64,000 nucleotides of DNA from contig NZ_JACKZY010000001.1 of assembly GCF_020833685.1 (NCBI RefSeq), positions 1,066,578 to 1,130,577 on the forward strand, in the 5' to 3' direction. A model generated the notes under the pieces. The model searched no databases. It had not been told where the DNA came from and was given only the letters and a program-made list of their open reading frames with translations. This document shows positions 1 through 64,000 of this stretch, piece after piece. Source of the stretch: Nitratireductor sp. B36. GTDB lineage: Bacteria > Pseudomonadota > Alphaproteobacteria > Rhizobiales > Rhizobiaceae. The translations under genes and the position numbers were made by a program. Numbering within the stretch: the stretch's first letter is position 1; every line of letters starts with the position of its first letter.

Positions 1-783
1 CTCGTGCGTTTCCTCATCGATCTGCTGCAGCTCGGAGGTGAACTCGATGACAAAGCCCGATGGCGAGACGAAATAGGCGAAGGGGTTGTTGCCCGGCCCA
101 TGCCGCCCTGGCCCCCAGGTCGGCACATGACCCTTCTGTTTCATGCGGCCGATGCCGCGCATGAACTCGTCGATCGAGGGCATTTCAAACGCAACGTGAT
201 TGACGCTTGCATAATTGCCCCGCACAAGCGCGATGGAATGGTGATCCGAATTACACCGCAGGAAGACCATTTGGTCGGCGGAGTAATCGGAAACGCGGAA
301 ACCCAGAACATGGGTGTAGAATTCCTGAACGCCTTCCATGTCCGGCGTGTTCAGCACCACATGGCTCACCTTGCGCGGCTTGGCCCATTCGGGTTCCTCG
401 TCAAGGCTAAGGGCATCGGTGCGGAACCGAAGGCGCCTGTTGTCCGGATCGAGCATCTCGAAACCATAGCCGCCGGCGTAATCGTCAAATGGTCCCGGCT
501 CACCAAGCACCACGCCTCCACGCTCGATGATCTGGGCATGGAGCGCGTCCATCGAAGCGCGGTCGGGCATCGCAAAATGCACATATTCGATGCCGTAGAC
601 GGGTCCGTCCTTCAGGCCGTAAAGGAAAGGCTCACTTCCGGTGCCGCGCAGAAGCGCCAAGCCGTCTTCCTTGTGAGCGAGGCTCAGCCCCCACATATCC
701 TCATAAAACGGCAGCGTGCCGGTGATGCCAGGCCCACGCATCATGATGCCCCGAAGGCTGCCGACGCGAACTGTATCTGCCAT
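1..783 (-). CDS. VOC-family extradiol-type dioxygenase (3' end cut by window)
   Basis: Translating the minus strand from the ATG at 783 gives at least 261 residues with no stop before the window edge, so the C-terminus is missing. Two vicinal-oxygen-chelate repeats are visible. The second carries a full extradiol 2-His-1-Glu iron site: H141 (SHVVLN), H196 (NHVAFE) and E247 (FVIEFTSE). The family cleaves catecholic rings next to the hydroxyls. It is the last visible gene of a leftward operon with a Rieske oxygenase, SDR and hydrolase, so a ring-cleavage role on a catechol-like intermediate is a reasonable inference; the exact substrate is unknown. Confidence 0.85.
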   Translation of the reverse strand, partial: MADTVRVGSLRGIMMRGPGITGTLPFYEDMWGLSLAHKEDGLALLRGTGSEPFLYGLKDGPVYGIEYVHFAMPDRASMDALHAQIIERGGVVLGEPGPFDDYAGGYGFEMLDPDNRRLRFRTDALSLDEEPEWAKPRKVSHVVLNTPDMEGVQEFYTHVLGFRVSDYSADQMVFLRCNSDHHSIALVRGNYASVNHVAFEMPSIDEFMRGIGRMKQKGHVPTWGPGRHGPGNNPFAYFVSPSGFVIEFTSELQQIDEETHE

Positions 784-803
784 GCTCGTTCCTCCTGCCG
801 GCT

Positions 804-1616
804 TCAGCCGGCTGTTTCCGCAAACGCGTCCAGCGCCGCTGCAAAGGCGGCGGGCGACTGTTGGTAAAGGGCGTGCCCGGCACCCGGCACCAGCGTGAGC
901 GCACCACGCCATGGCTGGCGCAACGCCGCATGGGCACGGCGGGCAGAATCGGGCGGCGTCACGACATCCTCCGCACCGACGATGACGTCTGTCGGCACCT
1001 GCAGGCGTTCCGCATCATCCAGAAGACGGCCGGACGCCAGCATGCGCGCTGCCTGCGGGTAGCCCGGCACGCTCACCTGCGCCATGCCATGGCGCACACG
1101 GTCCACGATGTCGGTGTTGGCTTCCGGTTCGAAGACCAGCCGCGGCGCGCGCAGCGCGGCGAATTTCTCCGCGCCCAGTGCCTCAAGGTCGTCAATGCGC
1201 GCCTGAGCAGCGGCACTCAAAGCGGCCCCGCGCGGCACGCCATGGCCAAGTGCCGGCGAACTCAAAAGGAGATGCGCGACGCGGTCGCGATGTGTGCTCG
1301 CAAAGGACGCCGCCATCAGGCAGCCGAGCGAGTGGCCTGCGAGAAAGACCCTATCCAGTTCCAGCCGGTCGAGAAACGCCTTCAGCGCCTCGGCATAATC
1401 GCTTGCCAGCGGCCAGTCCGCATCGAGCGGAGCCGATCCGCAATAGCCCGGCGCGTTCCAGGCGACGACGCGCCAGTCCCGCGGGAGATGCGGCAGAAGC
1501 GGTACGAAGGAGGCCGCGTTGGAGCCGACCCCATGCAGCATCACCAACGTCGGCCCGCCCGAACCTAGGCGCTCGAGATAGGCGATATTGCCGGATATGT
1601 GCTCTTTGAACGTCAT
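804..1616 (-). CDS. alpha/beta hydrolase
   Basis: 270 aa. The start at 1616 (MTFKEHIS) is chosen because the longer frame would run into the upstream SDR gene, which stops at 1624. The classic fold is readable: oxyanion loop HGVGSN (28-33), nucleophile elbow GHSLG with S96, acid D217 (GAEDVV) and H248 (GAGHAL). Family members hydrolyse esters or C-C bonds. Following an extradiol dioxygenase and Rieske oxygenase, it could act as a meta-cleavage product hydrolase or lactonase; this is inferred from context only. It is co-oriented and nearly contiguous with both neighbours (7 nt and 20 nt gaps). Confidence 0.85.
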   Translation of the reverse strand: MTFKEHISGNIAYLERLGSGGPTLVMLHGVGSNAASFVPLLPHLPRDWRVVAWNAPGYCGSAPLDADWPLASDYAEALKAFLDRLELDRVFLAGHSLGCLMAASFASTHRDRVAHLLLSSPALGHGVPRGAALSAAAQARIDDLEALGAEKFAALRAPRLVFEPEANTDIVDRVRHGMAQVSVPGYPQAARMLASGRLLDDAERLQVPTDVIVGAEDVVTPPDSARRAHAALRQPWRGALTLVPGAGHALYQQSPAAFAAALDAFAETAG

Positions 1617-1623
1617 GACCGCC

Positions 1624-2364
1624 TCAATTGAAGACAAAACCATTGTTGACCGGCAGGATCTGCCCGGTGAGCGCGAGCGCGCCCTCGCTGAGCAGAAAGG
1701 CAATGGTTTCCGTGATCTCGTCCGGGGCCTGTGCTCCAGGCACTGCCCTGCCCTCGGCATAAAGCCGGTGGCGGGCTTCCGGTACGTAATCCGTGGACTC
1801 CGTCGTCAGAATGCCCGGGGCAACCGCCGTCACGCCGATACGGTCGGGACCGAGTTCGCGCGCCAGCGACCGCGTCATCGACATCATCGCTCCCTTGCTG
1901 GCGACATAGGACAGCAGGCGCGGCGCGCCCCAGAGCGCCGTGTCAGATGCGACATTCACGATCCGGCCTGAGCCCGCAGCCTTCAAAAGCGGCGCGACCG
2001 CGCGTGTCATCAGCCAGGTGCCGCGCACATTGACCCGCATCACCCGGTCCCAGCTTTCGATGTCGATTTCATCGAAGGGGATGCCGCCAATGCCGGTCGC
2101 GATGGCGCCGTTGTTGACGAGCCCGTGCAGGGTGCCGCCATTCGCCTCGCCCAACGCCTTTGCCGCCGCCTCGATCGATGCCGGCTCGCCAAGATCGAGC
2201 GGGATAAAGCGCGCGCTCGTCTCTTTCGCGACCGCGCGGCCCTCCTCCTCGGCTATGTCGGCAAGCACGAGATCCGCACCGTGTTTCGCCAGGCATCGCG
2301 CGATTTCGGCGCCAAGCCCGCGTGCGGCTCCCGTCACCAGTATGGTGCGTCCCTCAAGCATCAT
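1624..2364 (-). CDS. short-chain dehydrogenase/reductase
   Basis: 246 aa classical SDR. The nucleotide-binding motif TGAARGLG is at 11-18, NNGA at 84-87, and the catalytic S140, Y153 and K157 (YVASK) are present. An acidic residue (D36) at the end of beta-2 favours NAD(H). The start overlaps the stop of the Rieske gene by 4 nt (ATGA type), indicating translational coupling. In an operon with a ring-hydroxylating oxygenase the natural role is rearomatisation of a cis-dihydrodiol to a catechol, although many SDRs act on other alcohols; substrate is not readable from sequence. Confidence 0.88.
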   Translation of the reverse strand: MMLEGRTILVTGAARGLGAEIARCLAKHGADLVLADIAEEEGRAVAKETSARFIPLDLGEPASIEAAAKALGEANGGTLHGLVNNGAIATGIGGIPFDEIDIESWDRVMRVNVRGTWLMTRAVAPLLKAAGSGRIVNVASDTALWGAPRLLSYVASKGAMMSMTRSLARELGPDRIGVTAVAPGILTTESTDYVPEARHRLYAEGRAVPGAQAPDEITETIAFLLSEGALALTGQILPVNNGFVFN

Positions 2365-3392
2365 TCAGCCGCCATCTCGGCTTCGATCTGGCTTTTTGCC
2401 GCGCGGGTCAAAATCTGCCTGACGCGGGAGACGCCGAGGTCGTGCTGATAGAGCATTTCCCGCTTGCGTGCGTCGTCGGGCATGCCCTCCAGCATCACCC
2501 GATCCTGCTCGAGCACGTCCCAGTGGGTCTTTTCCAGGCGCGCCCGATAAAGGAAGCGCCAGCTTTCGCGAGCAAGCCCCGAGACCTTGCGCATGCGCCA
2601 GAAAAAGACCTTGCAGGTGTTGGCATCGACGGGCGTGACAAAGCCGATGATGCGGAACACGCCGCCCGGACCGGCTGCCGGCGGATAGGGGATCTCAAGG
2701 AAACAGAACATCGAGCCCGGATGAACCTCGAACTCGGTCCAGTCGAAATTTTCGCCGACCTGCCCCACACGGCTGACCCGGAAACCCGTGTCGGTCTTGT
2801 CGAGCTTCATCAGATCCTGTTTGGAACCGAAGGCGAGTGTGAAGCTTTCCGCATGCAGGTAGCAGCCATGCATCGGGTCTGCGAGATTGTCGAGTGCATA
2901 GCGGTAGTTGGTCTTCCACTCGCCGGTGCACAGAAAGCCCGTCCAGGCCTCATCGGTCAGCTCTTTCGGCAGCGCCAGCGGCGGCGCTTCGGGCTGTTCT
3001 GCGGAGCGTATGTAGACGAATACGGCATCACCAGCTTCCGCGACCTCGAAGGATTTAAGCGCCTTGCGCCCTTCCAGCGCGCATTCGGGCATGGCCGGAA
3101 CCCGCACCACCACACCCTCGCCATTCACGACAACACCATGATACCGGCAGCCGATATTGCCTTCGTGAATTTCGCCATAGGAGAGCGGCGCGCCGCGATG
3201 TGGGCAGAAATCCTCCACGCAGCGCAGCCGGTTCTCTGCATCGCGCCACAGGACAATCTTGTTGCCGAGCACGCGTGTTCCATAGGGCTTGCTCGCCTTG
3301 ACCTCCACCGATTTGGCCACCGGGTACCACTGGCCATGCAGACCGGTGTTCACCCGCTCCTCGATCAGCGCTTTTTTGTCGATGCCTGTCAT
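2361..3392 (-). CDS. Rieske [2Fe-2S] aromatic ring-hydroxylating oxygenase, alpha subunit
   Basis: 343 aa. The N-terminal Rieske domain has the complete C-x-H...C-x2-H cluster (C63, H65, C82, H85). The catalytic domain has the mononuclear iron motif D-P-M-H-x4-H (D172, H175, H180). This matches single-component-type alpha subunits that work without a beta subunit; no beta subunit or dedicated ferredoxin/reductase gene is seen nearby, so electrons must come from elsewhere. It lies between the importer genes and the SDR, with which it overlaps by 4 nt. Substrate is probably an aromatic acid delivered by the adjacent transporter (inference). Confidence 0.9.
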   Translation of the reverse strand: MTGIDKKALIEERVNTGLHGQWYPVAKSVEVKASKPYGTRVLGNKIVLWRDAENRLRCVEDFCPHRGAPLSYGEIHEGNIGCRYHGVVVNGEGVVVRVPAMPECALEGRKALKSFEVAEAGDAVFVYIRSAEQPEAPPLALPKELTDEAWTGFLCTGEWKTNYRYALDNLADPMHGCYLHAESFTLAFGSKQDLMKLDKTDTGFRVSRVGQVGENFDWTEFEVHPGSMFCFLEIPYPPAAGPGGVFRIIGFVTPVDANTCKVFFWRMRKVSGLARESWRFLYRARLEKTHWDVLEQDRVMLEGMPDDARKREMLYQHDLGVSRVRQILTRAAKSQIEAEMAAE

Positions 3393-3481
3393 GTCCGTCT
3401 CCGTACTGGATCCCGGAAGCCTCCCGCCTCCGGTGGTCTTGTTTGTTCAAAGCCAGCTTCGGCCCACTGTCTTGCGCAGGT

Positions 3482-4312
3482 CTAATGCTGGGCTTTCGGC
3501 AGATAGTGCAGCACCCGTTCCTCGATCCGCACGAGCACCGTGTAGAGAAGGAAGCCGATCACGGTCAGAAGCACGATGGCGTTGAAGACCATCGCCGCAT
3601 TCGCCTGTCCGCCGCCGTAGGAAATCAGGAAGCCGAGCCCGGTGTTTCCGCCCACCAGTTCACCAACCGTCACGCCGATCACCGCAAGCGTGGATGCGAT
3701 CCTCAGCCCCGCCATCAGATTGGGCAGGGTGGACGGCATCTCGACCTTCATGAAGATGCCCCAGCGGGAAAGGTTGTAGGCACGTGCCAGATTGACCAGA
3801 TCACGGTCGACCGTGCGCATGGCCTGCAGCACATTGACCAGAACGGGAAAGAACACGATCAGCACGGTGACCAGAAGCTTCGGCATGGCGTTGTAGCCGA
3901 ACCACATGATGAACAGCGGTGCGAAGGCAACTTTCGGGGCGATCTGAAGCGCCAGGATATAGGGCGAAAGCACCTTCTCCCAGAATTCCGACATACCGAG
4001 CAGATAGCCGATCACCGCACCAAGCAGGCTTCCGATGGCAAAGCCGAGCACCGTGTAGAGCGCCGTCGAAAGCGTGTGGCCCACCAACCCTTCCTGAAGC
4101 AGCATGCGCTTCATCTCGATGAGGCAGTCCGTCACCGTCGGGATGATGAATTTCGGCACCCCAAGCGCCGGTGGCAGGAACTGCCAGGCGAGCAAAACGA
4201 GCACCAGAAGCGCCAGACTGGCCAGATATGTCTTACTCTGCGAACTCATAACGGGCTTTGCCACCTCGGCCGGGGCTTTCGCCCCGGTCTCCATCGAACC
4301 GACCTGTGTCAT
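3482..4312 (-). CDS. ABC transporter permease, SsuC/TauC type
   Basis: 276 aa hydrophobic protein with about six membrane segments and the EAA-like loop typical of the nitrate/sulfonate/taurine importer permeases (region LVNLARAYNLSRWGIF). Its ATG overlaps the stop of the binding-protein gene by 4 nt. With the binding protein (4309-5283) and ATPase (5310-6080) it forms a complete importer. In this family many systems outside sulfur metabolism import aromatic carboxylates or pyrimidine-like compounds; the catabolic neighbours favour an aromatic acid. Confidence 0.9.
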   Translation of the reverse strand: MTQVGSMETGAKAPAEVAKPVMSSQSKTYLASLALLVLVLLAWQFLPPALGVPKFIIPTVTDCLIEMKRMLLQEGLVGHTLSTALYTVLGFAIGSLLGAVIGYLLGMSEFWEKVLSPYILALQIAPKVAFAPLFIMWFGYNAMPKLLVTVLIVFFPVLVNVLQAMRTVDRDLVNLARAYNLSRWGIFMKVEMPSTLPNLMAGLRIASTLAVIGVTVGELVGGNTGLGFLISYGGGQANAAMVFNAIVLLTVIGFLLYTVLVRIEERVLHYLPKAQH

Positions 4313-5283
4313 TGGACGAATTCGTTCGTGTAAAGATCATCGATCGGAACGGCGGTCTGGACGATGCCATTGTCGACATAGAAGGCCTGCACCTTGCCGA
4401 TGCGTGTCGGATCGAATGCGCCGAGCGGCTGGTTTTCGCCTTCGGGGTAAACCAGCGTTGCATAAGAGCGCAGAATGCCCTCGATCTCGGCTTCCTTGCC
4501 CGCATGCTGTGGGACCGCGGCGACATAGTCCTTGGCCGCCTGAGCCGGATCGGCAGAGATATCGGCAACCGCCTTCAGTACGGCACCGACGAAGCCGCGC
4601 ACCACTTCCGGACGCTCTTCGATGGTCTTGTCGGACGCGATGATGGCTTGCGCCATGGCGGGGAAGACTTCATCGACCGGCATCTGTTCCATCTCGACGC
4701 CTGCTGCCTCGATGGCGGCAATCCATTCCGGCACACCGGACATGGCCTGCAGGTTTCCAGCGATGGTCAACTGAATGATGCCGCCCGGGCCGACCGCCTG
4801 AATATCGGCATCCGCCTTGCTCAACTCGGCCGAAGCCAAAACGCCGAGCAGGTTGTAGTAAGTGGTGTCCTGAAAGGCGAGAACGCCGATCGACTTGCCC
4901 TTTAGGTCCGCGGGCCCGGTAATGCCGCTGTCCTTGCGCCAGGCGAGCTGCGTCAGGCCGCGCCCGCCGAGCAGGGCCACGCCACGAATGTCGAGCCCGT
5001 TGGCGCGCACGATGATCGGCGTGTCGCCAATGCCTCCGCCAAGATCCGCATTGCCGACCGCGACCTGGGTGGCCACGTCGGCGCCGCCCTTGCCCACCTG
5101 AAATGTCACATCGAGACCGGCATCACCGAAATAGCCTTTGCTCTTGGCAAGCTGGAAGGGTGCGAATGCCGGCAGGAAGTCAGGTGCCGGGAAGAGATAA
5201 GTCACTTTTTCGGCAGCTATCGCACTCACGGCCGAGGCCGTCAGAATGGCAGCGGCAAGTGCTGATTTGAGCATGCGTTTCAT
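4309..5283 (-). CDS. ABC transporter substrate-binding protein, NMT1/SsuA family
   Basis: 324 aa with an N-terminal Sec-type signal peptide (MKRMLKSALAAAILTASAVS...A). The body has the family hallmark 'K-G-Y-F-x-D-A-G-L-D-V' near residue 50 and a GGADVATQVAVGNADLG stretch. Binds the ligand in the periplasm and delivers it to the permease encoded immediately downstream. A second paralogous binding protein sits at 9786-10790 in the same putative regulon, so two related importers may cover different substrates or affinities. Confidence 0.9.
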   Translation of the reverse strand: MKRMLKSALAAAILTASAVSAIAAEKVTYLFPAPDFLPAFAPFQLAKSKGYFGDAGLDVTFQVGKGGADVATQVAVGNADLGGGIGDTPIIVRANGLDIRGVALLGGRGLTQLAWRKDSGITGPADLKGKSIGVLAFQDTTYYNLLGVLASAELSKADADIQAVGPGGIIQLTIAGNLQAMSGVPEWIAAIEAAGVEMEQMPVDEVFPAMAQAIIASDKTIEERPEVVRGFVGAVLKAVADISADPAQAAKDYVAAVPQHAGKEAEIEGILRSYATLVYPEGENQPLGAFDPTRIGKVQAFYVDNGIVQTAVPIDDLYTNEFVQ

Positions 5284-5309
5284 CGAAATTCCCCTTTGTT
5301 TGTGGCCAA

Positions 5310-6080
5310 TCAGATGGCTTTTTCTTCCAGCTTCAGATGCTTGAATATCTGCCCCGCGTAGTCGCTGACTTCGGGCATGACCCGGCGCTGCAGCGGCTCG
5401 TCGCGATGCGGCAGGTCGACCTTGATCTCCGCCACGACCGTGCCGGGGCGTTCGGACAGGACGAGAATACGGTCAGACATCAAAACCGCCTCGGCCAGAT
5501 CGTGGGTGATCAGCAGCGTCGTCTTTCCGGTCTCGGAGATCGTTCGGGCAAAGCTGTTCTGCAGCAGCAGTTTGGTTTGCGCATCGAGCGCAGAGAACGG
5601 TTCGTCAAGCAGGACGATTTCCGGCTTGATCGCCAGCGTTCGTGCCAGTGCCGCACGCTGACGCATGCCGCCGGAGAGCTGATATGGGAAATGGTTCTCG
5701 AACCCCGCCAGATGACAGCGCTTCAACTCTGCCATGGCGCGGTCGCGCCGCTCGGCCCGCGCGACGCCACGTGCTTCCAGTCCAAACTCAATATTCGAGA
5801 CGATATCCCGCCAAGGCAGAAGCAGATCCTTCTGCAACATGAAGCCCACATGCGCATTGGGGCCGCTGACAGGCTCGTCACTGACCAGAACCTCACCGCG
5901 CGTTGGCTGGTAGAGGCCGGCGGTCATGCTCAGGATCGTGCTCTTGCCGCAACCGGACGGTCCGACCACGGAAACGAATTCGCCCTCGTTCACCCGGAAA
6001 CTGATGTCCTTCACGGCAACGAGGTTCTGCCCGGTCCCGGTGGTGAACTCCTTGCTTACAGAGCGAAACTCAAGCGCCAT
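5310..6080 (-). CDS. ABC transporter ATP-binding protein, SsuB/TauB type
   Basis: 256 aa starting at the ATG 6080 (MALEFRSV); the longer reading upstream overlaps the preceding small gene and is rejected. Walker A GPSGCGKST, signature LSGGMRQR, Walker B VLLLDEP-type and the H-loop (LITHDL) are intact. It energises the permease/binding protein pair downstream. The start lies inside the end of the small upstream gene (stop at 6070; 11 nt overlap), which suggests the small protein and the ATPase are translationally coupled. Confidence 0.9.
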   Translation of the reverse strand: MALEFRSVSKEFTTGTGQNLVAVKDISFRVNEGEFVSVVGPSGCGKSTILSMTAGLYQPTRGEVLVSDEPVSGPNAHVGFMLQKDLLLPWRDIVSNIEFGLEARGVARAERRDRAMAELKRCHLAGFENHFPYQLSGGMRQRAALARTLAIKPEIVLLDEPFSALDAQTKLLLQNSFARTISETGKTTLLITHDLAEAVLMSDRILVLSERPGTVVAEIKVDLPHRDEPLQRRVMPEVSDYAGQIFKHLKLEEKAI

Positions 6081-6372
6081 AGCCGTGAGCCTCGTACGCC
6101 GCGTCCAGTTCCCTGTTCGTTGCCACGAGCTCTTCGTTGAGCAGCTCTTCCGTCCAGTCTGTTCTTCCGGAGCGAGGCGCAACCACGCCCTTTTCGGCCA
6201 GTTGCTGCGCTACTGCGGAAAAGTCGTGCTCACCGGTGGCATAGATCGCCATCAACGCGTCGGCGAGCGCGTTCTCTCGCTCGTCCAGCTCACGCCCCCG
6301 GCATTGATGCTCCAGCCCGGGACGCCCCGTGTCGAAGGCGCGCTGCGACAGGCGATCTTTGAAGGCGTCCAT
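6070..6372 (-). CDS. small protein with recombinase-like helix-turn-helix character, first gene of catabolic operon
   Basis: 100 aa from ATG 6372, chosen over 6408 because GGGAG lies at the right distance before it and because an ATG at 6408 would lie inside the operator copy. The middle part (ALADALMAIYATGEHDFSAVAQQLAEKGV) resembles the recombinase-like HTH module found as small stand-alone proteins in oxygenase operons; I recognise the pattern but cannot confirm it by search. It has no catalytic motif. It is the promoter-proximal gene of the leftward operon, overlaps the ABC ATPase gene and is preceded by the composite operator. Confidence 0.65.
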   Translation of the reverse strand: MDAFKDRLSQRAFDTGRPGLEHQCRGRELDERENALADALMAIYATGEHDFSAVAQQLAEKGVVAPRSGRTDWTEELLNEELVATNRELDAAYEAHGYGA

Positions 6373-6390
6373 CTCTTGCTCCCACTCAAC

Positions 6391-6415
6391 GTTCAAATAA
6401 GAACACATTGTTCAA
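6391..6415 (-). promoter_or_regulatory. composite operator copy A
   Basis: Read on the minus strand: TTGAAC, 5 nt, GTTC, 6 nt, GAAC. It lies 18 nt upstream of the ATG at 6372. The same arrangement recurs at 6563-6587 and 9746-9770. An IclR-type regulator gene lies between the operons (8837-9673), and that family is known to use half-sites in combined inverted and direct arrangement, so it is the likely binder (inference). Confidence 0.7.
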
Positions 6416-6562
6416 AATTAGAATGACGAATCCCGGCTTCCTTGTCAACTGCCCTTCCAAGCGGCTGGGGAGGCCGAGGTCCTCTCCGCAAACAACCGGA
6501 TCGCCCGGCCTTGATGCTGGGGCCGCGTTGACACCGAACTTCACACGGAATACCGTTATTTA

Positions 6563-6587
6563 TTGAACTATAAGTTCTTATTTGAAC
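6563..6587 (+). promoter_or_regulatory. composite operator copy B
   Basis: TTGAAC, 5 nt, GTTC, 6 nt, GAAC on the plus strand, 18 nt upstream of the monooxygenase start at 6606. Copy A and copy B share the spacer TTATTT between the second and third half-sites. Copies A and B face outward from a 147-bp divergent promoter region. Confidence 0.7.
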
Positions 6588-6605
6588 ATATTGGGAGTGA
6601 GCTGG

Positions 6606-7736
6606 ATGAAGATCGGCATAGCCGGTGGCGGCGTTGGTGGAATGGCAACGGCGATCGCGCTGCAACAACAGGGGCACGCGGTCACGATTTTCGAGCGCGC
6701 CCGCGCCTTCGGCCGCATCGGTGCCGACGTCAACCTCACCCCAAACGCAGTGCATGCGCTCGACGGGCTCGGGATCGGAGACCTTTTGCGCAAGACAGCG
6801 GCACGGCCTGAATATCGCATCAGCCGCACGTGGGATACCGGCGAGGAGACCTCGCGCCTCCCCATGAGCACGGCGGCCGAGGAACGCTATGGCGCGCCTC
6901 AGCTTACCATTCACCGGGCTGACCTTCTGGCAGCGCTAGAGAATGCTTTGGCTCCAGACACCATTCGCTTTGCAACACAGGTGCAAAGCGCAGAGGTGAA
7001 CGAGACCGGTGCGACCGCTCTTCTGACCGATGGAGCGCGCTTTGACTGCGATGTGCTGATCGGAGCTGACGGCATTCACTCGGCCGTGCGGCATTCACTC
7101 TTCGGCGAGGATCATCCACGCTTCACCGGTCTGGTGTCCTACAGGGCCGTGTTCCCGCGCGAGCGCGGCGAAGGCATTCCCAATCTCGATTCCTTCACCA
7201 AATGGTGGGGCCCGACCCCCGAGCGCCAGATCGTCACCTTCCCGCTCAATCTGGGCAAGGAGATTTTCGTCTTTGCCACCACACCGCAGGATGACTGGAC
7301 CGAAGAGGGCTGGACATTGCCCGGAGATATTCAGGCACTGCGTGACGCCTATGCGGATTTCCACCCCGAAGCCCGCGCGCTGCTCGACGCCTGCGAAAGC
7401 GTAACCCGTTCAGCATTGCATGTGCGCGAACCCATGGAGCGCTGGTCGCGCGGCGCGATTACGCTTCTGGGCGATGCCGCTCACCCCATGGTGCCCTTCA
7501 TGGCGCAGGGTGCCTGCATGGCCATCGAGGATGCAGTCGTTCTGGCCAGGGCGCTCGAAGGCGCCACGCCCGCTTCCATCCCCGAAGCCCTGCGCAGCTA
7601 TGAAGGCGCGCGCATACCGCGCACGGCGCGGGTGCAGGAGGGCTCGCTGGCCAATGACTGGCTCAAACAGGGTACCAATGCCGACTGGGTGTATGGCTAC
7701 AATGCCTGGGCCACGGAGCTTGCTGAAATGGCCTGA
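6606..7736 (+). CDS. FAD-dependent aromatic monooxygenase (salicylate / 6-hydroxynicotinate hydroxylase-like)
   Basis: 376 aa from ATG 6606, preceded by GGGAG; the longer frame start at 6582 overlaps the operator and is rejected. GxGxxG dinucleotide fold at residues 7-12, the second FAD motif GDAAHPMVPFMAQGACM in the last third, and an ADGIHSAVR stretch mark a class A flavoprotein monooxygenase. Such enzymes hydroxylate phenolic or pyridine carboxylates using NAD(P)H and O2. It diverges from the Rieske/ABC operon and shares its operator, so both probably respond to the same inducer. Substrate choice within the family cannot be settled here. Confidence 0.88.
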   Translation: MKIGIAGGGVGGMATAIALQQQGHAVTIFERARAFGRIGADVNLTPNAVHALDGLGIGDLLRKTAARPEYRISRTWDTGEETSRLPMSTAAEERYGAPQLTIHRADLLAALENALAPDTIRFATQVQSAEVNETGATALLTDGARFDCDVLIGADGIHSAVRHSLFGEDHPRFTGLVSYRAVFPRERGEGIPNLDSFTKWWGPTPERQIVTFPLNLGKEIFVFATTPQDDWTEEGWTLPGDIQALRDAYADFHPEARALLDACESVTRSALHVREPMERWSRGAITLLGDAAHPMVPFMAQGACMAIEDAVVLARALEGATPASIPEALRSYEGARIPRTARVQEGSLANDWLKQGTNADWVYGYNAWATELAEMA

Positions 7737-7764
7737 GCGCCGCCGGCTATACAAATCGGAACAA

Positions 7765-7800
7765 AAGAGCCCCCGACTTGGCGAAGCCGGGGGCGTTTTC
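7765..7800 (+). terminator. Rho-independent terminator
   Basis: GC-rich stem GCCCCCG (7769-7775) / CGGGGGC (7788-7794) followed by GTTTTC. It sits between the convergent monooxygenase gene and the bicupin gene and can serve the former. Confidence 0.8.
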
Positions 7801-7820
7801 ATTTCTCGAGAGCGCGGAGC

Positions 7821-8768
7821 CTACGCCGCCTCGTAGACAATCCCATCGGGCTTGGACGAGCCGATGACCGACCACACCGTGGCAGGCGCTGCGGCGTTGT
7901 TGCGGAACCAGTGCTTGCGGCCGGCCGGTGTCTTGACCAGATCGCGTGGCCCAAGCTCCACCTCCACAGTTTCGCCATTCTCTTCCCAGCCGACGATCAA
8001 CGATCCTTCAAGGACAAGATAAGCATCCTCCACATCACGCACGATCGGTTTGATGCCAACCTTGGAGGGAATGCCCAGCATTTCCTTGCGGCAAGTGTCG
8101 TGCTGAATACCGCCCTCGCCCACATAGACCTTGCGGGTGAAGCCAGCCTTCTCCCAGATCGTTGGCAGTTCACTGTGGCGCACCACATACTGCGCCATCA
8201 GCTTCTGCAGCGGGTGGCTGCCATTGCGATCGAAGGGGAGCGTCTTGCCGGGTTCGGCGCCGAAGCTACGCGCCAGCTCCGCCGGATGCTCCTTGGGATG
8301 ATAATGATAGACCGGCGGCAGCGGCTTGCCCACATCGACCGAAATCGACATCAGCACAGGCACCACGCCGTCGTTTCGGAAGCCGTGGCCGATCTCGCGG
8401 GCGTTGAGGATCATGTCCTTGGCGCCAAGCTTGACCTCGACCACCTCGCCATCCTTCTCCCAGCCCACAACGAGCACACCATCGATGATCAGGAAGCTCT
8501 CTTCGATCTCATGGCTGTGGCAGGCGGCATATTTGCCCGGCTCCTTGTGGATCAGGCTCAACGTGAAATGATCGGGCTTCAGGGTCGTTGTATCGCCCAC
8601 TTTCGGCGAACCGCCGGCACCGATATAGCGCATCTGCGCGCGGGCCAGATCATCGAAACCGGCATTCGAGGGAAAAGCGTTCCAGTCGAACGTCTTGTCG
8701 GTAAAGCGCCCCGTATGGGCAGCAAGGTCCTGAGCAAGCGCCGAAGCGGCAGTCGTGTGTATGGTCAT
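7821..8768 (-). CDS. bicupin protein, gentisate-dioxygenase-like
   Basis: 315 aa, good ribosome site (AGGAGAGG) before ATG 8768. Two cupin barrels are recognisable. The first has a full metal site, H-x-H-x3-E (HSHEIEE) plus a later His in REIGHGFRN. The second has the beta-barrel pattern (VLEGSLIVGWE, GPRDLVKTPAG) but no H-x-H, keeping only a lone KHWFRN His. This one-active-domain layout occurs in ring-cleaving bicupins such as gentisate 1,2-dioxygenase. With the neighbouring flavin hydroxylase it may cleave a dihydroxylated ring. It could also be a non-catalytic cupin; the assignment is moderate. Confidence 0.65.
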   Translation of the reverse strand: MTIHTTAASALAQDLAAHTGRFTDKTFDWNAFPSNAGFDDLARAQMRYIGAGGSPKVGDTTTLKPDHFTLSLIHKEPGKYAACHSHEIEESFLIIDGVLVVGWEKDGEVVEVKLGAKDMILNAREIGHGFRNDGVVPVLMSISVDVGKPLPPVYHYHPKEHPAELARSFGAEPGKTLPFDRNGSHPLQKLMAQYVVRHSELPTIWEKAGFTRKVYVGEGGIQHDTCRKEMLGIPSKVGIKPIVRDVEDAYLVLEGSLIVGWEENGETVEVELGPRDLVKTPAGRKHWFRNNAAAPATVWSVIGSSKPDGIVYEAA

Positions 8769-8831
8769 CGGTTTTCCTCTCCTGTGAGTTAACCGAAGGC
8801 TAGGACAAGCTCGTTTTACCTGCTAGACAGC

Positions 8832-8847
8832 GTTTTATGGATAAAAC
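8832..8847. promoter_or_regulatory. palindrome over the IclR gene start
   Basis: GTTTTAT-GG-ATAAAAC is a perfect 7+2+7 inverted repeat containing the ATG at 8837. A further CGTTTTA lies 19 bp upstream (8812-8818). The position is that of an autoregulatory operator. It differs in sequence from the TTGAAC-type operators. Confidence 0.5.
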
Positions 8848-9673
8848 ACCAACACCCTCCCGAGACACCGTTCTCTCCGACGACAAATACATTGTCCCCG
8901 GCCTCATCCGCGGCCTGCAGGTCCTGCAGGCTTTCACGCCCGACAACCGCGAGATGACGCTTTCGGACATCGCCCGCCAGCTCGGCACCACCCGCTCGGC
9001 GGCGTTCCGGACTGTCTACACACTGGCACATCAGGGATACCTCCTGCACAACCCGCAAACCGCGCGCTACACGCTTGGGCCCGCCGTTCTCCGGCTGGGC
9101 TACGGCTATCTGGCAACACGCGAGCTGGTGGAAGTCGCCCTGCCCGAGCTTGAGAAACTCCGCGACGCAACCGACTGGTCGGCCCATCTGGGCGTGCGTG
9201 ACGGCCGGTTTGTGCTCTACATGCTGCGCGTTCCCAGCCATATGGGTCTCGCCAGCATTGTTCATGTCGGCAGCCGCCTGCCTGCCGCCGGCACCACAAT
9301 GGGCCGCGTCCTGCTCGCCGATCTCAGCGAGGAAGAGCTGATCCGGCTCTTTCGCGACGAGACCTACCAGAATGCGCCAGGCCAGACGCCGCGCAGCCTG
9401 AGCGAGGTGGCCGCGCAATGGAAGCGTGACCGGCACGCGCGATCGATTGTCCAGGTCGGCAGTTTCGAGACCGGGATCGTCAGCATCGCCGCGCCCGTGC
9501 GCGACATTGAAGGGAATGTCGTTGCCGCCATCAACGCCACACAGGCAGCATCGGCCGACCGGGTGGACAGCATCGATGAAACGGTCCGACAGGAGGTCGA
9601 ACGTACTGCAGATGCAATAACACGCCTTTTGGGAGGGCTGCCGAAACCCTCTTCCCGGATCTCGAACGGGTGA
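8837..9673 (+). CDS. IclR-family transcriptional regulator
   Basis: 278 aa. Winged helix-turn-helix at about 25-85 (LSDIARQLGTTRSAAFRTVYTL) followed by the IclR effector domain (PELEKLRDATDWSAHLGV, and AAINATQAA near the end). Such regulators respond to aromatic acids and activate or repress catabolic operons. No Shine-Dalgarno precedes the ATG and an in-frame stop at 8801 rules out an upstream start, so translation may be leaderless or weak. It diverges from the bicupin gene and lies between the units carrying the composite operators, making it the best candidate regulator. Confidence 0.9.
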   Translation: MDKTPTPSRDTVLSDDKYIVPGLIRGLQVLQAFTPDNREMTLSDIARQLGTTRSAAFRTVYTLAHQGYLLHNPQTARYTLGPAVLRLGYGYLATRELVEVALPELEKLRDATDWSAHLGVRDGRFVLYMLRVPSHMGLASIVHVGSRLPAAGTTMGRVLLADLSEEELIRLFRDETYQNAPGQTPRSLSEVAAQWKRDRHARSIVQVGSFETGIVSIAAPVRDIEGNVVAAINATQAASADRVDSIDETVRQEVERTADAITRLLGGLPKPSSRISNG

Positions 9674-9745
9674 TCCCGGCAAATGTTTGTTACCCGGCTA
9701 GCCAAGCCACTCTTGCCAGAACCGCCGATTTGCGCTTAGATTTCA

Positions 9746-9770
9746 TTGAACAATGAGTTCAAATTTGAAC
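9746..9770 (+). promoter_or_regulatory. composite operator copy C
   Basis: TTGAAC, 5 nt, GTTC, 6 nt, GAAC, 15 nt upstream of the start codon at 9786 of the second importer operon. The same layout is found at copies A and B. An alternative ATG at 9753 lies inside this element and is therefore unlikely to be the real start. Confidence 0.7.
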
Positions 9771-9785
9771 AGAGGCGCGCTTAGC

Positions 9786-10790
9786 ATGAATATTTCAAGA
9801 AGAAACCTGATGTTGGGGGCAATGGGCAGCGCAGCCATGCTCTCTTTCCCCATCAAGGGTCACGCCGAAGAAACATTCAATTTCATTACCCCCTTCTCGC
9901 TCTCGCTTGCCTTTGCGCCGGTCATCTACGCGGATGCTGCAGGCTATTATGCCGAAGAAGGGCTTTCCATGAACCTTCAGGCTGGCAAGGGTGCGGCTCT
10001 TGCCGCGCAGATGACCATTGCCGGACAGATGGATTCGGGTCGAACCGGTGGCACCAACTACATTGTGTCGCGCGTCAACAACGATGCGCCGCTGATCTCC
10101 ATCGCCACCATCGCGCAGCGCTCGCCCTTCTTCGTTCTGTCCTCAAAGGACAATCCGGTGAATGAAATCGCGGATCTGGAAGGCCGGACGGTCGGCATGG
10201 CGTCGCTGGGCGGCTCCATGGAGGGTACGCTCGATCTGATGATGTCCGGTGCAGGGATCTCCCCCGACACGGTGGAGAAGGTCAAGGTGGCGGATTCGGC
10301 TGCCTCCTTTGCCCTGATCGAGGCCGGTCGCGCCGGTGCCTTCCTCGGCAACACTTCGTCGATGATCATCGCCAGTTCGGCGCGGGATGATGTGAATGTC
10401 ATGCCGATCGACGATGGCATGCCCGGCCAGGTCTATGTGGCGCGTCCCGACCAGATCGCGGAAAACCCGGAAAAGTTCGTGGCCTTCCTGCGTGCCACCC
10501 ACAGGGCGGCCAGCGAGATTGCCACGACCGAGGACCTCCAGCCCATTCTCAAGACCATCGGCGAAAAGCACGAGGTCACCGGCCTGAACAATCTCGAGAC
10601 AGCCCAGAAGGATCTGCGTACCAATGCGGAGAACTGGGCTTCCAAGGGCAATGACAACATTCTGCGCAATGTCCCGGAGGTCTGGGAAAAGGCCGTCGGA
10701 CTGCTGGCCGATGCCAAGCTGATCGACAAGAAGGTCCCGGCCACGGAGCTTTATACCAACGACCTCCTGGATCAGGCCCTCAAAGCATGA
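9786..10790 (+). CDS. ABC transporter substrate-binding protein, NMT1/SsuA family
   Basis: 334 aa from ATG 9786. The N-terminus MNISRRNLMLGAMG contains a twin-arginine pattern (SRRNLM), then a hydrophobic stretch and an A-x-A-like cleavage region (GHAEE). The mature part has the family signature (ADAAGYYAEEGLSMNLQAGKG). It captures substrate in the periplasm for the ATPase and permease encoded next; the ATPase gene start overlaps its stop by 4 nt. Paralogous in type to the protein at 4309-5283, but that one has a plain Sec signal. Confidence 0.88.
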   Translation: MNISRRNLMLGAMGSAAMLSFPIKGHAEETFNFITPFSLSLAFAPVIYADAAGYYAEEGLSMNLQAGKGAALAAQMTIAGQMDSGRTGGTNYIVSRVNNDAPLISIATIAQRSPFFVLSSKDNPVNEIADLEGRTVGMASLGGSMEGTLDLMMSGAGISPDTVEKVKVADSAASFALIEAGRAGAFLGNTSSMIIASSARDDVNVMPIDDGMPGQVYVARPDQIAENPEKFVAFLRATHRAASEIATTEDLQPILKTIGEKHEVTGLNNLETAQKDLRTNAENWASKGNDNILRNVPEVWEKAVGLLADAKLIDKKVPATELYTNDLLDQALKA

Positions 10791-11581
10791 CCATCGAAAA
10801 TGCCGCCGACATCCGCATCCTGGGTGTCGGCAAGACCTTTGGACAGGGCGAAAACGCTGTCCGCGCCATCGGCGATGCAACGCTCGACATGCAGCGGGGG
10901 GACTTTATCTCCCTGCTCGGACCGTCGGGCTGCGGCAAGACCACGCTTCTGCGCATCATCGCCGGCCTGGAGCGGCCGAGCGAAGGCGAGATCATCGTCC
11001 GAAACCGCTCCGTCTGGGAAAACGGCAAACGCTCTGCGGCAGCCACTCGCCCCATCTCAATGATGTTTCAGGAGGCGCGGCTTTTTCCGTGGTTCACGGT
11101 CGCGGAAAATGTTGCCCTGCCGCTGCGGCTGCGCGGCGTCAGCAAGGCAGAGCGGGAGGAGCGCGCCCACGTTCTTTGCGAGACCGTGGGCCTCAAGGGC
11201 TTTGAGAATGTGCGCCCTTCCGCGCTCTCCGGCGGCATGCGTCAGCGCGCCTCGCTTGCCCGCGCCCTTATCACCGAGCCTCAGGTTCTGTTGCTCGATG
11301 AGCCCTTCGGCGCGCTGGATGCCATGACGCGCGACACGCTCAATATGGAGCTGATGTCGGTCTGCGCGAAGGCAAATGTCACGACAATTCTCGTTACGCA
11401 CTCCATCACCGAAGCGGCTTTTCTTTCCGACCGCGTCGTGGTGCTTGCCGCCCGTCCGGCGCGCATTACCGAAGTTGTCGAGATGCCGTTCGAGCGTCCG
11501 CGGACGCTCGATCTGCAACGCAACGCCGAATTCCAGGACATGCTCCTGCGCCTTCGCGCCAGTCTGACAGGAGACCACTGA
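10787..11581 (+). CDS. ABC transporter ATP-binding protein, SsuB/TauB type
   Basis: 264 aa with Walker A GPSGCGKTT, signature LSGGMRQR, Walker B VLLLDEPFGALD and switch His (LVTHSI). Overlaps the binding-protein gene by 4 nt and the permease gene by 1 nt, a tightly coupled importer operon. It powers the second aromatic-type importer of this island. Confidence 0.9.
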   Translation: MTIENAADIRILGVGKTFGQGENAVRAIGDATLDMQRGDFISLLGPSGCGKTTLLRIIAGLERPSEGEIIVRNRSVWENGKRSAAATRPISMMFQEARLFPWFTVAENVALPLRLRGVSKAEREERAHVLCETVGLKGFENVRPSALSGGMRQRASLARALITEPQVLLLDEPFGALDAMTRDTLNMELMSVCAKANVTTILVTHSITEAAFLSDRVVVLAARPARITEVVEMPFERPRTLDLQRNAEFQDMLLRLRASLTGDH

Positions 11582-12366
11582 TGGGCACCGACCGTTTGAT
11601 CCGCGTCGCACTTCCTGTTGCGACGGTAGCACTCTTTCTGATCGCATGGACGGTTTATGTCCGCACCGCCGAGGTGTCGGCCTTCATTCTGCCGACGCCC
11701 TTTCAGATCGTTCTCGCCTTTATCGAGCTCGTGAGCGATGCCGCGGTCTGGCGTCATGCGATGGTTACTGTCATCGAAGCGGTTTCAGGCTTTCTGATCG
11801 CCGTCTTTTTGGGCATCACGCTCGGTATGGCGATGGCGCGTGTGCAGATGCTCGAATGGGCCTTCAAACCCTTCATCGTGTGCCTGCAGCTAATTCCCAA
11901 GATCGCACTCGCACCGCTTTTCATCCTGTGGTTCGGCTTCGGACTGGAATCGAAAATCGTCATCGCCGCGGCACTTTCCTTTTTCCCGGTGTTCTCCAAC
12001 GCACTTGTCGCCTTCCGCTCCGTTGAACCGGGTGACCGCGACGTGTTCGTCATGCTGCAGGCAAATCCGGTCCAGCGCTTCACCATGCTCGACCTTCCAA
12101 CCGCCCTGCCCGTGGTTCTGGCCGGCATGGAGGTGGCAGTGGTGATGTCCATGATCGGCGCCATTGTCGGCGAGTTCATCGGCGGCAATGAGGGTCTCGG
12201 CTATCTCGCCGTCGCCATGCTTCAGGAGCTTCAGGTCCCCGGCCTCTTCGCCGTCATCGTGCTCCTGACGCTGATCGGGCTGACGCTCTACACGCTGATC
12301 GCGCAACTGCGTGGCTGGCTGACCCCATGGCACGCTTCCGTGGCAGGCAAAAGCCGGGAGGCCTAG
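11581..12366 (+). CDS. ABC transporter permease, SsuC/TauC type
   Basis: 261 aa with about six hydrophobic segments and the family loop (GDRDVFVMLQANPVQRFTMLDLPTALP). The ATG at 11581 shares a base with the ATPase stop. Completes the second importer whose operon begins under operator copy C. Confidence 0.9.
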   Translation: MGTDRLIRVALPVATVALFLIAWTVYVRTAEVSAFILPTPFQIVLAFIELVSDAAVWRHAMVTVIEAVSGFLIAVFLGITLGMAMARVQMLEWAFKPFIVCLQLIPKIALAPLFILWFGFGLESKIVIAAALSFFPVFSNALVAFRSVEPGDRDVFVMLQANPVQRFTMLDLPTALPVVLAGMEVAVVMSMIGAIVGEFIGGNEGLGYLAVAMLQELQVPGLFAVIVLLTLIGLTLYTLIAQLRGWLTPWHASVAGKSREA

Positions 12367-12388
12367 CCGCAACGGTTTCCCTCATGCT

Positions 12389-12423
12389 CGCAATCGTGGA
12401 CGTTCGATCCTTTCACGATTGCG
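12389..12423 (+). terminator. strong hairpin after importer operon
   Basis: 10-bp perfect stem CGCAATCGTG (12389-12398) / CACGATTGCG (12414-12423) with a 15-nt loop. It lies 22 nt after the permease stop. The T-run that follows is poor (CCCCCTTTG), so termination may be weak or Rho-assisted; a regulator site for the next gene is the alternative. Confidence 0.5.
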
Positions 12424-12537
12424 GCTGCCCCCTTTGTTCAGCGACCAGCCGTTCCTCACCAAGACCTCCGGCAGCGGACTTTTCCTATGCCCATAACGGC
12501 TTTGTGAAATCCCCCTTGCAGCGCTATACCGCTTCCC

Positions 12538-14439
12538 ATGCGTTCGCCGCTGCCCGACCTTCTTGCCGATCTTGTTGACCTGCTTCCCCGGGACGAGCGG
12601 GCGCTTCTGCTTCGTCTGCATAGCAGCAGTGAAGGCTCTGAACTGTGCACTCTTCTGGTCGGGAGCCATGAACGTGGCGCGGCCCGCAGACTGGCCGGAC
12701 GGCTTCCCCGCACAGTCCACTACCACCAGGAAGAAAACACACTCGTGGCAAGGCGAAGCGCGGTTGACCACTTGTCGAGCGCTCTGGCGCAGGAGGAGTG
12801 CGGGACATCGTCCACGGATGATCCCGTAACGCAGATCGTTGCTGCTCAGGAGAATGGAGACCACCAGCGTGCGCTGACCCTGTTTCAGGAAAATGGTGGC
12901 ATCTACTTCATCCACTTCCATGGAAACGACGCCTGTCTCGACGTCCTGAACCGATTTCCCAAGGCCATGGTGGACACCGAAGAAACATTGACCATGGCGC
13001 TTGCCATGCACGCGCTCAAGGCTGGCAACGTCACCCATGCACGCTATCTCATGGCCCAGCATTTCGGCAACGAGATGCACAGTCTCGAAACTGTCATCTC
13101 CGCGCGCGGGCGCTACCCGCTGGCTGTACGCCAATTCCGGTTCCTGATGGCGATCTATGAAGATCAACCCATCTCCAATCAGCTGCGCGAAAAGCTCTTC
13201 GACATGCTGGCCGAGCTACCGATCGACGATCATCTGCATCGCGGCAGTTTCTACAACGCAATGCTTGCGGTCTGCCTGCAGCGGCGGGAACTGAACGAGG
13301 CTGAGGAGATCGCCAAGCGCGCGCTTTATCACTATCAGCAGGCACAGGCTCATCTGCTCGTCTTTTACATCGAACTGCATTGTGTCGTCTTTTCGTTGCA
13401 ACGCGGCATGCTTTCAGAGGCCGAGCTCCGTGTGCAGGCAGCGCAGGAGGCCCTTGAGCGCGTGCCCTTCGACGTCCCCGCCGATCGTAGGCTTATGTCC
13501 TTGCTGGAAGGTGTGCTCGCCTATGAAAAAGGGGAGGCCGAATATCTGGTCCGCTTCGTGGCCGAAGAATTCGACAAATTCGCCTATGGAGAAATCTGGC
13601 CAGCCGTGGTCGAGCTTGCGCTTGTCTATTGCTCTCAGGTTGTCAGCCGCCAGGTGGGGCTTGGCGCGGCGATCAGTTTTCTGGACAAGTGGCGCGTGCA
13701 GGAATGGCGATCCCGTCGCTTCAACACGGCGATCACCATGCGCGAAGTCGAGCTCTTGCAGAACGCCAATCGCTGGCAGGCCGCCGCCGACCGGCTCATG
13801 GCGGTGCAGTCGCGCATCAACCTGACATGGGTGGAAACGGCAGAAGAAGCACTCTCGCGCCTGGTCGACCCCATCGAGATCGAACTAGCGATGGCGTGGC
13901 TTCGTCATCTCATACAACACCTTCCCCGAAGGCCTCTGCTGCGCGCCCAGATCGAAGCGCTGCTGCGAAATGAACATATTGGCGAGAGAGACAAGGGCCG
14001 GTTGCGGCTTTGGGCCGCCTACCTCGCGCGGGTCCACAGGGACATGACCCGGGCGCGCCACCTGTTTGCAGAGCTTCTGGACGAACTGGCCCGCATCGGC
14101 GTCATCACTCACCTGCTCGGCGACATAGGCCTGGTGGATGCTCTCGTGGATGACAAGCGGGTGGGCTCACAGGTGATCTCGACCGCCGAGCGACGTGCGA
14201 CATTGCGCAAACTCCACGGGTTTTCTCCCGGGCGCGAAACGAAATCCACGGTGCTCACCGCACAGGAACTGCGCGTTTTGCGCCTTGTGGCGGAAGGCGG
14301 CACCAACAAATTTGTTGCGCGGCAGCTGCGGCTTGCGGAGGTGACCGTCAAATTTCATCTCACCAATATCTATCGAAAGATGGGTTGTCAGCGTCGCGCA
14401 GAGGCGGTCGCAGCAGCGCGGTCCCTCGGATGGCTTTGA
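12538..14439 (+). CDS. LuxR-type transcriptional regulator with long helical N-terminal region
   Basis: 633 aa. Only the last ~65 residues are a recognised domain: a LuxR HTH (LTAQELRVLRLVAEGGTNKFVARQL...VTVKFHLTNIYRKMG). The first ~560 residues are rich in TPR-like amphipathic helices (A-x-x-A, LNEAEEIAKRALYHYQQAQ) and resemble the sensor half of MalT/LAL regulators, but no Walker A or B motif is present. The ATG has no clear ribosome site. It is immediately upstream of, and co-directed with, the HyuA/DUF917 importer operon and is its probable regulator. Confidence 0.8.
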   Translation: MRSPLPDLLADLVDLLPRDERALLLRLHSSSEGSELCTLLVGSHERGAARRLAGRLPRTVHYHQEENTLVARRSAVDHLSSALAQEECGTSSTDDPVTQIVAAQENGDHQRALTLFQENGGIYFIHFHGNDACLDVLNRFPKAMVDTEETLTMALAMHALKAGNVTHARYLMAQHFGNEMHSLETVISARGRYPLAVRQFRFLMAIYEDQPISNQLREKLFDMLAELPIDDHLHRGSFYNAMLAVCLQRRELNEAEEIAKRALYHYQQAQAHLLVFYIELHCVVFSLQRGMLSEAELRVQAAQEALERVPFDVPADRRLMSLLEGVLAYEKGEAEYLVRFVAEEFDKFAYGEIWPAVVELALVYCSQVVSRQVGLGAAISFLDKWRVQEWRSRRFNTAITMREVELLQNANRWQAAADRLMAVQSRINLTWVETAEEALSRLVDPIEIELAMAWLRHLIQHLPRRPLLRAQIEALLRNEHIGERDKGRLRLWAAYLARVHRDMTRARHLFAELLDELARIGVITHLLGDIGLVDALVDDKRVGSQVISTAERRATLRKLHGFSPGRETKSTVLTAQELRVLRLVAEGGTNKFVARQLRLAEVTVKFHLTNIYRKMGCQRRAEAVAAARSLGWL

Positions 14440-14443
14440 GGCA

Positions 14444-14501
14444 AAAACCTATACCAGATTGATCAAAACCTAGACTCTTGAGGCGTTGCGACGGAACGCC
14501 T
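14444..14501 (+). promoter_or_regulatory. 21-bp-spaced direct repeats and an inverted repeat before the importer operon
   Basis: AAAACCTATAC (14444-14454) is repeated as AAAACCTAGAC (14465-14475), exactly 21 bp or two helical turns apart. Just downstream, AGGCGTT (14481-14487) pairs with AACGCCT (14495-14501). Tandem sites on one face of the helix suit a LuxR/MalT-type activator, and the gene just upstream encodes one. Confidence 0.5.
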
Positions 14502-14570
14502 CCCAGCCGCAGGATACCAAGAACAAAGATCGCACCGATCCAGGTGCGGCGGTTCGGGGACCAAGGCTGC

Positions 14571-15599
14571 ATGCAGGAGAACTATCTCTACACCTTTGCC
14601 AAGCGCATTGCCGGTTTCGTCGGCGTGCTGTTCGTTCTGTCGCTGATGATCTTCATTCTCGCCCGCGTGGTACCGGGTGATCCTGCGCGCATCGCACTCG
14701 GCCCAAGCGCCTCGCAGGAGCAGGTTGACGCAATGCGCATGGAAATGGGGCTCGATCGTCCGCTGTTCGAGCAATATGTCACCTATGTTACCAACGCGCT
14801 GCAGGGGGACCTCGGCCGCTCGCTTATCTCCGGCCGCGCCGTCAGCACCGAAATCGCCAGCCTGCTTCCGGCGACCCTGGAACTGGTTCTGGTCACCGTT
14901 ATCCTGATGGCGTTGCTGGCCATTCCGCTTGGCGTCATCACCGCACGCTATCGCAACACCTGGATCGACAATACTGGACGGCTGTTTTCCATCGTCGGCG
15001 TCACCATGCCGAGCTTCCTCTTCGCCATACTTCTCCAGCTCTTTGCAGCATATTTTCTGACGGACTGGCCGATCATCGGCCGGATTGACCATTCGCTGGC
15101 CGCACCCACGGGGCCCACAGGGCTGCTCTTGGTGGATTCCCTTGTTCACGGACGCTTCGATGTGTTCCTGGACGCGCTTCAGCGCATTCTGTTTCCCGCG
15201 CTTGCGCTCGCCATGTCGGGTATCGGCCAGATCACCCGCATAACCCGGTCCGCAATGATCGAGAACCAGCGGCGTGATCATGTGCTGACATTGCAGTCCT
15301 TCGGCGTGCCCGATCGCGTCATTGTCTTCCGCTATTTGCTGAAACTGTCTTCCATCGCACCGCTGACGATCATGGGACTGGAGTTCGCCTCGCTGATCGG
15401 AAACGCTTTCGTGGTCGAACTCGTCTTCTCCTGGGGTGGGTTTGCTTCCTATGGCCTCAACGCCATTCTCCAGAAGGACCTCAATGCGGTGATGGGCGTT
15501 GTCCTCTTGTCAGGCCTGTTCTTCATCGTCGCCAATATCGTTATCGACATTATCCTGCTCATGCTTGATCCGCGTCTTCGTCTCAAGGAGGCGCGCTGA
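14571..15599 (+). CDS. ABC transporter permease, DppB/OppB family
   Basis: 342 aa from ATG 14571 (MQENYLYTFAKRI); the longer frame from 14478 would cover the operator-like repeats. N-terminal membrane segment, then the family motif VVPGDPARIALGPSASQEQV and five further membrane segments. Half of the membrane channel of a peptide/nickel-type (cluster C) importer; forms an operon with the other four transport genes. Overlaps the next permease gene by 1 nt. Confidence 0.9.
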   Translation: MQENYLYTFAKRIAGFVGVLFVLSLMIFILARVVPGDPARIALGPSASQEQVDAMRMEMGLDRPLFEQYVTYVTNALQGDLGRSLISGRAVSTEIASLLPATLELVLVTVILMALLAIPLGVITARYRNTWIDNTGRLFSIVGVTMPSFLFAILLQLFAAYFLTDWPIIGRIDHSLAAPTGPTGLLLVDSLVHGRFDVFLDALQRILFPALALAMSGIGQITRITRSAMIENQRRDHVLTLQSFGVPDRVIVFRYLLKLSSIAPLTIMGLEFASLIGNAFVVELVFSWGGFASYGLNAILQKDLNAVMGVVLLSGLFFIVANIVIDIILLMLDPRLRLKEAR

Positions 15600-16474
15600 T
15601 GTCCTCCAGCAGGCCTCTTGAACTCGAAGCTCTCACGCCGCGCTACATGGCGTGGTACCGCTTTACGCGCAATCCCACCGCCATCATCGGCGCGGCCATG
15701 GTGCTGTCGGTCATTCTGCTGGCGATCCTCGCTCCATTGATTGTGCCCTATCCCGAACATGTGGGTGCGGCGGTCAATTTCCGGGCACGGCACGCCGCAC
15801 CTGACCTTGCCTATTGGCTCGGCACCGACAAGGTGGGGCGTGACATTCTCACCCGCGTCATTTTCGGGTTCAGGGTTTCCCTTCTTCTGGTTGTCGGTGT
15901 GCTCGCCGTGGCGGTTCCGCTTGGCGCAGCACTGGGGCTGGCGGCAGGCTATTTCGGCGGCTGGACAGAGCGCCTCATCACCGGTCTCACCAATGTCATG
16001 CTGGCCATCCCGCCGCTGGTCATGGCGCTCGCGGTCGGCAATGTGCTCGAACCCAATCTCGTCAACGCGATGATCGCCATCACCCTTCTCTGGTGGACCT
16101 GGCATGCGCGTCTTGTCTATCGCGTTTCCAAGTCGATCGCGGCTGAAGATTTTGTCGAGGCTGCGCGCCTTGCCGGCGCAAGCCACTGGCATATTCTGAC
16201 CCGCGAGATCCTGCCGAACTGCATCTCCGTCATCTCGGTCAAAACCACCCTGGATGCTGCCTTCGTCATCCTGTTCGGTGCGACGCTCTCCTTCCTGGGC
16301 CTCGGGGTCAAGCCACCGACGCCGGACCTTGGCTCCATGGTGGCAGACGGTCGGCAGTTCCTGCCGGAAATGTGGTGGGGCGTTCTGGCACCCGGCTTTG
16401 CCATCTTCTACGCCACCCTCGGTTTCAACCTGCTGGGCGACGGGCTCCGCGACATGTTCGACGTGGAGGTTTGA
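15599..16474 (+). CDS. ABC transporter permease, DppC/OppC family
   Basis: 291 aa. N-terminal segment with NPTAIIGAAMVLSVILLAI, the family motif LGTDKVGRDILTRVIFGFR, and the permease loop (EAARLAGASHWHILTREILPN). Partner of the DppB-type permease whose stop overlaps its start. Ends two bases before the ATPase gene start. Confidence 0.92.
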   Translation: MSSSRPLELEALTPRYMAWYRFTRNPTAIIGAAMVLSVILLAILAPLIVPYPEHVGAAVNFRARHAAPDLAYWLGTDKVGRDILTRVIFGFRVSLLLVVGVLAVAVPLGAALGLAAGYFGGWTERLITGLTNVMLAIPPLVMALAVGNVLEPNLVNAMIAITLLWWTWHARLVYRVSKSIAAEDFVEAARLAGASHWHILTREILPNCISVISVKTTLDAAFVILFGATLSFLGLGVKPPTPDLGSMVADGRQFLPEMWWGVLAPGFAIFYATLGFNLLGDGLRDMFDVEV

Positions 16475-16476
16475 CG

Positions 16477-18156
16477 ATGACCGCACTTCTCGACGTCTCC
16501 GGCCTTAACGTCGCCTTCCAGACCTATGGACGCCGGCACCATGTGTTGCGGGATGTTGCTTTGACAATCCCGCAAGGTGGCCGTGTCGCCCTGATCGGGG
16601 AAACGGGGTCCGGAAAATCGGTTACCAGCAAGGCTATTCTCGGAACGCTGCCGCGCAACGCACGGGTGGAAAGCGGATCGATCAAGTATCGCGATGAGGA
16701 TGTTCTGAGCATGCCGACAGCCCGGCGCGACGCGCTCAAGGGCACCGCCTTTTCCGTGATCATGCAGGACCCGCTTTCCTCGTTCAATCCGGTCTTCAAG
16801 ATCGGCAGGCACCTCGATGACGTCCTGTATCATGCCGACCGGCGTCTCGGACGCAGAACGGGCGCGGCGGAGCGTCAGAAGAGGATCTTCGAAGTCCTGA
16901 GCCGCGTTCAGCTGAATGATCTGGAGCGGATTGTCTCCGCCTATCCTTCCCAGCTTTCCGGCGGCATGCGTCAGCGCGTTCTGATCGCGCTTTCCCTTCT
17001 GCACCAGCCGGATCTCCTGATCGCCGATGAACCGGGAACCGCGCTCGACGTGACGACGCAGGATGAGATCATGAAACTCATCAACCGTCTCGTCGATGAA
17101 AACGGCCTCTCCCTGCTGATGATTACTCACAATCTCGGTGTCGTGCGGCAGATGGCGGACGATGTCTATGTGATGCGTTATGGCGAGATCGTTGAGCACG
17201 GGCGTCTCGGTGAAATCTTCTCCGCACCGCGCCAGGACTATACCCGTGAACTGATCGATGCGATCCCGCCCCTTTACGGGAAGAAGGTGGAAGACCAGAA
17301 GCCCGCCACAGCTGCGCCCATCGTGGAGATGCAGAACGTTACAAAGGTTTTCGAGCAGAAACCCCTGATCGGTCGGCGGACCAGACATGTGGCCGTTTCG
17401 GACGTGTCGCTATCGGTGCGGCGCGGAGAAGTCTTCGGCCTTGCCGGCGAATCGGGTTCGGGAAAAACCACCGTCGCGCGCATGGTCATGGGCCTGATCG
17501 ATGCCTCCAGCGGTATAGTGACCGTCGACGGAAAACCAGTCGCCAGCGAGCGCGGCAGCGATGCCTTCCGGCGAAAGATCCAGATCGTTTATCAAAACCC
17601 CGGCACCTCTCTCAATCCGAAGCGCACCGTGGGACAGACGCTTGCGGTTCCCCTCACATTTGCCGGATTGAACGGCAAGGCGCGGGACGCACGCATCACC
17701 GAGCTTCTCGCACAGGTCGACCTGCCGGCCAGCTATGTCGGAAAATACCCGCATGAGCTATCCGGCGGGCAGAAGCAGCGTGTTGCCATTGCCCGCGCCC
17801 TCGCCGCCGATCCGGAGATCATCGTCCTTGATGAACCGACATCCGCGCTCGACGTCTCCGTGCAGAAGAATGTCATCGCGCTTTTGACGCGGCTGCGTGA
17901 AGAGCTTGGGTTGACCTATCTCTTCATCTCTCACGACCTGTCATTGATGCGCAATTTCTGCAGCCAGATCGCGATCATGCTGCGCGGCGAGATAGTCGAG
18001 GCCGGTGAACCGCGCACACTGTTCCAGGCACCACAGCACCCATACACCCGCGCGCTCATCGCCGCCGTTCCGGTGATCAGCGACGAGGAAGAAGCCCACA
18101 AACCCCGCGTGAGCGATGAGGAGCGGCGACGCTACCTCGTCGACACGGCGGCCTGA
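16477..18156 (+). CDS. fused DppD-DppF-type ABC transporter ATPase
   Basis: 559 aa from ATG 16477, with GGAGG 7 nt upstream. Two complete nucleotide-binding domains: Walker A GETGSGKSV with signature LSGGMRQR and Walker B LLIADEPG in the first half; GESGSGKTT, LSGGQKQR and IIVLDEPT in the second. Each half ends with the oligopeptide-transporter C-terminal pattern (HPYTRALIAAVP in the second). The fusion replaces the usual two separate ATPase genes. Powers the permease pair encoded just upstream. Confidence 0.92.
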   Translation: MTALLDVSGLNVAFQTYGRRHHVLRDVALTIPQGGRVALIGETGSGKSVTSKAILGTLPRNARVESGSIKYRDEDVLSMPTARRDALKGTAFSVIMQDPLSSFNPVFKIGRHLDDVLYHADRRLGRRTGAAERQKRIFEVLSRVQLNDLERIVSAYPSQLSGGMRQRVLIALSLLHQPDLLIADEPGTALDVTTQDEIMKLINRLVDENGLSLLMITHNLGVVRQMADDVYVMRYGEIVEHGRLGEIFSAPRQDYTRELIDAIPPLYGKKVEDQKPATAAPIVEMQNVTKVFEQKPLIGRRTRHVAVSDVSLSVRRGEVFGLAGESGSGKTTVARMVMGLIDASSGIVTVDGKPVASERGSDAFRRKIQIVYQNPGTSLNPKRTVGQTLAVPLTFAGLNGKARDARITELLAQVDLPASYVGKYPHELSGGQKQRVAIARALAADPEIIVLDEPTSALDVSVQKNVIALLTRLREELGLTYLFISHDLSLMRNFCSQIAIMLRGEIVEAGEPRTLFQAPQHPYTRALIAAVPVISDEEEAHKPRVSDEERRRYLVDTAA

Positions 18157-18185
18157 GAACCCTTCAGAAAGGCAGGACCAGAAAA

Positions 18186-19742
18186 ATGTATCGTCTAGGG
18201 ATCGATGTTGGCGGCACGAACACCGATGCGGTGATCATGCAGGGCCGCAATGTGCTTTCCGGCGTCAAGGCCTCGACAACCGAGGATGTCACCTCCGGCG
18301 TGCGCGAAGCGATGGAAGCGGCAATTTCCAAGGCCGATATCGACCGTTCGAAGATCACGACCGTCATGATCGGCACAACACACTTCACCAACGCGGTGAT
18401 CGAGCGCCGGCATGTGAATCCGGTGGCAGCGATCCGGCTTGGCCTGCCGGCAACCGCTTGCCTGCCACCGATGGTCGACTGGCCGGACGACCTGCGCGAA
18501 GCAGTCGGGGGCCATGGCTATCTCGTGCGTGGCGGCTACGAGTTCGATGGCCGCGAGCTTGCCGCACTCGACCTTGAGGAAATCGACCGGATTGCCGACG
18601 ACATCAACGCCAAGCGCATTGGAGCCGTCGCAATCACATCCGTGTTCGGTCCCATCAATGCGCAGATGGAAGAGGAAGCCCGCAAGCGCCTCCTGACAAA
18701 GTGCCCTGACATCCCGGTGGTCCTCTCCAGCGAGATCGGCCGCATCGGCCTCCTCGAGCGCGAAAGCGCTGCCGTCATGAATGCGAGCCTGCTTCAGCTC
18801 AGCGCTCGCACGGTAGAAGCCTTCGCTGATGCCCTGAAATCGGCCGGCCTTCACTGCCCGTTCTTCATCACCCAGAACGATGGCACACTGATGGGGGCGG
18901 AGACGGTAAAGCGCTTCCCGGTGCTGACCTTCGCGTCAGGCCCGACCAATTCCATGCGCGGGGCCGCCTTCCTCACGGGTGTGCGCGACGGCATCGTTGT
19001 GGACATCGGCGGCACCACCACCGATATCGGGTCGCTCCAGCACGGCTTTCCGCGCCAGGCGGCCACGGTGGTCGACATCGGCGGTGTGCGAACCAACTTC
19101 CGCATGCCTGATGTTTTCTCCATCGGGCTGGGCGGCGGCTCGCTTGTGCGCCAATCGGGCGACCAGGTCACCGTTGGCCCGCAATCCGTGGGCTACCGCA
19201 TCACGCGGGAAGCACGCGTCTTTGGCGGTGACACGCTCACCACGACCGACATCGCCGTGGCCCGAGGCGAAGCGGAGGTGGGTGACCGCGCCCGCGTCGC
19301 CGACCTCGACCCGGCTCTGTTGGAAGCAGCCCGCGCCGAGATGACCAGCATGCTGGAGCGCGCCATCGAGCGCACGCGCCTTTCTCCCGACCCTGTCCCT
19401 GTCATTGCGGTCGGCGGCGGCTCGATCTTGATGCCGGAGCAGATCGGCGATCTGAAGGTCATGCGGCCTGAAAATTTCGCCGTGGCCAATGCCGTTGGCG
19501 CTGCGATCGCGCAGATCAGCGGAGAGGTCGACCGCATCTTCTCGCTGGAGAAAGGACTGACGCGCGAAATCTGCCTCAAGCAGGCCGAGGACGAGGCGCG
19601 CGAAAAAGCCATCCGCTCCGGTGCCGTTGCTGAGACGATCGAGACCATCGAACGCGAAGATGTACCACTGGCCTATCTGCCGGGAAATGCGACCCGCATT
19701 CACGTCAAGGTCGTGGGCGAGATGGGAGGTCACGATGCTTGA
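18186..19742 (+). CDS. HyuA-like hydantoinase/oxoprolinase-family ATPase
   Basis: 518 aa. Two ASKHA phosphate loops, DVGGTNTD (7-14) and DIGGTTTD (about 274-281), plus the FASGPTNSMRGA stretch define the hydantoinase/oxoprolinase A family, which uses ATP to open cyclic amides or to carboxylate ketones. Members usually pair with a HyuB-type subunit; none is present. Instead, two DUF917 genes follow directly (8-nt overlap with the first). With the upstream importer this suggests ATP-dependent attack on an imported cyclic amide or related compound (inference). Confidence 0.85.
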   Translation: MYRLGIDVGGTNTDAVIMQGRNVLSGVKASTTEDVTSGVREAMEAAISKADIDRSKITTVMIGTTHFTNAVIERRHVNPVAAIRLGLPATACLPPMVDWPDDLREAVGGHGYLVRGGYEFDGRELAALDLEEIDRIADDINAKRIGAVAITSVFGPINAQMEEEARKRLLTKCPDIPVVLSSEIGRIGLLERESAAVMNASLLQLSARTVEAFADALKSAGLHCPFFITQNDGTLMGAETVKRFPVLTFASGPTNSMRGAAFLTGVRDGIVVDIGGTTTDIGSLQHGFPRQAATVVDIGGVRTNFRMPDVFSIGLGGGSLVRQSGDQVTVGPQSVGYRITREARVFGGDTLTTTDIAVARGEAEVGDRARVADLDPALLEAARAEMTSMLERAIERTRLSPDPVPVIAVGGGSILMPEQIGDLKVMRPENFAVANAVGAAIAQISGEVDRIFSLEKGLTREICLKQAEDEAREKAIRSGAVAETIETIEREDVPLAYLPGNATRIHVKVVGEMGGHDA

Positions 19743-20853
19743 TCGCCAGGACGGCCGGTGGCGCCTCGATGAGGCGATGGTCGATGCGCTGGAAATCGGC
19801 TCGGGCATTCTCGGCACGGGCGGCGGCGGTAATCCGTATATCGGCAAATTGCGGGTGCGCCAGGCTTTGCGTGATGGCCATGTCATGGAGATCATCCCTC
19901 TGGAAAGCGTTCCCGACGAGGCACGCATCGTGGCGATGGGCGGCATTGGCGCTCCTCTCGTTTCGCATGAACGCATCAAGGAGGGACGCGAAGGGCTGCG
20001 CTGTGTCAGGGCGCTGGAAGAGCGTCTTGGCATAAAGGTGGACGCGATTGCCTGTGAGGAGATTGGTGGTCAGAATTCAATGGAGCCCTTGATCGCAGCC
20101 GCGATGGCTGGTCTGCCTGTCGTCGACTGCGATGGCATGGGCCGCGCGTTTCCTGAAATGCAGATGACCACCTATGCCATTTACGGGCATCGCTCGACGC
20201 CAAGCGTCATGTGCGATCCCCACGGCAACGTGGTGATTTTCGACCATGCGATTTCAGAACTCTGGCATGAGCGGATGGCGCGAGCCTGCGTCGTCTCACA
20301 GGGCGGCGCCTCGACGCTGGCAAGCGCTCCCATGTCGGGAGAATTCATCAAGCGCTACGCCATTCCCCATTCCTACAGCAAAGCCATTTCGCTCGGGAAC
20401 GCCGTTCTCGATGCCCGACGCGAGCACCGCGACCCTGTGGAAGCGATCTGTGAGAGCGAAAACGGCGAAGTGGTGTTTCGGGGCAAGATTGTCGATCTGA
20501 AACGCCATCTGGCCGGAGGCTTCGTCCGCGGCGAAGCAATCATCCAGGGTTTTGACACCTATGATGGCGATCAGGCCTCCATTCACATCCAGAACGAGTT
20601 CCTGATCTTCTCGCGCAACGGCGAGATCGAGGTCATCGTCCCTGATCTGATTGTCGTCCTGGATGCCGACAGCGGCGAGGCGATTTCCACCGAAATGCTG
20701 CGATACGGCCAGCGCGTTGCCGTGCTCGCCCTTCCCTGCCATCCGCTCCTGCGCAGCCCCGAAGCGCTTGATGTGGTGGGCCCGAAAGGGTTCGGCTTCG
20801 GAGACATCGCCTTCAAGCCGATGGACACGAACGACAAGAAAGGTGCGGCATGA
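19735..20853 (+). CDS. DUF917-domain protein (S-methyl-thiohydantoin desulfurase-like family), first copy
   Basis: 372 aa from ATG 19735, with GGGAGGT just upstream; overlaps the HyuA-like gene end by 8 nt. The family signature is visible: glycine loop GTGGGGNPYIGKL near residue 24, CEEIGGQNSMEPL, and DCDGMGRAFPEMQM. To my knowledge Pfam now describes this domain (PF06032) as an S-methyl-thiohydantoin desulfurase domain, but few members are tested. A second copy follows with a 4-nt overlap; two subunits of one enzyme is a natural reading. Confidence 0.82.
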   Translation: MLDRQDGRWRLDEAMVDALEIGSGILGTGGGGNPYIGKLRVRQALRDGHVMEIIPLESVPDEARIVAMGGIGAPLVSHERIKEGREGLRCVRALEERLGIKVDAIACEEIGGQNSMEPLIAAAMAGLPVVDCDGMGRAFPEMQMTTYAIYGHRSTPSVMCDPHGNVVIFDHAISELWHERMARACVVSQGGASTLASAPMSGEFIKRYAIPHSYSKAISLGNAVLDARREHRDPVEAICESENGEVVFRGKIVDLKRHLAGGFVRGEAIIQGFDTYDGDQASIHIQNEFLIFSRNGEIEVIVPDLIVVLDADSGEAISTEMLRYGQRVAVLALPCHPLLRSPEALDVVGPKGFGFGDIAFKPMDTNDKKGAA

Positions 20854-21935
20854 CCTCCTTTTCTGTGAACGCGGATGACATGGACGCCATCGCGCTCGGC
20901 GGTGCATTTCTGGGCACGGGCGGCGGTGGCGATCCGTATATTGGAAAGTTGATGGCAAAGCAGGTCATTGCCTCGCACGGGCCGGTCACCGTCATTTCCG
21001 CCGACGAACTTCCCGACGACGCCTTGTGCATCCCCGTCTGCATGATGGGAGCTCCGACCGTGATGGTCGAGAAACTGCCCAATGGCGAGGAAGCCCGCGA
21101 GGCCCTCAGCCAGCTCGAGACCTTTCTGGGCCGCAAGGCCGATGCCCTCATCTGCATCGAGGCGGGTGGCCTGAATTCCACCATCCCCTATGCCGTTGCA
21201 GCCGCCACCGGGTTGCCGCTGGTCGATGGCGACGGGATGGGCCGGGCATTCCCGGAGTTGCAGATGGTGACGCTGACGATCCACGGCATCTCGGCAACAC
21301 CGATGGTTTTGGCCGATGACAAGGGCAACAGCTCGGTGATCAATGCGATCTCCAACCGCTGGACCGAAAGGCTGGCACGCTGCCAGACGGTGGAAATGGG
21401 CGGCGCGGCGCTTGTCGCACTCTACCCCATGAGCGGAGCAGAGGTGAAACGCGGCATTCTCCACGGCACCATGTCACTGATCAAGGAGATCGGCGAGACG
21501 ATGGCGGCGGAGCGCAAGGCAAGCCGCAATCCTGCAGCCGCCCTTTTGAAGCGGCTGGACGGCAAACGCCTGTTTACAGGCCGCGTCGTCGATATCGACC
21601 GGCGAACCGTCGGAGGCTTCGCCCGCGGCAAGGCTCTGTTCAAAGGGATCGACGAGGATGAGGGACGGTCCTTTGAAGTCGAATTCCAGAACGAGTTCCT
21701 GGTCTGCCGCGACGATGATGGCCTGCTGGCTGTCACACCCGATCTGATCTGCGCGCTCGACGCCGATGGCGGCCTTCCCGTCACAACAGAGCAACTTCGC
21801 TACGGGCTGGCGGTCAATATGATCGGGCTTGCCTGTGACCCGCAATGGTCGACCCCCGAGGGGCTTGAACTCGTTGGGCCCCGATACTTCGGCTACGAGC
21901 ATGACTACGTGCCGCTGAACCAGATGTCCCGGTGA
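20850..21935 (+). CDS. DUF917-domain protein, second copy
   Basis: 361 aa. Shares with its upstream neighbour the loop GTGGGGDPYIGKL, the ICIEAGGLNSTIPYA segment, DGDGMGRAFPELQM and a C-terminal FQNEFLVCRDD region, but is diverged along its length, so it is an old duplication and not a recent copy. Its start overlaps the previous stop by 4 nt. Function presumed the same family chemistry on a cyclic nitrogen (or sulfur) compound; it may form a heteromer with the first copy. Confidence 0.82.
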   Translation: MTSFSVNADDMDAIALGGAFLGTGGGGDPYIGKLMAKQVIASHGPVTVISADELPDDALCIPVCMMGAPTVMVEKLPNGEEAREALSQLETFLGRKADALICIEAGGLNSTIPYAVAAATGLPLVDGDGMGRAFPELQMVTLTIHGISATPMVLADDKGNSSVINAISNRWTERLARCQTVEMGGAALVALYPMSGAEVKRGILHGTMSLIKEIGETMAAERKASRNPAAALLKRLDGKRLFTGRVVDIDRRTVGGFARGKALFKGIDEDEGRSFEVEFQNEFLVCRDDDGLLAVTPDLICALDADGGLPVTTEQLRYGLAVNMIGLACDPQWSTPEGLELVGPRYFGYEHDYVPLNQMSR

Positions 21936-21978
21936 GAAGGACGCAACATTGATGGAACCAGAGAAGAGGAACAGGACA

Positions 21979-23550
21979 ATGAGACTTTTGAAACATGCGC
22001 TGGCCGGTGCGGTTCTCGCTGCCACCACAGCGTTGACTGCGCCGGCTATGGCTCAGGACAAGCTTTCGCTTGTCGTCAACGTCGTGCAGATTTTCGGTAC
22101 GGTCGACCCGGCCAAGATCACCGACTACACCGAGTATATGGCTGCCGTGAACCTCTATGACGGTCTCACAACCGTCAGCAGTGGCGGTGAGGTGGTGCCC
22201 CAGCTCGCGGAAAGCTGGGAGGTCTCCGACGACAACCAGACCTACACCTTCAAGCTGAAGCAGGATGCGACTTTTCAGGATGGCAGCCCGGTGGAAGCCA
22301 AGGACGTTGTCTATACCCTGCAGCGCCTTCTTTCGCTGAACGAGGGTCCGGCCTATCTCTTCTCCGATCTCGTCGATCCGGAGAACGTCAAGGCGCTCGA
22401 TGACCATACGGTTGAAATCCGGATCAACCGCGTCTACGCGCCGTTCATTTCCATCACGCCGCTGGTTCTCGTGGTCAATTCTGATGTGGCCAAAGAACAG
22501 GACGGCGAGTGGGGCGAGGACTACCTGGCCGAAAACAGCCTGGGCGCCGGCCCCTACAATCTCAGCGGCTGGACCCGCGGCGCCGAGATGATCATGCAGC
22601 GCTACGAGGGCTACCACGCCGGCTGGGCCAAGGATCGTCCGATCGACGAACTTCGTTTCGTCGTCACGCGCGACGAAGCCACGGTGCGCGCGCTCGCCCA
22701 GCGTGGCGAGCTGGGTCTCTCCTCCCAGTATCAGAGCAGCGAGACCTACAAGGCCATCGAGGCGCTCGACACCTACAAGCTGATCGAGGCCAGCACCGCG
22801 ACGGGCTTCTACCTCAAGGTCAACAACCAGCTCCCACCCACCGATGACGTGCATATCCGTCGCGCCATCGCCTATGCGCTGGATTATGCGACCATCCGCG
22901 AGGTCATCTATCCGGGTGGCGAGATGAAGAGCGTGCTTTCCTCGCTGTTCTCCGAAGCGCATCTGGACGAGCTCCCCTCCCCCGAATACAGCCTCGAGAA
23001 GGCCGCCGAGGAAGTCGCCAAATCAAAATATGCCGGCGACAAGCCGATCAAGCTCGGCCATGCCTATGTCGCCAACACGGCGTTCGAGGAGGAGATCGGG
23101 CTTCTCTTCAAATCGACGCTGGAGACCATCGGTTTCGAGGTCGATCTGCAGCCGGAGCCGTGGAACCGCATCACCGAGCTCGCCACCAAGGTGGAGACAA
23201 CGCCGAACACGGCGCAGGTGTTCTACGGTCCGACCTATCCTTCGCCCGATTCCGTGTTCTTCGTGCAATACCATTCGCGCGCGGCGGGCACATGGTCCTC
23301 GATGTCGTGGGTGAACGACCCCGAGGTCGACGCGATGATCGACAAGTCCCGTGCGACGGTGGATGAGGCGGCGCGCAATGCCATCTACAAGGACATCCAG
23401 GCGCGCCTGCACGAGAACATGGCCGAGATCCCTCTTCTCACCCAGTTGAAGCGCATGGCAGCCCATTCCTGCCTCCAGGGCTATGCGGAAGTGCCCATGC
23501 AGAGCTGGGACTATGACTTCTCGCGCATGTGGTGGTCCTGCGAGGGCTGA
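21979..23550 (+). CDS. ABC transporter substrate-binding protein, family 5 (peptide/nickel type)
   Basis: 523 aa from ATG 21979, which gives a clean signal peptide (MRLLKHALAGAVLAATTALTAPAMAQ); an in-frame ATG at 21952 is possible. The mature part has the family 5 features: VPQLAESWEVSDDNQTYTF, DVVYTLQRLL, and a C-terminal half with PEPWNRITELATK. Delivers substrate to the DppBC-type permeases at the start of the operon. Its placement at the operon end, after the catabolic genes, ties transport and metabolism to a single ligand. Confidence 0.9.
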   Translation: MRLLKHALAGAVLAATTALTAPAMAQDKLSLVVNVVQIFGTVDPAKITDYTEYMAAVNLYDGLTTVSSGGEVVPQLAESWEVSDDNQTYTFKLKQDATFQDGSPVEAKDVVYTLQRLLSLNEGPAYLFSDLVDPENVKALDDHTVEIRINRVYAPFISITPLVLVVNSDVAKEQDGEWGEDYLAENSLGAGPYNLSGWTRGAEMIMQRYEGYHAGWAKDRPIDELRFVVTRDEATVRALAQRGELGLSSQYQSSETYKAIEALDTYKLIEASTATGFYLKVNNQLPPTDDVHIRRAIAYALDYATIREVIYPGGEMKSVLSSLFSEAHLDELPSPEYSLEKAAEEVAKSKYAGDKPIKLGHAYVANTAFEEEIGLLFKSTLETIGFEVDLQPEPWNRITELATKVETTPNTAQVFYGPTYPSPDSVFFVQYHSRAAGTWSSMSWVNDPEVDAMIDKSRATVDEAARNAIYKDIQARLHENMAEIPLLTQLKRMAAHSCLQGYAEVPMQSWDYDFSRMWWSCEG

Positions 23551-23586
23551 GCCATAAGCGGCTCATCCCACCGCAACCGAAGCCAG

Positions 23587-23616
23587 CAGGCCCCGAAACC
23601 GCTCGGGGCCTGTTTT
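23587..23616 (+). terminator. Rho-independent terminator
   Basis: Perfect 10-bp stem CAGGCCCCGA (23587-23596) / TCGGGGCCTG (23603-23612), then TTTTC. Closes the importer/HyuA/DUF917 operon and may also act on the convergent glycosyltransferase gene. Confidence 0.85.
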
Positions 23617-23641
23617 CGTTGGCCATCAGCTTTTTTGCCGG

Positions 23642-24658
23642 TCAGGATCGGGCCGAGGCTTTTTGCGTGTGCGAAGGGGCAGCGCCTGCCGCCGTTTCCG
23701 GCAGCCCCGACCACGCATCGTCGCGCGCAATGCGCCGCGCCTCGCGCATGCCCCGCGTGATGCTTCCCATCCCCTTCAACCGGCGCTCCACGGCCACCAG
23801 CCGCAGGATTTCCTTGAGGGCGACGAGCGCCGTACCGAAGGCGAAGGGTATCGGCCTGTAGCGGCCCTTTGCGCGCAGATAGTGCACGAGCAGCCCGCGA
23901 TTGCGCATCATGTAGAAGCGCGAGAGATCCGATGCCTCGGCCAGATGCCGCACGCCCAGGCTGATCTGCCGCTGATGGCGCAGGCGCTGCAGCACCACCC
24001 CCTTCACGCACACGACATCGGTCACATGCGAGGCCAGCCAGCCATAGGCGAGATCGTCCCAGGTGATGAAGAAGCGCGGATCGGGAAAGCCGATCGCATC
24101 GACCACCGAGCGGTGCACGAAAAGGCCCTCGAACGTGGCGAGGTTCGTGTGCCACACATCGGCGCGTCGAAAGAGGTTGCCGGGGCGCGGCAGCGCCACG
24201 CCGAGGGCGGGAAAAAAGACGTTCTGGAAGAAGAACGGCCTGCCGTCGCTGTTCTCCCGCTCTCCCATCAGGCAGCGATATCGGCCGGCATGGGCAAGCA
24301 GCGTCTCGAGCCCGGAAGGGGCGAGCGCCACATCGTCGTCCATCAGCCACATCCATTCCGCGCCGGCCGCGTGGGCCAGGCGAACCCCTTCGTGAAAGCC
24401 GCCTGCCCCGCCCAGATTGCGCTCAAGCAGGCGATAGTCGAGCTCGACCGGCCCAAGGGCAGCGCGCGCCGCCTCCACCACGGCGGGCGTCTCGTCGCCG
24501 CTGGCATTGTCGATGATGACGAGGCGCTCCGGCAAAAGGGTCGAGCCCGCCACGCTTTCCAGCAATTGCGCCAGCATGGCGGGCCGCCGATAGGTGACGA
24601 CCACCACCGCCACGCCCCTGGCGATCCGCCTGCCTTTGCCCGTCTCGACGCCGGTCAC
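23642..24658 (-). CDS. GT2 glycosyltransferase, galactofuranosyltransferase-like
   Basis: 338 aa. The start is the GTG at 24658, which overlaps the upstream gene's TGA (GTGA); the longer frame would run deep into that gene. GT-A fold with VVVVTYRRP, the GlfT-like NLGGAGGFHEG loop and a metal-binding DDD (WLMDDDV). The N-(L/M/F)-G-G-(A/S)-G-G-F plus M-D-D-D pair is shared with the proteins at 24655 and 25685. With UDP-galactopyranose mutase nearby, UDP-galactofuranose is the likely donor (inference). Confidence 0.8.
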   Translation of the reverse strand: MTGVETGKGRRIARGVAVVVVTYRRPAMLAQLLESVAGSTLLPERLVIIDNASGDETPAVVEAARAALGPVELDYRLLERNLGGAGGFHEGVRLAHAAGAEWMWLMDDDVALAPSGLETLLAHAGRYRCLMGERENSDGRPFFFQNVFFPALGVALPRPGNLFRRADVWHTNLATFEGLFVHRSVVDAIGFPDPRFFITWDDLAYGWLASHVTDVVCVKGVVLQRLRHQRQISLGVRHLAEASDLSRFYMMRNRGLLVHYLRAKGRYRPIPFAFGTALVALKEILRLVAVERRLKGMGSITRGMREARRIARDDAWSGLPETAAGAAPSHTQKASARS

Positions 24659-25554
24659 GGGTTCAGATGCGGCGCGCGGTCGAAGCGATAGGCCAGTCCG
24701 TCGCGGAAGGCCCGCCACCAGAAAGCGAGCCCCGCCCAGTCGAACCGCCGCTTGACGATATAGACAAAAGGATAGAGCACCAGATCTCCCACAAAGCTCT
24801 TCAGCCGCCTGTGCCGGCGCGCCAGATAGCCGCGATTGCGGAAGAAGTAATAGCGCTTGAACTCGGTTTCGGGAATGAGAACATTGACGCGGCCGGAAAT
24901 GATCGGGACGATCTCGCCCCAGCCCGGCGGGTGGGCCACCACGGCATTGGTGACCGTGCCGAAGCGGATGCCCGCGCGCCTGAGCCGCACCATGAAATCC
25001 ACCTCATCGCCGCGGATGAAGAGCCGCATGTTGGGCAGGCCGACCTTGAAGAAGACATCGCGGTGCACAAGCGCACCATTGAAGAACTGGGCCATGGAGG
25101 GGATGAAGTCCAGCGTCTCCACCGCCGCGCGGTCATGCGTCAGCTTTCCGCGCACGCGGAAGGGAAAGGACAGGCGCTGCTGGTCCTCGGGCGCGACGAT
25201 GATGGGCGAAACAACCTCCAGCCCCCGCGCCTTCGCCTCTTCCAGAAGCGTTTTGAGGCAATCCTCACCGACCGGAAAGGCATCGTCATCCATGATCCAG
25301 ACCCACTCGGCCCCGCCGGCCAGCGCCGAGAGGATGGCATAGGAAAACCCGCCGGCACCGCCCATGTTGAGGCGGGTGGGGATGGAGTTCAGGGCAAAGG
25401 CCGTCTCCGGCTGCGCCTCCCCCGTCACCACGCGGACAACATCTCCGGCCAATAGTCCTTGCTGCCGCGCAAGCACGCTTTCTTCCGGCAACGCGGGATC
25501 CATGGAGACGACCGCAACGCGTATGCGCAAACCGGCCCTGCTTTCATTAGCCAT
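24655..25554 (-). CDS. GT2 glycosyltransferase, galactofuranosyltransferase-like
   Basis: 299 aa from ATG 25554 (MANESRAG); longer readings to 25644 add a tail without similarity to the fold. Shows NMGGAGGFSYA and WIMDDDAF, the GlfT-type donor and metal motifs, and a later FIRGDEVDFMVRLRRAG where the catalytic base is expected. Likely cytoplasmic, membrane-associated through the basic C-terminal part. Coupled to the next glycosyltransferase by a 4-nt overlap, so the two probably act in one glycan assembly step. Confidence 0.8.
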   Translation of the reverse strand: MANESRAGLRIRVAVVSMDPALPEESVLARQQGLLAGDVVRVVTGEAQPETAFALNSIPTRLNMGGAGGFSYAILSALAGGAEWVWIMDDDAFPVGEDCLKTLLEEAKARGLEVVSPIIVAPEDQQRLSFPFRVRGKLTHDRAAVETLDFIPSMAQFFNGALVHRDVFFKVGLPNMRLFIRGDEVDFMVRLRRAGIRFGTVTNAVVAHPPGWGEIVPIISGRVNVLIPETEFKRYYFFRNRGYLARRHRRLKSFVGDLVLYPFVYIVKRRFDWAGLAFWWRAFRDGLAYRFDRAPHLNP

Positions 25555-25684
25555 CAAAATTTTCGACACTTTCCAACGTGGATAAAACAAAATTTGAGTT
25601 GGTTCATACATAAACCTGTTGGATTTTGCGACCGGATCGTTCAATACACCTCATGATTGTGCCTCCCCCCAAGGTAAGTGATTC

Positions 25685-27505
25685 ATGATTACCCTCCAGA
25701 ACCTGGTTTTTCCGGAATACGAAATCTGCACTGAAACCGAGCTCTATTTTCGTACCAGCGGCATGGTCGCAGCAAGTTTCGAGAAAAGAAATTTCCACTT
25801 TTCTCCTGGAGGAAAACTATCATTCGACACCTACTTCAATGCCCTGAGCATCGGAAAGTGGTCACGCCTGTGTAAGTTGGGAAAACTGTTTCTTCGGCTT
25901 GCAGGCACTGGCCGTTTTCAGCTTCGGGTACGCTGCGCTTATCTGAATCGCTCATGGGAAGTTTTGTACAACGATGTCGTCTCGCTCGAGCCGGAAGTTC
26001 CCCTCTCCGTCGAACTTGACGGGAGCGATGAACAATGGCGCAACGGCGTTCTTTATTTCGAGCTGACAGCGCTCTCTGAAGGGACGCTGGAGAGCGCAGC
26101 TTTTACGACAGACACACAACCCTTGCGCGACATAAAGCTTGCGATCTCGATAACGACCTTCAAGCGCGAGGCTCAGGTGGAGGAGACCACGCGACGCCTG
26201 CGCCGTTATCTGGCAAACCATCCCTACAGCGCAGATATCGGCGTGTTTGTGGTGGACAATGGCAAATCGGCGAAGATCGAGACCGACAACCAGATCCGCT
26301 ATATCGAAAACCCGAATTTCGGCGGATCAGGCGGCTTTGCGCGCGGGCTCCTGGAAGCAAGCGATTCGGGCTTCTCCCATTGCCTGTTCATGGACGACGA
26401 CGCCTCGTTCCATATGGAAAACCTTCACCGCACCTACTCGTTCCTGCAACTGGCGCGGAAGGAGAATACTGCGATTGCCGGCGCGATGATTGCGAACAAC
26501 TACAAATGGCGAATGTGGGAGAATGGAGCGCTTTTTGACAGGCTTTGCCGGCCCCGCTTCAAGGGGGCTGACCTCCGGCTGTTTAGCTCTGTCATTGAGA
26601 TCGAGCGCGAATCGCTCAATTCCCAGCCTGCGAACCTTTATGGCGGCTGGTGGTTTTTCGCCTTTCCCATTGCCAGTGTGCAGCACTATCCTTTCCCGTT
26701 TTTCGTGCGGGGTGACGACGTCAATTTCTGTTTGACGAATGAATTCTCCATCCAGACACTCAACGGCGTTGTCTCATTCCAGGATGATTTCGACGAGAAG
26801 GAAGGCGCGCAAACCGTCTATCTGGATTTCCGCAGCCATCTGATCCACCATCTCACCTCTCACAAGATCAGCCGGTCTCCCTTACATGCCATAAGGATCC
26901 CCCTTTGGTTCGTTTTGCGAAACATCGTGAAGATGCATTATGAGACCGCTGATGCCGTCCTCCAGGGTTGGAGAGATGTTCTGGAGGGGCCGGAGTACTT
27001 TCGAGAGAACATGACGCATGAGCGGCGGCGCGAGTCGCTGAAGTCTCTTCTCAATCAAGAGCTTTGGAGAGAATGCGCAGACCATGAACCTCTCCCACAT
27101 GCGGCTGTTGCCCTCCCTCTTTGGCAAGCCCACCTGATGAAATTCACCTTGAACGGGCATCTGATACCAGGCTTCACTTTATTTGCTCGAGAAACGACCC
27201 TTCCATCAGAGAAGAAAAATCACCTGTCGCTGATCTGGGGCGCGAAAAAAATTCGAATAATAAAGTCAGATGACACGAAATATTATACAGTCAGTCATCA
27301 AAAATTTAGAGGCATCAAACAAGTCGCCAAGGCTACCCTTCTAAGCGTACATACTTTTTTTATTTGGGGTCGCCTTAGAGCAGCGTATACACAAGGACAC
27401 CGTGAATTGACGTCTCAGGAGTTCTGGTCTTCAGTTTCTCTATATAAAAAAGAAATCACCCGCTCTTCAAATCAATCTTTTCATTCAAGCCGCGAGTCGA
27501 TTTGA
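25685..27505 (+). CDS. GlfT2-like galactofuranosyltransferase
   Basis: 606 aa. An N-terminal beta-rich region of about 150 residues (YFRTSG, LSFDTYFNA, VPLSVELDGS) precedes a GT-A domain starting near SITTFKREAQV, with NFGGSGGFARG, FMDDDASF and FFVRGDDVNF. This two-part layout matches mycobacterial GlfT2, the polymerising galactofuranosyltransferase. Diverges from the two other GT2 genes. Its 3' end, from about 27.2 kb, becomes AT-rich and merges into the low-GC region that follows, hinting at a recombination edge. Confidence 0.82.
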   Translation: MITLQNLVFPEYEICTETELYFRTSGMVAASFEKRNFHFSPGGKLSFDTYFNALSIGKWSRLCKLGKLFLRLAGTGRFQLRVRCAYLNRSWEVLYNDVVSLEPEVPLSVELDGSDEQWRNGVLYFELTALSEGTLESAAFTTDTQPLRDIKLAISITTFKREAQVEETTRRLRRYLANHPYSADIGVFVVDNGKSAKIETDNQIRYIENPNFGGSGGFARGLLEASDSGFSHCLFMDDDASFHMENLHRTYSFLQLARKENTAIAGAMIANNYKWRMWENGALFDRLCRPRFKGADLRLFSSVIEIERESLNSQPANLYGGWWFFAFPIASVQHYPFPFFVRGDDVNFCLTNEFSIQTLNGVVSFQDDFDEKEGAQTVYLDFRSHLIHHLTSHKISRSPLHAIRIPLWFVLRNIVKMHYETADAVLQGWRDVLEGPEYFRENMTHERRRESLKSLLNQELWRECADHEPLPHAAVALPLWQAHLMKFTLNGHLIPGFTLFARETTLPSEKKNHLSLIWGAKKIRIIKSDDTKYYTVSHQKFRGIKQVAKATLLSVHTFFIWGRLRAAYTQGHRELTSQEFWSSVSLYKKEITRSSNQSFHSSRESI

Positions 27506-27557
27506 TTTAAAACCATACAATTACCAGCAATACCTACGTAATTTCTCCGCTTTACAT

Positions 27558-28514
27558 TCAAATTTTTTCTTTGAATACCTCGCGGTATATACAAAATAAG
27601 GCCGGCCGCATCCAAAACTCTCCGTGGTTGAAACGTGCATGAAAACCGGAGAGCAGAACGACATTATGATGGGGATCATAATAGTGCCTAGTCAATACAC
27701 CAGTCCGCCGGCGGTTTTTATCAAAAAGCACAAGAGAACTACCTTCTACCTTCCAAAAGGCTTCTGGTGAATTTTCTCCAAGAGCACAGCTACCATCGGC
27801 AGCAAACCATGCTTTCTGAAGAGAACTTTCATTAAGGGTTATGCTAGTCCAGTTTCCTACAGGAGAGAATTGTTGTCCAACGGGGCGCGTAAAACCCAAA
27901 AGCTGTTCAACTACATCCATTTGCCTCCACTTTTCATCTAGGGCGGAAGTACAGTTCGCATGATGACAAAAAAGCTGTTCAGGAATCCTACCAGACGACC
28001 AGTTCCAGATAGACCTCGGCAATACACCGATCCTCGGGAATTTGGAAAAAATTGACCGGGTAGCCTTTGACTCTGCAAAAAGGTCGTTCACAACCTTCTG
28101 ATCCCACTCGCCGGTTTCCAGAACCCTCTTTCTAACCTCTTCCCAGAACTGGATCACGGCCTTTGACGGACGAAGACCTATAACCCCGATATTTACCCCC
28201 TCCTTGTCCGTCTCCTGCTGGAAAACAAGATCATGCTCGCTCATACTCTGAGCCAAGACCTCGAAGTGTCCGGGGAAAAACTGAATGTCTATATCCAGCA
28301 TAAAAAAGAACGGCTCTTTTTCGTATTTCTTTATCGATGAAAGAAGAAGGTCTATTTTCGATAGCCAAATATTCTTACCCCCACCCGGGTTCTCATCAAT
28401 AATGGCATCTATGCCAGTATAATCTATCAGAAACCGCTCATCGAGTGTGGCTCCCATTCGGTGGAGCAGCGGAGCAAAATTTCTTGTACCAAAACACACT
28501 ACAGGAACTCTCAT
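27558..28514 (-). CDS. putative nucleotide-diphospho-sugar transferase
   Basis: 318 aa. The first half resembles GT-A sugar transferases of the PF03407/GT6-like kind: a VVCFGTRNF opening, a MLDIDIQFF stretch with a D-x-D metal motif, NIGVIGLRPS, and WDQKVVNDLF. A following HHANC could bind metal or substrate. The last ~90 residues (RRTGVLTRHYYDP) are unassigned. Markedly lower in GC than the surrounding genes and with more A/T-ending codons, like its sulfotransferase neighbour; both look acquired. Substrate unknown. Confidence 0.6.
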   Translation of the reverse strand: MRVPVVCFGTRNFAPLLHRMGATLDERFLIDYTGIDAIIDENPGGGKNIWLSKIDLLLSSIKKYEKEPFFFMLDIDIQFFPGHFEVLAQSMSEHDLVFQQETDKEGVNIGVIGLRPSKAVIQFWEEVRKRVLETGEWDQKVVNDLFAESKATRSIFSKFPRIGVLPRSIWNWSSGRIPEQLFCHHANCTSALDEKWRQMDVVEQLLGFTRPVGQQFSPVGNWTSITLNESSLQKAWFAADGSCALGENSPEAFWKVEGSSLVLFDKNRRRTGVLTRHYYDPHHNVVLLSGFHARFNHGEFWMRPALFCIYREVFKEKI

Positions 28515-28539
28515 AAAACCAGCCTTCCCAACTTCTAGA

Positions 28540-29613
28540 TCAGCGCATCAAGCCGACGTTAACTATGCTCTTGTAGGTTTCCCAATCTGCAACCCGATCA
28601 CGCAGATGATCAATATGAGTTAGCTGAATAATATCAGCAATATATGGTCGCACGAGGTTTCTTATGGTCGCAGGCTCGAGGTTTGCCGACCAACCTTGAC
28701 CTTCGGCTATGCTCACTCTTTTCCTTGCGCTTTCCGAATGCTTGATCTGATCTAGGTAAGCTTGGGTCGGAGCGCCCACATCCAGTATGAGATCACCTAA
28801 GTCTACCAGTTCGATAAAGCCAACAGATTTTGTTTGATTGGCATGATCAGCCTTCTCAACGCCGTCAATTCTTAGAAAATCAGACAATAATTTAAGCCCG
28901 TCATTCTGGTAAATATTTTCATATGTCGAAATAAAAGCGTTATATCCACCGTAATTTAGATGACGGACTATTTCACTATATTGCCCCTGTCCAGAAATCG
29001 ACCAATAAAATTCCCACCCTCGTTTCAACCTGTTAATCTCATACGAGTAAGTTTCCAAAATTGTCTCGGGACCTTTCCTTCCAAAAACAGATTTATAATT
29101 TGAAAGAGCTCGGGAAACTGGGTCACGAGGTAAAAATACGATAGCTGGATCTGCACAAATATTCTCTACATTCTTAAGAAAGAGATCAAAATAAAAGCTA
29201 TAAGACGGAGATATATCTACCGCCCATTTCTCGGACTTCCTGTCATCATAGAGAGCGATATAATCACTTATACTAGATGTAATAGAGCAGTGCTGTTTCT
29301 CCCCCCTGGAAAAAGCGGGGAAATTAATACCGCTATGAAATATCGATTGCTCTCCAGGTCCAACAAATCGCCTATCAAAGCATGTTAGAAAGTTCGTCTC
29401 CTTAAGACCCGGTGTAAATATATCTTTCGATTTATCACAATAACCAAAAAAAGATGTTGATCCTGACCTCGATGGGCCAATATAGAAAAGATTTGGTAGT
29501 TTTCTTAATTTCCCTCTTTCTATATTTGCATGTATTTCGGAGTAGGTTCCAGCAAGTTTTATATTCATAGAATCTCGCACGCAGTAACTTTGTGCGCCCC
29601 TAATTTTAATCAT
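28540..29613 (-). CDS. sulfotransferase
   Basis: 357 aa (an ATG at 29568 is an alternative start; neither has a strong ribosome site). PAPS-binding features are visible: the 5'-phosphosulfate loop GPSRSGSTSF after a hydrophobic strand (LPNLFYI), and the 3'-phosphate motif FLPRDPVSRALSNY. Such enzymes move sulfate from PAPS to a hydroxyl, commonly on sugars. Very AT-rich relative to the window. It sits between the transferase and UDP-galactopyranose mutase genes, so it probably decorates the exported glycan. Confidence 0.82.
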   Translation of the reverse strand: MIKIRGAQSYCVRDSMNIKLAGTYSEIHANIERGKLRKLPNLFYIGPSRSGSTSFFGYCDKSKDIFTPGLKETNFLTCFDRRFVGPGEQSIFHSGINFPAFSRGEKQHCSITSSISDYIALYDDRKSEKWAVDISPSYSFYFDLFLKNVENICADPAIVFLPRDPVSRALSNYKSVFGRKGPETILETYSYEINRLKRGWEFYWSISGQGQYSEIVRHLNYGGYNAFISTYENIYQNDGLKLLSDFLRIDGVEKADHANQTKSVGFIELVDLGDLILDVGAPTQAYLDQIKHSESARKRVSIAEGQGWSANLEPATIRNLVRPYIADIIQLTHIDHLRDRVADWETYKSIVNVGLMR

Positions 29614-29621
29614 CCGACAAC

Positions 29622-30809
<1,188 letters not shown>

Positions 30810-30941
30810 TCATTGCCGGGCATGGCAGTAAAGCCGGTGCTTTTCCTATCGCGCCATGTCGCGCATCTCAAGGGTTACAGACGGAAATTGTTCGTGACCA
30901 TCCATTGGGCAACGCGCCGTTGCAGGCAGACGCGTTACACG

Positions 30942-31667
30942 CTAGGCGCGTTTCTTCTCCAGCGGCGCGAATTTCTTTACCCGCCCCTTTTCCAGCACCA
31001 GAACCTTGTTGCAGACCCGGCGGATCAGCTTGTCGTTGTGGCTGGCCAGCACCACGATGCCCGCCTGCCCGGTCAGTGCGTTCATCCGCTCGCCCGCCTT
31101 TTTCTGAAAGGCCGCATCGCCGGCGCCGATCCACTCGTCCATGAGCAGGATTTCCGGCGTCAGCGTCGTCGCCACGGAGAAGGCCAGCCGCGCGGCCATG
31201 CCCTGGCTGTAGGACTTGAAGGGCATGTCGATAAAGTCGCCAAGCTCGGAGAATTCGATAATCTCCGGCATGGCCTCCTCGATCTGTTGCCGGGTCCAGC
31301 CATTGATCAGCCCGCGCAGCTCGATGTTGCGCCGGCCGGTGGCTTCCGGCCTGAAACCAAGATTGATGTTGAACAGCGCATCGACACGGCCCGAGATCGA
31401 TAGGCTTCCCGAGGTCGGCTCCATGATGCCGTAGAGCATTTTCAGCAGGGTCGTCTTGCCGGCCCCGTTGGCGCCCACAAGCCCCAGCCGATCACCGGCA
31501 GAAAGCTCGAAGCTCACATCCTCCAGCGCCTGCACATGCTGGCGGCGGCCGGAGCCGGAGATCGTCCCGCCCGTCTTCAGAAGCCTCTTGTCCTTCGGCC
31601 GCAGGGTGAGCGGGCGCAGGATACGATAGCGCAGCCCGACCGATTGGGCCTTGATCGAAACCGTCAT
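30942..31667 (-). CDS. wzt: polysaccharide ABC exporter ATP-binding protein, Wzt/KpsT type
   Basis: 241 aa from ATG 31667, overlapping the permease stop by 4 nt. Walker A GANGAGKTT, the exporter-specific GRVDALFNINLGF region, the signature SYSQGMAARLAF and Walker B ILLMDEWIGAGD are intact. It lacks the C-terminal carbohydrate-binding domain seen in long Wzt proteins, so it belongs to the short type that does not need a capped chain. Pairs with the Wzm-like permease to export a lipid-linked polysaccharide. Confidence 0.92.
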   Translation of the reverse strand: MTVSIKAQSVGLRYRILRPLTLRPKDKRLLKTGGTISGSGRRQHVQALEDVSFELSAGDRLGLVGANGAGKTTLLKMLYGIMEPTSGSLSISGRVDALFNINLGFRPEATGRRNIELRGLINGWTRQQIEEAMPEIIEFSELGDFIDMPFKSYSQGMAARLAFSVATTLTPEILLMDEWIGAGDAAFQKKAGERMNALTGQAGIVVLASHNDKLIRRVCNKVLVLEKGRVKKFAPLEKKRA

Positions 31668-32458
31668 ACGACAAACACCACTTTCTTGCGCAATGCCCCC
31701 AGCAGGAAGAATGCCAGGACCCAGGCAAATGCCGAGATCCCCAGACACAGGACAAGCTCCATCACCGGCAGCTCCCCGCTGATGATGGGTTGGCGGACGA
31801 TGGCGAGGAAATGCGTGAAGGGATTGTACTCATAAAGCATCTGCCGCAGCCCGCCGTCATTGCCGTGGATCCAGAAGATCGGCGTCAGGAACATGCCGAC
31901 CCGCACCAGATTGCCCGTTATGAACTCGAAATCCGGGAAAAAGGCGCCCAGCAGGGCAAAAATGGTGATGACGGCCGGCAGTGCCAAAACGATCACGGCC
32001 AGCCCGGCAAAGGCCATCAGCCATTGCTCCAGGGAGGGCTGGACAAGGAACAGCATCAGAACGATCCAGCCCGCGCCGGAATAGGCGCCCCGAATCACCG
32101 TCTGCATGGCAAGGCGCATCACATAGACGAACAGCGGCAGCGTCGTCCCCTTGATGTAGTTGGCTTCCCGCCGAAACAGCGGCACGGCCATGTTGATTGT
32201 CTCGGACATCAGCAGCCAGACATAAAGCCCGGTCGCCACATAGGCCGGAAAATTCTCGATCTCGTTGCGGTGGCCGAACACGACCACAAAGGCACCGGCG
32301 AAGAGAAAATAGTTCAGCACAAGCCAGAGCGGACCCAGGGTCGTCCGGCGATGCTGGTCGCCAATGCTCTCGCGGGCCAGAGCCACCCAGACCGGGTAGC
32401 GCCGAAAACCCGATGCGATCTCCGCGAGCGCCCCTTTGAACACCTCTTGCAAGGTCAT
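31664..32458 (-). CDS. wzm: polysaccharide ABC exporter permease, Wzm/KpsM type
   Basis: 264 aa; ATG 32458 chosen for the GGGG 9 nt upstream (ATG 32464 also possible). ABC-2-type membrane protein with about six segments; the N-terminal RRYPVWVALARESIGDQHRRTTLGPLW region is typical of Wzm/KpsM. With Wzt it moves the undecaprenyl-linked glycan to the periplasmic face. First gene of the leftward wzm-wzt pair, followed in the same direction by glf. Confidence 0.9.
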   Translation of the reverse strand: MTLQEVFKGALAEIASGFRRYPVWVALARESIGDQHRRTTLGPLWLVLNYFLFAGAFVVVFGHRNEIENFPAYVATGLYVWLLMSETINMAVPLFRREANYIKGTTLPLFVYVMRLAMQTVIRGAYSGAGWIVLMLFLVQPSLEQWLMAFAGLAVIVLALPAVITIFALLGAFFPDFEFITGNLVRVGMFLTPIFWIHGNDGGLRQMLYEYNPFTHFLAIVRQPIISGELPVMELVLCLGISAFAWVLAFFLLGALRKKVVFVV

Positions 32459-32869
32459 CCGCATCAACCCCGTTCACACAGCATGGAGTAACGGCATTGC
32501 CGGTTAGCCCTAAATAGCCGGGCTGGCGCAATGCCCTTCCACAATCCAGGTTTCCAAGCGGGACGCGCGCAATCGGGCGACCGCGGCGGAAATACCGCCT
32601 GCCTCGCGTCAAACGGAATAAACCCGTGAAAGTGAACCACCCGGCTCTGGTCTGTCCGCAAACCTGCGTTCATGCTGACACGTCCAACTGGCAATCCAGC
32701 CGCGTTCCCTGCTTTGGTTGAGCCGAGCGCATACAACGTCTGATCCAGGGTGACCAGCCCCTATGGACGTCTGCGGCAGAACAATCCCCGCAGAAGCGCG
32801 CCGGTCATCTGACGCAGCCGCTGTCCTTCTTCTGTTGGGAGAGCGGCACTGTGGCCGGCAGGAAGCACC
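32459..32869. other. intergenic region between exporter and fixK
   Basis: About 410 bp. The open frames here lack ribosome sites and family features, and no strong hairpin or FNR-type box was found. It must hold the promoter of the wzm-wzt operon; I cannot place it. Confidence 0.5.
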
Positions 32870-33541
32870 TCAGTCACACATCGCGCGAAGCGCTGCCACA
32901 TCCCTGATTTCGACCGTGCGCGTGTTCACCAGGCGCACGAGCCCCCTGGAGCGGAATTTTGAGAAGGTCCGCGATACGGTCTCGATCGTGAGGCCGAGAT
33001 AATCACCGATGTCCGTGCGTGACATGGGCAGTTGCACTGCGCCGGCGCTGTTCTGGCGTTCCATCATGTCGAGCAGAAAGGCGGCAACGCGCTCGGCAGC
33101 ATTCTGCCGACCGATCACCAGCAGGTGCTCCTGCGCCCGTACCAGTGCTGCCAGAGCCGCCGCGAGTGTCTGGCGCCAGTTCGTTTCCCCGGCCGGCTGC
33201 CGAAAAACGCGGATGCCGGCATGCCCGACCGCCTCGGCAAAGAAGTGATGCTTACCATCAGCTTCGAAACCAAAGACCTCGCCGGCCACATGAAAGGCAC
33301 TGATTTGACGCCGCCCGTCGGCGAGAAGCCGGTAAAGGCGAACCGCGCCGAACTCGACCTGATAGAGCGCAGTGGCTTGTTCGCCCTGGGCATAGATCTC
33401 CTCATTCGCATCGTAGAAGACGACCTGATGAGGTTGATCCGGCGAGAAGGATACGAAGCTCCCCCTGCGTGTCTCGGCATGATGCTGACCAGCGCCAAAA
33501 GGAGAATTGAGCGTTGGTGCGGTCGCGGCCTGTGCAAGCAT
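32870..33541 (-). CDS. fixK: Crp/Fnr-family regulator, FixK type
   Basis: 223 aa, strong AGGAGG before ATG 33541. Cyclic-nucleotide-binding-like sensor (QVEFGAVRLYRLLADGRRQISAF) and a C-terminal HTH whose recognition helix carries E-T-V-S-R, the FNR/FixK specificity residues for TTGA-type sites. The N-terminal cysteine cluster of FNR is absent (the only Cys is near the C-terminus), so it is not an oxygen-sensing Fe-S protein but a FixK relay, controlled by FixLJ encoded next door. Expected to act at the TTGAT-type boxes before hemN/ccoN, ccoG and others here. Confidence 0.88.
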   Translation of the reverse strand: MLAQAATAPTLNSPFGAGQHHAETRRGSFVSFSPDQPHQVVFYDANEEIYAQGEQATALYQVEFGAVRLYRLLADGRRQISAFHVAGEVFGFEADGKHHFFAEAVGHAGIRVFRQPAGETNWRQTLAAALAALVRAQEHLLVIGRQNAAERVAAFLLDMMERQNSAGAVQLPMSRTDIGDYLGLTIETVSRTFSKFRSRGLVRLVNTRTVEIRDVAALRAMCD

Positions 33542-33608
33542 GAGTGCCTCCTTGGTGGGAGGCCCATATGTGCCGCGTTCGCCGGCTGCGCGAAATTCGG
33601 TTTTTCCC

Positions 33609-33989
33609 CTACGGGAATCTACGTAGCGCCTGGTTTTCCTTGTGGGCTGTCGTGTCCAGAAGCGCCCGAACCGCGTTCACGACGGCGCTGCCAAGAAGCG
33701 GTTTTTCGATCGTACGGATGTGTTCGGCCTGAGGCATTTCTTCAAGCGTGTCCGCAAGCAGAAGCACGGGGCCTTTCTCCTCCGACAAATGCGCCACAGT
33801 GATGGCTGCTGCCGCCAGAGTGTCATGATCCACGATCATGCAGTTCGCTTTTCGCCGCAAGAGGCGGGCATCTTCGAAACTGCTTGGCACGACCACGTCG
33901 AACCCCTCCGCTTCAAGCATGAAACGCAGCGACAGGCGAAAGGCGGTATCAGGCGCCACCACGAGAATCATTCCAGGCACGTCCGGCAT
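33609..33989 (-). CDS. receiver-only protein, FixT-like candidate
   Basis: 126 aa from ATG 33989 (33971 is another candidate; an ATG at 34064 falls inside an FNR-type box). The receiver fold is readable: MILVVAPD, the potential phospho-Asp region CMIVDHD, LLLAD and IEKPL with the conserved Lys, but the first acidic pair is reduced to one D and the T/S switch is Ala. No output domain. In Sinorhizobium and Caulobacter, FixT is a small FixK-dependent protein that inhibits FixL, and in Caulobacter it is a receiver domain. Place and regulation fit; the single Cys does not fit the Fe-S binding reported there. Confidence 0.7.
   Translation of the reverse strand: MPDVPGMILVVAPDTAFRLSLRFMLEAEGFDVVVPSSFEDARLLRRKANCMIVDHDTLAAAAITVAHLSEEKGPVLLLADTLEEMPQAEHIRTIEKPLLGSAVVNAVRALLDTTAHKENQALRRFP
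33619..33626 (-). promoter_or_regulatory. possible FixJ-binding element upstream of fixK
   Basis: CTACGTAG, a one-base variant of the high-affinity FixJ element GTA(A/C)GTAG known from Sinorhizobium. It is about 78 nt upstream of the fixK ATG, overlapping the 3' end of the receiver gene, and is followed on the minus strand by a CCCGTAGG. FixJ control of fixK is the known circuit; the site call rests on sequence resemblance only. Confidence 0.4.
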
Positions 33990-34063
33990 CTCCTCACTGC
34001 CGGGAGAATGCGTGTCATCCGCCACGGCAGCACCCACTGTGGACCATCGCCCACTCCAGCGCA

Positions 34064-34077
34064 TTGCGCTGGATCAA
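34064..34077. promoter_or_regulatory. FNR/FixK box before the receiver gene
   Basis: TTGCGCTGGATCAA on the plus strand; its reverse complement TTGATCCAGCGCAA is identical to the box at 36310-36323. Centre about 41 nt above a start point that would leave a 40-nt leader to ATG 33989. Confidence 0.6.
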
Positions 34078-34101
34078 AATGCCGCACGAAGGCGACGCAT
34101 C

Positions 34102-34719
34102 TCAGCGCGCTGCATTGTCTGCCAGAAGCGCCATCCGGACCAGCTCGGGAAGGTTCCGGGCCTGCATCTTGGTCATCACGTTGGCCCGATGCACTTCAAC
34201 TGTACGCGGTGAAATGTCGAGTTCGAAAGCAATCGTCTTATTGGGCAGTCCGGCGACAATGCGATGCATGACCTGCTGCTCACGCTCGGTCAGCAGCGAG
34301 ACCCGCTCTCGGACGATACTTGCATCCGCATCAGCCTGTGGTCTCGTTTCCAACTGCTGGATGGCGCGTGAAACGGCGTCCAGAAGAACCTCATCGGAGA
34401 AGGGCTTTTCAATGAAGTCCAATGCGCCGGCCTTCATGGCTTCGACCGCCATCGGCACATCTCCGTGACCTGTAATGACGATGGTAGGCAGGAGATTTCC
34501 CTCCTGGACGAGCTGACGCAGCAATTCGACGCCGCTCATATCCGGCATTCGCAGATCGGTGATCAGGCACGCATTGCGAAGTCCGGATGCGGCCTGCAGA
34601 AATGCACTCGCCGAGTCATGCACCCTTGCCACATGCCCCGACATGGTGAGCAGAAAGGCAAGTGATTTGCGAACCGGTTCCTCGTCGTCGACAATGTGGA
34701 TGACCACGTCTTCAGGCAT
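34102..34719 (-). CDS. fixJ: response regulator FixJ
   Basis: 205 aa. Receiver domain with the acidic pair D11-D12, phospho-acceptor D55 ([10 protein letters not shown]) and K105 (IEKPF), then a LuxR-type HTH ([25 protein letters not shown]... [11 protein letters not shown]). This is the standard FixJ/NodW architecture. It overlaps the end of fixL by 8 nt. Phosphorylated by FixL under low oxygen it activates fixK; the fixK gene is two genes downstream in the same direction. Confidence 0.95.
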
Positions 34720-36286
34720 TGTGCATTTCCTGTTCTTCCAAAGCCGGCAGTGTGAAACGGAACCTGCTTCCCGCGGTGGAACTCTTCATCAGTCTCAACG
34801 TGCCGCCATGGGCTTCAGCAATTCTCTTCGATATCGCAAGGCCGACCCCCATACCGCCCCGTTTTGAGGAAACGAACGGTTTGAAGAGATTTTCGGCAAT
34901 ATCACCCGGCACGCCGGAGCCCGTGTCCGACACGTCGATGTCGATCGAGCCGGAACCATCGGACGTCACAGAGACCGTGAGCTCGCGCTGCTCGCTCTCA
35001 CGCATGGCTTCCATCGCGTTCCGCATCAGATTGATCAGGATCTGCTGGACCTGAACCCGGTCCACAAAAACATTCCCGATATCGGGTTCGAAGTTGAATA
35101 CCGTTCGAATGCCCAGTTCACGCGACCCCATCAGCGCCAGCGCTGCGGCCTCCTCCACGAGATCCTGCAGGTTTTCGGCTTGCTTTTCGCTTTCCCCGCG
35201 CGACACGAATTCACGCAGATGGCGGATAATCTGCCCTGCGCGTAACGATTGCTTTGTGGTTTCTTCAAGGGCGTCGCGCATACGCTCAGCGACGGGATGA
35301 TCGAGATCGTTGAGAAGACGCCTGCACCCCTGAACGTAGTTCGAAACCGCTGAGAGCGGTTGATTCAGCTCATGCGCGAGCGTCGACGCCATTTCGCCCA
35401 GTTCGTTCAGCCTCGCAAGACGGGCGAGCTCGGCCTGAACCTGTTCCATTTTTGCCTCGGTCTCGGCCCGTTCCGTCAGATCGCGGATGAAGCCGGTGAA
35501 ATAGGTATGCCCCCCGCTTTGCATCTCCCCCACAGCAAGCTTCATGGGAAAGGTGGAACCATCTTTCCGGCGCCCCACCACCACCCGATCAATACCAATG
35601 ATGCGTCGCTCGCCCGTGCGTTTGTATCGCTCAATGTATCCGTCGTGCTGCCCTTGATACGGTTCGGGCATCAACATGCTTACGTTCCGTCCGCGTGCTT
35701 CCTCCTCAGAATAGCCAAACTGGCGCACCGCAGCGCGGTTGAACGCGACCATGATGCCCTTGTCGTCGATCACCACCGTTGCATCCGGCACTGTGTCGAG
35801 AATGGAACTGAGATGCGCATCCCGCGCGGCCAGTTGCCGGCGCACCTGTCTGCTTGCATCCTGGGCGCTGAAATAGGCGCCGCCAACATGGGCGAGCAAC
35901 ACGAGAAACGCGACAAGCGCGGCAAAGACCGGCATCGATACAGGCAGTGAGGTCAAAGCGCCGATTAAAGCGATGACCCCGGCAATGAGCGCCACAGCCA
36001 CCAGGCCGGCGGCCCGACCGCCGAAGATCGCGGCATAGAGTGCGGTCAGGGACGCAAGGAAAAGAATCCACGTGCTGCCAAAAACCGTGTCCAGCCAGAG
36101 CCGTGCAACGAATAGAGCAACGCTGCCCCCCACGGCGATAGCGTAACCCGTATGGCCGGCGCGCCGCGCCGGGTCGGTCAGATTAAATTCAGGACCCACG
36201 TTCGCCCCTCGCCCGCCGCGTCTCGATCCACGCATTATTTCCATAGGTGGGTCATCCCGCAAGTGACGTGCTGACGCGGACGTCAT
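34712..36286 (-). CDS. fixL: oxygen-sensing histidine kinase FixL
   Basis: 524 aa from ATG 36286; the start is uncertain because no candidate has a clear ribosome site (36244 and 36235 also possible). About four N-terminal membrane segments, then a haem-PAS domain with the axial His H214 ([11 protein letters not shown]) and the Arg R234 (GIDRVV) that contacts bound oxygen, then a kinase core with H305 ([10 protein letters not shown]), N box (LMRNAME) and G boxes ([15 protein letters not shown]). Membrane-bound FixL senses O2 by haem and phosphorylates FixJ. Confidence 0.95.
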
Positions 36287-36309
36287 ATGGCACCGCCCGG
36301 AGCCGGAGT

Positions 36310-36323
36310 TTGATCCAGCGCAA
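36310..36323 (+). promoter_or_regulatory. FNR/FixK box before the DUF6455 gene
   Basis: TTGATCCAGCGCAA. The centre lies 59 nt before ATG 36376; with activation at -41.5 the transcript would have an 18-nt leader. It is too close to fixL (24 nt to ATG 36286) to activate that gene. Same sequence, inverted, as the box at 34064-34077. Confidence 0.65.
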
Positions 36324-36375
36324 AGACAATTGCGCTGAGGCACGCCAGATTGATTGATCAAAGAGGATCTTGGAC

Positions 36376-36654
36376 ATGACGCGCATTTCTGGGAACATCG
36401 AACCCCGTGCGAAACTTATGGGCAAGATGATGGATCGTTGTGATGTTGATATCCAACATCTCGCCAAGGATCGGTTGGGGCTTACGCTGGCTTCTGCGAT
36501 CCGGTCGTGCCGGCTTTGCAGCAACGCCACTTCATGTGAAACATGGCTGGCCGCAACGGCCGGAGAAATAACCCATAGGCCCCCGGCGTTCTGCCCCAAT
36601 GCCAGAATATTCGCAGCGATGTCACAGGCTGACGGGGATAAAAGCGCCCGTTAA
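36376..36654 (+). CDS. DUF6455-like small cysteine-rich protein
   Basis: 92 aa from ATG 36376, preceded by GAGGA. Cysteines C45-x2-C48-x5-C54-x2-W57 and C73 (FCPNA) match the pattern I associate with DUF6455 proteins, which often occur near microaerobic respiration genes in alphaproteobacteria; four spaced cysteines could bind a metal or Fe-S cluster. No membrane segment. Divergent from fixL, with an FNR/FixK box in the shared promoter, so it is expected to be induced under low oxygen. Function unknown. Confidence 0.7.
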
Positions 36655-37018
36655 TCCTCCACCAGACATGCCAACTGTTGGCTGCGCAGGCTGTGCTCCC
36701 TCCCTTGGGTGAGCAATGTCATTGCTGCAGGATTTGCTGCAGCGTATCCACCGAGAAAAGAAAGCTTCACAGGCGTGTGGTGGGCCGGGCGGATGCTGCC
36801 CCCTGGTCCGCCCGGCCGCCGCCATGTCGCTGCTGCCGATCAGGCTGCAGCACCATCTGCCGTGAAACATGACGGCAGACATGACGGCAATTTTGAAAGT
36901 TGCATATGCAGCAAAGCGAGTTCGCGCTTCCACGCTCTGCATAGCGCGCTGTCGAGACAAAAATTTTGCGCTGGCGCAAAAATCCAAAAATAAAACAGTG
37001 AGGTCAACGCGCTACACA
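36655..37018. other. intergenic region with hairpin, tandem repeat and palindrome
   Basis: About 364 bp between the DUF6455 gene and the end of hemN. Contains an 11-bp perfect stem GGCCGGGCGGA (36783-36793) / TCCGCCCGGCC (36807-36817) without a T-run, a 12-bp tandem near-repeat ACATGACGGCAG/ACATGACGGCAA (36867-36890), and a palindrome at 36966-36979. Open frames of 94 and 121 codons on the two strands have no ribosome site or recognisable family and are not called. Confidence 0.5.
36960..36985 (-). terminator. probable terminator of hemN
   Basis: On the minus strand, about 40 nt past the hemN stop, TTTTGCG-CCAG-CGCAAAA forms a 7-bp stem and is followed by TTTTTG. The core TTGCG-N4-CGCAA also resembles a degenerate FNR-type palindrome, but its place after a stop codon favours termination. 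Confidence 0.55.
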
Positions 37019-38395
37019 TCACACCGCCACCGAGTGACGCGCTCCACCCCGTTTCAAATACTGATCGAAGAGCGCTGCCGTCGAGCGGACCAGCGGTCGC
37101 GCCTCCTCCTCAACGATAAAAACACCATCGTTTTCCCGCAGACCCGATGCGATCCCCCGTTCACGCACCAGCGTCCGGGCCTCGGCGACGATCCTTTGCC
37201 CGCAGGCGCCGAAACGGTGCACGGCTTCATTGCCCGAAAACGCAAAATCGCACATCAGCCGCTCGATCACCCAGGCGCGGGCGTGATCCTCGTCGCTGAG
37301 CGCAATGCCGCGAACGGTCGCCAGATTGCCTTCGCGCGCCATCCGCTCATACTGCGTGGTCGCCGGCATGTTTTGGGCATAGCCCTGCGGCAGCCGTGAA
37401 ACCGAGGAAGGACCAAGACCGATCAGCGTGCGGCACGCATCCTCGGTATACCCCTGAAAGTTCCGGAAGAGCCGCCCTTGCCGCGCGGCCACCGCCAGCG
37501 GATCGTCCGGCTTTGCGAAATGGTCAATCCCAATCGCCTGATAGCCCGCTTCCCGAATGATGCGCGCTGTCTCCTGCTGCTGCTCGAAGCGCTGCTCGGG
37601 CCCAGGCAGCCATGCCTCATCGATCATGGTCTGGTGCTTCTTGAACCACGGCACATGCGCATAGCCGAAAAGCGCGATCCGGTCCGGTGAAAGCGTCAGC
37701 GCCTGGCGGATCGTAACGGCGACGCTCTCGCATGTCTGGTGCGGCAGCCCGTAGAGCAGGTCGAGATTGACCGACCGCACGCCCCGCGCCCGCACGCCAT
37801 CCACCACCGCTTTTGTCTGTTCAAATGTCTGTTCGCGATTGATCGCCTTCTGGACCCGTGGGTCGAAGTCCTGAACACCGAGACTTGCCCGTGTCATGCC
37901 GATTTCGGCGAGCGCGTCGAAGCGCGCCTCGTCCATGTCGTTGGGGTCGAGTTCCACGCTGATTTCGGCATCATTGGCGAAATGGAATGCACGCTTCAGT
38001 GCCGCTCCCAGCCGAACGATGTCATCCGCACGCAGCATGGTCGGCGAGCCGCCACCGAAATGGAGCGCACGGACACGCCCGCGCCCCTTCAGGATGTCAC
38101 CCACCGTGCGGATCTCGCAGAAAAGCGCATCGAGAAAGGCAGCCACGGGCTCATAGCGGCGCGTCATCTTTGTGTGGCAGGCGCAGAACCAGCACAGCCG
38201 GTCGCAGAACGGGATGTGCACATAGAGCGAAAGAGCCTCTTCCTCACCCGTCTCGGCCAGCCAGCCACGAAAGGTTTCGCCGGTCACGCCCGCATGAAAA
38301 TGCGGCGCCGTGGGATAGCTCGTATAGCGTGGCACCGCCTCCGCATAGCGGGCGGCAGCCCCCGTTTCGCTGATCTGTTCTCCTGCGCGCTGCAT
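37019..38395 (-). CDS. hemN: oxygen-independent coproporphyrinogen III oxidase
   Basis: 458 aa from ATG 38395 (AGGGG lies 9 nt upstream; ATG 38404 would touch the ribosome site). Radical SAM enzyme with the HemN cluster C-x3-C-x2-C (FCDRLCWFC) followed by a fourth Cys, the YTSYPTAP N-terminus and the GGGSPT SAM-binding segment. Converts coproporphyrinogen III to protoporphyrinogen IX without oxygen, supplying haem for the cbb3 oxidase encoded divergently. It shares the FNR/FixK box at 38452 with ccoN. Confidence 0.93.
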   Translation of the reverse strand: MQRAGEQISETGAAARYAEAVPRYTSYPTAPHFHAGVTGETFRGWLAETGEEEALSLYVHIPFCDRLCWFCACHTKMTRRYEPVAAFLDALFCEIRTVGDILKGRGRVRALHFGGGSPTMLRADDIVRLGAALKRAFHFANDAEISVELDPNDMDEARFDALAEIGMTRASLGVQDFDPRVQKAINREQTFEQTKAVVDGVRARGVRSVNLDLLYGLPHQTCESVAVTIRQALTLSPDRIALFGYAHVPWFKKHQTMIDEAWLPGPEQRFEQQQETARIIREAGYQAIGIDHFAKPDDPLAVAARQGRLFRNFQGYTEDACRTLIGLGPSSVSRLPQGYAQNMPATTQYERMAREGNLATVRGIALSDEDHARAWVIERLMCDFAFSGNEAVHRFGACGQRIVAEARTLVRERGIASGLRENDGVFIVEEEARPLVRSTAALFDQYLKRGGARHSVAV

Positions 38396-38451
38396 CGCAA
38401 TCATCCCCTGATGTCCGAAAAGCGTCTTTCCACGCAGCCGCGCCGTTGGCT

Positions 38452-38465
38452 TTGACGCAGATCAA
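38452..38465. promoter_or_regulatory. FNR/FixK box between hemN and ccoN
   Basis: TTGACGCAGATCAA, a near-consensus TTGAT-N4-ATCAA site. The centre is 63 nt from the hemN ATG and 93 nt from the ccoN ATG, so one box can activate both divergent transcripts. Confidence 0.8.
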
Positions 38466-38551
38466 GGCGCCGCCGCCCCCATTGCCCGAAGTGTGACGCG
38501 TGAGAATCGGGGAACGGATTCCCGCAAGCTTTTTGAACTGGGGAAACAGCA

Positions 38552-40192
38552 ATGAGATTTGGCACCGAGATCGTACTGGTCAGCCTGGCTGCGTTTGCAG
38601 CGCTGGCCGCTGCGGGTCTGGCGCAGGATTCAGCCTTTCAGGCCCATATGTGGGTTCTGTTCTTTGTCCTGCTCGGATCGGCGATCGTATTGATGCGCAA
38701 CACGAGCTTTGCGCCCGCCGGCGCAGCATCAATCCCGCTCAGACGGGATACGGATGGCTATATGGATGGCCCGGTGCGCTATGGCGTCATCGCCACGACC
38801 GTCTGGGGCATTGTCGGATTTCTGGTTGGCGTGCTGGTGGCACTGCAGCTCGCCTATCCCGATCTCAACATCGAGCCCTGGTTCAATTTTGGCCGCACGC
38901 GCCCGCTGCACACATCGGCGGTGATCTTTGCTTTCGGCGGCAATGCGCTCATCGCCACATCCTTCTATGTGGTTCAGCGCACCTGCCGGACCCGCCTCTT
39001 CGGCGGCAATCTCGCCTGGTTCGTGTTCTGGGGCTATCAGCTCTTCATCGTCATGGCGGCAACCGGCTATCTGCTCGGCATCACCCAGAGCCGTGAATAT
39101 GCAGAGCCAGAATGGTATGTGGACCTGTTCCTCACCATCGTCTGGGTCGCCTATCTGATTGTCTTCCTGGGCACGATCTTCAGGCGCAAGGAGCCGCATA
39201 TCTATGTGGCCAACTGGTTCTACCTGTCGTTCATCGTCACCATCGCCATGCTGCATGTGGTGAACAACCTGGCGATGCCGGTCTCGCCCTTCGGTTCCAA
39301 GAGCTATTCGCTCTTCGCCGGCGTGCAGGATGCGCTGACTCAATGGTGGTATGGCCACAATGCGGTGGGCTTCTTCCTCACCGCCGGCTTCCTGGGCATG
39401 ATGTACTACTTCATCCCCAAGCAGGTGAACCGCCCGGTCTATTCCTACCGCCTGTCGATCATCCACTTCTGGGCGCTGATCTTCCTCTATATCTGGGCTG
39501 GCCCGCACCATCTCCACTACACCGCCCTGCCCGACTGGGCGCAGACGCTCGGCATGGTGTTCTCCATCATGCTGTGGATGCCTTCCTGGGGCGGCATGAT
39601 CAACGGTCTGATGACGCTTTCGGGCGCCTGGGACAAGCTGCGCACCGACCCGATCATCCGCATGATGGTTCTGGCCGTCGCCTTCTACGGCATGTCCACC
39701 TTCGAGGGCCCGCTGATGTCGGTCAAGGCGGTCAACTCGCTGTCGCACTACACGGACTGGACCATCGGCCACGTGCATTCGGGCGCACTCGGCTGGGTCG
39801 GCATGATCACCTTCGGCGCGCTCTATTATCTCGTTCCGAAGCTTTGGAACCGCGAGCGGCTTTATTCGCTGCGGCTTGTCACCTGGCACTTCTGGCTCGC
39901 AACCCTCGGCATCGTCGTCTACGCGGCCGTCATGTGGGTGTCGGGCATCCAGCAGGGCCTGATGTGGCGCGAATACGACGATCAGGGCTTCCTGGTCTAC
40001 TCGTTCGCCGAAACCGTGGCCGCTATGCACCCCTACTATGTGGTGCGGGCGCTGGGCGGTGTGCTCTTCCTGCTCGGTGGCCTCGTCATGGCCTACAATC
40101 TGGCCATGACCATCCTTGGCCACGAGCGCAAGGAAGCGCCGATTGGCGGCGCCGTCGCCCAACCCGCCCGTTCCCTTCAAAGTGCCGGTTAA
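38552..40192 (+). CDS. ccoN: cbb3-type cytochrome c oxidase subunit I
   Basis: 546 aa. Catalytic haem-copper subunit with about 12-14 membrane segments; haem and CuB histidines are visible in [37 protein letters not shown] and HVHSGALGW. Reduces oxygen with high affinity and pumps protons in the inner membrane. First gene of ccoNOQP, promoter controlled by the FNR/FixK box at 38452. Slightly extended N-terminus with one extra hydrophobic segment, as in other rhizobial FixN. Confidence 0.97.
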
Positions 40193-40204
40193 GGAGCCCT
40201 GACG

Positions 40205-40936
40205 ATGGCATTGCTGGACAAACACAAGATCATCGAAAAGAACGCCACGTTCCTTCTGGTCGGATCGTTCCTGGTGGTGACAATCGGCGGCATCGTCGAG
40301 ATCGTGCCTCTGTTCTATCTGGAGAACACGATCGAGAAGGTGGAGGGCATGCGCCCCTATTCACCGCTGGAGCTCGCCGGTCGCAACATCTACATCCGCG
40401 AGGGCTGCTACACCTGCCACAGCCAGATGATCCGTCCCTTCCGCGATGAGGTGGAGCGCTACGGCAATTACAGCCTCGCCGCCGAATCCATGTACGATCA
40501 TCCCTTCCAGTGGGGGTCGAAGCGCACGGGGCCGGATCTCGCCCGTGTCGGCGCCCGCTACTCCAACGAATGGCATGTGGATCACCTGATCGAGCCGCGC
40601 TCCGTGGTGCCGGAATCGATCATGCCCAGCTACGCGTTCCTCAAGGACACGCCGCTGGAGATCAACGATTTCTCCACGGAGCTGATCGCCAATCTGCGTG
40701 TCGGCGTGCCCTACACGGAAGACATGATCGCCAACGCCAATGCGGATATTCGCGCCCAGGCCGATCCCAACGCGGACACGTCCGGTCTCGAAGAACGCTA
40801 TCCCAAGGCGGTGCTCGGCGATTTCGACGGCAACCCCGATGCGCTCACCGAAATGGATGCGCTCGTCGCCTATCTGCAGATGCTCGGCACGCTGGTCGAT
40901 TTCTCGACCTATGACGAAGCCGCCGGCTACCGCTGA
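40205..40936 (+). CDS. ccoO: cbb3-type cytochrome c oxidase subunit II (mono-haem)
   Basis: 243 aa. One N-terminal membrane anchor ([23 protein letters not shown]) and a single haem c motif CYTCH at 68-72 followed by SQMIRPF, the CcoO signature. Passes electrons from CcoP to the CcoN active site, on the periplasmic side. Twelve bases separate it from ccoN. Confidence 0.97.
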
Positions 40937-40948
40937 GGAGAAAAGATC

Positions 40949-41101
40949 ATGGAAGCCTATACCGCGCTCCGCCAGTTCGCCGATAGCTGGGGCCTTCTCT
41001 TCATGGCCGTCTTTTTCGTCGGCACGGTTCTTTTTGCCTTCCGCCCGGGAAGTGGAAAAAGCGCCGAGGAAGCCGCCCGCATCCCGCTGAAGGACGATTG
41101 A
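40949..41101 (+). CDS. ccoQ: cbb3-type cytochrome oxidase subunit CcoQ
   Basis: 50 aa, found by reading the gap between ccoO and ccoP: ATG 40949, preceded by GAGGAG, stop at 41101. One membrane segment (WGLLFMAVFFVGTVLFAF) followed by a charged tail, as is standard for CcoQ. The subunit stabilises the complex. The ccoP start follows its stop by one base. Confidence 0.93.
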   Translation: MEAYTALRQFADSWGLLFMAVFFVGTVLFAFRPGSGKSAEEAARIPLKDD

Positions 41102-41102
41102 G

Positions 41103-41969
41103 ATGAGTGAGAAAGAACATATCGACGAGGTCTCCGGCGTCTCGACCACCGGCCATGAGTGGGACGGCATTCGCGAGCTCGACAATCCCATGCCGCGCTG
41201 GTGGGTGTGGACCTTCTATGCCACGATCGTCTGGTCCATTGGCTACACGGTCGCCTATCCGGCATGGCCGCTGATCAGCGACGCCACCAGGGGCGTGCTC
41301 GGCTATTCGAGCCGGCAGGAACTTACCACCACCATGGAGGCCGTCTCGGCTGAGCAGGCGGATTTGCGCGCAGCCATCGCCGAAAAGCCGCTGGATGAAA
41401 TCCTCGCCGACGAAACGCTGCGCCGTTTTGCCACCGCCGCAGGCGACGCCGCTTTCAAGGTCAACTGCTCGCAGTGCCATGGTTCAGGCGCGCAGGGCTC
41501 TGCCGGTTATCCCAACCTCAACGACGACGACTGGCTGTGGGGCGGCGACATTGAAGCGATCCATCAGACGATTGCGCACGGTGTCAGGTTTGACGGCGAC
41601 GACGACACGCGCTTTGGCGAAATGCCGGCCTTCGGCGACATTCTGAGCCGTGACGAGATCCGTCAGGTGGCGGCGCATGTCGTCTCCTTCACCGGGACAC
41701 CGTCCGACCCGGCTCTGGCGGAGGCCGGAGCGCAGGTTTACGCGGACAATTGCGCCTCCTGCCATGGCGATGCCGGTCAAGGCGACGTCACCTTCGGCGC
41801 ACCGAACCTTGCCGATGCGATCTGGCTCTACGGTTCCAGCGAAGCCCAGATCGCAGCACAGGTGCGCCAGCCCAGACACGGCGTCATGCCGGCCTGGCAG
41901 GAGCGGCTTGGCGACCCGACGGTCAAGCAGCTTTCGGTCTACGTCTATTCGCTCGGCGGCGGCGAGTAG
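41103..41969 (+). CDS. ccoP: cbb3-type cytochrome c oxidase subunit III (di-haem)
   Basis: 288 aa. N-terminal membrane segment (WWVWTFYATIVWSIGYTVAYPAW region, ~33-55) and two haem c motifs, CSQCH at 122-126 and CASCH at 217-221, with methionine ligands in the GEMPAF and GVMPAW segments. Accepts electrons from soluble cytochrome c and passes them to CcoO. Last gene of ccoNOQP. Confidence 0.97.
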   Translation: MSEKEHIDEVSGVSTTGHEWDGIRELDNPMPRWWVWTFYATIVWSIGYTVAYPAWPLISDATRGVLGYSSRQELTTTMEAVSAEQADLRAAIAEKPLDEILADETLRRFATAAGDAAFKVNCSQCHGSGAQGSAGYPNLNDDDWLWGGDIEAIHQTIAHGVRFDGDDDTRFGEMPAFGDILSRDEIRQVAAHVVSFTGTPSDPALAEAGAQVYADNCASCHGDAGQGDVTFGAPNLADAIWLYGSSEAQIAAQVRQPRHGVMPAWQERLGDPTVKQLSVYVYSLGGGE

Positions 41970-41992
41970 CCCCCCAACAACGCACAGCGAAT

Positions 41993-42011
41993 CCCGGCCA
42001 AACAGGCCGGG
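41993..42011 (+). terminator. hairpin between ccoP and ccoG
   Basis: CCCGGCC (41993-41999), loop AAACA, GGCCGGG (42005-42011). No T-run follows, so it is more likely an attenuator or mRNA-stabilising stem separating the oxidase and assembly messages than a full terminator. Confidence 0.45.
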
Positions 42012-42034
42012 GTTCGGCCTCGCAGCCTCCCGCT

Positions 42035-42048
42035 TTGATCGGGATCAA
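42035..42048 (+). promoter_or_regulatory. FNR/FixK box before ccoG
   Basis: TTGATCGGGATCAA, a perfect TTGAT-N4-ATCAA palindrome. Centre 68 nt before the ccoG ATG (42110), leaving a leader of about 27 nt if activation is at -41.5. It gives the ccoGHIS operon its own low-oxygen promoter. Confidence 0.85.
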
Positions 42049-42109
42049 TGCCCGAGATGTTTCCGGCCGCTAGACGATAGGCTCAAAGAGCAGTTTGCGA
42101 GCCGCCGAA

Positions 42110-43702
42110 ATGACACTTGCCACCGAAAACGCAGCCAGCAGCACCGCTTCCCGAGAGGCCGTGGAGCGTATCGACGCCGAAGCGGTAAACACTGCCGGCA
42201 AACGCCAGCCGCTCTACGCTCCGCGCAAGAAAATCTTCCCGAAACGCGCTTCCGGGCAGTTCCGCCGTTTCAAATGGCTGATCATGTTCGTCACGCTCGG
42301 CATCTACTATCTGACGCCATGGCTGCGCTGGGATCGCGGCCCCTACGCACCCGATCAGGCTGTTCTTGTCGATCTCGCCAACCGACGGTTCTATTTCTTC
42401 TTCATCGAGATCTGGCCGCAGGAATTTTTCTACATTGCCGGCCTGCTTGTCATGGCCGGCATCGGCCTCTTTCTCATCACATCCACGGTCGGTCGGGCGT
42501 GGTGCGGCTATACCTGCCCGCAGACCGTCTGGGTCGACCTCTTCCTCGTGGTGGAACGCGCCATTGAGGGCGACCGCAATGCCCGCATCAAGCTCGATGC
42601 CGCACCTTTCTCCGCCGGCAAGCTCGCCAAACGCTCCGCAAAACACTTGATCTGGGTGCTTATCGCCGTGGCGACCGGCGGCGCGTGGGTCTTCTACTTC
42701 GCCGACGCGCCATCGCTTTTCGTCGATATCGCAACCGCTCAGGCGGCTCCCGTTGCCTACATGACCATCGCCGTTCTCACCGCCACGACCTATGTGTTCG
42801 GCGGCCTCATGCGCGAGCAGGTCTGCACCTATATGTGCCCGTGGCCGCGCATTCAGGCCGCCATGCTGGACGAAAACTCGCTCACCGTCACCTATAATGA
42901 CTGGCGCGGCGAACCGCGTTCGCGCCATGCCAAGAAGGCAGCCGCCGAGGGCAGAACCGTGGGCGACTGCGTGGACTGCAATGCGTGCGTCGCCGTCTGC
43001 CCCATGGGCATCGACATCCGCGACGGTCAGCAGCTCGAATGCATCACCTGCGCGCTATGCATCGATGCGTGCGACGGCGTGATGGACAAGCTCGGGCGCG
43101 AGCGCGGTCTCATCTCCTACGCAACACTTTCCGACTACAACGCCAATATGGCGCTGGCGACAGCCGGCGGCACGGAGACCATCAATCCCGACCGCGTGCG
43201 CCGGGAAGGTGGCGGGCTCTCCGATAAGGTCGCGCATTTCCACTGGCGCAAGATCTTTCGCCCGCGCACCTTCGTCTATTTCGGTGCGTGGTCGCTTGTC
43301 GGGCTCGTCATGCTCTATGCCCTGCTGACGCGCGACCGGCTGGAGGTCAACGTGCTCCACGACCGCAATCCGCAATATGTGCTTCTGTCGGATGGCTCGG
43401 TGCGCAATGGCTATACGGTCAAGCTGTTGAACATGATCCCGGAACCGCGCGTCATCCTCGTGTCGCTCGAAGGCCTCACCGGCGCAACCATGAATGTGGT
43501 CGGGCTCGACCAGCCGGACGACCGTTCTGCAGCCGTGCCTGTCGATCCGGATCGTCTGCGCGAGGTGCGCATCTTCGTCACCCTGCCGGCAGACCGGCTG
43601 AGCGAGGCAGACACCTCATTCCGCTTCGTCGTCGAAGACAAGGCAAGTTTCGAAAGCGATGTCTACAGGGCAAGCTTCAACATCCCGGAGGGTTCACGAT
43701 GA
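42110..43702 (+). CDS. ccoG: cbb3 oxidase assembly protein CcoG (FixG)
   Basis: 530 aa from ATG 42110; a TTG at 42095 gives a few more residues. Five or so membrane segments with CGYTCPQTVW, then two ferredoxin-type clusters (CVDCNACVAVCP and CITCALCIDACD) and a C-terminal Ig-like periplasmic domain. CcoG is known as a membrane Fe-S protein that reduces copper for assembly of the cbb3 oxidase. Its stop overlaps the ccoH start by 4 nt. Confidence 0.95.
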   Translation: MTLATENAASSTASREAVERIDAEAVNTAGKRQPLYAPRKKIFPKRASGQFRRFKWLIMFVTLGIYYLTPWLRWDRGPYAPDQAVLVDLANRRFYFFFIEIWPQEFFYIAGLLVMAGIGLFLITSTVGRAWCGYTCPQTVWVDLFLVVERAIEGDRNARIKLDAAPFSAGKLAKRSAKHLIWVLIAVATGGAWVFYFADAPSLFVDIATAQAAPVAYMTIAVLTATTYVFGGLMREQVCTYMCPWPRIQAAMLDENSLTVTYNDWRGEPRSRHAKKAAAEGRTVGDCVDCNACVAVCPMGIDIRDGQQLECITCALCIDACDGVMDKLGRERGLISYATLSDYNANMALATAGGTETINPDRVRREGGGLSDKVAHFHWRKIFRPRTFVYFGAWSLVGLVMLYALLTRDRLEVNVLHDRNPQYVLLSDGSVRNGYTVKLLNMIPEPRVILVSLEGLTGATMNVVGLDQPDDRSAAVPVDPDRLREVRIFVTLPADRLSEADTSFRFVVEDKASFESDVYRASFNIPEGSR

Positions 43703-44196
43703 GCGGCAAAGTGCGGAAACAGAAGGAATTCACCGGCTGGCACATGCTCGCCATCATGGTCGCCTTCTTCGGCGTCATCATCACGGTCAACCTGACCATG
43801 GCCTTCTACGCGCAGTCGAGCTGGACCGGCCTGATCGTGAAAAACACCTATGTGGCGAGCCAGACCTTCAACGAGCGCGCGGAGGAAGGCCGCCAGCAGG
43901 CAGCACTCGGCTGGAAGGGCGAGCTTTCCGTTGAGGGAGACGCAATCACCTACCGCCTTCTCGATGCGAGCGGCGATCCGATCCCGCTCGAGAGCGTCAC
44001 AATGGTGATGCACCGTCCTGTCACCGCCGACGAAGACGTTACCCTTCAAATGCAACGTCGTCCCGATGGCGGCTTCGGCGTGGATCACGGCCCCGGCGAC
44101 GGCACCTGGGTCATCAACATCACCGCAGAAGCGGGCCTCGCCCATCCGTATCGTGATGTGCGGCGCATCACCATTGCCGGCGGAGAACTCAGATGA
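43699..44196 (+). CDS. ccoH: cbb3 oxidase assembly protein CcoH (FixH)
   Basis: 165 aa from ATG 43699 (ATGA overlap with ccoG); a longer frame starting inside ccoG is rejected. One N-terminal membrane segment (GWHMLAIMVAFFGVIITVNLTMAFYA) and a periplasmic FixH domain (VKNTYVASQTFNE). Needed for assembly and stability of the oxidase. Overlaps ccoI by 4 nt. Confidence 0.95.
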   Translation: MSGKVRKQKEFTGWHMLAIMVAFFGVIITVNLTMAFYAQSSWTGLIVKNTYVASQTFNERAEEGRQQAALGWKGELSVEGDAITYRLLDASGDPIPLESVTMVMHRPVTADEDVTLQMQRRPDGGFGVDHGPGDGTWVINITAEAGLAHPYRDVRRITIAGGELR

Positions 44197-46448
44197 GCTG
44201 CTGCGCCCCCGGCACCGAAATGGCGCTGGAAGCCGAACAGGCCCGTGAAGCCGGTCCGCGCGCCGAAGAACTCGTGCTCGCAAGCCGCTCTGTCGGCGAT
44301 GGGCTGAAACAGACCGATCTTTCCGTTCCCGGCGTCCATTGCGGCGCGTGCATTCAGACAATCGAATCCGCCCTTGGCAGGCTCGACGGCGTGGCAGGTG
44401 CGCGCGTCAATCTTTCCACCAAGCGCGTCAGCGTGAAGTGGCGCGAGGGCGCACTGCCGCCTATCATCGACACGCTGAACAGGCTCGGCTACGCCGCCCA
44501 CCTTTTCGACAGTGCCGAGACCGGCAGGGATCCCGTTCTCTCCCAGCTCATCCGCGCCGTGGCGATCTCCGGCTTCGCCGCCGGCAACATCATGCTTCTT
44601 TCCGTGTCCGTCTGGTCGGGTGCGGAACAGGCGACGCGCGATCTCTTTCACTGGCTTTCAGCGTTGATCGCCCTGCCCGCGCTGGTGTTTGCCGGTGGCA
44701 TCTTCTACCGCTCGGCCCTCAATGCGCTCCGCCACGGACGCATGAACATGGATGTGCCCATCGCCCTTGGCATCTCGCTGGCCTACGGGCTCAGCCTCTA
44801 CGAGACCGTCAACAGCGGCCAGCACGCCTATTTCGATGCCTCCGTTTCGCTTCTCTTCTTCCTGCTGATCGGCCGCACGCTCGACCACGTGATGCGCGAG
44901 CGCGCGCGCACCGCCGTCAAGGGGCTCGCCCGCCTGGCGCCGCGCGGCGCGCTGGTCATTGCCGAGGACGGCGGACGCGATTATCTCCCCTTGCCGGAAG
45001 TCGCGCCCGGCATGAAGCTGGTGGTCGCCGCTGGTGAGCGCGTGCCCGTTGACGGCATCGTCATGAGCGGTGTGTCCGAACTCGACTGCTCCATGGCCAC
45101 CGGCGAAAGCGCACCGCAGCCGGTGAAACCCGGCAGCGATCTACGCGCCGGCATGCTCAATCTCACCCAGCCGCTCATCGTTGAGGCAACCGCCACCGCC
45201 GAGACCTCCTTCCTCGCCGAGATGATGCGCCTGATGGAGGCGGCAGAAGGCGGGCGCGCGCGCTATCGCCGGCTGGCGGACCGTGCCTCGGCACTCTATT
45301 CGCCCGTGGTTCACGCCACCGCCTTCCTCACCTTTTTGGGCTGGATGGTGGCAAGTGGCGACTGGCACCGCGCCATCACCATCGCCATTGCCGTGCTCAT
45401 CATCACCTGCCCCTGCGCGCTCGGCCTTGCCGTTCCCATCGTTCAGGTGGTTGCCGCGCGGCGGCTTTTTGAAAACGGCATCATGGTAAAGGATGGCGCG
45501 GCGATGGAGCGCTTCGCCGAGATCGACACTGCCGTCTTCGACAAGACCGGGACGCTGACGCTCGGCATCCCCGAGCTGCGCAATGCGGACGAGATAACGC
45601 CGGATACATTGTCAACCGCCGCCGCCCTTGCCGCCCATTCCCGTCACCCCTTCTCGCGCGCCATCCTGCGCGCTGCCGGTGCGCTGCGGGCGACGGATTC
45701 CTTCGACAGTGTTGAGGAAATGCCGGGCCTCGGCATCGAAGCCCGCGCGGGCGAGACCGTCTGGCGGCTTGGCCGCGCGGGCTGGTCGCTCGGCAGCCCG
45801 AATGCGCATGAGAACCAGGCAGGCGGCACAGTCCTTTCCCGCGATGGCGAGGAATGCGCCACGTTCCGGTTCGAAGACCGGCTTCGCCCCGGGGCGAAAG
45901 AGGCAATTTCTCACCTGAAAGAAAACGGCGTCGCCGTGGAAATCATCTCCGGCGATAGCGCCGATCAGGTGAAGGATATCGCAGCAAGGCTGGGCGTGGA
46001 GAACTTTCAGGCAAGCGTCCTTCCCGGCGACAAGCTTGAGCGCATGCGTGCGCTCGCCTCCGATGGCCGAAAGGTTCTGATGGTCGGCGACGGGCTGAAC
46101 GACGCCCCCGCCCTTGCCGCAGCCCATGTCTCCATGGCGCCTGCCACGGCGGCAGACATTGGCCGCAACGCCGCCGATTTCGTTTTCCTGCGCGAGACCA
46201 TGCTGGCCGTGCCGCTCGCCCGTGGCGTCTCACGCCGCGCCGGTCGCCTGATCCGGCAGAATTTCGGCCTCGCCATTGCCTATAACCTGCTGGCCGTGCC
46301 GATCGCTGTTCTCGGCCACGTCACGCCGCTGGTGGCGGCCATCGCCATGTCGCTCTCCTCGCTGATCGTCATCGGCAACGCGCTGCGCCTGCGCGCTGGC
46401 AGTCGTCACCGTATGGCCGGGCAATCCCCGGTCGAGGCAACACAATGA
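44193..46448 (+). CDS. ccoI: copper-exporting P1B-type ATPase CcoI (FixI)
   Basis: 751 aa. The MSCCAP opening, a heavy-metal-associated domain (VHCGACIQTIE), eight membrane segments with the metal-path motif CPCALG, the phosphorylation site DKTGTLT and the hinge GDGLNDAP are all present. FixI-type pumps move copper to the periplasm for CcoN assembly, not for general detoxification; the operon position confirms this role. Overlaps ccoS by 4 nt. Confidence 0.96.
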   Translation: MSCCAPGTEMALEAEQAREAGPRAEELVLASRSVGDGLKQTDLSVPGVHCGACIQTIESALGRLDGVAGARVNLSTKRVSVKWREGALPPIIDTLNRLGYAAHLFDSAETGRDPVLSQLIRAVAISGFAAGNIMLLSVSVWSGAEQATRDLFHWLSALIALPALVFAGGIFYRSALNALRHGRMNMDVPIALGISLAYGLSLYETVNSGQHAYFDASVSLLFFLLIGRTLDHVMRERARTAVKGLARLAPRGALVIAEDGGRDYLPLPEVAPGMKLVVAAGERVPVDGIVMSGVSELDCSMATGESAPQPVKPGSDLRAGMLNLTQPLIVEATATAETSFLAEMMRLMEAAEGGRARYRRLADRASALYSPVVHATAFLTFLGWMVASGDWHRAITIAIAVLIITCPCALGLAVPIVQVVAARRLFENGIMVKDGAAMERFAEIDTAVFDKTGTLTLGIPELRNADEITPDTLSTAAALAAHSRHPFSRAILRAAGALRATDSFDSVEEMPGLGIEARAGETVWRLGRAGWSLGSPNAHENQAGGTVLSRDGEECATFRFEDRLRPGAKEAISHLKENGVAVEIISGDSADQVKDIAARLGVENFQASVLPGDKLERMRALASDGRKVLMVGDGLNDAPALAAAHVSMAPATAADIGRNAADFVFLRETMLAVPLARGVSRRAGRLIRQNFGLAIAYNLLAVPIAVLGHVTPLVAAIAMSLSSLIVIGNALRLRAGSRHRMAGQSPVEATQ

Positions 46449-46612
46449 CCAATCTCGTGGTGCTGATCCCGATAGCGCTTTTTCTGGGAGCCGCCGGCCT
46501 CGCCGCCTTCCTCTGGTCGCTCAAGAGCGGCCAGTATGACGATCTCGATGGTGCCGCCGAGCGCATCCTCTTCGAAGACGAGCCATCACGTCAGCGAGAA
46601 GACAGCCCCTGA
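46445..46612 (+). CDS. ccoS: cbb3 oxidase assembly protein CcoS (FixS)
   Basis: 55 aa, read directly downstream of ccoI: ATG 46445 overlaps the ccoI stop (ATGA). One membrane segment (LVVLIPIALFLGAAGLAAFLWSL) followed by SGQYDDLDGAAERILFED, the conserved CcoS tail. Required for maturation of the oxidase. Last gene of ccoGHIS. Confidence 0.94.
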   Translation: MTNLVVLIPIALFLGAAGLAAFLWSLKSGQYDDLDGAAERILFEDEPSRQREDSP

Positions 46613-46685
46613 AGCACTGCCGCTGGACGCGGTCACGCCACACCACTACATGTGAGCGGTCTGAATTGCCTTTCTGGAGTTTCTC

Positions 46686-47099
46686 ATGGCGATCCGCATC
46701 AAAGCAAAAACCTATGGCCCCTTCACCACCGCCATCGGCCCCGGCAAGGTGATCCATGTCGACACCGCGCCCAAGCAGAATGTCGCCATCACCTCGCCCT
46801 CCACGGAAGAGGCGGGAACGCCGGTCGATTTCATGATTTCCGCGCTCGGTGCCTGCCTTGCACTCTCCTTCCATCACGCCGCACAGGAGATGAAAATCGA
46901 TGTCGGGCAGGTCTCCGTCCAGGTTTCCGGCAAGAAGGCGGAGGATCTGCCCGACCGCATCGGCAGCTATGACGCCACCGTCTCGCTCGACATCATGCCC
47001 GGCGAGGAAGAGTGCGCTGAGCTGATCAAGCGCGCCAAGGCCCGCTGCACGGTCTCCAATTCGCTCAATGGCGAAGTCAACATGAAGATGGCTGGCTAA
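46686..47099 (+). CDS. OsmC family protein
   Basis: 137 aa, GGAG before ATG 46686. Contains the two conserved cysteines of OsmC/Ohr-like proteins: one in ISALGACLALS, one in AKARCTVSNS. Characterised family members reduce organic hydroperoxides through this Cys pair, though the YhfA-like branch is untested. Stands alone between the cco block and pcaD. Confidence 0.85.
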   Translation: MAIRIKAKTYGPFTTAIGPGKVIHVDTAPKQNVAITSPSTEEAGTPVDFMISALGACLALSFHHAAQEMKIDVGQVSVQVSGKKAEDLPDRIGSYDATVSLDIMPGEEECAELIKRAKARCTVSNSLNGEVNMKMAG

Positions 47100-47186
47100 C
47101 GGCGTTTCGGTCTTCAAATCATTGACGACGCCTTTCCCTTCTCTCATACAGAACCCGCCTTGCGGCAAACCATGGGAGGCAGGTGC

Positions 47187-47984
47187 ATGAACTTCACGCG
47201 CGTCAATGGCGTCGTCATTCATTTCGAAGTGCGCGGGACGGTCGGCAAGCCGGTTCTCGTGTTTTCCAATTCGCTCGGAACCGATTTTCGCATCTGGGAT
47301 GCCGTCGTTGAACGGCTGGAAGCCGACTACCGCATCGTCCTTTATGACAAGCGCGGCCATGGTCTCTCCGAAGCCACGCCCCAGCCCTATGCGCTGACGG
47401 ATCACGTCGACGATCTCGCAGCCCTGCTCGAGCATCTCGACATCACAGGCGCGACCATCGTCGGCCTGTCCGTTGGCGGCATGATCGCGCAGGGGCTTGC
47501 CGCGCGCTGGCCGCATCTCGTCTCCCGCCTCGTGCTCTGCGACACGGGCCATAGAATAGGCCACGACGATCTGTGGAACAGCCGGATCGATGCCGTAAAC
47601 GAAAAAGGCATCGCATCCATTGCCGACGGTATTCTCCAGCGCTGGTTCACGCCCTCTTTCCGCGCACCGGACAACGATGCTTTCGTCGGCTACACGGCCA
47701 TGCTCACCCGCACCACGGTCGATGGCTATGCAGGCACGTGCTCGGCCCTGCGTGACGCCGATCTCACCGAATCCACCCGCGCCCTGAAACTACCCACGCT
47801 CTGCATCGTGGGCGACCAGGACGGTTCCACCCCGCCAGACCTCGTGCGGGAACTGTCGGATCTGATCGAAGGTGCCCGTTTAGAAATCATTGCAGACGCC
47901 GGCCACCTGCCCTGCATCGAGCAACCAGAGGCGACGGCCGTCCTCATCGCAGATTTCCTGCGCGAAACAACACCCGACGCCTGA
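47187..47984 (+). CDS. pcaD: 3-oxoadipate enol-lactonase
   Basis: 265 aa from ATG 47187 with GGGAGG upstream. Alpha/beta hydrolase with FSNSLGTDFRIWD, YDKRGHGLSE, the nucleophile S95 (GLSVGG), acid in VGDQDGSTPP and His in AGHLPCIEQP; the SNSLGTD oxyanion stretch is characteristic of PcaD. Hydrolyses 3-oxoadipate enol-lactone in the beta-ketoadipate pathway. No other pca genes lie in the window. The next gene is a beta-oxidation enzyme. Confidence 0.82.
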   Translation: MNFTRVNGVVIHFEVRGTVGKPVLVFSNSLGTDFRIWDAVVERLEADYRIVLYDKRGHGLSEATPQPYALTDHVDDLAALLEHLDITGATIVGLSVGGMIAQGLAARWPHLVSRLVLCDTGHRIGHDDLWNSRIDAVNEKGIASIADGILQRWFTPSFRAPDNDAFVGYTAMLTRTTVDGYAGTCSALRDADLTESTRALKLPTLCIVGDQDGSTPPDLVRELSDLIEGARLEIIADAGHLPCIEQPEATAVLIADFLRETTPDA

Positions 47985-48024
47985 GCCGCCGCGCCCCGCA
48001 TATAGGATGACAAGAGGACCCTGA

Positions 48025-50097
48025 ATGAGCGACACCGTAAAGATCACCCGCGACAATGGCATTGCCGTCCTCACTCTGGACAATCCGCCGGTCAACGCAC
48101 TCGGCCACGCGCTGCGTGCGCCGCTCTTCGAGGCGCTGGGCGAGATGAATGCAGACGATGCGGTTCAGGCCATCGTCATCGCCTGCGCGGGTCGCACCTT
48201 CATTGCCGGTGCCGACATTTCCGAGTTCGGCAAGCCGCCGAAGGAGCCAAGCCTTCCCGACCTGATCGAGAAGCTTGAAAGCATCGACAAGCCCACCATC
48301 GCCGCGATCCATGGCACCGCACTTGGCGGTGGGCTGGAGCTGGCACTCGGCTGCCACTACCGTATTGCAGACAGGTCCGCGATGATCGGCCTGCCCGAGG
48401 TGAACCTCGGCCTCATTCCCGGCGCCGGTGGCACGGTGCGCCTGCCGCGTCTGGTGGGGCCGGAAGCCGCGCTGAAGATGATCGTTTCCGGAAAGCCCAT
48501 CGGCATGGACGAAGCCGTACGGCTCGGAGCGGTCGACCGCGTGGCCGAGAGCGATCTTCTGGCCGAGGCCGTGGCGTTCGCCCGCGACATGGCGGCATCG
48601 AAAAAGCCGCACATCCATATCCGCGCGCGCAGCGAAAAACTTGCCGTCAACCTCGCCGCCTTCGATGAGGCCGTGAAGGCAGCGACGAAAAAAGCGCGCG
48701 GTCTCACCGCGCCGCACACGGCGGCAGAAGCCGTCCGCAACGCCATCACCATGGAATTCGATGCGGCACTCGACCGCGAACGCGAGCTCTTTCTGGAGCG
48801 CCGCGACAGCGAAGAATCCGCCGCCCAGCGCCATCTCTTCTTCGCCACCCGCGAGGCAACCCGCGTGCCCGGCATTCCGCGCGAAACCGAGGCGCGAAAG
48901 ATCGCGCGCGCCGGCGTCATTGGTGCCGGCACCATGGGTGCGGGCATAGCGATGGCGCTTGCCAATGGCGGCATTCCCGTCACCATTCTGGAGATGAACG
49001 AGGACGCCATCGCGCGCGGTCTCGCCCACATCGACAAGACCTATGCGGGATCGGTAAAGCGCGGCTCTATCACGGCTGAGGAAAAAGAGGCCCGCACAGG
49101 GCGCATCTCCGGCACCACCCACTATGCCGACCTTGCCGATTGCGACATCGTCATCGAGGCCGTGTTCGAGGATATGGGCGTCAAGCGCCAGGTCTTCACC
49201 GCGCTCGACGGCGTGCTGAAGCCCAGCGCCATCCTTGCCTCCAACACTTCCTATCTCGATGTGAACGAGATCGCCGCCACCACGAAGCGTCCGCAGGATG
49301 TGGTCGGCCTCCATTTCTTCTCGCCCGCCCATGTCATGAAGCTTTTGGAGATCGTGCGCGGCGAAGAAACGGCCCCCGATGTCATCAAGAGCGCGCTCGC
49401 GCTCGCCCGAAAGATCGGCAAGGTTCCCGTCGTCGTCGGCGTGTGCAACGGCTTTGTCGGCAACCGCATGCTCGCCGCCCGGCGCGAACAGAACGAGGAC
49501 CTGCTCCTTTCCGGCGCGACGCCCGAACAGGTGGATAAGGTTTTCACCGATTTCGGCTGGCCCATGGGCCCATTCCAGATGGTCGACCTTGCCGGTCTCG
49601 ACATCAGCTGGAAACACCGCCAGTCGCAGGGCCTCACCGCCCCCATCGCCGACACGCTGTGCGAAGCCGGCCATTTCGGCCAGAAGTCCGGGCGCGGCTT
49701 TTATCTCTATGAGGAAGGCTCCCGCACGCCAAAACCCGATCCCTTCGTTCAGGAGCTTATCGAGAAGAAGGCAGCCGAGCTTGGCGTGGAACGACGCGAG
49801 ATCAGTGCGGACGAGATCACCGAGCGCACGCTCTACCCGATGATCAACGAGGGCGCGAAGATCCTCGAAGAGCGCATCGCCGCCCGCGCCTCCGATATCG
49901 ATGTCGTGTGGGTCAATGGCTACGGCTTCCCGGTTGCCAAGGGCGGGCCGATGTTCTGGGCCGAGCGTTTCGGCATCAAGACAATCGTCGAGCGGCTGGA
50001 GCACTGGCACCGGAAGACCGGCAATCGCGTTTTCGAACCCGCTCCCATCCTTCGCCAGCTCGCGCTGACGGGCGGCGGGTTCGGGGATCTTGTGTAA
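48025..50097 (+). CDS. bifunctional enoyl-CoA hydratase / 3-hydroxyacyl-CoA dehydrogenase
   Basis: 690 aa. N-terminal crotonase domain (1-190) with the oxyanion segment IHGTALGGGLELALGC and LPEVNLGLIPGAGG; 3-hydroxyacyl-CoA dehydrogenase NAD-binding domain from about 297 (GVIGAGTMGAGIAMA), with the catalytic His in LHFFSPAH and a C-terminal dimerisation part (VCNGFVGNRM, FGWPMGPFQMVDL). FadB/FadJ layout. Works in fatty acid or dicarboxylic acyl-CoA beta-oxidation. No thiolase gene is adjacent. Confidence 0.92.
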   Translation: MSDTVKITRDNGIAVLTLDNPPVNALGHALRAPLFEALGEMNADDAVQAIVIACAGRTFIAGADISEFGKPPKEPSLPDLIEKLESIDKPTIAAIHGTALGGGLELALGCHYRIADRSAMIGLPEVNLGLIPGAGGTVRLPRLVGPEAALKMIVSGKPIGMDEAVRLGAVDRVAESDLLAEAVAFARDMAASKKPHIHIRARSEKLAVNLAAFDEAVKAATKKARGLTAPHTAAEAVRNAITMEFDAALDRERELFLERRDSEESAAQRHLFFATREATRVPGIPRETEARKIARAGVIGAGTMGAGIAMALANGGIPVTILEMNEDAIARGLAHIDKTYAGSVKRGSITAEEKEARTGRISGTTHYADLADCDIVIEAVFEDMGVKRQVFTALDGVLKPSAILASNTSYLDVNEIAATTKRPQDVVGLHFFSPAHVMKLLEIVRGEETAPDVIKSALALARKIGKVPVVVGVCNGFVGNRMLAARREQNEDLLLSGATPEQVDKVFTDFGWPMGPFQMVDLAGLDISWKHRQSQGLTAPIADTLCEAGHFGQKSGRGFYLYEEGSRTPKPDPFVQELIEKKAAELGVERREISADEITERTLYPMINEGAKILEERIAARASDIDVVWVNGYGFPVAKGGPMFWAERFGIKTIVERLEHWHRKTGNRVFEPAPILRQLALTGGGFGDLV

Positions 50098-50195
50098 AAT
50101 TTACCCTGGGCAACTGCGCCACCATCAACCCTTGGCATTTTGACGGGCAGCCCCATATTCAGAGCGCTGTCCATTCAGATAACGGAGCGGTCAGG

Positions 50196-50618
50196 ATGAC
50201 CGAGTTTACCCCCATAGCCTCACTCGCCGGTGGCGCGCTGATCGGTCTTGCCGCAGTGGTGCTTATGGCCTTCAACGGCCGGGTGGCCGGCATGACGGGC
50301 ATTCTGTCAGGCCTCCTTCCCCCACAGGAAAACGCGTGGCATTGGCGCGCCGCTTTCATCATCGGCGCCATCGCCGCGCCCCTGTTTCTGATGCTGAGCG
50401 GTGCGGCAATCCCCTTCCAGGTGCCCGTCTCCACCGCCGCGCTCGTCATCGGCGGTGTTCTTGTCGGCGTTGGTGTCACTTTCGGCAATGGCTGTCCGAG
50501 CGGGCACGGTGTCTGCGGCATTTCGCGTGGTTCCATCCGATCCATCGTTGCCGTCATCACCTTCATGGCCACCGCCCTCATCACCGTGTTCATCATCCGC
50601 CACGTGATCGGAGGCTGA
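50196..50618 (+). CDS. YeeE/YedE family sulfur transporter, first half-size protein
   Basis: 140 aa from ATG 50196, GGAG nearby. Four membrane segments and the motif GNGCPSGHGVCG with its conserved Cys. YeeE/YedE proteins move thiosulfate or related sulfur compounds; in the PmpA/PmpB form two half-size proteins together make the channel, and the second half follows after 3 bases. Probably an inner membrane sulfur-compound transporter linked with the small protein at 51077. Confidence 0.85.
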   Translation: MTEFTPIASLAGGALIGLAAVVLMAFNGRVAGMTGILSGLLPPQENAWHWRAAFIIGAIAAPLFLMLSGAAIPFQVPVSTAALVIGGVLVGVGVTFGNGCPSGHGVCGISRGSIRSIVAVITFMATALITVFIIRHVIGG

Positions 50619-50621
50619 TCG

Positions 50622-51053
50622 ATGAAACAGCTCGTCGCAGCCCTCATCGCCGGCCTTCTGTTTGGTGCCGGCATCGCGCTATCGGGCATGATCAATCCCG
50701 CAAAGGTGCTGAATTTCTTCGATCTCGCGGGCACCTGGGATCCAAGCCTCGCCTTCGTGATGGGCGGTGGGCTTGCGGTCGCGGCCCTCGGCTACCGCCT
50801 CCTCTTCGGCGCGCGCGAAAAGCCCTTTTTTGCCGAGCGTTTCCAGCTTCCGACGCGAAGCGATCTCGACCCGCAGCTGATCGGCGGTGCCGCCGTATTC
50901 GGCATTGGCTGGGGCATTGCCGGCTTCTGCCCGGGTGCGGCGATCCCGGCCCTTGGGCTCGGCTATTCGGACACGATCGTGTTCCTCGCCTCGCTCATCG
51001 CCGGCATTCTCGTTGCCAAATCCCTCAAACGGCGCTTCTTTGCCGCCGGTTAA
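50622..51053 (+). CDS. YeeE/YedE family sulfur transporter, second half-size protein
   Basis: 143 aa. Starts [29 protein letters not shown] and has the conserved [19 protein letters not shown] segment with its Cys. Partner of the preceding gene, like PmpB with PmpA. Four membrane segments. Operon with the Blh-like gene downstream. Confidence 0.85.
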
Positions 51054-51076
51054 CGCGTCACTCTGTGAGGAAAACC

Positions 51077-51415
51077 ATGGATATCAAGAAAATTTCGGAC
51101 GACTACGCGGTATCCCCGCAGATCGCGCCGGAAGACATCGCCGCCATCAAGCAGGCCGGATATAAGAGCATCGTCTGCAACAGGCCCGATGGTGAGGACG
51201 CCGGACAGCCCACGGTCGAGACCATATCAAAGGCCGCCGAAGAAGCGGGCCTCGCCTTCCGCCATGTGCCGGTCGTTTCCGGTGCGATGACAATCGATGA
51301 AGTCACGGACATGGCCACCGCCCTCAGGGAACTGCCGGGCCCTGTCTTCGCCTATTGCCGCAGCGGCACCCGCTCGGCCAATCTCTACGGCATCATTCAG
51401 GAGCGCGGTCTTTAA
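51077..51415 (+). CDS. TIGR01244-type phosphatase/sulfurtransferase-fold protein (Blh N-domain-like)
   Basis: 112 aa, GAGG before ATG 51077. Dual-specificity-phosphatase-like fold with the C-x5-R loop CRSGTRSANL. The domain is that found at the N-terminus of Blh (beta-lactamase-hydrolase-like) proteins, which with PmpAB and BigR form a hydrogen sulfide/persulfide handling operon in plant-associated bacteria. Here the metallo-beta-lactamase half is absent and no BigR gene is next to it. Confidence 0.8.
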   Translation: MDIKKISDDYAVSPQIAPEDIAAIKQAGYKSIVCNRPDGEDAGQPTVETISKAAEEAGLAFRHVPVVSGAMTIDEVTDMATALRELPGPVFAYCRSGTRSANLYGIIQERGL

Positions 51416-51442
51416 TCCGTCAAAGGCCGCCCTGATGCGCCG

Positions 51443-52765
51443 TCAGTAGAGCCAGCGCATCAGGAACAGCGAGATCGCCGGGAACAGTGTCAGGAGCGCC
51501 ACGCGCAGAATGTCGCTGATCACGAAGGGCATCACGCCGCGATAGGTCGCCGAAATCGGCGTGTCCTTTGCCATGGAGTTGAGCACGAAAAGGTTCATAC
51601 CCACCGGCGGCGTGATCAGCCCCACCTCCACCACGATCAGAACGAGAATGCCGAACCAGATGGCAAACTCCTCCGCCCCCAGACCGAAATCGAGGATCGT
51701 GACGATCGGGAAGAAGATCGGGATCGTTAGCAGGATCATGGAGAGCGAGTCCATAACGCAACCGAATACGAGATAAAGCAGCAGGATCAGCGTCAGCACC
51801 ATCCACGGGCTGTAGCCCTGCTCGCTCACGAACGCCGCCATCTGCTGCGGCACCTGCGCCAGCGCCAGAAACGAGTTGTAGAAGCCGGCCCCCAGCACGA
51901 TGAAGAAGATCATCGCCGTGGCGGTTGCCGTGGCAAGGATCGATTCCACAAAGGTCTCGCGGGTCAGTCCGCCATTGACGAGCGCAATCAGCCCGGTGCC
52001 GGCGGCCCCCACGGCAGCGCCTTCCGTTGGTGTGAAAACGCCAAGATAAATGCCACCGACCACCGCCAGAAACACCACCAGAACGGGCCAAACATCAAGC
52101 AGCGCCCGCATCCGTTCCGAATAGGGCGCACGCTCTCGCGTACCGGCAGAGTCCGGCCACAGCCGCACATAGATCGAGATCGCCAGCATATAGCCGAAGG
52201 CAGCCAGCACGCCTGGCACGAAAGCGGCGACGAAAAGCTTGGCAATGTTCTGCTCGGTCAGGATCGCATAGATGACAAGGATGACCGATGGCGGAATGAG
52301 AATGCCAAGCGTGCCGCCTGCCGCGAGCGTTCCCGTGGCCAGTGCACCCGAATAGCCATAGCGGCGCAGCTCGGGCAGCGCCACCTGGCTCATGGTTGCA
52401 GCCGTTGCCAGCGACGATCCGCAGATCGCGCCAAAGCCCGCACACGCACCCACAGCCGCCATGGCAACACCGCCGCGCTTGTGCCCCATCCAGGTTTCAG
52501 CCGCCTTGAACAGCGCCCGCGACATGCCGCCCAGCGTTGCAAACTGCCCCATCAGCAGAAACAGCGGAACGATGGAGAGCGAGTAACCGGAAAAGGTGGA
52601 GTAGGTTTCGTTCTTCAGCTTGGCCAGCACAGGCGTCACATTGCCGAACACGATCCAGCTTCCGCCAAGCCCGCACAGAAGCATGGCAAGACCGATGGGC
52701 AAGCGCAGAAAAATCAGAAGAAGCAGAAGCGGAAAGGACCAGAGGCCGATTTCAAGATTGGTCAA
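51443..52765 (-). CDS. TRAP transporter large permease (DctM family)
   Basis: 440 aa starting at a TTG (52765) that overlaps the TGA of the small subunit gene (TTGA); longer readings run through that gene. About 12 membrane segments with GLAMLLCGLGGSWIVFG, GAICGSSLATAATMSQVALPE and the family motifs IPPSVILVIYA and TPPVGMNLFV. The channel subunit of a secondary importer driven by an ion gradient. Convergent with the sulfur genes. Confidence 0.9.
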   Translation of the reverse strand: MTNLEIGLWSFPLLLLLIFLRLPIGLAMLLCGLGGSWIVFGNVTPVLAKLKNETYSTFSGYSLSIVPLFLLMGQFATLGGMSRALFKAAETWMGHKRGGVAMAAVGACAGFGAICGSSLATAATMSQVALPELRRYGYSGALATGTLAAGGTLGILIPPSVILVIYAILTEQNIAKLFVAAFVPGVLAAFGYMLAISIYVRLWPDSAGTRERAPYSERMRALLDVWPVLVVFLAVVGGIYLGVFTPTEGAAVGAAGTGLIALVNGGLTRETFVESILATATATAMIFFIVLGAGFYNSFLALAQVPQQMAAFVSEQGYSPWMVLTLILLLYLVFGCVMDSLSMILLTIPIFFPIVTILDFGLGAEEFAIWFGILVLIVVEVGLITPPVGMNLFVLNSMAKDTPISATYRGVMPFVISDILRVALLTLFPAISLFLMRWLY

Positions 52766-53292
52766 TGGATGCTCCCCTGTCCGGGCTCCGGCATCGGTGT
52801 GCCCACCTTCAGTTCGCGATAGCGCACCAGGATCATGTAGAACGACACGATCACCGCAATGACTGCGGCCAGCAGACAGGCTGCATAGGGCCACCATAGC
52901 GGAAACTGGAGAATGAAGGTGGTCTCGTTGTAGCTCAGCTTGTCAAGCATGCCGTAATAGAGCTGAAGGGCGATCAGCACGAGAACCAGCGTCATGATGA
53001 TCTCGGTCACCAGGTCGATCATGTGGTTGACGCTGTCCGGCAGAAAGGTGGTGAAAATGTCCACCGTGGCATGGCCACGATTGAGCTGACACCATGGCAG
53101 GAACGCGAAAACCGCAAAGCCAACACCCGCCTGAACCAGTTCAAAATCGCCGGGCAAGGGTCCAAGGCCAAAACGCACCAGAGCGCGGCCGGTGATGCTC
53201 GCCACGGTCATGATGATGACGGCCGCCAGAACGATGCCGCCCAGAATGGCCATCACTCTGGCCAGCCAGACAACGATGATCGATAATCTCAT
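52762..53292 (-). CDS. TRAP transporter small permease (DctQ family)
   Basis: 176 aa with four membrane segments and the GFAVFAFLPWCQLNRGHATVDI segment typical of DctQ. Couples to the large permease by translational overlap. A strong terminator lies between it and the binding-protein gene upstream, so its expression should be lower than that of the binding protein. Confidence 0.9.
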   Translation of the reverse strand: MRLSIIVVWLARVMAILGGIVLAAVIIMTVASITGRALVRFGLGPLPGDFELVQAGVGFAVFAFLPWCQLNRGHATVDIFTTFLPDSVNHMIDLVTEIIMTLVLVLIALQLYYGMLDKLSYNETTFILQFPLWWPYAACLLAAVIAVIVSFYMILVRYRELKVGTPMPEPGQGSIH

Positions 53293-53404
53293 GCCCCGTC
53301 CCGTTCCATGGCTTTCCTGCGAAATTTTCTCATTCCCGCGTCGGGTTCGAAAACGTTAGCCAGCGGTTGCCGCATTCGCAAGCGTGGGTCCCGACACAAA
53401 ACCG

Positions 53405-53442
53405 TTTCCAAAAAACGGGGCAGGCCTTGCAGCCCGCCCCGT
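53405..53442 (-). terminator. Rho-independent terminator / attenuator between TRAP genes
   Basis: On the minus strand ACGGGGC / GCCCCGT (53436-53442 with 53415-53421) is followed by TTTTTTGG. It lies 21 nt past the binding-protein stop, in front of the two permease genes. Confidence 0.85.
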
Positions 53443-53462
53443 CTCTTGTAGCCGGTTCAGCC

Positions 53463-54512
53463 TCACTGATTGGTATATTGGTCGATCAGGGCACGGGCCT
53501 CGTCGATCAGCATCTGACCGTCGATCCCCTTGTCCTTCATCTCCGCCACCCACTGTTCATAAACGGGGGCAGCTGCCTCTTTCCAGGTTTCCGTGTCTTC
53601 AGCGCTGATCTCGATAATGTTGTTGCCGCGATCAACCGCGATCTTTCGGCTGGGAACATCCGCGCCCGCCTGTGTTCTGCCGGCAAACGCCGCAAATTCC
53701 TGACCGGAATTATCGTCCAGCACCTTTTTCAGATCGTCCGGCAAGCTGTCATACTTCGCCTTGTTCATCGCCAGAACAAAGGTGGTCGTGTAAAGGGCGT
53801 GATCGCCGCCGAACTCCGTGTGGTTCGATACGAGCTCAGGCACTTTCAGCGCCGGCGTGACTTCCCAGGGGATTACGCATCCATCGATCACGCCTTTGGA
53901 AAGCGCCTCGGTGATCTGCGGCACCGGCATGCCGACCGGCGTCGCGCCAAGCTGGCCAAGCAGCGAGTTGATGATGCGCGTGGGTGCGCGGATCTTCATG
54001 CCCTTCAGATCCTCGAGATTCTCGATCGGCTCCTTGGAGTGAAGCATGCCAGGGCCATGAACCCAGACACCCAGAACATGTGTGTCCTTGAACTCGGTGT
54101 CCTTCATGTGCTTCTCGAACAGATCCCAATAGGCACGCGAAGTCGCCTCGGCATTCGTCATCATGAAGGGGAGTTCGAACACTTCAGTCGAGGGGAAACG
54201 ACCCGGATTGGAGCCCGGCAGCGTCCATACGATGTCGACGATGCCGTCACGCGCCTGATCGTAGAGCTGCGGCGGCGTGCCGCCGAGCTGCATGGCCGGA
54301 TAGCGCTCGATCTTGATGCGCCCGCCCGATTCCTGCTCCACCTTGTCGGCCCAGGGATCGAGCACCAGCTTCGGCACATTGGCCTGCGGCGGCAGGAACT
54401 GGTGCAGCCTGAGCGTCACCTCCTGCGCGAATGACGAAGCCGAAGCCCCGATAAGCCCGGTTGCTGCGACAGCAGCCGCCAGGGCCAGTTTTCTGACGGA
54501 AAATGGTTTCAT
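53463..54512 (-). CDS. TRAP transporter substrate-binding protein (DctP family)
   Basis: 349 aa with a Sec signal peptide (MKPFSVRKLALAAAVAATGLIGASASSFAQ). DctP features: VTLRLHQFLPPQANV, LEDLKGMKIRAPTRI with the Arg that binds the substrate carboxylate, and GMPVPQITEALSKGVIDG. Binds an organic acid in the periplasm. Upstream of the two permease genes and downstream of an Lrp gene next to hpd; an aromatic oxo-acid ligand is possible but not shown. Confidence 0.9.
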   Translation of the reverse strand: MKPFSVRKLALAAAVAATGLIGASASSFAQEVTLRLHQFLPPQANVPKLVLDPWADKVEQESGGRIKIERYPAMQLGGTPPQLYDQARDGIVDIVWTLPGSNPGRFPSTEVFELPFMMTNAEATSRAYWDLFEKHMKDTEFKDTHVLGVWVHGPGMLHSKEPIENLEDLKGMKIRAPTRIINSLLGQLGATPVGMPVPQITEALSKGVIDGCVIPWEVTPALKVPELVSNHTEFGGDHALYTTTFVLAMNKAKYDSLPDDLKKVLDDNSGQEFAAFAGRTQAGADVPSRKIAVDRGNNIIEISAEDTETWKEAAAPVYEQWVAEMKDKGIDGQMLIDEARALIDQYTNQ

Positions 54513-54717
54513 GCTTCTCCTCCCGATTGCATGTCCCGAAACGTCGGTGATGACGCTCTATATTCTGCGGCAGGACCGCGCCCGGTCTCTCCAAGCCCTG
54601 CGCGACCGCCTGAGAGCCGAGTATCCACTGGAATCCCGCCTCCCGTCCACCGAGACTTTAGCGGAAATTATGTAACAATAAAGAGGCATTTCCGGCCATA
54701 TTCGTAACAAAAAAACA

Positions 54718-55185
54718 TCAAAGCGGCAGGGCACCGGTTTCCTTGAGTGTTTCGAGCACGATGGCACTCTTCACGTGCTGCACTGAATCGTGCGGGAGAA
54801 GCACACCGTTGACGAACTCCGACAACGATTTCAGGTCGGGCGTCACCACTTTGAGAATATAATCCATTTCACCGGTGAGCGCGTGCGCTTCCTGCACTTC
54901 CGGCAGCCGTGCCAGCAGCTCACCGAAACGACGCGCATTGTCGGGATTGTGTGTCGCCAGCGTCACGGTGATGATATTGACGAGCGGGAAGCCCAGCCTG
55001 TCCCGATCGAGCATGGCCGCATAGCCGCGGATGTATCCCTCTTCCTCCAAACGCTGACGGCGGCGCGAACATTGCGAGGGCGAGAGGTTCACCCGTTCCG
55101 AGAGATCGTTATTGGTCAATCGCGCATCCACCTGCAAGAGAGATAATATCTTGCGGTCATAACCATCAACACGCGCATCAGCCAT
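54718..55185 (-). CDS. Lrp/AsnC family transcriptional regulator
   Basis: 155 aa. N-terminal HTH (DRKILSLLQVDARLTNNDLSERVNLSPSQCSRRRQRLEEEGYI) and a C-terminal RAM ligand domain (VQEAHALTGEMDYILKV). Lrp-type proteins sense amino acids. Divergent from hpd, with a 146-bp shared promoter, so control of tyrosine catabolism is likely; orthologous pairs of this kind occur next to hpd in alphaproteobacteria. Confidence 0.92.
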   Translation of the reverse strand: MADARVDGYDRKILSLLQVDARLTNNDLSERVNLSPSQCSRRRQRLEEEGYIRGYAAMLDRDRLGFPLVNIITVTLATHNPDNARRFGELLARLPEVQEAHALTGEMDYILKVVTPDLKSLSEFVNGVLLPHDSVQHVKSAIVLETLKETGALPL

Positions 55186-55284
55186 GCAATACTCCTCTTA
55201 TATGCATGATAAGTGCGCATTTCTCCCAAAATACGACCCACAATGCAAGCCGTGTGCGGCCCAGGAGGCGTAAAATGTGTCCAT

Positions 55285-55300
55285 GACGTGTGAACACGTC
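55285..55300. promoter_or_regulatory. perfect palindrome before hpd
   Basis: GACGTGT-GA-ACACGTC, 7+2+7, 31 nt before the hpd ATG and about 100 nt from the Lrp start. Likely an operator; the Lrp-like protein is the nearest candidate, although perfect dyads of this type are more often bound by TetR/GntR-type proteins. Confidence 0.55.
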
Positions 55301-55331
55301 CAAATGTTCTCAGACGAGGAGGATTGAAGCC

Positions 55332-56444
55332 ATGGGTCCGTTCCCGCACGATGCACCACCACCCAGGATCAGCGAAGAAAACCCCGCCGGCACTGACGGG
55401 TTCGAATTCGTCGAGTTCGCTCATTCGGAGCCGGAAAAACTCGCCGAACTGTTCACCAAAATGGGCTACACCGAAGTCGCCCGACACAAGACAAAGAAGA
55501 TTTCCGTCTGGCGGCAGGGCGACATCAATTATATCGTCAATGCTGAGCCCGGCAGCCACGCCATGCGCTTTGTCGAGGATCACGGCCCATGCGCGCCCTC
55601 CATGGCCTGGCGTGTGGTCGACGCGAAACACGCTTTCGATCACGCGGTCTCAAAGGGTGCCGAGCCTTATGAAGGCGATGACAAAACACTCGACGTGCCC
55701 GCCATTGTCGGCATTGGCGGCTCGCTCATCTACTTCATCGACACCTATGGCGAGAAAGGCTCGGCCTACGACGCGGAATTCGAATGGCTGGGCGAGAAAA
55801 ACCCGCGGCCTGAAGGCGTCGGCTTCTACTACCTCGATCACCTCACCCACAATGTCTATCGCGGCAATATGGACAAATGGTGGGATTTCTACCGCGAGCT
55901 CTTCGGCTTTTCGCAGATCCACTATTTCGACATCGATGGCCGCATTACGGGCCTCGTCTCCCGCGCGATTACCTCGCCTTGCGGCAAGATCCGGATACCG
56001 CTCAACGAGTCCAAGGACGACACGAGCCAGATCGTCGAGTATCTGAAGAAGTACAAAGGCGAAGGCATCCAGCACATTGCGGTGGGCACCGATGGCATCT
56101 ACGACGCCACCGACAGGCTCGCCAACAACGGGCTCAAATTCATGCCTGGCCCACCGGAAGTTTACTACGAGAAGAGCTTCGACCGTGTGCAGGGCCATGA
56201 CGAGCCAATCGAGCGCATGAAAAAGCACGGAATCCTGATCGACGGCGAAGGCGTGGTGAATGGCGGCGTGACCAAGATCCTCCTGCAGATCTTCTCGAAG
56301 ACCGTCATCGGACCGATCTTCTTCGAGTTCATACAGCGCAAGGGCGACGAAGGCTTCGGAGAAGGCAATTTCCGCGCCCTCTTCGAAAGCATCGAGGAAG
56401 ACCAGATACGCCGCGGCGTCATCAAGGTCGACGCCGCCGGTTAG
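55332..56444 (+). CDS. hpd: 4-hydroxyphenylpyruvate dioxygenase
   Basis: 370 aa from ATG 55332, preceded by GAGGAGGA; the longer frame from 55290 covers the palindrome. Two VOC domains; iron ligands are H170 (LDHLTHNV), the His of IQHIAVGT, and the Glu of FFEFIQRKG. Converts 4-hydroxyphenylpyruvate to homogentisate, the substrate of HmgA at the right end of the window. Confidence 0.96.
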   Translation: MGPFPHDAPPPRISEENPAGTDGFEFVEFAHSEPEKLAELFTKMGYTEVARHKTKKISVWRQGDINYIVNAEPGSHAMRFVEDHGPCAPSMAWRVVDAKHAFDHAVSKGAEPYEGDDKTLDVPAIVGIGGSLIYFIDTYGEKGSAYDAEFEWLGEKNPRPEGVGFYYLDHLTHNVYRGNMDKWWDFYRELFGFSQIHYFDIDGRITGLVSRAITSPCGKIRIPLNESKDDTSQIVEYLKKYKGEGIQHIAVGTDGIYDATDRLANNGLKFMPGPPEVYYEKSFDRVQGHDEPIERMKKHGILIDGEGVVNGGVTKILLQIFSKTVIGPIFFEFIQRKGDEGFGEGNFRALFESIEEDQIRRGVIKVDAAG

Positions 56445-56475
56445 CCCACCCGGACAATGCCGGGAAACAAATAAG

Positions 56476-56503
56476 AAAGGCCGTCTCAAACGGCCTTTTT
56501 TAT
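56476..56503 (+). terminator. Rho-independent terminator of hpd
   Basis: AAAGGCCGT (56476-56484), 5-nt loop, ACGGCCTTT (56490-56498), followed by TTTATTT. Thirty-odd bases past the hpd stop. Confidence 0.92.
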
Positions 56504-56663
56504 TTGCCGACTATATTAAATACAGGAAAAATACACCCGGCGACCACGATTACTCCTATAAAAAACATGAAATCGTTCAAAACCTTTACTCAATATTACC
56601 TTTTTTGACGTGACGGACGGCGCGATGATGTTTCCTGGCCAAAAAGGTAAGGAGCGCAACATC

Positions 56664-58250
56664 ATGCTAAGGGCATTAGGACAGGTGTCACGCCGCGAAC
56701 TCCTGACGATGATCGGTGCAGCCGCCGGCAGCGCCGCCCTCTATCAGGCTATGACGACGCTTGGACATGCCCAGCCATCCCCGTATCAGGGTCCAGTCAA
56801 GCTCCAGGGCGACCCGGGGACGGTAAAGGTTCTCATTCTCGGTGCGGGCCTGGCCGGAATGGTGGCTGCGCTGGAATTACGGGCGGCCGGCTATGAAGTC
56901 GAGGTGCTCGAATACCGGGAGAAAGCGGGGGGCCGGTGCTGGACCTTACGTGGTGGCGATACCTATACCGAGCTTGGCGATTTTCGTCAGGATATCGGGT
57001 TTGCCGAAGGCAATTATTTTAATCCTGGGCCTTGGCGCATTCCCCATCATCATCACGCAATTCTGGATTACTGCCGGCGTCTTGACGTCAAACTCGAACC
57101 TTTCATTCAGAAAAATCACAACGCCTATCTCCACTCCACCACCGCATTCGGCGGCAAACCCCAGCGGTTTCGAGAGATCGCTACGGATTTTCGTGGTCAC
57201 ACCTCCGAGCTACTCGCGAAGGCCGTCAACCAAGGCAATCTCGACGAGATGGTTAGCCAGGAGGACAAGGAGAAGCTTCTCGAAGCCCTGCGCACAAACG
57301 GAATGCTCGACAAGGACTTTGGCTACGTCAAAAGCCAGCACACCAGCGAATTCCGCGGTTTTCAGACATGGCCAGGCGGGGGCGCGAAACCAAATCCTAT
57401 CCCCTCCGATCCGATCGCGCCGGGCGACATTCTTCAATCAGGCCTGTGGAGATGGCTGGGTGTAGCGGAAACGGTCGATCATCAGGAAACCATGTTTCAG
57501 CCGGTCGGTGGCATGGACATGATCGCCCAGGCGTTCGAACGCGAGATCAAGGATCTGATCCGCTACAATGCGAAGGTCACCTCCATCAAACAGGATGAGA
57601 CCGGCGTCACCGCCATCTATCAGGACATCAGCACCGAAGGAGAGCCCCTGGAAGCCCGGGCCGATTGGTGCATCTGCACCATCCCGTTTTCCATACTCGG
57701 GCAGATCGAGAACAATTTCTCAGACGGGATAAAGAGCGTGATCGACAAGGTTCAGTACGCCGGTGCCGTCAAGATCGGGCTCGAGTTCAACCGTCGTTTC
57801 TGGGAAGAGGACGAGCATATCTATGGCGGCATCTCTTACACGGACCTCCCCATCGCACTGATCGGCTATCCGTCGAGTGATTATCTTTCCACCGGTAAGG
57901 GTGTTCTCGTCGGCGCTTATAATTGGGATACAGCAGCCTACCAGTTTGCCTCTATGTCCCCGGAAGAGCGCATCAGCAAGGCTCTCGAGGATGGCGCGAT
58001 GATCCACCCGCAATACCGCAAGGAGTTCTCCAGCGGCGCAAGTGTCGCATGGTATAGGGTGCCTTGGGCGCTCGGTTGTTACGGTGTCTGGGACGACAGG
58101 GAGGCAGACTATACCCAAGCGACCGCCCTGGATGGGCGCACCCTGATGGCCGGCGAGCACCTCTCTTATCTGCCGGGATGGCAGGAAGGTGCCATTCTTT
58201 CAGGGCTCGATGCGATTTCGCGCCTCCATGCCCGGGTCATGAGCGGTTGA
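56664..58250 (+). CDS. Tat-exported flavin monoamine oxidase / L-amino acid dehydrogenase-like protein
   Basis: 528 aa from ATG 56664, preceded by AAGGAG. Twin-arginine signal VSRRELLTMIGAA at 8-20, then a GMC-independent amine oxidase fold: GAGLAGMVAA (60-69), EYREKAGGRC, and the C-terminal GEHLSYLPGWQEGAI FAD motif. Flavin amine oxidases deaminate amines or L-amino acids. Followed after 25 bp by a cytochrome c gene, as in nicotine oxidoreductase NicA2, which uses a cytochrome c instead of oxygen. Preceded by a 219-bp AT-rich gap with the hpd terminator. Substrate unknown; hpd next door suggests an aromatic amino acid. Confidence 0.85.
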   Translation: MLRALGQVSRRELLTMIGAAAGSAALYQAMTTLGHAQPSPYQGPVKLQGDPGTVKVLILGAGLAGMVAALELRAAGYEVEVLEYREKAGGRCWTLRGGDTYTELGDFRQDIGFAEGNYFNPGPWRIPHHHHAILDYCRRLDVKLEPFIQKNHNAYLHSTTAFGGKPQRFREIATDFRGHTSELLAKAVNQGNLDEMVSQEDKEKLLEALRTNGMLDKDFGYVKSQHTSEFRGFQTWPGGGAKPNPIPSDPIAPGDILQSGLWRWLGVAETVDHQETMFQPVGGMDMIAQAFEREIKDLIRYNAKVTSIKQDETGVTAIYQDISTEGEPLEARADWCICTIPFSILGQIENNFSDGIKSVIDKVQYAGAVKIGLEFNRRFWEEDEHIYGGISYTDLPIALIGYPSSDYLSTGKGVLVGAYNWDTAAYQFASMSPEERISKALEDGAMIHPQYRKEFSSGASVAWYRVPWALGCYGVWDDREADYTQATALDGRTLMAGEHLSYLPGWQEGAILSGLDAISRLHARVMSG

Positions 58251-58275
58251 TCCCCTTTAAAAAAAGGAGCCTGCC

Positions 58276-58671
58276 ATGCAATTGAAAAGCAAAGCGCTTT
58301 GCATCGCCGCTTCAGTGTTTTTCGTGCCGCCATCGCATAGTGAGGAAGCCGCATTCTTCGGCGACCGTGAGAAAATAACCGTTACCGGCGGTGAAAACAT
58401 TTACAAGGCCATTTGTCAGGGGTGTCATATGCCGGACGGCAAAGGCGCCAGCGGCGCCGGCCGCTACCCCTCACTGGCAGAGAACAAAAACCTGGAACAT
58501 CCAGAGTATGCGATTTTCGTCATCAAGAGCGGGCAGAAAGCCATGCCGGCAATGGAAAACCTGCTCAGCGATCAGCAAATCGCTGATGTGGTCGCCTATA
58601 TCCGAACCAACTTCGGCAATGATTATTCCGGAGAGGTCAGTGTGGATCAGATCGCTCCACCCTGGCCCTGA
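58276..58671 (+). CDS. periplasmic c-type cytochrome
   Basis: 131 aa, AAGGAG before ATG 58276. Signal peptide (LCIAASVFFVPPSHS), one haem c motif CQGCH at 47-51 (followed by MPDGKG) and candidate Met ligands in KAMPAMEN. Typical class I single-haem cytochrome that carries electrons in the periplasm. Its coupling to the Tat-exported flavoenzyme gene suggests that it is that enzyme's electron acceptor. Confidence 0.9.
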   Translation: MQLKSKALCIAASVFFVPPSHSEEAAFFGDREKITVTGGENIYKAICQGCHMPDGKGASGAGRYPSLAENKNLEHPEYAIFVIKSGQKAMPAMENLLSDQQIADVVAYIRTNFGNDYSGEVSVDQIAPPWP

Positions 58672-58706
58672 TGGTTGACGTACGAGCGCCCATCCATCCC
58701 TCTCGC

Positions 58707-58904
58707 CTATTTCTCTTGCGCCGCCTTCAAGACGGCGTGGATCACCCCCAAATCACCCACCTGGTTGGCCAAAAGCAGCACCAGTTTTGCGTTGAGGTGT
58801 GCGCTTTCCTCAAAGCTCAGCCCCTCATGCGCCTTCATCAGCGCCGCATAGAAATCATCGCCTGCCGGTCCCAGCCGGTCCTGGCCGATCTCGCTTTTCT
58901 CCAT
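58707..58904 (-). CDS. DUF2783-like small protein
   Basis: 65 aa. Soluble helical protein (GDDFYAALMKAHEGLSFEESAHLNAKLVLLLANQVGD) matching the size and context of DUF2783 proteins, which sit directly after FAD-dependent oxidoreductases of this type. The start follows the oxidoreductase stop by one base, implying co-translation and possibly a small subunit or chaperone role. No catalytic motif seen. Confidence 0.75.
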   Translation of the reverse strand: MEKSEIGQDRLGPAGDDFYAALMKAHEGLSFEESAHLNAKLVLLLANQVGDLGVIHAVLKAAQEK

Positions 58905-58905
58905 C

Positions 58906-60522
58906 TCATTCCCTCCCCATCGCCCGGGTCATGGCCGCGGCGATCTCATGTGCGTCGGGCGTCTTGAAAATTGCCGCGACATGCTGGTCCGGCCGCACCA
59001 GATAGAGCAGCCCCGCGCCGTAGCGGGCGGCAACAGCGCCTTCGCAATCCTCCACATATGCCAGGCCATCCATGCCTCTCCCGCCGGGCCTTGTTACCTG
59101 CACCACGTGCAGCCCCGCCGGCAGACCAAGCGGTGGTTCGCAATCGACCGCCAAAAGCACGAAGCCGCCACCCGTCTCACCGAGCAACCAGGAAGGCTTC
59201 CCACCTGCCAGCACCGGCGCATCGGCAAGCGCCATGCCCGGCGCAAGCGGCCCCTCGCCCTGCCATTCTGTCTGAAGCCGGCATCCCTCCAGCGAACAGG
59301 GCTTTGAAAGCCTGCCCGAATTCACCAGCCGCCGCGCGAAATCGTGCTTTGCCGAAAGGGCCAGAACACTGTCGCGGAAGATGCGCTCCATCCCGCTCTT
59401 CGGCGTCATGAAAGAGGTCGAGCGCGCCGAGTGGAGAATGTTCTCATCCGCACCCAGAATGCGCTCTTCGTCGTAGGTCGCAATCAGCGAGGCCGGTGCC
59501 TCGCCCTTCACCACGAGCGCCAGCTTCCAGCCCAGATTGTCGATGTCCTGAATGCCGCCATTGCCGCCGCGCGCGCCAAAGGGCGAAACGATATGCGCGC
59601 TGTCGCCGGCAAAGATCACCCGGTCATGCACGAAGCGCTCCAGCCTGCGGCACTGGAAGGTGTAGACCGACACCCAGTCGAGTTCGAAATTCGAATGGCC
59701 GATCACTTTCTCGATGCGCGGTATGACATTCTCCGGCTTCTTTTCCTCATCCGGATCGGCATCCGGGCCAAGCTGCAGGTCGATACGGTAAATGTCGTCC
59801 GGCTGCTTGTGCAGAAGTGCGGACTGCCCGTTGTGAAAGGGCGGCTCGAACCAGAACCAGCGTTCGGAGGGAAAATCCGCCTTCATCTCCACATCGGCGA
59901 TCAGAAAGCGCTCCTCAAACACCTGCCCTGCAAAGTCGAGCCCCATCATGGAGCGCACGGGCGAGCGCGCGCCATCGCAGGCGATCACCCAGGCGGCGTC
60001 CATCTCATAGGCGCCGTCCGGCGTTTCCACCCGAAGGCGCACATCGCCGCCCGTCTGCTCAAGCCCGACAACCCGGTTTTTCCAGCGCAGATCAATCCGG
60101 TCGGAAAGCTCACCCGCCCGTTCCACCAGATATTGCTCCACATAATATTGCTGCAGGTTGATGAAGGCGGGCATCTTGTGCCCCTCCTCCGGCAAAAGGT
60201 CGAAGTTCCACACCTCACGGTCGCGGTGAAAAAGCCGCCCGACCTGCCAGGTCACGCCCTTCTCAACCATGCGCTCGCCCACACCCAGCCGGTCGAAGAT
60301 CTCAAGCGTGCGTTTGGACCAGCAGATGGCCCGGCTGCCCAGGGACACAACGTCGTTGTCGTCCAGCACGACCGCGGAGACGCCGCGCTGTGCCAGGTCG
60401 ATCGCGGCCGCCAGCCCCACCGGCCCCGCGCCGACGATGACCACCGGATATTGCCCCACATGCCCGCCGGCAAGCTCCGGAGGCTTCGTGTATGGAAAGG
60501 GGTTGTACGCGTAACGCGGCAT
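58906..60522 (-). CDS. FAD-dependent aromatic monooxygenase (MhpA/PheA-TfdB-like)
   Basis: 538 aa. FAD fold VIVGAGPVGLAAAIDLA (~28-44), ICWSKRTLEIFDRLG, VIACDGARSPVRSMMG, and the second FAD motif FAGDSAHIVSPFGARGGNGGIQD. The C-terminal third is a thioredoxin-like domain as in 3-(3-hydroxyphenyl)propionate hydroxylase and phenol hydroxylases. Hydroxylates an aromatic ring. Located in the homogentisate cluster, so it may make or process a hydroxyphenylacetate-type compound; the substrate is not determined. Confidence 0.88.
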   Translation of the reverse strand: MPRYAYNPFPYTKPPELAGGHVGQYPVVIVGAGPVGLAAAIDLAQRGVSAVVLDDNDVVSLGSRAICWSKRTLEIFDRLGVGERMVEKGVTWQVGRLFHRDREVWNFDLLPEEGHKMPAFINLQQYYVEQYLVERAGELSDRIDLRWKNRVVGLEQTGGDVRLRVETPDGAYEMDAAWVIACDGARSPVRSMMGLDFAGQVFEERFLIADVEMKADFPSERWFWFEPPFHNGQSALLHKQPDDIYRIDLQLGPDADPDEEKKPENVIPRIEKVIGHSNFELDWVSVYTFQCRRLERFVHDRVIFAGDSAHIVSPFGARGGNGGIQDIDNLGWKLALVVKGEAPASLIATYDEERILGADENILHSARSTSFMTPKSGMERIFRDSVLALSAKHDFARRLVNSGRLSKPCSLEGCRLQTEWQGEGPLAPGMALADAPVLAGGKPSWLLGETGGGFVLLAVDCEPPLGLPAGLHVVQVTRPGGRGMDGLAYVEDCEGAVAARYGAGLLYLVRPDQHVAAIFKTPDAHEIAAAMTRAMGRE

Positions 60523-60650
60523 TGAAATTCACCCTCCCTTCAAAGCCGCTTCTCCTCAGAAAAGAAGCGGCTCATACCTCTTCCAGTTGACGACCCTCAA
60601 CTCCGAGCATGAGATCGACGGTCGTAAAAAAACAGCGCCAGCGCCGCCGC

Positions 60651-60692
60651 CCCCTTCTCCCCGCAAGCGGGGAGAAGGTAAGGATGAGGGGC
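60651..60692 (+). repeat. REP-like palindromic element, copy 1
   Basis: CCTTCTCCCCG, 4-nt loop, CGGGGAGAAGG, then a GGATGAGGGGC tail. Such mobile-like palindromes are very common between genes in rhizobia-related genomes. Copy 2 at 60752-60799 is inverted with respect to it. Confidence 0.8.
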
Positions 60693-60751
60693 AAGCGCCG
60701 TCGGCAATCAGCGGATGCACGGCAAAACCATCCTCAATCAGGTCGCAGCCA

Positions 60752-60799
60752 GCCCCTCATCCCCCTGCCGGGACCTTCTCCCCGCGAGCGGGGAGAAGG
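60752..60799 (-). repeat. REP-like palindromic element, copy 2 (inverted)
   Basis: GCCCCTCATCC tail, short spacer with CTGCCGGGA, then CCTTCTCCCCG-loop-CGGGGAGAAGG. The tail precedes the palindrome, opposite to copy 1, so the pair forms a larger inverted arrangement about 150 bp long. Confidence 0.8.
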
Positions 60800-60856
60800 A
60801 AGCCGGGATCGCGAGAGGCGCGTCCTTCAAACGTCGCGCCAGCCCGCTTCATCACG

Positions 60857-61807
60857 TTACCCCTGCAATGCCTCCCACATCTGCCGGTCGCGCTCTGCCG
60901 TCCAGATGCGCGGCGTGTCGATGCCGAGCGCCTCGTCATAGGCCCTCGCCACATTGAAGGGCAGGCAATGTTCGTAAATCGCATAGTCGGAGAATTTCGG
61001 ATCGCACACCGCACGGCAGGCGTCCCACGCTTCCTTCAGCGTGCCGCCGCCCTGCGCCACGCGCGCCACCGGCTGATAGGTGGACATCACAAAATCGCTG
61101 GTCAGATCCAGTGCCTCATTGACCATGCCCTGCCCCACCAGCGCGCCCCCGCGCCCCGGCGCAATGGCATCGAGATCGAAGGCGCGGATTTCCTCCAGCG
61201 TCGTCGGCCAGTCGTGAAAATGCCCGTCGCCGCAATAGCAGGCCGAATGATGCTCCACGATGTCTCCGGTGAACATCACATTGGCATCGGGCACGAACGC
61301 CACGATGTCGCCAGCCGTATGCGCCCGACCAAGGAACATCAAGTCCACCCGGCGCTTGCCCAGATACACCGTCATGGAACTGGAAAACGTGGTCGTCGGC
61401 CAGGTCAGGCCGGGGATCGATTCATGGCCCTGAAAGAGACGCGGGAAGCGCACGAATTCTGAATCCCAGTCTTCCTGGCCCCGCTCCACCACCATGGAAC
61501 GGGCCTTGTCGCTCATGATCACGGTCGGCGCCTTGTAGGCAGAAGCACCCAGCACACGCACGGCATGGTAATGCGTCAGCACCAGATGGCTGATCGGCTT
61601 GTCGGTGACAGAGCGCACCTTCTCGATCACCTTCTCGGCCAGCCTCGGTGTCGCCTGTGCCTCGATGACCATCACCGACTCATCGCCGATGATGATGCCA
61701 GAATTGGGATCACCCTCGGCCGTGAAAGCCCATAAATCCCTTCCGATCTCGTCAAACGAAATGGTTTTTTCTGTCAGGTCACCTGCGGATGCGAACTCTT
61801 TGGCCAT
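60857..61807 (-). CDS. metallo-beta-lactamase-fold protein with incomplete metal site
   Basis: 316 aa. MBL-fold layout with VIEAQATP, LVLTHYHAVRVLG, GRAHTAGDIVAF and FTGDIVEHH. The canonical H-x-H-x-D-H is reduced to H79-x-H81-A-V-R, so both ligands of the second metal are replaced, while the other metal-1 ligands (H in GRAHTAG, D in FTGD) remain. Either a one-metal enzyme or a non-hydrolytic relative. Part of the leftward hmgA-FAH-small membrane protein-MBL series (24-nt gap), so likely linked to homogentisate catabolism. Confidence 0.8.
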   Translation of the reverse strand: MAKEFASAGDLTEKTISFDEIGRDLWAFTAEGDPNSGIIIGDESVMVIEAQATPRLAEKVIEKVRSVTDKPISHLVLTHYHAVRVLGASAYKAPTVIMSDKARSMVVERGQEDWDSEFVRFPRLFQGHESIPGLTWPTTTFSSSMTVYLGKRRVDLMFLGRAHTAGDIVAFVPDANVMFTGDIVEHHSACYCGDGHFHDWPTTLEEIRAFDLDAIAPGRGGALVGQGMVNEALDLTSDFVMSTYQPVARVAQGGGTLKEAWDACRAVCDPKFSDYAIYEHCLPFNVARAYDEALGIDTPRIWTAERDRQMWEALQG

Positions 61808-61831
61808 AACGCGCCTTTCTCATTGACTACA

Positions 61832-62167
61832 CTATGCCCCGACGACGACTGCCAGGGACTTCAGGATGTTCCAGGGATCAAGCGCACTGAACAAGACTGC
61901 GGACACCGCCGAAATCAGCGTCCAGGCGATCATCAGGCGGGTCAGTATCGAACCACTGTCGATCCGGTATGCCCGCCTCGAGAGCCATACATTCACGCCG
62001 ATGACGGTTATCACGAAGATGAAGGACAACGTGATGCCCAGCCATTGAGGCGCGGTGGTGTAAAGCGCATCAAAAACTGACTTTAACAACCACGCCAGGA
62101 TGGAAATCCCGACAAGATTGAATACCGCGAAAATAAGCGCCGTGCGCTTGAGAGGGGTCAGTGCCAT
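61832..62167 (-). CDS. small integral membrane protein
   Basis: 111 aa with three hydrophobic segments (LIFAVFNLVGISILAWLL, ITLSFIFVITVIGVNVWL, LMIAWTLISAVSAVLF). No family recognised. It lies 3 bp after the fumarylacetoacetase-family gene and 24 bp before the MBL gene, in the same direction, so it is part of the operon; a transport or anchoring role would be a guess. Confidence 0.7.
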   Translation of the reverse strand: MALTPLKRTALIFAVFNLVGISILAWLLKSVFDALYTTAPQWLGITLSFIFVITVIGVNVWLSRRAYRIDSGSILTRLMIAWTLISAVSAVLFSALDPWNILKSLAVVVGA

Positions 62168-62170
62168 TCT

Positions 62171-63187
62171 TTAGGGCTCCTGATATTCCTCGACGCGTTG
62201 TTCGATCGCACCGAAGATGGAATGGCCCCCACTGTCTTTCATCTCGATACGCACCGTATCCCCAAAGCGCAAGAAAGGCGTCTTCGGTTTACCGTGTGTT
62301 ATCGTCTCGATCATGCGGATTTCGGCAATACAGGAATAACCGACACCACCTTCCTCGACCGGTTTGCCCGGGCCCCCATCGAGCTTGTTTGAAACCGTGC
62401 CCGAACCGATGATCGCGCCGGCGCAGAGCGGGCGGGTCTTGGCGGCATGGGCAATCAGCGTCGGAAAATCGAAGGTCATGTCGATGCCCGCATCGGCCCT
62501 GCCAAAGGGTTTACCGTTATAATCCACACAGAGCGGCAGCGAGACCTTGCCGCCATCCCATGCATCGCCGAGTTCATCAGGCGTTACCGCAACCGGCGAG
62601 AAGGCCGAAGACGGCTTCGACTGGAAGAAGCCGAAGCCCTTGCCGAGCTCCGCCGGAATCAGCCCGCGCAGCGATACGTCGTTCACCAGCATCACCAGTC
62701 GGATCGCATCCCGCGCCTGTTCCTTTGTCGCGCCCATCGGCACGTCGTCGACGATGACCGCCACTTCGCCTTCCATGTCGATGCCCCAGGCCTCGTCAGC
62801 CATGCGAATGGGGTCGCGTGGTGCCAGAAAAGCATCCGACCCGCCCTGATACATCAGCGGATCTTCCCAGAAACTCGAAGGCATCTCCGCCCCACGCGCC
62901 TTGCGTACCAGCTCCACGTGATTGACGTAGGCCGAGCCGTCCGCCCACTGATAGGCGCGCGGCAATGGCGAATGCGCATCATGCTCGTGAAAGCGTTCGG
63001 CAGGCACCGAGCCGTGCTCCAGGCTTTCGGAAAGGGCTGCCAGATGCGGCGCGATGCGCGCCCAGTCGTCCAGTGCCGCCTGCAGCGTCGGCGCAAGGAA
63101 GGATGCGTCCGTGCAGCGTGTCAGATCACGGGAGACGACAACCAGCCTCCCGTCGCGCGTTCCGTTCTTGAGCGTGGCGAGTTTCAT
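62171..63187 (-). CDS. fumarylacetoacetate hydrolase family protein
   Basis: 338 aa. Metal-binding core of the FAH fold is visible: E-x-E-type in WGIDMEGEVAVIVDDV, NDVSLRGLIPAELGKGFGFFQSKPSS, and GSGTVSNK. In the tyrosine pathway this enzyme cleaves fumarylacetoacetate to fumarate and acetoacetate; directly downstream of hmgA that is the probable role. No maleylacetoacetate isomerase gene appears in the window. Confidence 0.88.
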   Translation of the reverse strand: MKLATLKNGTRDGRLVVVSRDLTRCTDASFLAPTLQAALDDWARIAPHLAALSESLEHGSVPAERFHEHDAHSPLPRAYQWADGSAYVNHVELVRKARGAEMPSSFWEDPLMYQGGSDAFLAPRDPIRMADEAWGIDMEGEVAVIVDDVPMGATKEQARDAIRLVMLVNDVSLRGLIPAELGKGFGFFQSKPSSAFSPVAVTPDELGDAWDGGKVSLPLCVDYNGKPFGRADAGIDMTFDFPTLIAHAAKTRPLCAGAIIGSGTVSNKLDGGPGKPVEEGGVGYSCIAEIRMIETITHGKPKTPFLRFGDTVRIEMKDSGGHSIFGAIEQRVEEYQEP

Positions 63188-63278
63188 GCAGTGTCCTTTA
63201 TGCGTTGGGGGAGACGCGCAATCGGCGCAGGTCCAGCGAACCGGCGCCGATCATATCTTTTGTGGCCGCTCCGGTCGA

Positions 63279-64000
63279 TCAGGACCAGTCGCCTTCCGGC
63301 GTGCCGTTGAAACGCTTCTTCAGATCCTTCCAGCAGTCGATGTAGTTCTCCTGCAGCGTGTCCGTTTCAGCGGCGTAGCGCGTCAGATGCTGGGGAAAGC
63401 GTGTCTCGAACATGAAGGCCATGGTCTCTTCCAGCTTGACCGGCTTCAGATCCGCCTGGCTCGCCTTCTCGAAGCCGAAGGCGTCCGGCCCGTGCGGAAG
63501 CATCATGTTGTGCAGTGAGGCGCCGCCCGGCACAAAGCCCTCTTCCTTGGCGTCATACTGGCCTTTTATCAGCCCCATGAACTCGCTCATGATGTTGCGG
63601 TGATACCAGGGCGGGCGGAATGTGTGTTCGGCCACCATCCAGCGCGGCGGGAAGATCACGAAGTCGATATTGGCCGTTCCCTCTTCGCCCGAGGGGGCCG
63701 TCAGCACGGTGAAAATCGATGGATCGGGATGGTCGAACAGGATCGCACCGACCGGTGAGAAGGTAGAAAGATCATACTTATAGGGCGCGTAATTGCCGTG
63801 CCAGGCCACCACGTCCAGCGGCGAATGATCGATCTCGGTCACATGGAACTGGCCGCACCATTTCACGAACAGCCGGCAGGGCTTTTCCTTTTCCTCATAC
63901 CAGGCGACCGGCGTCTTGAAATCGCGCGGGTTGGCGAGGCAGTTCGCGCCGATTGGCCCACGATCCGGCAGAGTGAACTTGGCGCCGTAATTTTCACACA
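63279..64000 (-). CDS. hmgA: homogentisate 1,2-dioxygenase (5' end outside window)
   Basis: The visible C-terminal ~240 residues read to the window edge with no start inside it (an internal Met at 63866 is not the start). Cupin-type dioxygenase core with the catalytic His in [16 protein letters not shown], iron ligands H and E in [12 protein letters not shown] and the later His in [10 protein letters not shown]. Opens homogentisate to maleylacetoacetate. First visible gene of the leftward hmgA operon, with a 91-bp gap to the FAH gene. Confidence 0.95.

Follow-up and report, generated by a model that had tools for sequence, protein, structure and literature searches.

The locus described here, from Nitratireductor sp. 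B36, raises the question of which protein works with a hydantoinase-type ATPase (HyuA) when the gene for its usual partner, HyuB, is missing from the operon, and what the resulting system might act on. The first-pass annotation of the window, by which we mean the whole 64,000-nucleotide stretch that was analysed, had described overlapping genes for a peptide-type importer with a fused ATPase, a HyuA and two diverged DUF917 paralogs. All of these were recovered at the positions below in agreement with Pfam, and the two DUF917 proteins are indeed diverged, with 40% identity between them.

12538..14439, + strand: LuxR-type regulator, candidate regulator of the operon, with a C-terminal GerE helix-turn-helix (Pfam GerE, E 3.6e-17)
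14571..15599, + strand: DppB/OppB-type permease (BPD_transp_1, E 9.5e-33), relative in 80/80 related loci
15599..16474, + strand: DppC/OppC-type permease (BPD_transp_1 and OppC_N), relative in 78/80 related loci
16471..18156, + strand: importer ATP-binding subunit, a fused double (two stretches of ABC_tran and two of oligo_HPY), relative in 78/80 related loci
18186..19742, + strand: short HyuA, ASKHA-type ATPase and proposed cyclic-amide carbonyl kinase (Hydant_A_N and Hydantoinase_A)
19735..20853, + strand: DUF917-A, S-Me-THD-like, proposed to be a hydrolytic and exchangeable partner for HyuA (S-Me-THD_N/C)
20850..21935, + strand: DUF917-B, S-Me-THD-like, proposed as a second partner for this HyuA (S-Me-THD_N/C)
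21979..23550, + strand: family-5 substrate-binding protein (SBP_bac_5, E 1.8e-68), relative in 80/80 related loci

HyuA and DUF917-A overlap by 8 nt and the two DUF917 genes by 4 nt; for the first permease and the binding protein, the frames submitted to Pfam were longer, with starts at 14478 and 21949. The binding protein carries an apparent Sec-type signal, judged by eye. The LuxR-type regulator is probably a member of the locus since a relative occurs in 75 of the 80 related loci, lying on the opposite strand in those of the type with two HyuAs. The host of this importer operon is a soil-type bacterium.

No match to HyuB (PF02538) was found within the window, and hence none adjoining HyuA, which bears out the earlier remark that HyuA lacks its usual companion. 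PF02538 was matched twice in the genome, both times outside the window's contig: once within a 1233-aa frame that also encodes a HyuA, and once near a 747-aa HyuA frame of its own. The HyuA of the window is a shortened form of 518 aa. Its P1 motif reads DVGGTNTD (D7) and its P2 motif DIGGT (D273); residues D7, G9, G10, T11, D14, D273, G275, G276 and T277 are invariant in 162/162 aligned short HyuAs and T13 is retained in 161, in an alignment that includes near-copies and leaves out the 463-aa HyuAs of loci L094 and L095 and pieces from contig ends. The predicted fold matches CapA (6yra) with a Z score of 23.2 and an rmsd of 4.3 over 488 aligned residues, so that the ASKHA fold and the P1 (DxGGTxTD) and P2 (DxGGT) signatures of the HyuA/HyuB family are all present. 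Other features of that family are missing. The model aligns with residues 6..613 of the 691-residue CapA chain, the C-terminal domain being gone. The adenosine motif GxxPGP of CapA is not kept, PGP being absent from the window HyuA and from the consensus of mainly short-HyuA alignments, and ATP binding by short HyuA may therefore differ from that of CapA. Also substituted are the residues aligned to R/KERiDsxG, a motif that the available text of PMC5214803 describes as a fingerprint next to the interface with HyuB-type subunits: the ER pair found in four of five long HyuAs compared is replaced by GG in 162/162 short ones.

Short HyuA and one clade of DUF917 form a near-obligate pair. Among 389 genomes of the class, short HyuA occurs in 36, the specific DUF917 clade in 36 and both in 35 (Fisher p 1e-47 if each genome counts as independent). 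HyuA stands alone in G874, a draft of ~350 contigs that gave no DUF917 match even when searched by itself, and DUF917 alone in G782, a draft of ~260 contigs where a closer search recovered an N-terminal piece of HyuA (residues 1-104, 58% identical). The corresponding numbers for 397 genomes of the phylum are 13 with HyuA, 14 with DUF917 and 13 with both; HyuA is never alone, and the single DUF917 without HyuA is a truncated gene (G281). The thresholds used (profile score 415; 165 bits) were chosen after a gap in the scores was visible, and the HyuA counts are lower bounds because at most three candidates were scored per genome, although all candidates were rescored for the three exceptions. 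One genome of the phylum survey (G362) and 11 of the class survey were dropped because their HyuA matches were partial, covering about 320-345 residues at 34-39% identity within frames of 665-814 aa.

The two genes are also neighbours. DUF917 adjoins 34 of the 38 HyuA genes in the class survey, with both present but unlinked in three genomes, and in 80/80 HyuA-anchored loci it immediately follows the anchored HyuA, counting these two families only. This adjacency, together with near-perfect co-occurrence in two surveys, indicates that the association is not due to chance. When 40 DUF917-anchored regions were fetched, a short HyuA adjoined 22/22 of the high-scoring loci and 0/17 of the low-scoring ones; the remaining region (L111) is the truncated G281 gene, without HyuA. 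The DUF917s of L094 and L095 (score 388, below threshold) adjoin the 463-aa form of HyuA. Distances among HyuAs and among DUF917s are correlated (r 0.74 for 32 single units, against a maximum of 0.34 in 1000 permutations), a relationship confounded by species phylogeny. Fused HyuA-DUF917 proteins, which are known in fungi, would demonstrate contact between the two; in the surveyed loci no ORF matched both profiles. The surveys' longest PF06032 frame (856 aa) comes from G464, where DUF917 and HyuA are separate ORFs (region L127). G884 has a 748-aa PF06032 frame, but its HyuA match sits in a separate 527-aa frame entry. The pairing is found again in many bacteria, in records from Alphaproteobacteria, Enterobacterales, Bacillota and Actinomycetota, the last two being represented by plasmid records alone. 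Annotated plasmid records call the genes only ‘hydantoinase/oxoprolinase family protein’ and ‘DUF917 domain-containing protein’, and we found no paper on the pair in the open-licence literature.

Both DUF917 proteins belong to the S-Me-THD-like fold family on their domain scores (S-Me-THD_N/C, formerly DUF917: 191.6 and 224 bits in DUF917-A, 206.5 and 223.7 bits in DUF917-B, with a Pfam cut-off of 27), and DUF917-B does so on its fold as well. Its AlphaFold2 model (pLDDT 90.3) matches the DUF917 protein CV_3147 (2o3i) with a Z score of 38.5 and an rmsd of 2.3 over 334 residues, at 28% identity. This structure was the sole match above noise, the next having a Z score of 5.6, and HyuB was absent among the matches listed; no HyuB-like Asp-His-Asp-His site was identified in DUF917. 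At every position that is at least 93% conserved in 29 single DUF917s, the two window copies have the conserved residue, which is also the majority residue in both window-type groups, although a few rows there vary (e.g. at P193 and G348 of DUF917-B). As both copies retain these core residues, neither looks like a mere scaffold, and we rejected the idea that one of them is a dead copy. Residues E74, N109, D128, E173, R251 and P29 (DUF917-B numbering) are invariant in the paired DUF917s that were aligned and not in the solo ones.

Since the pairing is near-obligate and the phosphate motifs of short HyuA are intact, while its interface motif and C-terminal domain have been lost, DUF917 most likely takes the place of HyuB as the partner of HyuA. 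On balance we favour a reading in which the operon would encode a small-amide importer and a two-component, ATP-dependent cyclic-amide hydrolase. The dedicated peptide-type ABC transporter would import a small amide that is hydantoin-, lactam- or cyclic-dipeptide-like. Judging from fold and motifs, short HyuA would transfer phosphate from ATP to the ring amide, giving an imidate phosphate, and a DUF917 subunit, standing in for HyuB, would bind the activated ring and bring about its hydrolysis. DUF917-A and DUF917-B would be two complete, alternative partners of the one HyuA kinase, which probably differ in the substrate or stereoisomer that they act on.

It is extremely improbable that HyuA pairs instead with a HyuB encoded elsewhere and that DUF917 is a bystander: the genome does hold two HyuB matches, but each is accompanied by its own HyuA, short HyuA is without the interface motif and its co-occurrence with DUF917 is near perfect. 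Rather doubtful, yet deserving more weight, is the idea that HyuA and DUF917 act in sequence as independent catalysts of one pathway, with no joint enzyme; for example, DUF917 alone might hydrolyse a ring or thio-ring and HyuA phosphorylate or open the next intermediate. DUF917s without a HyuA nearby exist (17/17 low-scoring fetched loci), so the fold can work alone, and family f152 includes three genomes where the two genes are unlinked and two where one of them is missing or broken. However, a short HyuA without a DUF917 match was seen in just one of the 36 class genomes (G874) and in none of the 13 from the phylum, and short HyuA lacks HyuB-facing features, as after a change of partner. The first-pass annotation had gone further in suggesting the tandem DUF917 pair as a possible replacement for HyuB in a heteromeric hydrolase. 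If this heteromer were obligate, HyuA, DUF917-A and DUF917-B would be one enzyme, which we consider unlikely. The tandem arrangement (HyuA followed by two DUF917s) does occur in 45/164 HyuA-DUF917 units, with DUF917 subclades that differ between the window type and the R. leguminosarum type, and 78/80 related loci have exactly two full-length DUF917s. The remaining units have DUF917 before HyuA (63), HyuA before DUF917 (55) or two DUF917s before HyuA (1), so that a single DUF917 per HyuA is found in the first two of these classes. DUF917-A lies beside HyuA without B in 42/80 loci, including L063 at the end of a contig; in 40 of these 42 a third DUF917 type (x) is present with its own HyuA. B without A is found in L021, L031 and L093. 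Even HyuAs 73-79% identical to that of the window are accompanied by A without B (L043, L092) or B without A (L021, L031); the survey of HyuA-DUF917-DUF917 neighbourhoods that had been suggested thus returned related HyuAs with A only, B only or both. It is this separability, together with residue conservation in both copies, that led us to reject an obligate heteromer.

It is also highly unlikely that DUF917 desulfurates a thiohydantoin or S-methyl-thiohydantoin here and that HyuA opens the resulting hydantoin. The earlier link to S-methyl-thiohydantoin desulfuration reflects membership of the same Pfam family (that of the desulfurases being taken from the Pfam name), and the NCBIfam desulfurase models NF058529 and NF058532 do match the window DUF917s over most of their length (E 1.4e-31 to 4.1e-22). 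The scores, however, are 106.7 and 109.8 bits for DUF917-A and 78.7 and 109.7 bits for DUF917-B, far under the curated cut-offs of 440 and 450. A relative of urocanate hydratase is present in 11/20 solo (HyuA-free) DUF917 loci, the probe's own included, a neighbourhood which we take to be an ergothioneine-type pathway; within the stretches fetched, it was found in 0/38 paired loci outside the 80 and in 0/80 HyuA-anchored loci. Such a context, the degradation of histidine-like betaines, presumably defines the desulfurase family, and the DUF917s near urocanate hydratase belong to other branches with no HyuA nearby. Thiohydantoin and S-methyl-thiohydantoin desulfurases are not known to need HyuA, and these HyuA-free proteins suggest the same. 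Scores, branch and context led us to discard desulfuration as the function of the window DUF917s, and this activity would fit other, HyuA-free members better.

For the favoured HyuA-DUF917 hydrolase, neighbouring genes offer some clues to the substrate. An NCS1-type permease, an Asp/Glu-type racemase or AroM lies near 21 of the 38 paired loci outside the 80 (8/22 when hand-picked loci are set aside), and an NCS1-type permease also near 2/20 solo DUF917s. At window-type loci racemase and NCS1 neighbours were not found and AroM alone of ten context probes matched, in 4/80; such probe counts are lower bounds because Pfam found AroM at the same loci where the probe missed it. A Pfam scan of 94 of the 131 neighbours of paired survey loci (the 37 left out include those of L103 and L110 in full, two loci similar to L102 and L107) returned mostly ABC importers and LuxR regulators, which did not point to one substrate; the 25 commonest of its 71 families include 2 amidases, 2 AroM and 2 NCS1-type permeases. 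A cyclic amide or hydantoin is plausible, given the fold of HyuA and the NCS1-type permeases and racemases of some relatives. The original proposal of a (thio)hydantoin or cyclic-amide system survives to this extent, shorn of its thio part.

As described in the available text of PMC8453981, the CapAB caprolactamase of Pseudomonas jessenii resembles this system in its ASKHA-type HyuA, with P1, P2 and the fold shared, and in the ATP-driven opening of a cyclic amide, which for the window system is the proposed chemistry. Its partner subunit, in contrast, is CapB, which is of the HyuB type and has a zinc site formed by Asp-His-Asp-His, where we propose DUF917. Compared with CapA, the window HyuA has neither GxxPGP nor the ER interface motif and lacks some 80 residues at its C-terminus. 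A HyuA-type kinase subunit similar to that of the window (Z 22-23) is likewise found in acetophenone and acetone carboxylases (5l9w, 5svb); these enzymes carboxylate ketones with a HyuB-type beta and an extra gamma subunit, and DUF917 is not named in the portion of PMC5214803 available. According to the accessible part of PMC11055893, DUF917 genes occur in cyclodipeptide-oxidase clusters, with an enrichment of peptide ABC importers, AroM and hydantoin racemases in the neighbourhood, and are suggested to be hydantoinases, the family being stated as experimentally uncharacterised; unlike at the window locus, no HyuA partner is mentioned in that text.

More tentatively, it is possible that the pair represents a new class of ATP-dependent hydrolase in which DUF917 attacks a ring carbon bearing a leaving group. 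Substrates of solo DUF917s would have such a group from the start, thiohydantoins with their thiol or thioether being an example, whereas paired DUF917s would need the phosphate that HyuA installs on a plain ring amide, and the residues invariant in paired but not solo DUF917s would form a phosphoimidate or HyuA-docking site. One kinase might then serve several DUF917 isozymes in a plug-in arrangement, with any two of types A, B and x per transporter. If HyuA and DUF917 do form one enzyme, they would constitute a widespread catabolic activity open to direct testing and a second kind of hydrolytic partner for HyuA kinases; ATP-driven lactam opening is of practical interest for biocatalysis. The DUF917 family would then fall into two parts, one solo and desulfurase-like and the other ATP-dependent, and recognising this division, if true, would keep the desulfurase name from being transferred wrongly.

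The gene order proposed in the first-pass annotation is borne out by gene reading and Pfam assignments of the window. Genes encoding an OppB-type permease, an OppC-type permease and a fused double ATPase are followed by those for a short HyuA-type ATPase, two DUF917 (PF06032) proteins and a family-5 binding protein, and the three enzyme genes are arranged as follows:

18186..19742 (+), short HyuA, 518 aa
19735..20853 (+), DUF917-A, 372 aa
20850..21935 (+), DUF917-B, 361 aa

The overlaps are 8 nt (HyuA/DUF917-A) and 4 nt (DUF917-A/DUF917-B). The genome is 4.19 Mb in size, and the HyuA of the closest named locus, from Nitratireductor sp. pb3, is 99% identical to that of the window. Among the best 80 HyuA-anchored loci, relatives of permB and of the binding protein are present in all 80 and those of permC and the ATPase in 78 each. 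A luxR relative occurs in 75/80, so the upstream LuxR-type regulator is probably part of the locus. Directly 5' of the LuxR gene lies a second importer (9753-12366), with an NMT1-type binding protein (Pfam) and an ATPase and permease recognised by eye. The region 3' of the operon (23642-30803) starts with glycosyltransferase-like and sugar-mutase-like genes, also read by eye, suggesting a separate surface-polysaccharide region.

The pairing was surveyed both from DUF917 and from HyuA. In 397 genomes of the phylum, PF06032 matches are found in 26, with scores split between a high group of at least 177 bits (14 genomes) and a lower group of at most 135 bits. Close full-length relatives of the window HyuA (at least 42% identity) number 15 genes in 13 of these genomes, after removal of a partial match within a 667-aa frame (G362). 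All 13 belong to the 14 high-scoring DUF917 genomes; the one left over is G281, which has a truncated DUF917 (locus L111) and in which an individual search found no close HyuA. All 15 HyuA genes adjoin a DUF917 gene when coordinates are compared by eye, and no short HyuA at this threshold was found in the 12 phylum genomes with low-scoring DUF917 only. In the class sample (389 genomes, partly overlapping the phylum sample) HyuA matches at E 1e-40 were obtained in 47 genomes, 11 of which were dropped as partial matches in long frames; short HyuA is present in 36, high-scoring DUF917 in 36 and both in 35. Here 34 of 38 HyuA genes are adjacent to DUF917, three share a genome with DUF917 but are unlinked to it, and one is without a DUF917 found. 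These three, the HyuA-only G874 (no DUF917 match when searched individually) and the DUF917-only G782 all come from a single family, f152. G782 carries an N-terminal HyuA piece (104 residues, 58% identical), and thus may represent a broken gene or contig break. Within this family (L151-L158) HyuA and DUF917 occupy separate genome places in three of five genomes, HyuA adjoining a CoA-transferase family III gene (L151, L157) and DUF917 an amidohydrolase (L152, L154). When 40 DUF917-anchored regions were fetched, leaving out matches in G043, G381:C53, G084 and G450 and the window itself, short HyuA was present in 22/22 high-scoring and 0/17 low-scoring loci, L111 being the fortieth. The HyuA-DUF917 association is genuine and extends beyond the window, and the pairing is strongly supported.

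An alignment of 162 short HyuAs (profile score at least 630, near-copies included) left out the 463-aa HyuAs of L094 and L095 and contig- or record-end pieces in L047 and L141. All of the aligned sequences keep the aspartates and glycines of P1 and P2; in CapA, the HyuA-type subunit of caprolactamase, the leading aspartate of each motif (D11 and D295) matters for activity according to a passage in PMC8453981. Positions 116-117 are GG in 162/162 sequences and ER in four of five long HyuAs compared; an excerpt of PMC5214803 describes R/KERiDsxG as a fingerprint located beside the HyuB-type subunit interface. The fifth, a lone 705-aa HyuA (L009:6667-8784; contig C4 of the genome that holds the window, near 41,700-43,800), has GG where HyuB-partnered HyuAs carry ER and is without PGP. 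Its neighbours are cytochrome bd genes on one side and malate synthase G on the other, and the fetched 15 kb gave no match to HyuB or DUF917. The AlphaFold2 model of the short HyuA (pLDDT 81.4) aligns with CapA (PDB 6yra) over 488 residues (Z 23.2, rmsd 4.3), stopping at residue 613 of the 691-residue chain. The predicted fold and P1/P2 motifs are common to both proteins, but the GxxPGP motif of CapA is absent from the window HyuA and from the alignment consensus.

The AlphaFold2 model of DUF917-B (pLDDT 90.3), the copy modelled, has the same fold as its only match, 2o3i (Z 38.5, rmsd 2.3, 334 aligned; next row Z 5.6), a structural-genomics entry without characterised function. Both window copies carry the residues that are invariant in 29 single HyuA-paired DUF917s (A/B numbering: E109/E104, N114/N109, D133/D128, R137/R132, E179/E173, R183/R177, R257/R251, N287/N281, E288/E282), and these residues may be catalytic. 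E79/E74, N114/N109, D133/D128, E179/E173, R257/R251 and P34/P29 are not kept in 17 solo DUF917s, which have no HyuA nearby.

It had been proposed that the DUF917 pair replaces HyuB as the partner of HyuA. An obligate pair is contradicted by HyuAs 73-79% identical to that of the window, which occur with A without B (L043, L092), with B without A (L021, L031), or with both. Counted over loci that are mostly from Rhizobiales and non-independent, HyuA-DUF917-DUF917 accounts for 45 units, as against 63 DUF917-HyuA and 55 HyuA-DUF917 single units, with one DUF917-DUF917-HyuA. The 80 HyuA-anchored loci, in which x is a third DUF917 type, divide as follows:

HyuA-A-B: 36/80
HyuA-A plus a second, x-HyuA unit: 40/80
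x-HyuA plus HyuA-B: 2/80
A only: 2/80 (L043; L063, where the contig ends)

Hence 78/80 have exactly two full-length DUF917s (AB, Ax or Bx), although these loci are the best HyuA matches and few evolutionary events lie behind them. Tandems seem to have arisen at least twice, since that of the Rhizobium leguminosarum type (L100, L124, L125, L127) is built from other DUF917 subclades in the tree. We interpret this as a single kinase with interchangeable DUF917 partners, and as a sign that two DUF917 activities are repeatedly required per transporter. On an Ensifer plasmid, a DUF917-B remnant (L092:10680-10952) lies behind intact HyuA and DUF917-A genes, and the locus adjoins nitrile hydratase genes. 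Geobacillus-type plasmids (L094:2969-9554, L095:2967-9554) carry two DUF917-HyuA units flanking a cytosine-permease (NCS1-type) gene; in one of the units HyuA is just 463 aa long and DUF917 forms a long branch.

A thiohydantoin link, also suggested in the first-pass annotation, is not supported for the window DUF917s. In a tree of 76 sequences (quick method, SH-aLRT support only) the HyuA-paired DUF917s fall in one group of 59 (support 95). Two rows on long branches also belong to this group: L094_2969, whose neighbour is a 463-aa HyuA, and L096_12195, which has no HyuA directly beside it. The remaining 17, all solo, form two more groups (12 and 5). A urocanate hydratase relative is found near solo DUF917s in 11/20 loci, including the probe's own, and was not found near paired DUF917s in the 80 HyuA-anchored loci or in 38 paired loci outside them. 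Against the NCBIfam desulfurase models, whose cut-offs are 440 and 450 bits, the DUF917s of the window reach 79-110 bits. If anywhere, the link therefore belongs with the solo DUF917s. In one urocanate hydratase locus of this kind, L149, the cluster also holds an amidohydrolase and an S/N-oxide reductase, in what we take to be an ergothioneine-type pathway. For further solo DUF917s (L145:7866-9457, L114-L118), no HyuA or urocanate hydratase was found in the vicinity; that of L145 is flanked by an ABC importer on one side and a cupin gene on the other.

Hydantoin use involves NCS1 hydantoin transporters, hydantoin racemases and M20 N-carbamoylases. In the 38 paired loci outside the 80, an NCS1-type permease occurs in 11, an Asp/Glu-type racemase in 9 and AroM in 2, with at least one in 21, although the probes came from three of these same loci and 16 are hand-picked plasmid records. 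The 22 survey loci among them give 3 NCS1 and 5 racemase (total 8), and solo loci 2/20, 0/20 and 0/20 for NCS1, racemase and AroM. The 80 HyuA-anchored loci carry the peptide-type importer; NCS1 and racemase were not found there, and AroM only in four. Hydantoins, lactams and cyclic dipeptides are therefore all possible substrates of window-type loci. According to the abstract of PMC3852281, which names no genes, cyclic dipeptides are also cleaved by some hydantoin-hydrolysing strains, among them a Rhizobium.

In excerpts of the open-licence literature, DUF917 is described as lacking experimental characterisation and as possibly comprising hydantoinases (PMC11055893), is listed together with hydantoinase and permease (PMC7513527, PMC12915319) and is named in a mutation table (PMC9503626). 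The term 'thiohydantoin desulfurase' was not found in this literature, and searches of it showed no description of a HyuA-DUF917 enzyme. We infer that HyuA and DUF917 together constitute a HyuA-type ATP-dependent enzyme with a different partner fold.
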